This document shows, one piece after another, positions 1 to 17,343 of a stretch of 17,343 nucleotides of DNA. This DNA comes from Dehalococcoidia bacterium CG2_30_46_9 (GTDB lineage: Bacteria > Chloroflexota > Dehalococcoidia > GIF9 > AB-539-J10). The first letter of the stretch is position 1; each line of letters begins with the position of its first letter. Under the pieces are notes generated by a model that was not told where the DNA came from, did not search any database, and worked only from the letters and a program-made list of their open reading frames with translations. The position numbers and the translations under genes were made by a program. The DNA lies in assembly GCA_001873005.1 (NCBI GenBank), contig MNYE01000010.1, positions 1 to 17,343 of the forward strand, written 5' to 3'.

Positions 1-2
1 AG

Positions 3-26
3 ACTCTTGGTTCATTGACCAAGAGT
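3..26. repeat. 9-bp inverted repeat with 6-nt loop
   Basis: ACTCTTGGT (3-11) and ACCAAGAGT (18-26) are perfect reverse complements around a 6-nt loop. A run of six T lies at 42-47, too far from the stem for a classical intrinsic terminator. It could be the end of a gene upstream of the window or the end of a decayed mobile element; nothing here decides. No gene is visible from 27 to 160. Confidence 0.5.
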
Positions 27-160
27 GTACCCTGGGGCTACTTTTTTGTCAAGCTTTGTGTGGCGCTCCAAGATCAGCGATTAAAAATGCTCCTTTAGCT
101 TTAAAAAGCTCCTTGTTTGTATTAGACTAAAAGACAGAATAAATCACTCTGGAGGAAAAA

Positions 161-412
161 ATGGCCAGAAGATACAGAGAAGGACTTTTACTTTTCAAAT
201 TTGAGCGTAAGGTGCTATTCACCATCACCGCTGACCAAGATAAAGGAGTTAAGGAGAGTATCAAGGCGATAAGGGAGTAGCGTCTCTATCAGGGAGATAT
301 TGCTACCAATAGGATGGAAGATGCTGTTGTTTTCTTCAGAATAGGGGTTATTGTTTATAATCTTAAGCAAATCCCAGTGGGATATCTAGTCTGTGTGAGT
401 AGATCCACCTAA
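161..412 (+). pseudogene. Broken small ORF, possible transposase C-terminal remnant
   Basis: An ATG at 161 follows a good Shine-Dalgarno sequence (GGAGG at 151-155). It opens a 39-codon reading frame (MARRYREGLLLF...) ending at TAG 278-280. The same frame continues for 43 further codons to TAA 410-412 and includes the stretch FFRIGVIVYNL, which reminds me of the hydrophobic C-terminal segment of several DDE transposases. I therefore read it as one gene broken by a nonsense codon and cut by the transposase fragment that follows. The transposase link is a weak impression. A genuine 39-aa protein is the alternative. Confidence 0.35.
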
Positions 413-418
413 AAAGAA

Positions 419-981
419 ACATGTGAGACAGCCAGTCACTATTGGCGCAACCTTGCCTATTTCCTAGATGAAAGAGCACTCCGTTTTGCTTAATTAACCA
501 ATTCACCTTGAAGCGAAGGCGGGAGGGAAAGGATATTAACCGTAGGAAAAACGATTTTCGTGATGCTGAAGCAGCAGCACAGCTATTATGCACTGGCGAC
601 TTCACCGGGACTAAACTATCGCAGGGGGTTTATGCTGAACTGTGCGCTGCCTATAGTGCCTATCGCCGGTTAGTGAAAGAGAGGACGAGAATCACGAATT
701 TGCTTAAAGTGCTCTTGGATGGACTCTTCCCTGAGTTTACCCAGGTCCTTAATAATCCCTGTGGTCTGACTGCCTTGTCTGTCCTTTCTATTTGCCCTGT
801 GCCCGGAGTTATTGCCAGGATGACAGAAAAGAAATTTGTGAACACCATTAGAGGAGGGCACCAGGGGCGTCTTATGAGCAGAAAACTGTGTGCTCTTCAC
901 TATGCCACCCAAACCCCCATTGGCATTGAGGCAGGGGCAAAGGCAGTTATATTCGAGATTTTGTTTTTGGTGGAAAAGCTC
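419..981 (+). pseudogene. IS110-family transposase, frameshifted and truncated
   Basis: Remnant of an IS110-type (DEDD, RuvC-like) transposase. The first part (419-490) reads CETASHYWRNLAYFLDERA, matching the family block around the second acidic residue. A one-base frameshift near 490 moves the frame to LINQFTLKRRREGKD, followed by NRRKNDFRDAEAAAQLL, which holds the third acidic position. Family-like sequence ends about 981 at FLVEKL. The N-terminal start and the whole C-terminal Transposase_20 domain are missing, so it cannot be active. The frame stays open to 1101, but that tail is unrelated sequence plus the antisense of tRNA-Lys. Confidence 0.8.
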
Positions 982-1034
982 TACACCACGATTCTTTCAG
1001 AAATTCCCCGACAGGTATCCTTTGTTAGCTTTCG

Positions 1035-1107
1035 TGAGCCGTGTGGGACTCGAACCCACGACCACCTGATTAAAAGTCAGGTGCTCTACCAACTGAGCTA
1101 ACGGCCC
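1035..1107 (-). tRNA. tRNA-Lys (anticodon TTT)
   Basis: The reverse complement folds as a full cloverleaf. The acceptor stem pairs GGGCCGT with ACGGCTC (one G-U), the D arm contains GCTCAGTTGGTAGAGC, the anticodon loop is CTTTTAA with anticodon TTT, and the T arm contains GGTTCGAGTCC. The discriminator is A. CCA is not encoded. It is the last minus-strand gene before the decayed transposase. Confidence 0.95.
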
Positions 1108-1127
1108 ATAATTACAAAAGTGGCTTC

Positions 1128-1400
1128 TTATTCCGTTGTCAAAAGATTAGAAAGGTAACAAGCAAAGGCAGGATGAACGTCACAGACAAATCCACCGTCA
1201 ACTGCTTCAACAGAGAAAGTTACCCCGATTGGCTTCCTGAGAGGGTCACCGAATTTACCTAGCCCAATTTCATCCCAAGGCATGTTATGGCCCAGTATTT
1301 CAAGGAAACCTTTAACATCCCTTGGCTTATCTAATATCACCCCAAATGGAACACGATGAGATAACTTATCTAGTTGGCTATTGCTTAATTTTATCCTCAT
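1128..1400 (-). CDS. Hypothetical 90-aa protein, apparently leaderless
   Basis: I do not recognise this family. The protein starts MRIKLSNSQLDKLSHRVPFG and includes the stretches FLEILGHNMPWDEIGLGKFG and CDVHPAFACYLSN. It has no signal peptide, membrane segment or metal motif. The frame opens further upstream to a TTG at 1436, but that TTG is part of a TTGACA promoter box. I therefore start at ATG 1400, which lies where transcription from that promoter should begin. No Shine-Dalgarno sequence precedes it, consistent with a leaderless mRNA. It sits between tRNA-Arg upstream and tRNA-Lys downstream, all on one strand. A real coding gene is likely but not certain. Confidence 0.55.
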   Translation of the reverse strand: MRIKLSNSQLDKLSHRVPFGVILDKPRDVKGFLEILGHNMPWDEIGLGKFGDPLRKPIGVTFSVEAVDGGFVCDVHPAFACYLSNLLTTE

Positions 1401-1407
1401 TTTGTTA

Positions 1408-1436
1408 ATTGTATTTTTATCAGGTAGCAATGTCAA
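1408..1436 (-). promoter_or_regulatory. Sigma-70-type promoter for the 90-aa gene
   Basis: On the minus strand TTGACA (1436-1431) is followed by a 17-nt spacer and TACAAT (1413-1408). The predicted start of transcription, about 1400-1401, coincides with the ATG of the 90-aa ORF. It could also transcribe tRNA-Lys further on. Confidence 0.7.
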
Positions 1437-1451
1437 CTTTTAACCGACTTC

Positions 1452-1528
1452 TGGCGTCCCTGGTGGGACTCGAACCCACAACCCGCTGCTTAGAAGGCAG
1501 CCGCTCTATCCTCTTGAGCTACAGGGAC
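1452..1528 (-). tRNA. tRNA-Arg (anticodon TCT)
   Basis: The reverse complement gives acceptor GTCCCTG paired with CAGGGAC, anticodon loop CTTCTAA (anticodon TCT), T arm GGTTCGAGTCC and discriminator G. Here CCA is encoded (1454-1452), unlike the other two tRNAs in the window. The 5' end is one base after the final stop of the zinc-finger operon, so it may be cut from that transcript. Confidence 0.95.
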
Positions 1529-1529
1529 A

Positions 1530-1649
1530 CTATTTCTTATGAGCCTCGGCAATGTGTTTTTGCTAACAAACTGTGTGCACGTAAACAGCACAGCGAGCGC
1601 AGTAATACAATCTTGTTTTAGCTTCTTTACCACAAACTGGACATTTCAT
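1530..1649 (-). pseudogene. Small B-box-like zinc-finger ORF interrupted by in-frame TAG
   Basis: An ATG at 1649 with an upstream GGGGAG motif opens MKCPVCGKEAKTRLYYCARC, continuing to VHTVC and a TAG at 1565-1563. Past the TAG the same frame reads QKHIAEAHKK and ends at a second TAG (1532-1530). Counting the TAG as one residue, Cys3, Cys6, Cys17, Cys20, His25, Cys28, His32 and His37 form a complete eight-ligand B-box-like pattern. The last six ligands match the spacing in the protein encoded at 1895-2137 (H-x2-C-x3-H-x4-H), where the residue at the TAG position is Trp. The simplest reading is a TGG-to-TAG mutation. A 28-aa product with only six ligands, or stop readthrough, are alternatives. 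It follows the FmdB-like gene by three bases. Confidence 0.7.
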
Positions 1650-1652
1650 GGC

Positions 1653-1892
1653 TTATCTCCCCTGACTATTTCCGTCATCTTTCGCTGCTTTATCAGGTTT
1701 CTTTCTTTCTGTTTCTATCCTGCAATCAGTGACATAGAACCCTGGCCCCTTAAATATAATAGGGACAGGTGAAAAAAGGCGACCAGCATTTCCATGGCAT
1801 AAAGGACAAATAGCTGTTGACTTATCATTAAAGGTCTGCCTAATCTCAAATTTCGTCTTACATTTGTGGCATTGATATTGATAAGTAGGCAT
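1653..1892 (-). CDS. FmdB-type zinc-ribbon protein
   Basis: A 79-residue protein beginning MPTYQYQCHKCKTKFEIRQ, a clear member of the FmdB/CxxC_CXXC_SSSS family of small putative regulatory zinc ribbons. The knuckles are Cys8-x2-Cys11 and Cys29-x2-Cys32, followed by the usual GNAGRLFSPVPIIFKGPGFY segment and a short charged tail. The molecular role of the family is not firmly established. The ATG has GGAGG seven bases upstream. It is the middle gene of a three-gene zinc-finger operon, two bases after the preceding stop, and would be under the same CIRCE control. Confidence 0.9.
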   Translation of the reverse strand: MPTYQYQCHKCKTKFEIRQTFNDKSTAICPLCHGNAGRLFSPVPIIFKGPGFYVTDCRIETERKKPDKAAKDDGNSQGR

Positions 1893-1894
1893 TT

Positions 1895-2137
1895 CTATAC
1901 CTCCGGGATTTCTCTCTTAGCAAGTGTTACTACTTGTTTATTCTGTATTTCCTCTGGCAGTTTGCTCCCAATTATCTTGAATTCACCATTCAAATTAATG
2001 GTACCCATCTCAAAAGCCGGCTTATGAGCCTGCAATACATGTTTGTCCCAGCAATAACTATGAACGAAAACTCCACAAGAACAATGAAAAGCTACTCTAT
2101 CAAAAAGTAAGGGGCTTCCACAAACGGCACAATTCAC
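1895..2137 (-). CDS. Small B-box-like zinc-finger protein
   Basis: An 80-aa protein starting at GTG 2137, chosen because GGAGG lies seven bases upstream; the longer frame from a TTG at 2164 would run through the operator. The N-terminal 40 residues carry Cys3, Cys6, Cys19, Cys21, His26, Cys29, His33 and His38, a pattern like eukaryotic B-box fingers and like the ORF at 1530-1649. The rest (GTINLNGEFKIIGSKLPEEI and onward) is a short acidic and basic tail without motifs. First gene of the operon, directly downstream of the CIRCE. The function is unknown; a stress-related protein or protein-binding role would fit heat-shock control but is inference. Confidence 0.75.
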   Translation of the reverse strand: MNCAVCGSPLLFDRVAFHCSCGVFVHSYCWDKHVLQAHKPAFEMGTINLNGEFKIIGSKLPEEIQNKQVVTLAKREIPEV

Positions 2138-2151
2138 TTTGTCACCTCCAT

Positions 2152-2178
2152 TTAGCACTCTCAATCCTAAACTGCTAA
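2152..2178 (-). promoter_or_regulatory. CIRCE element (HrcA operator)
   Basis: On the plus strand TTAGCACTC (2152-2160), nine bases, then AACTGCTAA (2170-2178). The known CIRCE consensus is TTAGCACTC-N9-GAGTGCTAA, so one arm is perfect, the other matches 7 of 9, and the spacer length is exact. It overlaps the last base of the -10 box and the predicted transcription start of the zinc-finger operon, a classic repressor position. It predicts HrcA-controlled heat-shock expression. Confidence 0.85.
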
Positions 2179-2205
2179 TTATACCACGTCGTTATAGCAT
2201 ATCAA
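2178..2205 (-). promoter_or_regulatory. Promoter of the zinc-finger operon
   Basis: On the minus strand TTGATA (2205-2200), a 16-nt spacer, then a perfect TATAAT (2183-2178). The transcription start is expected around 2171-2172, inside the CIRCE. The leader carries the GGAGGTGA ribosome-binding site of the first gene. Confidence 0.8.
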
Positions 2206-2321
2206 GTCCAGTCATCTCTTATCTTAGAAAAACCTCACGAGCGGCTGCTCATAACCCAGTGATGAAAAAGCCGGCTGGCTATTTTCTGGGGAATTTTACC
2301 ATAATAAAAGCTAAATCCAGC

Positions 2322-2350
2322 TTGACAAATCCTCTTACCAAATTTATGAT
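2322..2350 (+). promoter_or_regulatory. Sigma-70-type promoter for the two small plus-strand genes
   Basis: TTGACA (2322-2327), a 17-nt spacer and TATGAT (2345-2350), one mismatch from consensus overall. A strong Shine-Dalgarno GGAGGTGA follows at 2368-2375, before the ATG at 2382. Between the two divergent promoters (2206-2321) I see nothing recognisable. Confidence 0.8.
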
Positions 2351-2381
2351 AATGGCAAATATTAATTGGAGGTGATAGTTC

Positions 2382-2702
2382 ATGAGCGAAAGAAAAACGG
2401 GACAGCCGTATTCCATGGAGGAAATACTCTCTTTTGATCGCATTAAGAGAGCCATGACCAACAGGATTCTAGATCAGATAGAAGATTTGTGGCAGGGGAA
2501 AGAACCTGTAGGTGCTGAACAGATAAGCAAAATTATTTCGGACGAGTGGCAGAAGGTTAAAGAGGCGGTGCGCTCATCACCAGCAGCCAAAGCGGCTTTT
2601 CGCAAGTATCTAGAGCGTACTGTATCTGAACAGATAGATAAGTTGGTAAAAGAAGACAGGGGTGAATTAGAATCATTGGGCGTCGTGGAGAAAAGCCTAT
2701 AA
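2382..2702 (+). CDS. Hypothetical 106-aa helical protein
   Basis: I do not recognise this family. The protein begins MSERKTGQPYSMEEILSFDR and continues as charged, probably all-helical sequence (DQIEDLWQGKEPVGAEQISK, FRKYLERTVSEQIDKLVKED). No Cys, signal peptide or membrane segment is visible. The start is supported by GGAGGTGA upstream and a consensus promoter. The next gene begins two bases after its stop, so the pair is probably cotranscribed, with tRNA-Val and perhaps thrS downstream. Confidence 0.75.
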   Translation: MSERKTGQPYSMEEILSFDRIKRAMTNRILDQIEDLWQGKEPVGAEQISKIISDEWQKVKEAVRSSPAAKAAFRKYLERTVSEQIDKLVKEDRGELESLGVVEKSL

Positions 2703-2703
2703 G

Positions 2704-3009
2704 TTGGCTGCACAAGATAAGAATAGTTCAATCAAATCGGCTGAACAGGACTTGGAGACAAAGCAAGTAGCCGAGCGACTTGATATAATAAATCATAGGC
2801 TGGATAGTATGGATTCGGTAATTACTTCCCTGGTAGAGAGAGTGATGGGGAGACTTCTTACTATGGAAGTAACCTGTCCTAAATGTGCGGAACTGGTGAG
2901 GGACGGGCGGTTAGCTCAGTGGTTAGAGCGCTGCGTTGACATCGCAGAGGTCACTGGTTCAAGTCCAGTATCGCCCATTGTCGTTGATAGGCAAGGGAGA
3001 TTTACATAA
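2704..3009 (+). CDS. Hypothetical coiled-coil protein reading into tRNA-Val
   Basis: Starts at TTG 2704 just after the preceding stop. Residues about 18-60 form a heptad-like coiled coil (VAERLDIINHRLDSMDSVIT, LVERVMGRLLTM), followed by VTCPKCAELV, half of a zinc knuckle. From about residue 67 the frame runs through the tRNA-Val gene and yields GRLAQWLERCVDIAEVTG, a common artefact of translated tRNA, before stopping at 3007-3009. Either the protein really ends in a tRNA-encoded tail, or its original C-terminus was lost when sequence with the tRNA joined here. The first 65 codons look genuine; the tail may not be functional. Function unknown. Confidence 0.5.
   Translation: MAAQDKNSSIKSAEQDLETKQVAERLDIINHRLDSMDSVITSLVERVMGRLLTMEVTCPKCAELVRDGRLAQWLERCVDIAEVTGSSPVSPIVVDRQGRFT
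2905..2977 (+). tRNA. tRNA-Val (anticodon GAC)
   Basis: Acceptor GGGCGGT pairs with ATCGCCC (one G-U). The D arm has GCTCAGTGGTTAGAGC, the anticodon stem CTGCG/CGCAG holds loop TTGACAT (anticodon GAC), and the T arm has GGTTCAAGTCC. Discriminator A, CCA not encoded. It lies wholly inside the frame of the upstream small gene, so it is probably processed from that mRNA. Confidence 0.95.
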
Positions 3010-3051
3010 AGATTTCGACGAGATACCATAGTTGAAAATGCGACTTAGCTT

Positions 3052-4911
3052 GTGATTAACCGTCCACTCCATACAAAATTCGGAATGATGGCCAGAGGAA
3101 AAGATGAGCATGTGGAAGTAATGCGACATTCTGCGGCTCATGTTTTAGCCCAAGCGGTACAATCTCTTTTTCCTGGGGCCAAATTCGGCATAGGGCCACC
3201 CATTGAGAATGGTTTCTATTATGATTTCGACCTATTGCGCCCATTAATACCCGAAGATTTACCCGTAATTGAAAACAAAATGAGGGAAATCATTAATGAC
3301 AACTTGCCTTTTATAAAGGAGGAAGTGGACAAAGACACAGCACATCGTATCTTTGCCGCTCAGCCATATAAACTGGAACTTATTAGCGAGCTTCCTGACA
3401 GCACGGTAACTATTTACAGGACTGAAGGTGGCCCTCATCCGCCCCACCCTTTATCTGGCGAGGGACAATTAGAAAGGAGACCCTCCCCTCCTCCCACCTT
3501 ATCTGGCGAGGGACGGCAGGGTACCTTCACTGATTTATGCCGTGGTCCTCACGTGGCTTCTACTGGTGAGATAAAAGCATTCAAACTCACCCATATAGCC
3601 GGAGCTTACTGGCGTGGAGATGAAAATCGTCCCATGCTGCAAAGAATTTATGGTGTGGCTTTTGCTACACAAGCTGAACTCGAGGATTATTTATCTCTTC
3701 AAGCCGAAGCTACCAAACGAGATCACAGAAAGCTGGGCAAAGAACTTGACCTCTTCAGTATTCATGAGGAAATTGGACCTGGCTTAATTTGCTGGCACCC
3801 TAAAGGAGCTTTGATTCGGCAGATTATTGAGGATTTCTGGAAAGCTGAACATGCTAAACGGGGTTACGATATAGTCTATACTCCCCATATTGCCAAGTTA
3901 GACTTGTGGAAAACTAGCGGGCACTGGGACTTTTACCGAGATTATTTGTACCCACCTATGGAAATAGAAGGGCAACAATATATGCTTAAGCCCATGAATT
4001 GCCTGGGACATATTTTGATTTTTAAGAGTCAGACACGCAGTTATCGTCAGCTACCTTTGCGATATGCTGAATTGGGCACAGTATATCGCTATGAGCGCAG
4101 CGGCGTATTGTATGGTCTGGCTAGAGTAAGGGGATTTACCCAAGATGACGCCCATATTTTCTGTCGGTTCGATCAGATTGAAGAGGAAGTAGCCGGAATT
4201 CTAAAATTAGCGCAATTTATGATGAATAATTTTGGCTTCAAGAATTATGATTTGCTGTTGTCTACGCGTCCCGAAAAATATGCCGGCACCCTTGAGATAT
4301 GGGAGCAAGCGACACAATCTCTGCAGCATGTTCTAGAAAAACTTGATTTGCCTTACGAAATAGACCCTGGCGAGGGGGTCTTCTACGGTCCAAAGATTGA
4401 TATCAAAATCAAGGACGCTCTGGGACATGCTTGGCAAGGTCCTACTATCCAGGTTGATTTTAATTTGCCATTGCGTTTCAATGTCTGCTATATTGGGGAA
4501 GATGGCAAGGAACGTAATGTAACAATGATACATCGCACTGTCCTGGGAAGCATGGAACGTTTCTTAGCTTGTCTTATTGAACACTATGGTGGTGCTTTTC
4601 CTGTATGGCTATCCCCAGTTCAGGCGGCTATAATTCCTATAGCAGACCGCCATGTGAGTTATGCTCACCATGTAGGTAATGAGCTTGCTCGGGAAAATAT
4701 CCGTGTTCGAGTTGATGATCGTTCGGAGCGAATGACCTTAAAGATAAGAGAAGCCCAACTTGAGAAAATTCCATTTATGCTTATAATCGGGGATAAAGAG
4801 ATGGCTTCCGACGGTGTCTCAATTCGCTTAAGGAACGGTGAAGATATTGGCTGGGAAAACATAGGACAAATTAAAGAAAGAATAAAGGCAGCTATAGAGG
4901 CAAAATCCTGA
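3052..4911 (+). CDS. thrS: Threonine--tRNA ligase, lacking TGS domain
   Basis: Cytosolic enzyme that charges tRNA-Thr. The protein begins almost directly with the editing domain (His26 and His30 in HSAAH, Cys163 and His167 in CRGPH); the N-terminal TGS domain usual in 640-residue ThrRS is absent. The class II core follows: motif 2 around RYERSGVLYGLARVRGFTQD, zinc ligands Cys317, His368 and His494 (17 less than the E. coli numbering), motif 3 in GSMERFLACLIEHYGG and an anticodon-binding domain from about 520. Residues 128-156 are an insertion encoded by two short repeats. Leu318 replaces the highly conserved Pro in the MNCPGH motif. The start is uncertain: GTG 3052 gives the longest frame, ATG 3085 or 3088 is plausible, and none has a clear ribosome-binding site. 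Confidence 0.95.
   Translation: MINRPLHTKFGMMARGKDEHVEVMRHSAAHVLAQAVQSLFPGAKFGIGPPIENGFYYDFDLLRPLIPEDLPVIENKMREIINDNLPFIKEEVDKDTAHRIFAAQPYKLELISELPDSTVTIYRTEGGPHPPHPLSGEGQLERRPSPPPTLSGEGRQGTFTDLCRGPHVASTGEIKAFKLTHIAGAYWRGDENRPMLQRIYGVAFATQAELEDYLSLQAEATKRDHRKLGKELDLFSIHEEIGPGLICWHPKGALIRQIIEDFWKAEHAKRGYDIVYTPHIAKLDLWKTSGHWDFYRDYLYPPMEIEGQQYMLKPMNCLGHILIFKSQTRSYRQLPLRYAELGTVYRYERSGVLYGLARVRGFTQDDAHIFCRFDQIEEEVAGILKLAQFMMNNFGFKNYDLLLSTRPEKYAGTLEIWEQATQSLQHVLEKLDLPYEIDPGEGVFYGPKIDIKIKDALGHAWQGPTIQVDFNLPLRFNVCYIGEDGKERNVTMIHRTVLGSMERFLACLIEHYGGAFPVWLSPVQAAIIPIADRHVSYAHHVGNELARENIRVRVDDRSERMTLKIREAQLEKIPFMLIIGDKEMASDGVSIRLRNGEDIGWENIGQIKERIKAAIEAKS
3432..3513 (+). repeat. Two in-frame copies of a CCCTC...GGCGAGGGA repeat in thrS
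   Basis: Copy one is 3432-3465 and copy two 3481-3513. Both end in TTATCTGGCGAGGGA and begin with C-rich CCCTC sequence. They translate as HPLSGEG and PPTLSGEG and account for nearly all of the 29-residue insertion between IYRTEGG and TFTDLCRGPH. A reverse-complement copy lies in pheT at 9075-9107. Confidence 0.85.
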
Positions 4912-4932
4912 ACTGTTTGGGGGCAGTAGAGC

Positions 4933-5511
4933 ATAGTCAACAGATTACCAATTAATAGACAGATTAGAGCCAGTGAAGTTCGGCTCATAGGAGAGGACGG
5001 AAAACAGCTAGGCGTGATGCCTCTTCAACGAGCACTGCAAATTGCTCAGGAACGAGGATTCGACCTGGTAGCAATAGCACCAAAGGCAACTCCACCAGTA
5101 TGTCGTGTTCTTGATTATGGAAAATATAAATATGAACAGACCAAGAAAGAGAGAAAAGCTAAGCAGGGGCAAAAAGCTACCTTACTCAGAGAGGTTCGCT
5201 TCCGACCCCGGATCGACGAGCATGACTTACAGGTAAAGATAGAGAAGGCCAAAGAATTGCTGGAAGGAGGTAATAAGGTACGGATTTGGTTAAGATTCAG
5301 AGGACGTGAAATCATTTACCCAGAGCATGGTTGGAAGGTGCTGCAAAAAGTAGCCGAGACATTGAAGGAGATAGCTACGGTGAGCAACCCGATTAATGAC
5401 TCCCGGAATATAGCTCTGGTATTAACACCCGCCTTCAAAAATCAAAAATCAAAAGTCAAAGGTCAGGAGGCAAAAACAAATGCCAAAACTCAAAACTCAC
5501 AAAGGAGCTAA
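4933..5511 (+). CDS. infC: Translation initiation factor IF-3, non-canonical start
   Basis: Binds the 30S subunit and checks start codons. Conserved IF-3 sequence begins upstream of any ATG, GTG or [22 protein letters not shown] precedes GTG 5014, and the frame is closed by TAG at 4927-4929. The only initiation-like codons are ATA 4933 (GGGGG at 4919-4923 as possible Shine-Dalgarno) and ATT 4951. I use ATA, giving 192 aa. The usual family length is about 170-180, and E. coli and Bacillus infC start at AUU. The N domain spans residues 1-80 and the C domain about 95-175 ([24 protein letters not shown]). The last residues ([13 protein letters not shown]) come from a heptad repeat. Overlaps rpmI by 32 bases. 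Confidence 0.9.
5435..5469 (+). repeat. Heptanucleotide array at infC-rpmI junction
   Basis: Five successive 7-mers: TCAAAAA, TCAAAAA, TCAAAAG, TCAAAGG, TCAGGAG. The array encodes the lysine-rich C-terminal tail of IF-3, and its last unit supplies the AGGAGG ribosome-binding site of rpmI. Confidence 0.8.
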
Positions 5512-5677
5512 AAGCCGTTTCCACGTGACAGGCAGTGGTAAAATCATGCGCACTAAATGTGGCAAAAGTCACTTGAGACGAAACAAAGCCCCCAGGACAA
5601 AACGCCTTTACGATGAATTAATACCAATCTCTACAGCCGATAAAAAAAGAATAAAGAGGCTTATCAATAGTCAATAG
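5480..5677 (+). CDS. rpmI: 50S ribosomal protein L35
   Basis: 65 residues, the family's normal length, beginning [20 protein letters not shown], with the typical basic body ([17 protein letters not shown]). It is a large-subunit protein. The ATG follows AGGAGG and lies inside the end of infC, the conserved infC-rpmI-rplT arrangement, so translational coupling is likely. The last codons and stop (INSQ, TAG) fall in a two-unit TCAATAG heptad repeat. Confidence 0.97.
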
Positions 5678-5728
5678 TAGTTGCCTGATTTATCAGGCAT
5701 AATCGCCCAATGAATTGAGCAACTACTA
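5675..5728 (+). other. Nested inverted repeats between rpmI and rplT
   Basis: The inner hairpin is TGCCTGA (5682-5688), a 4-nt loop, then TCAGGCA (5693-5699). An outer 10-bp pairing joins TAGTAGTTGC (5675-5684) with GCAACTACTA (5719-5728). They share three bases, so full forms of the two are alternatives. No U-run follows, so it does not look like a terminator. A role in L20 feedback or coupling is speculative. Confidence 0.45.
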
Positions 5729-5747
5729 GTTTAAAAGGAGGATAATC

Positions 5748-6122
5748 TTGCCACGAGCTAGAAGTGGGAAAACTACTCATAGACGACACAAAGCAGTGCT
5801 GGAATTAACCCGGGGACACCGTGGACAGCGTCATCATATCTACAAACGCGCCCATGAGTCCATGGTTCATGCGCTGGACTATTCTTATCGCCATCGCCGT
5901 GAAAGGAAAGGCGACTTCAGGAGATTATGGATTATGCGCATCAATGCCGCGGCTCGAGCCAACGGACTTTCCTATAGCAAGGTTATAGCCACACTGAAAA
6001 AATCAAATATAGGGGTAAATCGCAAAATGCTAGCCGAAATGGCTGTTAATAAACCAGATGATTTTATTAAGCTGGTAACAGTCAATAGTCAGCAGTCAAT
6101 AGTCAACAGTCAAGAATGCTAG
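5748..6122 (+). CDS. rplT: 50S ribosomal protein L20
   Basis: An early 23S rRNA-binding assembly protein that in other bacteria also represses its own operon. It starts at TTG 5748, nine bases after an AGGAGG-like site (5736-5741), with the standard N-terminus [20 protein letters not shown]. The conserved block [20 protein letters not shown] is present. It has 124 residues, slightly longer than the usual 115-120: the last 15 residues ([15 protein letters not shown]) are encoded by a heptad array. Its stop overlaps the start of pheS by seven bases. Confidence 0.96.
6080..6114 (+). repeat. Heptanucleotide array at rplT-pheS junction
   Basis: Five 7-mers: AGTCAAT, AGTCAGC, AGTCAAT, AGTCAAC, AGTCAAG. 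They encode the extra C-terminal tail of L20 and end just before the ATG of pheS at 6116. Confidence 0.85.
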
Positions 6123-7150
6123 AAGAACTTGAAAAACTTCAGATAAAGGCTCTTGCTGAACTGGACAAAATTACTGGCTCCAGAGAACTGGAGCAATGGC
6201 GAATCCGCTATCTTGGCAAAAAAAGCCGGTTAAACCAGATTTTGCACTCCTTGTCTATTTTACCTTTGGTGGAACGACGGAGTACAGGTGCCCGCGCTAA
6301 CACAATCAAGAAAACTTTAGAGGCAACCCTGAAGGAAAAAGAGGAGATTCTGGGAGAAGCTCTTTTGCTTTCTTCTCTAGAGGGTAGAAGGTTAGATGTT
6401 ACCTTGCCTGGTCAACCTATTTCTAGTGGACGATTTCATCCTATAACTCAAACACTGGAGGAAATCTGTCAAGTGTTTCAGAATATGGGATTTCAAGTTG
6501 TTGAAGGACCTGATGTGGAATGGGATTACTATAACTTTGAAGCTTTGAACATCCCTCAAGACCATCCAGCACGCGATATGTTCGCTACCCTATGGATAGA
6601 TTCTGACAGGGATAAAAAGAGCCGGCTTTTACGCACTCATACATCGCCAATGCAAATCCGAGTTATGGAGCAAAGGCGACCACCAATAAGAGTGGTGGTG
6701 CCGGGACGATGTTACAGATATGAAGCAACTGACGCTACTCACGAGTCTATGTTCTATCAAGTGGAGGGTCTAGCAGTAGATAAAAATATTACCCTAGCTG
6801 ATTTAAAGGGGACATTGTTTGATTTTTGTCGCTGCCTTTTTGGTGAGGAAAGAAAAGTGCGGTTCCGCTGCGACTACTTTCCCTTTGTAGAACCTGGAGT
6901 AGAGGTGGCTATTACATGTTTAACTTGCAATGGAGCTGGTTGCCGCCTGTGTGGCTACAGCGGCTGGATTGAGATATTGGGTGCCGGCATGGTTCATCCT
7001 GATGTCCTTAAGAGAGTTGACATTGACCCCGAGATTTATAGTGGCTTTGCTTTTGGGCTTGGCGTTGAACGAATACCTATGCTCCGCTACGGCATTGATG
7101 ACATTCGCTTGTTCTACGGTAATGACCTGAGGTTCTTAAGACAATTCTAA
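6116..7150 (+). CDS. pheS: Phenylalanine--tRNA ligase alpha subunit
   Basis: Catalytic subunit of the (alpha-beta)2 PheRS that charges tRNA-Phe. It has 344 residues, normal for the family. An N-terminal coiled-coil arm spans residues 1-85. The class II core begins near [20 protein letters not shown] (motif 1 region) and includes HTSPMQIR, the motif 2 region [20 protein letters not shown] and motif 3 in [18 protein letters not shown]. Cys pairs in [17 protein letters not shown] resemble a zinc or structural knuckle found in part of the family. The ATG at 6116 overlaps the rplT stop, so translation is probably coupled; no separate strong ribosome-binding site is visible because the preceding bases are repeat. 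Confidence 0.97.
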
Positions 7151-7155
7151 AGCAG

Positions 7156-7260
7156 ATCAAATATCAAAATGCAAAAATCAAAAGTTAGAAATTGAATATT
7201 TGAATTTTGATCTGTCATTTTGATTTTTAATTTTTGGCTTTTGATTTTAATTTTGGTTTG
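7156..7260. repeat. Heptanucleotide array with strand flip between pheS and pheT
   Basis: The junction is almost entirely period-7 sequence: ATCAAAT, ATCAAAA, TGCAAAA, ATCAAAA on the left, then after diverged units TTTTGAT, TTTGATT, TTTGATT on the right, the reverse complement of the left half. The arrangement can form an A/T-rich hairpin (AGATCAAA near 7155 against TTTTGATCT ending at 7213). It contains no recognisable promoter or ribosome-binding site for pheT. Confidence 0.75.
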
Positions 7261-7272
7261 TGTTTGATTTTC

Positions 7273-9846
7273 ATGAAGGTTTCTCTTAAATGGCTTAAGG
7301 AATATGTTGACCTCAAGCTTACTCCTAAGGAACTAGCTGAGAGATTAACAATGGCCGGCATGGAGGTGAAGACCATAGAAACTATTGGTGCCACCTGGAA
7401 TAATATTGTAGTCGGGCAAATAACAGCCATAAATCCTCATCCCAATGCCGACCGTCTCAAACTGGCCACTGTTGATATTGGTAAGGGCTCGCCTACCGTT
7501 GTTTGCGGTGCCCCCAATATTAGCGTAGGACAAAAAGTGCCTTTCGCCTCTGTTGGAGCTCAATTGATAGATGGTCATACAGGGGAAACTATATTGCTAA
7601 AGCCAGCCAAAATTCGGGGCATTGCATCTGAGGGTATGGTTTGCTCCGAGAAGGAGTTGGGTATTTCTGATAACCACGAAGGCATTATGGTGCTGCCGCC
7701 AGAGGCTCCCTTAAGTATTCCCCTTAGCGAATATCTAGGCGATGCAATTCTCGACATTGATGTAACGCCTAACCGCCCCGATTGTTTATCCATAATTGGC
7801 GTTGCCCGCGAAATAGCTGCTATCACCGGGGAGAAAGTGCATTTACCCGAACTTCATTATGAAGAAAGCGAAACTCCAATAAATTCCTTTGTCTCTGTTA
7901 ATATAGTCGAACCAGAGTTATGTTCCAGGTATTGTGCTAGTTTAGTCCTGAACTTGATTCAGGATAGACCTTCCCCTGATTGGCTGCAACAACGCTTGAA
8001 GAACTGTGGTATGCGACCCATTAGCAATATAGTTGATGTTACTAATTACGTGATGCTGGAATATGGTCAACCTCTTCATGCTTTTGATTACCATAGTTTA
8101 AAGGAAGGCAATGGTACCCCCCAGATTATTGTGCGGCGTGCTGCTGATGATGAAAAAATAACTTCGCTCGATGGAGTCGCGCGCACGCTAAACCCCGCTA
8201 TACTGGTTATTGCTGATAAGGAGAGACCTGTTGCTATTGCCGGGATTATGGGGGGATGGGATACCGAGGTTACCAAGGAAACTAATACTGTTCTCCTGGA
8301 ATCAGCAAACTTCAACCAGGCAACTATCCGCAGAGGAAGCAACCACCTTCGGCTACAAAATGAGGCTTCGCTACGCTTTGATAAAGGGCTAAATCCTAAT
8401 CTGGCTATGCCAGCACTGAAACGGGCTACACAACTATTACTACAGATGGCTGGAGGTAAAGCAGCCAGAGGCATAGTTGATGCCTATCCAGGGAAATCAG
8501 AGCCAAAAATGATAGCCTTTTCTGCCTACGAAGTGGAGCGCCTTACCGGGTTGAAGGTAGGCATTAATAAGATTACCGGGGTATTGAGTTCCCTGGGTTT
8601 TGTCTGCCAGGAAATTTCCCCTTCACAAATTTCGGTATCCCCCCCTTACTGGCGGAGCGATATTAAGTCTGCTGCCGATCTTGTCGAGGAAGTGGTTCGT
8701 ATTATCGGTTATGACAAAGTTCCTGTGACCAGGCTTGGCTCTTCTTTGCCTCAACAAGAATCAATGTTGTCATTGGGAGCGCAGCGAAGCAATCTTAAGA
8801 AAAAATTACGCAACTTTCTGGTTGGCTGTGGTTTTCAAGAGACAGTAACCTATACTTTAGTCAGTCTGGAGAAATTACAAAAACTTTCTCCAAACCTTGA
8901 GTTGAAAATTCCACCTCTAAAAGTAGCTAACCCGATGACAAGGGAGCAAGAATATTTGCGTACCAATCTACGTGCTGGACTCTTGAGCACATTCCACCAC
9001 AATCAGAGACACGAGCCAGGGGGTATTAGGCTGTTTGAGATTGGCAAGGTTTTTTTGCCACAGCATCCCTCACACCCCTCGCCAGATAAGGGGGGTGGAG
9101 GGGAGGGCCTCCTTGTTACCCCCGTCGTTGCGACCCTGAGTGAAACGAAGGGAAAGCAATCCCAGGGAGAAAGAGAGCTACCCTGGGAAAAGGAGATGCT
9201 TTGTGCCGTGCTTAGCGGCCCAAGAGCAGAAATGTCCTGGCGGGGTGATACTAAACCAATTGACTTCTTTGATGCTAAAGGTATCATCGAGGCACTAATG
9301 AACCAACTAAAATTGAAAACAAGCTTTAAGCCGAATGACAATGATCCTGAATCAAGTTCAGGACTGACTCAGGAGGCAAGGGTTAATATAATCAGCGAAA
9401 ATGAGGAAGTGGGCATTGTGGGTCTTCTACATCCAAAGGTAGCTAAAGCCTTCGAACTTTCTGGTGAAGTTTACCTTATAGAAATTGACCTGGAAAAGTT
9501 ACTGAAAATTGTCCATTCTCAGCTACCTGCCATGAGGTATCAACCGATACAACGATTTCCCAATGTTTCCAGAGACATTGCTCTTGTGGTGGATGAAGAG
9601 ATACCTTATAAAAAAGTAGCCAAAATAGTACAAAGTTTTCCCCTGGTGACAAAGGTAACCTTATTCGACCTCTACCGGGGAGAACAGATACCCAAAGGCA
9701 AAAAATCCTTCGCTTTAAGAATCACTTATCAATCGCCGGAACGCACTCTAACCGACGAGGAAATTGACCAGATTCAACAGCAAATGCTTGATAAGTTGAA
9801 TCTGGAACTAGGCGCTACTTTAAGAAGTAACAACCAAAAAGTCTGA
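7273..9846 (+). CDS. pheT: Phenylalanine--tRNA ligase beta subunit, with repeat insertions
   Basis: Structural and editing subunit of PheRS. I start at ATG 7273 (MKVSLKWLKEYVDLKLTPKE), the family N-terminus; the frame opens 13 codons earlier, but that part is heptad repeat. Domains in order: EMAP-type tRNA-binding domain about residues 40-150, B3/B4 editing region about 200-380 (LRFDKGLNPNLA near its end), B5 about 395-475, the class II-like core, and FDX-ACB at the C-terminus (RFPNVSRDIALVVDEEIPYK onward). At 857 aa it exceeds the usual 800 or so. Extra sequence sits at about residues 597-630 (two repeat elements) and 690-697 (a palindrome); a further palindrome is at 225-231. No clear Shine-Dalgarno sequence. 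Confidence 0.96.
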   Translation: MKVSLKWLKEYVDLKLTPKELAERLTMAGMEVKTIETIGATWNNIVVGQITAINPHPNADRLKLATVDIGKGSPTVVCGAPNISVGQKVPFASVGAQLIDGHTGETILLKPAKIRGIASEGMVCSEKELGISDNHEGIMVLPPEAPLSIPLSEYLGDAILDIDVTPNRPDCLSIIGVAREIAAITGEKVHLPELHYEESETPINSFVSVNIVEPELCSRYCASLVLNLIQDRPSPDWLQQRLKNCGMRPISNIVDVTNYVMLEYGQPLHAFDYHSLKEGNGTPQIIVRRAADDEKITSLDGVARTLNPAILVIADKERPVAIAGIMGGWDTEVTKETNTVLLESANFNQATIRRGSNHLRLQNEASLRFDKGLNPNLAMPALKRATQLLLQMAGGKAARGIVDAYPGKSEPKMIAFSAYEVERLTGLKVGINKITGVLSSLGFVCQEISPSQISVSPPYWRSDIKSAADLVEEVVRIIGYDKVPVTRLGSSLPQQESMLSLGAQRSNLKKKLRNFLVGCGFQETVTYTLVSLEKLQKLSPNLELKIPPLKVANPMTREQEYLRTNLRAGLLSTFHHNQRHEPGGIRLFEIGKVFLPQHPSHPSPDKGGGGEGLLVTPVVATLSETKGKQSQGERELPWEKEMLCAVLSGPRAEMSWRGDTKPIDFFDAKGIIEALMNQLKLKTSFKPNDNDPESSSGLTQEARVNIISENEEVGIVGLLHPKVAKAFELSGEVYLIEIDLEKLLKIVHSQLPAMRYQPIQRFPNVSRDIALVVDEEIPYKKVAKIVQSFPLVTKVTLFDLYRGEQIPKGKKSFALRITYQSPERTLTDEEIDQIQQQMLDKLNLELGATLRSNNQKV
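7946..7964. repeat. 19-bp palindrome, copy 1 (in pheT)
   Basis: TCCTGAACTTGATTCAGGA, arms TCCTGAA and TTCAGGA around five bases. In frame it gives LNLIQD, between RYCASLV and RPSPDWLQQRL of the B3/B4 domain. Confidence 0.85.
9075..9107 (-). repeat. Reverse copy of the thrS CCCTC/GGCGAGGGA repeat, in pheT
   Basis: CTCGCCAGATAAGG (9079-9092) followed by G-rich sequence matches the reverse complement of the second thrS copy (3481-3513) over 33 bases with few differences. It reads through pheT in another frame as SPDKGGGGEG, starting just after the conserved LFEIGKVFL segment. Confidence 0.85.
9124..9164. repeat. CGTTGCGA...GCAATCCCAG dispersed-repeat element in pheT
   Basis: CGTTGCGACCCTGAGTGAAA, then CGAAGGGAAAGCAATCCCAG. 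It resembles the widespread class of dispersed elements of form ATTGCGA-(CCCT...AGGG)-GCAATC known to me from many bacterial genomes. It encodes VATLSETKGKQSQ, absent from ordinary PheT. Only one copy is in this window, so the repeat status is from memory. Confidence 0.5.
9345..9363. repeat. 19-bp palindrome, copy 2 (in pheT)
   Basis: TCCTGAATCAAGTTCAGGA, the reverse orientation of copy 1. It translates as DPESSSGL, where other PheT proteins have a short HPGR-like loop. Confidence 0.85.
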
Positions 9847-9847
9847 G

Positions 9848-9903
9848 AGTCAATAGTCGATAGTCCGAAGTCCAGAGACTAAAGACTAATGACTATAGAC
9901 TAG
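9848..9903. repeat. Heptanucleotide array with strand flip, pheT to nucleotidyltransferase
   Basis: Eight contiguous 7-mers: AGTCAAT, AGTCGAT, AGTCCGA, AGTCCAG, then AGACTAA, AGACTAA, TGACTAT, AGACTAG. The first four carry AGTC, the last four its complement GACT, so the block can fold back on itself. It fills the junction between pheT and the ribosome-binding site (GGTGG, 9909-9913) of the next gene. Confidence 0.85.
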
Positions 9904-9921
9904 TGAAAGGTGGACTAAATT

Positions 9922-10983
9922 TTGAAAGCAATTGTACTGGTTGGTGGTGAAGGCACACGCTTGCGACCTCTGACATATGGTATCCCTAAGCCAATGGTGC
10001 CAGTACTAAACTATCCTTTCCTGGAGCATACCATCGCTTATCTCAAGAAATATCGGATAAAAGAGGCCGTCTTAGCTACAAGTTACCTTTCTGAAGCTAT
10101 TCAGGGCTATTTTGGCCAACTAACTGGCTTGGGCGTGAAGTTAATTTATGCTGTGGAGGATAAGCCACTGGGAACGGCTGGAGCGGTAAAAAATGCCGAA
10201 CAACATCTTTCTGACACCTTTATCGCCTTTAATGGTGATATCTTTACTGACCTGAACCTTACCAAGATGCTCGCTTTCCATCGGGCAAAAGCAGCCAAAG
10301 TTACCATCGCATTGACCCGTGTGGAGAATCCCTCCGCCTACGGAGTAGTTGAAACCGAGAGCGATGGCAGGGTAAGACGCTTTATTGAGAAACCAAGCCC
10401 TGAACTTGTTTCACGGGATCAGGTAACCACTAACTGGATTAATGCTGGCATCTACATAATTGAGCCTGAAGTTCTAGGATATGTGCCGGATAATACTCAT
10501 TACATGTTTGAGAGTGGGCTTTTCCCCCTTCTTCTCCAACTGGGAGAACCACTCTATGCCCTGAAATTTGATTCAGGGTACTGGCTAGATATGGGAACCC
10601 CGCGAAAATATTTACAATTAAACTGCGACTTGCTTCTCTCTAAAGCAAGAAGTGCTCTCCTCGGTACCTTCGGCAAAGATGAGGTGCGCTACGGGGAAAG
10701 ATGCACTGTTCATCCCTCAGCACAAATAATTGGACCAGTAATTATAGGCAGTAACTGTAAAATCGGCCAGGATGTGTGCATCAAAGGACCTGTAGCCATC
10801 AACTCAGATTGCTCTTTGGCAGAAGGTGTAACATTAGAGACAGCAGTGTTATGGCAAGGCGTTGCCATAGGTAAAAATGCTGTTCTCAGGCACACTGTTG
10901 TGGGTAAGGACACCACCATAAGTGCTAATGCCACGCTCCTTCATTCTGCAGTTGCTGGTAGTGATATACAAGCCCTGAATTAA
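9922..10983 (+). CDS. Sugar-1-phosphate nucleotidyltransferase (GDP-mannose pyrophosphorylase-like)
   Basis: Predicted to make an NDP-sugar from a sugar-1-phosphate and NTP; the substrate is not decided by sequence. It starts at TTG 9922 with GGTGG eight bases upstream. The GT-A nucleotidyltransferase domain (residues 1-235) has the signature GGEGTRLRPLTYGIPKPMVP and FNGDIF as the metal-binding Asp region. The C-terminal third has left-handed beta-helix hexapeptide repeats (IIGPVIIGSNCKIGQDVCIK). Residues about 159-165 (PELVSRD) are extra relative to the usual EKPSPDQVTTN segment and coincide with a palindrome. The stop codon is itself inside a palindrome copy. Last gene of the plus-strand run, convergent with the operon that follows. 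Confidence 0.9.
   Translation: MKAIVLVGGEGTRLRPLTYGIPKPMVPVLNYPFLEHTIAYLKKYRIKEAVLATSYLSEAIQGYFGQLTGLGVKLIYAVEDKPLGTAGAVKNAEQHLSDTFIAFNGDIFTDLNLTKMLAFHRAKAAKVTIALTRVENPSAYGVVETESDGRVRRFIEKPSPELVSRDQVTTNWINAGIYIIEPEVLGYVPDNTHYMFESGLFPLLLQLGEPLYALKFDSGYWLDMGTPRKYLQLNCDLLLSKARSALLGTFGKDEVRYGERCTVHPSAQIIGPVIIGSNCKIGQDVCIKGPVAINSDCSLAEGVTLETAVLWQGVAIGKNAVLRHTVVGKDTTISANATLLHSAVAGSDIQALN
10398..10417. repeat. 19-bp palindrome, copy 3 (in nucleotidyltransferase), degenerate
   Basis: CCCTGAACTTGTTTCACGGG, with one extra base in the right arm. It is in frame in the nucleotidyltransferase and explains its six-residue insertion in EKPS-(PELVSR)-DQVTTN. Confidence 0.75.
10559..10578. repeat. Palindrome, copy 4 (in nucleotidyltransferase), possible
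   Basis: CCCTGAAATTTGATTCAGGG, arms CCCTGAA and TTCAGGG with a six-base centre. It translates as ALKFDSG just before YWLDMGTP. The protein looks nearly normal here, so it could be partly coincidental. Confidence 0.65.
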
Positions 10984-10991
10984 GTTCAGGG
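10973..10991. repeat. 19-bp palindrome, copy 5 (supplies stop codon)
   Basis: CCCTGAATTAAGTTCAGGG. The central TAA (10981-10983) terminates the nucleotidyltransferase. The remaining 28 bases to the end of the convergent operon hold nothing else. The hairpin could slow RNA polymerase from either side but lacks a U-run. Confidence 0.85.
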
Positions 10992-11019
10992 TTGAGAGCA
11001 GTTGAAGGAAAATCGGGAG

Positions 11020-11652
11020 CTACGTCTTCCTAGATATCAAAGCACCGACCGGGCATCTGGTCACGCATTCCCGGCATGATTCACACCTGGACTTATCCCC
11101 GTAGAAAGCAATTCTGGTGGTGTAGCCCCGACCGACATAATAAAGGGCACTGACCCGGTGAATACTCTCACAGGTTTGCAAGCAAATTCCACAAAGCACG
11201 CATTTGTTGGGGTCGTAATCAAAACACGGGTTGGTGGTATCTAACGGCGCCTTAACTTTTGGTAATCTGAGGCGACGCACCCGCCTCCTATCGATACGAA
11301 GATGAGCCATTAGCTTTTGCAATTCACAGTGGCTGCTGCTCGGGCAGCTTGCACAACTGGCATGATGGTCAGCGATAAGTAACTCAACTACCGGGCGGAT
11401 TATCTTCTCAATCTTCGGGCTTTTCGTCTTAACTACCATCCCTGATTCTACCGGCATTCGGCAGGAGGTTACGAGTTCCCCACCCCCAATCTCGACAATA
11501 CATAGTCGGCAGGCGCCTCGAGCTTCCAAGTCAGGATGATAGCAAAGGTGGGGAATGTAAATGTTGTTTCGCAGTGCCGCTTCTAAAACCGATGTTCCGT
11601 TATCGACTACGACCTCTAAACCATCAATGGTGAACGAGACCTTGTCCATCAT
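11020..11652 (-). CDS. NuoG N-terminal/HoxU-like iron-sulfur subunit
   Basis: A 210-aa electron-transfer subunit. The N-terminal 2Fe-2S ferredoxin fold has Cys37, Cys48, Cys51 and Cys64. A NuoG-type His-Cys3 site follows (His96, Cys100, Cys103, Cys109). Two 4Fe-4S ferredoxin clusters come last (Cys151, 154, 157, 161 and Cys190, 193, 196, 200). This is the layout of the diaphorase gamma subunit of HoxU/HndD type without the attached hydrogenase domain or the long NuoG C-terminus. It likely carries electrons between NuoF-like flavin and a partner enzyme. No hydrogenase or formate dehydrogenase gene follows. The ATG overlaps the upstream nuoF-like stop by four bases. Last gene of the operon. Confidence 0.9.
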   Translation of the reverse strand: MMDKVSFTIDGLEVVVDNGTSVLEAALRNNIYIPHLCYHPDLEARGACRLCIVEIGGGELVTSCRMPVESGMVVKTKSPKIEKIIRPVVELLIADHHASCASCPSSSHCELQKLMAHLRIDRRRVRRLRLPKVKAPLDTTNPCFDYDPNKCVLCGICLQTCESIHRVSALYYVGRGYTTRIAFYGDKSRCESCRECVTRCPVGALISRKT

Positions 11653-13328
11653 TTGTCACCCTCACCCTCTCTCTTCGAGAGAGAGGGTGTTTTGGAGACA
11701 AGCGCCTGGCAAACACCAGCCGGGCATCGCTTTTCATGGATATGAGCTTCATATTCATCACGGAAGTAGCGGATAGTAGTCAGTACTGGATTAGGTGCAG
11801 TCTGCCCCAAGGCACAAAGAGACGTGCCTGCTACTGACTCGCCCAACTCCAAAAGCAAGTCAATATCCTCTGGTCTGCCCTGCCCTGTAGTTATATCGTC
11901 TAAAACGCTAAACATCTGCTTCGTTCCTACCCGGCAGGGGATGCACTGACCACAGGACTCCCTCTGAGTAAAATCGAGAAAGTACCGTGCCACGTCAACC
12001 ATGCAGGTATCTTCATCCATCACCACCATGCCTCCAGAACCCATCATTGAGCCGGCAGCGGTGAGCGAATCAAAGTCTACTGGCATATCCAGCAAGCTAG
12101 CTGGAATACAACCGCCCGAAGGTCCACCAGTTTGGACTGCTTTAAATGCCTTGCCCCCAGGAACGCCTCCCCCGATATCAAAGATAATCTCCCGAAGCCT
12201 GGTTCCCATAGGCACTTCTATCAGACCACAGTTGGCTACCTTGCCAGTCAGCGAAAAGATAGCTGTTCCCTTGCTCGTCTCAGTGCCTCGGCTGGCAAAC
12301 CACTCTGAGCCGCGAACAATAATCAGTGGAATATTGGCAAAGGTCTTTACATTGTTGAGTAAGGTCGGTTTACCCCACAACCCTACCTCAGCAGTGCGAG
12401 GGCGCGGAAGCGGTTTGGGCATTCCCCTCTTGCCTTCAATCGAGAGAACTAGGGCTGTAGATTCGCCGCAAACGAAGGCACCAGCCCCTCGAAAAATCTC
12501 TATGTCAAACCCAAATCCACTTCCCAGAATATCTCTACCAAGAAACCCTTTGTCTCTGGCTTGAGTGATGGCAATTCGCAGACGCTTTACCGCCAGGGGA
12601 TATTCGGCGCGGACATAAATGAAACCGCGCCTAGCGCCGACAGCATAGCCAGCGATAACCATCCCCTCTAAAACAGAATGAGGGTCTGCCTCCAATACTG
12701 AGCGGTCTTGAAATGCCCCTGGGTCGCCTTCATCGGCATTGCAGATCACGTACTTTTCGTTGCCGCCTGCTCTGAAAGTAGCTTCCCACTTTCGTCCAGC
12801 GGGAAATCCAGCGCCCCCCAGCCCGCGAAGTCCCGACTGCTTCACCTCAGCGATAATTTGCTCAGGTGTCATCTCAAAAAGAGCCTTGCGCAATGCTTGG
12901 TAACCACCAGTAGCAAGGTAATCATCTATATCCTCAGGGTCTATATGTCCACAATTGCGCAGTACGATGCGCTCCTGCTTTCTATAAAAAGGGATATCAT
13001 GGTAATTGGGGATAGGTTTACTACTAGCAGGGTCGCGATAAAACAGACGCTCTACGGGTTTCCCCCCGGGCAAGAACGATTGGATAATGTCTGATACGTC
13101 TCCCGGCGCAACTTTTGAGTAAAAAAGCCCTGAACTTGTTTCAGGGTCAACAACAACCAGAGGTCCTCGCTGGCAGAAGCCATGACAGCCAGTACGCTTA
13201 ATTCTGATGCCCTCTCCTAGGTTGAGCCTATCTATCTCATCTTCCAGTGAAGAGAAAATATCTTCGGCTCCTCCAGAGATACAACCGGTTCCCTGGCAGA
13301 CAGTAAGACTGTATTGCTTCTTAATCAT
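11649..13328 (-). CDS. nuoF: NuoF-like NAD(P)H dehydrogenase flavoprotein subunit
   Basis: Binds FMN and NAD(P)H and passes electrons to Fe-S clusters. Counting from ATG 13328 (GTG 13334 is possible): an N-terminal thioredoxin-like 2Fe-2S domain (Cys11, Cys16, Cys48, Cys52), the FMN/nucleotide site (GLGGAGFPAGRKW near 169, CNADEGDPGAF near 196), an SLBB domain, then the 4Fe-4S site Cys459, 462, 465 and Cys505. The FMN-loop motif CGEETAL reads CGESTAL, one acidic residue lost. HndC/HydB relatives often add two ferredoxin clusters after CPAGVC; here the protein stops there with a repeat-encoded tail (TPSLSKREGEG). A palindrome inserts ETSSGL at about residues 63-68. Third of the diaphorase-side genes in the operon. 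Confidence 0.92.
   Translation of the reverse strand: MIKKQYSLTVCQGTGCISGGAEDIFSSLEDEIDRLNLGEGIRIKRTGCHGFCQRGPLVVVDPETSSGLFYSKVAPGDVSDIIQSFLPGGKPVERLFYRDPASSKPIPNYHDIPFYRKQERIVLRNCGHIDPEDIDDYLATGGYQALRKALFEMTPEQIIAEVKQSGLRGLGGAGFPAGRKWEATFRAGGNEKYVICNADEGDPGAFQDRSVLEADPHSVLEGMVIAGYAVGARRGFIYVRAEYPLAVKRLRIAITQARDKGFLGRDILGSGFGFDIEIFRGAGAFVCGESTALVLSIEGKRGMPKPLPRPRTAEVGLWGKPTLLNNVKTFANIPLIIVRGSEWFASRGTETSKGTAIFSLTGKVANCGLIEVPMGTRLREIIFDIGGGVPGGKAFKAVQTGGPSGGCIPASLLDMPVDFDSLTAAGSMMGSGGMVVMDEDTCMVDVARYFLDFTQRESCGQCIPCRVGTKQMFSVLDDITTGQGRPEDIDLLLELGESVAGTSLCALGQTAPNPVLTTIRYFRDEYEAHIHEKRCPAGVCQALVSKTPSLSKREGEGDK
11663..11689. repeat. CACCCTCTCTCT/AGAGAGAGGGTG hairpin element
   Basis: Twelve-base-pair perfect stem (11663-11674 with 11678-11689) and a three-base loop. 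It forms the C-terminal codons of the NuoF-like protein and, on the minus strand, its adjoining GAGGGTGA lies just before the ATG of the NuoG-like gene, serving as ribosome-binding site. No U-run, so not a terminator. Confidence 0.75.
13128..13146. repeat. 19-bp palindrome, copy 6 (in nuoF-like gene)
   Basis: CCCTGAACTTGTTTCAGGG. On the minus strand it reads PETSSGL, placed between VVVD and FYSKV where relatives have a tight turn. Confidence 0.85.
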
Positions 13329-13330
13329 CC

Positions 13331-13360
13331 TCACCCTTACCCTCTCCCGTCGAGGGAGAG
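13331..13360. repeat. CTCTCCC/GGGAGAG hairpin element at nuoE-nuoF junction
   Basis: CTCTCCC (13342-13348), five bases, GGGAGAG (13354-13360), with CCTCACCCTTACC-like sequence beside it. It encodes the last residues of the NuoE-like protein (SLDGRG), and its G-rich arm on the minus strand lies before the nuoF-like start. The same design occurs at 11663-11689. Confidence 0.7.
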
Positions 13361-13828
13361 CCCTGAACTTGATTCAGGGTTGAAAAGTCCTCTTACCTTC
13401 TCTAGAGTCATCTCACCATGAACATTATTATTAATCCTCAGACAGGGCGCTAGAGCGCAGCAACCGATACAAGCAACAGTTTCCAGGGTATACTCCATGT
13501 CAGACGAAGTTTCCCCTTCCTTGACGCCAACCGCCTTTTCTATTTCTTGAAGAATCTGGTGGCTGCCACGGATATGACAGGCAGTGCCGCGACAAACTGT
13601 GACGCACTGTCTCCCCAGGGGTAACAGCCGAAACTGGGCATAAAAAGAGGCTACTGAATAGATCTCACCTTCCGCTATATTGAGAAAGCTGGCAATTAGC
13701 TGGATAGCATCTTCGGGCAGGTAGCTGAAATTACCTTGAACCTCAAGCAAAATCGGGATCAGCTCATTCTTTTTGCCTCGATAAAACGACAAAACTTCTC
13801 TGAGAAGCTGTTCCTCCAGTTCTTCCAT
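13337..13828 (-). CDS. nuoE: NuoE-like thioredoxin-fold 2Fe-2S subunit
   Basis: A 163-aa 24-kDa-type subunit of NAD(P)H dehydrogenases and diaphorases. A helical N-terminus (EELEEQLLREVLSFYRGKKN) is followed by the signature ASFYAQFRLLPLGRQCVTVC and the 2Fe-2S ligands Cys79, Cys84, Cys120 and Cys124. The last 14 residues (PESSSGLSLDGRG and flank) are encoded by a palindrome and a CCCTC element rather than family sequence. It begins 12 bases after the ferredoxin stop, with AAGGG as ribosome-binding site, and precedes the nuoF-like gene by eight bases. It would pair with that flavoprotein. Confidence 0.93.
   Translation of the reverse strand: MEELEEQLLREVLSFYRGKKNELIPILLEVQGNFSYLPEDAIQLIASFLNIAEGEIYSVASFYAQFRLLPLGRQCVTVCRGTACHIRGSHQILQEIEKAVGVKEGETSSDMEYTLETVACIGCCALAPCLRINNNVHGEMTLEKVRGLFNPESSSGLSLDGRG
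13361..13379. repeat. 19-bp palindrome, copy 7 (nuoE-like 3' end)
   Basis: CCCTGAACTTGATTCAGGG, the exact consensus form. It encodes PESSSGL at the C-terminus of the NuoE-like protein and abuts the CTCTCCC hairpin element. Confidence 0.9.
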
Positions 13829-13840
13829 AAAACGTCGCCC

Positions 13841-14071
13841 TTAGCCGGTACGAGGTCGAATCCAATCCGAGGAAATCCAGGGTCTTCTCTGTTCAAGACG
13901 CTTGTCTTGGCTCCACGTCAGGCACATTACGCGGCAGATTCCACACCGGTTGCACTTATCAGGGTCAGCATAGACATTTTTTTCTTTCGCGTTGACAGTG
14001 ATAGCGCCCGATGGACATGAAGCCTCGCAAAAGGGTAAAGGACAATATTGAGGGCATATTAGATTCGCCAT
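13841..14071 (-). CDS. Two-cluster 4Fe-4S ferredoxin-like protein
   Basis: 76 residues. The first cluster motif is Cys6-x3-Cys10-x4-Cys15-x3-Cys19-Pro, which departs from the usual CxxCxxCxxxCP. The second is the regular Cys40-x2-Cys43-x2-Cys46-x3-Cys50, but with Leu instead of Pro after the last Cys. A basic, Trp-containing tail (RRPWISSDWIRPRTG) follows. The ATG has GGAGGAG six bases upstream. Its place between the glutamate-synthase-like gene and the NuoE-like gene suggests it carries electrons between the two; it may also stand in for the ferredoxin domain missing from the NuoF-like C-terminus. Both roles are inference. Confidence 0.88.
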   Translation of the reverse strand: MANLICPQYCPLPFCEASCPSGAITVNAKEKNVYADPDKCNRCGICRVMCLTWSQDKRLEQRRPWISSDWIRPRTG

Positions 14072-14086
14072 GTCTCCTCCTTTTTC

Positions 14087-14105
14087 CCCTGAACTTATTT
14101 CAGGG
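14087..14105. repeat. 19-bp palindrome, copy 8 (supplies stop codon)
   Basis: CCCTGAACTTATTTCAGGG. On the minus strand its central TAA (14097-14095) ends the glutamate-synthase-like gene, the same trick as at 10973-10991. It lies between that gene and the ferredoxin. Confidence 0.85.
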
Positions 14106-15669
14106 CTAATATTTTCTCCGCTTCCTCCATATCCGCTTCCATTACATAGGGGATACCAGAAACATCCGTTGCTTCCCGTGTCAGTGCCATCAAGTCCTTT
14201 CTGTCTATGAACCTGAGGGCAAATTTGCGCTCTCCCGCCATAAGTTGCCTCAAGCCAGTAGCTAGTCGGTCATAATAAGTATAGATGCCTATTGCCGCTG
14301 GCGGTATCTTCTTGAAATCCTCGCCATACCTCTCTTTAAGCTCCCTCGCTCCAATGAATGTCCGAAACAGGGCTTCCTGGTATTCTTTGCTACCTTTCCC
14401 ATAAGCCTCTTCCATGAGCTGTCCCTGCGTCTTCCCCACCATAGCGGCGGTAAGGGTTGACCGACCCATGCATACTGCCTTTATATAAGGGGCGCCCAAG
14501 GCTATAGCCTTGAATATGTGGTCCTCTAAAGCAATACCACCAGCAATGGCGCAGCTGGGAATGAATTTACCTTTCTCATCGAGCCTCTTGAGGAACTTAT
14601 ACAGAAGATTCTCAATGTATATGGTTGGGATGCCCCACTCATTCATCATTCGCCATGGACTCATCCCCGTCCCCCCACCAGCACCATCCACGGTGAGCAG
14701 GTCTATTTTAGCCTCTGAGGAGAATTTAACTGCCCGGGCCAGGTCTGATGCCTTGTAGGCTCCGGTTTTGAGGGTAACATACTTCGCTCCTATTTTCCTT
14801 ATTCTTTCCACTTCTTTTAAGAACGATTCCTCATCCACCATTCCTAGGCGAGAATGTCGCTCAAACTCAGTTATACCACCCAGCTTGTGTGCCTCTTGCA
14901 CATAGGGATTTTCCGGATCAGGGTGAACAATGTACCCCCGCCTCTTGAGCTGTAGTGCCCGCTCGAGAGTCGGTAGCTTAACCTCACCACCGATATCTTT
15001 GGCACCTTGACCCCACTTTATCTCAATACCCTCAACCCCAAGCTTTTCTACGGCATACTCTGGGACGCCAAGGCGGATATCTTCTACATTTGCCTGCACT
15101 AGCAGCGTTCCATAGCCTGCATACCAGTCTTTGTACAACTTGACCCTTCTTTCCAGCTCCGGTGACCTCATAACCCTCCCATCCCTGAATTCCGCAGCCG
15201 GATCCATACCACAGACATTCTCGCCACAAACAAGGACGGCACCGCAAATGCCAACCGCAATAGCTGCACCTTCCCAGTTTACCCTGGCTATCTCCGTTGA
15301 ACCCAGAGCCCCGGTAAAGAAGGGGACCTTCATTTTGATTTTTCCGCCTTCAGCACCAATTTCGGTTGAAAGGTCAACAGCTGAAAAAACGGCTTTATCT
15401 GAGTCCGCCTCAATGCCAACTGCCCCCACGCAGCTTCCTTGAATATTGAAGTGAGAAAAATCGACGGGGTAATCTTTCTCCGACCCGGCAGTAATCTTCC
15501 CAAAAGGTTGCGGATAGATGACTTCTCTTCCTCTAAGAGCCGACCTTCCCACTTCGCAATAGCCGGGACAACCATCTCCACAGGTCACACATAATCCCGA
15601 GGTAGGTGAGGGCGCCACTCTGGTTGTAGTTAGTGTTGCTGGACTAGCGTTTGGTTTGCTTAATGACAT
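14095..15669 (-). CDS. Stand-alone FMN-type glutamate-synthase-like protein
   Basis: A 524-aa protein of the FMN-binding glutamate synthase (GltB central domain) family, which in GltB makes glutamate from 2-oxoglutarate and ammonia. Core signatures are KWGQGAKDIGGEVKLP (218-233), VDGAGGGTGMSP (327-338) and AGGIALEDHIFKAIALGA (376-393). There is no N-terminal glutaminase domain and no 3Fe-4S motif of the usual CHLNTCP kind. Instead residues 27-38 hold Cys27-x2-Cys30-x3-Cys34-x3-Cys38, a possible Fe-S site. No gltD is seen nearby. The ATG has AAGGAGG upstream, adjoining the hisF stop. The neighbouring ferredoxin and diaphorase genes are its likely electron supply. The true reaction is not proven; another FMN enzyme of the same fold is possible. 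Confidence 0.85.
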   Translation of the reverse strand: MSLSKPNASPATLTTTRVAPSPTSGLCVTCGDGCPGYCEVGRSALRGREVIYPQPFGKITAGSEKDYPVDFSHFNIQGSCVGAVGIEADSDKAVFSAVDLSTEIGAEGGKIKMKVPFFTGALGSTEIARVNWEGAAIAVGICGAVLVCGENVCGMDPAAEFRDGRVMRSPELERRVKLYKDWYAGYGTLLVQANVEDIRLGVPEYAVEKLGVEGIEIKWGQGAKDIGGEVKLPTLERALQLKRRGYIVHPDPENPYVQEAHKLGGITEFERHSRLGMVDEESFLKEVERIRKIGAKYVTLKTGAYKASDLARAVKFSSEAKIDLLTVDGAGGGTGMSPWRMMNEWGIPTIYIENLLYKFLKRLDEKGKFIPSCAIAGGIALEDHIFKAIALGAPYIKAVCMGRSTLTAAMVGKTQGQLMEEAYGKGSKEYQEALFRTFIGARELKERYGEDFKKIPPAAIGIYTYYDRLATGLRQLMAGERKFALRFIDRKDLMALTREATDVSGIPYVMEADMEEAEKILALK

Positions 15670-15682
15670 CGTTTAACCTCCT

Positions 15683-16453
15683 TTATATTCTTACCGGTAT
15701 TCCCCTGTCTTTAAGGTATTTTTTGGCTTCAGGTATAGATATCTCTCGAAAGTGGAAGACGGAAGCAGCTAAGACGGCCGCCGCTTTGCCAATGGTTACA
15801 GCTTCATAAAGGTGTTCCAACTTGCCGGCACCTCCCGACGCTGTGACTGGTATCGTCACTGCCTCAGCCACCGCTTTGGTCATCTCTAAATCGTAGCCTT
15901 GCTTGGTGCCGTCAGCATCCTTACTGGTAAGCAGGATTTCTCCAGCACCCAACTCCTCTACCCTCTTGGCCCACCTAACTATATCCATCCCGGTAGATTC
16001 CCTACCACTTTTGACAACCACTTCCAACCGGGGGAGGCCACTATTCGGTGGATTCTTCTTGCCATCAATAGCAATAACGATCTTCTCTTTTCCGAATTCT
16101 TTCACCGCTTGCCTTACCAACTCAGGATTCCTGACAGCAGCGGTGTTTATAGAAACTTTGTCCACACCAAGGTCAAATAATGCTTTCATGTCCTCAATGC
16201 TGCCAATACCACCACCTACGGCAAAGGGAACAGTTACCACTTCACAGACCTTTCTTACCCATTCTAACCTTGTTTTTCTACTCTCCATAGTGGCAAATAT
16301 GTCCAGGAAGACAATCTCATCAGCACCCTCTCTGCAGTAGGCTGCCGCCCCCTCGACCGGATCACGGGCATCCCTCAGGTTAACAAAGTTTACTCCCTTG
16401 ACTACCCTGCCCTCCTTCACATCAAGACAGGGTACGATTTTAACTTCTTTCAT
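15683..16453 (-). CDS. hisF: Imidazole glycerol phosphate synthase cyclase subunit
   Basis: TIM-barrel cyclase that uses ammonia and PRFAR to form imidazole glycerol phosphate and AICAR in histidine synthesis. It has 256 residues, normal length. Catalytic Asp11 (PCLDVKEGRVVKG) and Asp130 (VIAIDGKK) are present, as are the phosphate-binding loops VGGGIGS and SGGAGK. Two well-known segments diverge: DITAS reads DIFAT, and TSxDRDG reads TSKDADG. No hisH or other his gene adjoins. Its start overlaps nrpR by 14 bases and the glutamate-synthase-like gene begins 13 bases after its stop, so it belongs to this operon. A normal histidine role is most likely. Confidence 0.94.
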   Translation of the reverse strand: MKEVKIVPCLDVKEGRVVKGVNFVNLRDARDPVEGAAAYCREGADEIVFLDIFATMESRKTRLEWVRKVCEVVTVPFAVGGGIGSIEDMKALFDLGVDKVSINTAAVRNPELVRQAVKEFGKEKIVIAIDGKKNPPNSGLPRLEVVVKSGRESTGMDIVRWAKRVEELGAGEILLTSKDADGTKQGYDLEMTKAVAEAVTIPVTASGGAGKLEHLYEAVTIGKAAAVLAASVFHFREISIPEAKKYLKDRGIPVRI

Positions 16454-17343
16454 CTCGCAGCTCCCTAAATCTGATTAGTTCTCTATACTCCATGACGGTG
16501 CTCATGGCATGGTTCACTGCTTCTATGCCAGCCTCTTCCGCAGCCGCTACCGGATTCAACCCGCCAAGCAGAATCATCCCAATCTTGTTAAGCTCTACTG
16601 GCACCTCACACACTGCCTCACTGGTATTCCCCATTAAGAACAGGCTCCCAAGTCCGGCCTCTCTGAGTCTAGTTATTACCTCCTCGGCTATTGGACGACA
16701 GATGGCGGGTATCTCCCTGAAGTTAGCCAGAATCCGCCCCTGTCCTCTCTTAGCTGCCTCCTGAACGTCAGTCATCCTAGCCCTAATGAATACCTCGGAA
16801 GGGTCCAGGGAGCAACCAGTGTAGTAGATAAGTTCAACGAAGCGGATGGGTTTGTGATTTTGAATCTGCAGTATGCCACCGAATCGAGAGTCCATAGGAA
16901 CACCCGCCTTTAATAAGGAGCCATTAATCACGATGCTGCAAACAGTGGCAAGTCCCATCTTTCCCTGTGGAACGACCAGTCCCCCCAGTTGCCCTCCTCC
17001 AGAAGCTACTGCTACCAGATCGCTTGCGCATAGTCCTGCTTCAAAAACAGGACTCATTGCGTGGAGCGCTTTGCTGAACCTCTCTTCTGGGAAAAAAGAT
17101 ACGTTGACCGGAATCGAGCCGCAGTGTTTCTCGTAGTCGAAGGTCGTGCGGAACGCAAGCAATTCAATCCTGGAGATAGCAAAGCCGACTTTATCGGCAA
17201 CCAGAGCACACTTTACCTCCTCAATACCCCGTTCAGTGAGAGTACGCCCATAACGGCGCCCTACCAGCTGTGTCAGTCCGCGCTCATCCATGAACTTGAG
17301 GTGATATCTCACGGCTCGTTCGCCCAATTCGACCCCGCGGTCC
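16440..17343 (-). CDS. nrpR: NrpR-type nitrogen regulator (5' end outside window)
   Basis: Partial: the frame is open to the window edge (DRGVELGERAVRYHLKFMDE), so the true start and first part of the winged helix lie beyond 17343. The visible end of the helix-turn-helix resembles SERTVRYHLK of NrpR and is followed by a DUF128/NrpR regulatory domain of about 240 residues (GSLLKAGVPMDSRFGGILQI, EVFIRARMTDV, GMILLGGLNPVAAAEEAG). In methanogens NrpR represses nitrogen genes and is released by 2-oxoglutarate. Here it is the most upstream visible gene of the operon and overlaps hisF by 14 bases. This fits local control of glutamate metabolism, though no operator is visible inside the window. Confidence 0.85.
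   Translation of the reverse strand, partial: DRGVELGERAVRYHLKFMDERGLTQLVGRRYGRTLTERGIEEVKCALVADKVGFAISRIELLAFRTTFDYEKHCGSIPVNVSFFPEERFSKALHAMSPVFEAGLCASDLVAVASGGGQLGGLVVPQGKMGLATVCSIVINGSLLKAGVPMDSRFGGILQIQNHKPIRFVELIYYTGCSLDPSEVFIRARMTDVQEAAKRGQGRILANFREIPAICRPIAEEVITRLREAGLGSLFLMGNTSEAVCEVPVELNKIGMILLGGLNPVAAAEEAGIEAVNHAMSTVMEYRELIRFRELRDERS

Follow-up and report, generated by a model that had tools for sequence, protein, structure and literature searches.

A GltB-like flavoprotein encoded with NrpR, HisF and a NuoE-NuoF-HoxU module in a Dehalococcoidia genome: a possible counterpart of glutamate dehydrogenase

Glutamate dehydrogenase (GDH; PF00208) takes hydride directly from NAD(P)H, without flavin or Fe-S clusters, and belongs to a family and fold other than those of the GltB-like protein considered here (GltBL). 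Archaeal NrpR is a repressor responding to 2-oxoglutarate, and its operator is GGAA-N6-TTCC. Glutamate synthase (GltS/GOGAT) and the archaeal-type split GOGAT share with GltBL a match to PF01645, an FMN-type TIM barrel and the GQGAK...GG motif with further invariant residues; however, GltBL lacks the [3Fe-4S] cysteines, glutaminase, GXGXG and GltD, and archaeal-type GltB of relatives is 24% identical to it. NAD-linked formate dehydrogenase (FDH; FdhA-NuoEF) modules have the same NuoE-NuoF-HoxU order, though no molybdopterin part is present in the locus described here or in its relative L035. The Bfu family of HydABC-like electron-bifurcating enzymes (PMC9304861) shares the NuoE-NuoF-HoxU set and a NuoF with an N-terminal [2Fe-2S] domain and the B1 and B2 ligands, whereas the NuoF described here lacks the C-terminal 2x[4Fe-4S] domain and is accompanied by a separate small ferredoxin. 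The third substrate would also differ, since 2-oxoglutarate/NH3 is not listed in the main text of PMC9304861, where 'glutam' has no match. Among the matches listed in the literature search, no paper described a GltBL-NuoEF cluster or an exchange of GltBL and GDH.

Operon organisation and the GltB-like protein

The window, which is the whole stretch of 17,343 nt analysed from Dehalococcoidia bacterium CG2_30_46_9, carries nrpR-hisF-gltBL-Fd-nuoE-nuoF-hoxU in this order (Table 1). NrpR and HisF overlap by 14 nt and NuoF and HoxU by 4 nt, and gaps of 13, 23, 12 and 2 nt separate HisF from GltBL, GltBL from the ferredoxin (Fd), Fd from NuoE and NuoE from NuoF, respectively. The coordinates and family matches bore out the description in the first-pass annotation of seven same-strand genes with gaps of at most 23 nt or overlaps, and neither hydrogenase, FDH nor gltD was found within the operon, as had also been claimed. 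All seven families were recovered, although nrpR is not intact: its frame is still open at 17342, and the NrpR of a relative is approximately 37 residues longer at the N-terminus.

Table 1. Genes of the operon and the basis of their assignment
Feature	Position	Strand	Basis
nrpR, 5' end truncated by contig end (HTH_12 + NRD1_2)	16440..17342	-	Pfam
hisF paralogue, hisH-less setting	15683..16453	-	TIGR00735
gltBL, FMN-type TIM-barrel GltB-like protein, 524 aa	14095..15669	-	PF01645, fold, alignment
Small 8-Cys ferredoxin	13841..14071	-	Cys count by eye
NuoE/HydC/BfuC-type thioredoxin-like [2Fe-2S] subunit	13337..13828	-	family models
NuoF/HydB/BfuB-type FMN subunit	11649..13334	-	N-terminal [2Fe-2S] domain, B1 + B2 ligand sets
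HoxU/BfuA-type subunit, 210 aa	11020..11652	-	family models, alignment to fusions

GltBL matched PF01645 with 52.7 bits (cut-off 20.4) over residues 277-405 only, corresponding to profile positions 185-307 of 369. C27, C30, C34 and C38 were invariant in all 73 GltBL sequences aligned and were the sole invariant cysteines; no conserved Cys occurred after the FMN site, where the [3Fe-4S] cysteines would lie. E216, K218, Q221 and K224, within the GQGAK motif common to GltS, were also invariant, and the position aligned with a conserved GltS Arg was R in 46 of the 73, which counts against a role in glutamate formation. Glutaminase and a GXGXG domain or subunit are missing from the operon, and both belong to an archaeal-type GOGAT operon with its own reductase on another contig (C104) of the same genome. 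Judging from its sequence, GltBL is not a canonical glutamate synthase. The earlier proposal that the diaphorase replaces the GltD of a GltS was abandoned because GltBL has none of the [3Fe-4S] cysteines, glutaminase and GXGXG of GltS, and a separate GOGAT with a reductase of its own is retained elsewhere in the genome. In fold searches, glutamate synthase was at Foldseek rank 2 but absent from the 50 VIA rows, hydroxy-acid oxidases and IDI-2 scored equal to or above it, and IMPDH was likewise on par with GltS; owing to these ties, the fold was not used for choosing a substrate. A PDB sequence search with the GltBL profile returned designed TIM barrels only, which were taken as chance matches. 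Database names for the family are 'FMN-binding glutamate synthase family protein' and 'glutamate synthase domain-containing protein 2', with at least 8000 matching proteins; GltBL was confirmed in at least 567 species-genome stretches, of which the 80 named loci are the best 80.

The window HisF matched TIGR00735 with 337.4 bits (cut-off 294.55), and no hisH partner is encoded in the seven-gene operon. It is not the only HisF of the genome, as a second one, sharing 54% identity with it, accompanies hisH in the C104 GOGAT operon; that hisH is cut by the contig edge, and its product could still serve the window HisF. Because the GOGAT operon stands elsewhere in the genome, GltBL and the window HisF are second copies without glutaminase.

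Glutamate dehydrogenase in the place of GltBL

Among 61 relatives, scored with thresholds of >200 bits for GltBL and E<=1e-60 for GDH, 8 had both proteins, 20 GltBL only, 25 GDH only and 8 neither, so that co-occurrence was rare (Fisher P 3.1e-4, kinship ignored). The corresponding numbers in a phylum sample of 201 were 4, 10, 163 and 24 (P 3.4e-6, kinship ignored); this sample treats two unlisted genomes as lacking GDH and takes G008, which has a GltBL piece, as GltBL-positive. The presence of GDH in 8 of the 28 GltBL genomes, five of these eight belonging to one genus, counts against exclusion.

According to coordinates, 13 of the 33 GDH-positive relatives encode an NrpR on the same strand and no more than 3.5 kb away. 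We read 22 gdh loci, comprising 20 partly picked for a nearby NrpR, L139 and L142, and found nrpR-hisF-gdh in seven, nrpR-gdh without hisF in five, gdh-nrpR in one, hisF-gdh in four and neither neighbour in five. Six of the seven nrpR-hisF-gdh loci were in genomes without full GltBL, and the genome of the seventh (G058) has both. All five proteins tested from this slot best matched glutamate dehydrogenase models, with GdhA_Arch scores of 511-639 bits, below the archaeal cut-off of 750 bits. Furthermore, one relative (G003; L139/L255) carries a mosaic of a gltBL start, a complete gdh and a gltBL end: the gltBL starts of other genomes match bases 7-77 (78-93%), gdh genes match bases 87-1344 (79 and 81% for the two closest) and gltBL ends, including that of the window, match bases 1389-1484 (76-85%). 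The occupation by GDH of the slot after nrpR-hisF in some relatives, the rare coexistence and the mosaic together suggest that GltBL most likely runs the reaction of GDH, and GDH, which fills its slot in many relatives, is a better comparison for GltBL than GltS.

The electron-transfer module and the neighbourhoods of gltBL

The small ferredoxin gave Fer4-type matches that were all under their cut-offs, and its 8 Cys were counted by eye. NuoF matched the FMN-binding domain PF01512 (154.4 bits, cut-off 31.2) and the NADH_4Fe-4S domain PF10589 (119.5 bits, cut-off 23.5), and the SLBB domain PF10531 reached 23.3 bits (cut-off 27). Its closest solved structure was HydB of the bifurcating hydrogenase 7t2r of A. 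mobile (773.6 bits, vs 406.1 for the NAD-dependent FDH beta subunit 6vw7 and 391.3 for Nqo1 2fug). In the alignment with 7t2r_B, C444, T482, H531, C537 and C542 of the window NuoF fall onto the Bfu B2 cluster ligands C438, C476 or Thr, H525, C531 and C536 given in PMC9304861. The C-terminal 2x[4Fe-4S] domain of BfuB (B3/B4, IPR017896) is missing from five of the 45 NuoF tree rows (the window, L035, L056, L057 and L058) and likewise from L209, read apart from the tree; the other 40 rows have a Cys-rich Fe-S-type segment at the C-terminal side. In L057, L058 and L209, the same NuoEF is accompanied by a HoxU fused to an FdhA-like part, called by an Fdh-alpha score of 625.7 bits (cut-off 666.25), by Pfam domains only and by 52% identity to L057, respectively. 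The window HoxU shares 63% identity with the N-terminal part of the L209 fusion and ends where the fusions of relatives begin their molybdopterin domain; this short form is found in the window and L035. Between two genera with intact frames, pN and pS were 0.22 and 0.82 for NuoE, 0.14 and 0.76 for NuoF, and 0.22 and 0.77 for HoxU; as dS was saturated, no ratio is given. The window 'diaphorase' is an FDH-related module that descends from the electron-bifurcating Bfu/HydBC family.

Neighbourhoods were read at 118 GltBL loci with queries from the window and its relatives; L059, a duplicate of L042, was left out of the counts, and 'FdhAcat' matches at L041 and L096 were not counted as FDH. Nitrogen genes (nrpR, glnA, glutaminase, GltB or hisH, on either strand) lay within 3.5 kb of GltBL in 57 of the 118 loci and in 31 of the 56 with full flanks. 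A homologue of the small ferredoxin lay within 300 bp in 20 loci, and in several phyla it directly follows gltBL. The distance control, comparing matches at 0-3 kb with those at 5.9-8.9 kb on 92 flank sides of at least 8.9 kb, gave near vs far counts of 5 vs 0 for each of NuoF, HoxU and Fd, 4 vs 0 for Fd4, 10 vs 1 for NrpR, 19 vs 2 for GlnA, 13 vs 1 for ANTAR, 3 vs 1 for NuoE and 6 vs 3 for HisF. Operon partners near GltBL therefore exceed chance, and this control revealed no enrichment of GOGAT parts (GltB 4 vs 4, glutaminase 4 vs 2, HisH 2 vs 1, GXGXG 0 vs 6) or FDH parts (2 vs 1).

The operon arrangement was conserved only in part, with nrpR, hisF and gltBL adjoining one another in 12 of the 118 loci, all from Chloroflexota, and the diaphorase being exchangeable: a Bfu-type NuoF adjoins GltBL in 12 loci (downstream in 5, upstream in 7), stemming from separate NuoF lineages, and none is nearby in the other 106. 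A tungsten AOR takes its place in seven loci (called by Pfam in L068 and by similarity in the other six), many loci have no recognised reductase nearby, and 40, some of them short-flanked, have none of ten searched redox and nitrogen families within 3.5 kb. The loci without NuoF or without any such neighbour, and the missing enrichment of GOGAT and FDH parts, count against the role proposed below. On the GltBL tree, a quick build with SH-aLRT support only, the NuoF-association label needs 3 changes, and one clade (support 81) spanning Chloroflexota, Aminicenantes and one unassigned bacterium is NuoF-associated in 7/7 rows. The rows L179 (the same gene as L035) and L144 (adjoined by a GltBL fragment) bore the label 'no group', and the 6 changes counted on the tree that holds them are thus too high.

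Proposed function and its regulation

Considering these results, we propose the following scenario, which we regard as somewhat probable. GltBL would be a glutaminase-independent, ammonia-using, glutamate-forming flavoenzyme that in these anaerobes does the job done by GDH in their relatives, fed via Fe-S proteins; the replacement by GDH is the one result that points to glutamate formation. NADH would be oxidised at the FMN of NuoF, and electrons would leave via NuoE/HoxU and the small ferredoxin, enter GltBL at its N-terminal four-cysteine cluster and reduce its FMN, which would in turn pass them to the imine that 2-oxoglutarate forms with NH3. We infer this reaction and path, and likewise a physical complex and control by 2-oxoglutarate. 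The electron supply would be exchangeable between a Bfu/HydBC-type diaphorase, either alone or joined to an FDH-like part, a tungsten AOR with polyferredoxin, and an unlinked donor. The earlier view of an Fe-S-wired flavoprotein in nitrogen metabolism beside NrpR, with the diaphorase as its likely electron source, is supported. More tentatively, and possible rather than probable, GltBL may join a bifurcating or confurcating HydBC-type core with 2-oxoglutarate and NH3 as the third substrate, which would tie ammonia assimilation to the pools of NADH and ferredoxin. The BfuC-BfuB-BfuA-GltBL of Chloroflexota and Aminicenantes would then represent the intact form, and the window form would be a derivative in which the BfuB ferredoxin domain was given up for a GltBL-bound ferredoxin. 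If true, GltBL would provide a further route from ammonia to glutamate beside GDH and GS-GOGAT, with a possible link of nitrogen assimilation to electron bifurcation, and a widespread family would gain a testable role as a flavin/Fe-S stand-in for GDH with interchangeable reductant modules.

The fusions in L057, L058 and L209, at whose molybdopterin part the window HoxU stops, would also fit a remnant of an FDH module that lost its catalytic part and serves another enzyme, so that its placement beside GltBL is meaningless; this is unlikely, given that two genera share the short HoxU, their frames being intact and pN far under pS, and that other Bfu lineages adjoin GltBL in another clade. GltBL might instead reduce a different compound, such as another 2-oxo acid, an intermediate derived from an amino acid, or a hydroxy acid, with an indirect link to nitrogen. 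The equally good fold matches to hydroxy-acid oxidases, IDI-2 and IMPDH would agree with this, as would AOR neighbours and, once, a partial L-2-hydroxyglutarate oxidase-like gene (212.5 bits, cut-off 299), but the in-place GDH replacement, seen once, the rare coexistence with GDH, the glnA, nrpR and GOGAT neighbours and the invariant residues of the GQGAK motif make it distinctly unlikely.

We consider it unlikely that GltBL merely assists the archaeal-type GOGAT as an auxiliary subunit, for instance as an alternative electron donor or second synthase subunit, and is not an independent enzyme. GltBL does lie directly upstream of hisH-reductase-GATase-hisF-gltB-GXGXG operons in four loci (L050, L052, L053 and L054) and adjoins operons of this kind in L039, L118, L224 and L229, and the window genome owns one; where it is directly beside GOGAT operons or beside glnA, GltBL may serve GOGAT. 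However, in most loci examined GltBL stands apart from these operons, with nrpR-hisF, with glnA or alone, some GltBL genomes (for example G031, 96% complete, and G039, 94%, as well as G049 and G052) have no GXGXG match, and its place is taken by GDH, not by a GOGAT part.

The window NrpR, the sole NRD1_2 match in its assembly, matched the NRD domain PF01995 (1.1e-79) and, because the contig end cuts the gene, only partially the winged helix PF08461. It would control the operon, presumably in response to 2-oxoglutarate. The archaeal operator was rejected for these nrpR genes, being present in 0/24 upstreams of 300 bp each. A palindrome, TAGGYAA-N4-TTRCCTA (TAGGCAAACGGTTGCCTA), was found with at most 2 mismatches in 9/14 distinct Chloroflexota nrpR upstreams; it was derived from L142 and L038, both later counted, so that the independent count is 7 of the 12 other upstreams. 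None of nine nrpR upstreams from other phyla contained it. A genome-wide search of 61 genomes matched the palindrome 33 times, in 18 of them, vs 29 times for a reversed control pattern. At 30 loci, each read at its first site, the flanking frames included no nitrogen gene of the query set except nrpR in five genomes; considering this near-control number and these flanks, no regulon is claimed. The upstream region of the window nrpR lies beyond the assembled sequence, and the palindrome is seen at the nrpR promoters of relatives. It occurred in none of ten loci with gdh after or beside nrpR and gltBL not full or located elsewhere, but L142, with nrpR-hisF-gdh as well as gltBL, does contain it.

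GltBL and glutamate dehydrogenase

The first-pass annotation read the operon as a diaphorase standing in for GltD. We favour GltBL as an ammonia-using, glutamate dehydrogenase (GDH)-like, glutamate-forming enzyme, and the GDH reaction is assigned to it mainly because of an apparent gene replacement in the relative G003 and the exclusion between GltBL and GDH. In G003, the ribosome-binding region and initial codons (MSLSKPNASA) of the gdh frame are those of gltBL, and the terminal part of gltBL comes after the gdh stop; in a DNA search, the stretch resolved into the start of gltBL, then gdh, then the end of gltBL. This mosaic reads as a fossil of gene replacement, with gdh having taken the place of gltBL in situ in this single genome.

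Among 61 relatives searched for GDH with the family PF00208, counting strong matches, 8 carried both proteins, 20 GltBL alone, 25 GDH alone and 8 neither, so that coexistence was seldom seen (P = 3.1e-4, kinship ignored). This P value changed to 6.7e-6 upon removal of genus g14, and was 4.9e-4 when all PF00208 matches above the Pfam cut-off were counted. The phylum sample of 201 genomes gave 4, 10, 163 and 24, respectively (P = 3.4e-6, kinship ignored). The PF00208 search of the window genome, an assembly 82.75% complete, returned no match. GDH models were the best match for 5/5 proteins tested, with scores below the strict archaeal cut-off. NrpR lay on the same strand within 3.5 kb in 13 of the 33 GDH-positive relatives. 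The 22 GDH loci compared, partly picked for adjacent NrpR, showed the orders nrpR-hisF-gdh (7), nrpR-gdh (5), gdh-nrpR (1), hisF-gdh (4) and neither (5). The nrpR-hisF slot is common to GltBL and GDH.

The NuoE-NuoF-HoxU module and electron supply to GltBL

The window NuoF scored 773.6 bits against 7t2r_B, the HydB subunit of a bifurcating hydrogenase from A. mobile, compared with 406.1 bits against the beta subunit of an NAD-dependent formate dehydrogenase and 391.3 bits against Nqo1. PMC9304861 gives five B2-cluster positions of the HydABC-like electron-bifurcating (Bfu) family, at one of which FeFe-type enzymes carry Thr; the window NuoF fills 5/5, including this Thr. The window HoxU aligns with the N-terminal part of HoxU-FdhA-like fusions, and the module looks like a formate-dehydrogenase-type module without the formate site. 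Its frames are intact in two genera. The window genome holds a second Bfu-type set (table), and long BfuB forms with a GltD-type extension recur among relatives.

The C-terminal 2x[4Fe-4S] domain is absent in 5 of 45 NuoF tree rows, all in the window-type clade, and in L209 (table); in the remaining 40 rows, its position is taken by a Cys-rich segment of Fe-S type, ferredoxin-like or GltD-like. Domain loss coincides with a separate ferredoxin gene adjoining GltBL, suggesting from sequence that this ferredoxin may take the docking place of the lost domain. However, the same ferredoxin also occurs beside GltBL where NuoF is not near.

We compared 118 loci from the window, relatives, 80 named genomes (the best 80 of at least 567 stretches) and the phylum sample, with one duplicate removed. 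A small ferredoxin followed GltBL within 300 bp in 20 loci. On the same strand within 3.5 kb of GltBL were AOR (7 loci, every one with the ferredoxin), NuoF (12), NrpR (21), HisF (19) and GlnA (24). The ferredoxin-GltBL pair is thus combined with differing reductases: tungsten AOR, chiefly in entries annotated as Deltaproteobacteria or Desulfobacterales; NuoEF plus an FdhA-like protein at L057 (Nitrospirota) and L058 (Ammonifex); and NuoEF-HoxU in the window and locus L035. BfuC-BfuB-BfuA lies upstream of GltBL in Aminicenantes and some Chloroflexota, and the small ferredoxin was not detected at these loci. Three changes of the NuoF label are needed on the GltBL tree, where all 7 rows of one clade (SH-aLRT 81) are NuoF-associated. 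In the NuoF phylogeny, subunits of the window type grouped with those of L035, L056, L057, L058 and one of genome G038 in a single clade (95/95), separate from the other two GltBL-associated groups. Against a general rule, NuoF was absent nearby in 106/118 loci, and none of ten searched families was near GltBL in 40/118. The single locus L058 has two gltBL genes, in glnA-gltBL and gltBL-Fd-NuoE-NuoF-FdhA-like; at locus L129, gltBL is preceded by a run of two BfuBC sets plus two BfuA-like genes.

As an electron acceptor, 2-oxoglutarate plus NH3 is favourable for NADH, and low-potential electrons are therefore not required. A Bfu core could instead use the drop from NADH to 2-oxoglutarate/NH3 for ferredoxin reduction, and the intact BfuABC-GltBL loci would be better suited than the window for testing this. 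Among the papers listed on the GltBL family, on Bfu or HydABC with glutamate synthase and on NrpR with Chloroflexi or GDH, none described these arrangements.

Putative NrpR control

In archaea, NrpR responds to 2-oxoglutarate. It is described in PMC2723118 as a nitrogen-gene repressor in methanogens, with the operator GGAAN6TTCC, present also in certain Bacteria. Of 14 distinct Chloroflexota loci, 9 (e.g. L142, L038, L047 and L055) carry the palindrome TAGGYAA-N4-TTRCCTA ahead of nrpR, in several directly downstream of a promoter-like TATAAT. The length and symmetry of this palindrome are similar to those of the archaeal operator. It is a candidate bacterial NrpR operator, and its position fits putative autoregulation. 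No wider regulon was found with it in relatives' genomes and gdh loci; the gdh-type loci L236, L239 and L240 carry a similar form, CGGTAA-N4-TTRCCG, with 4 mismatches.

The window operon and second copies

Gene coordinates bore out the earlier description of seven same-strand genes that overlap or lie no more than 23 bases apart, and Pfam and NCBIfam confirmed their families. The window is the complete contig C83 of the 1.08-Mb assembly (82.75% complete), and the NrpR N-terminus is missing because the contig ends there.

Features of the window, its genome and relatives
Feature	Location	Strand	Description
Palindromic repeat (CCCTGAACTTGATTCAGGG type)	window 10973, 13128, 13361, 14087		four copies; at gene ends, one in frame within nuoF
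Second repeat type	window about 11656 and 13331		at NuoF and NuoE tails
Several long ORFs	window 2382-10983	+	up to 870 aa; contig's other half
Mosaic gene (L139)	G003:C29:25769-27259		complete gdh between gltBL start and gltBL end; follows nrpR-hisF
Second Bfu-type set of window genome (L210)	G000:C55:6037-12311		FdhA-like (912 aa), NuoE, BfuB with long GltD-type extension (1034 aa)
Module locus in G038 (L209)	contig end		Fd-NuoE-NuoF-HoxU/FdhA-NrpR in a row; NuoF broken across two frames
Archaeal-type glutamate synthase operon of window genome (L135)	G000:C104		hisH, NADH oxidoreductase, class-II glutaminase, hisF, gltB, GXGXG

The gene families of the glutamate synthase operon were established in a relative and located in the window genome, where hisH is truncated by the contig edge and a glnA-like gene lies 2.7 kb beyond. 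Since this separate operon has its own hisF and gltB, GltBL and the window HisF are second copies without glutaminase. The two HisF proteins are 54% identical, and by NCBIfam score the window copy is an ordinary HisF. Archaeal-type glutamate synthase operons incorporate hisH and hisF in this group (L135, L039, L050 and L053).
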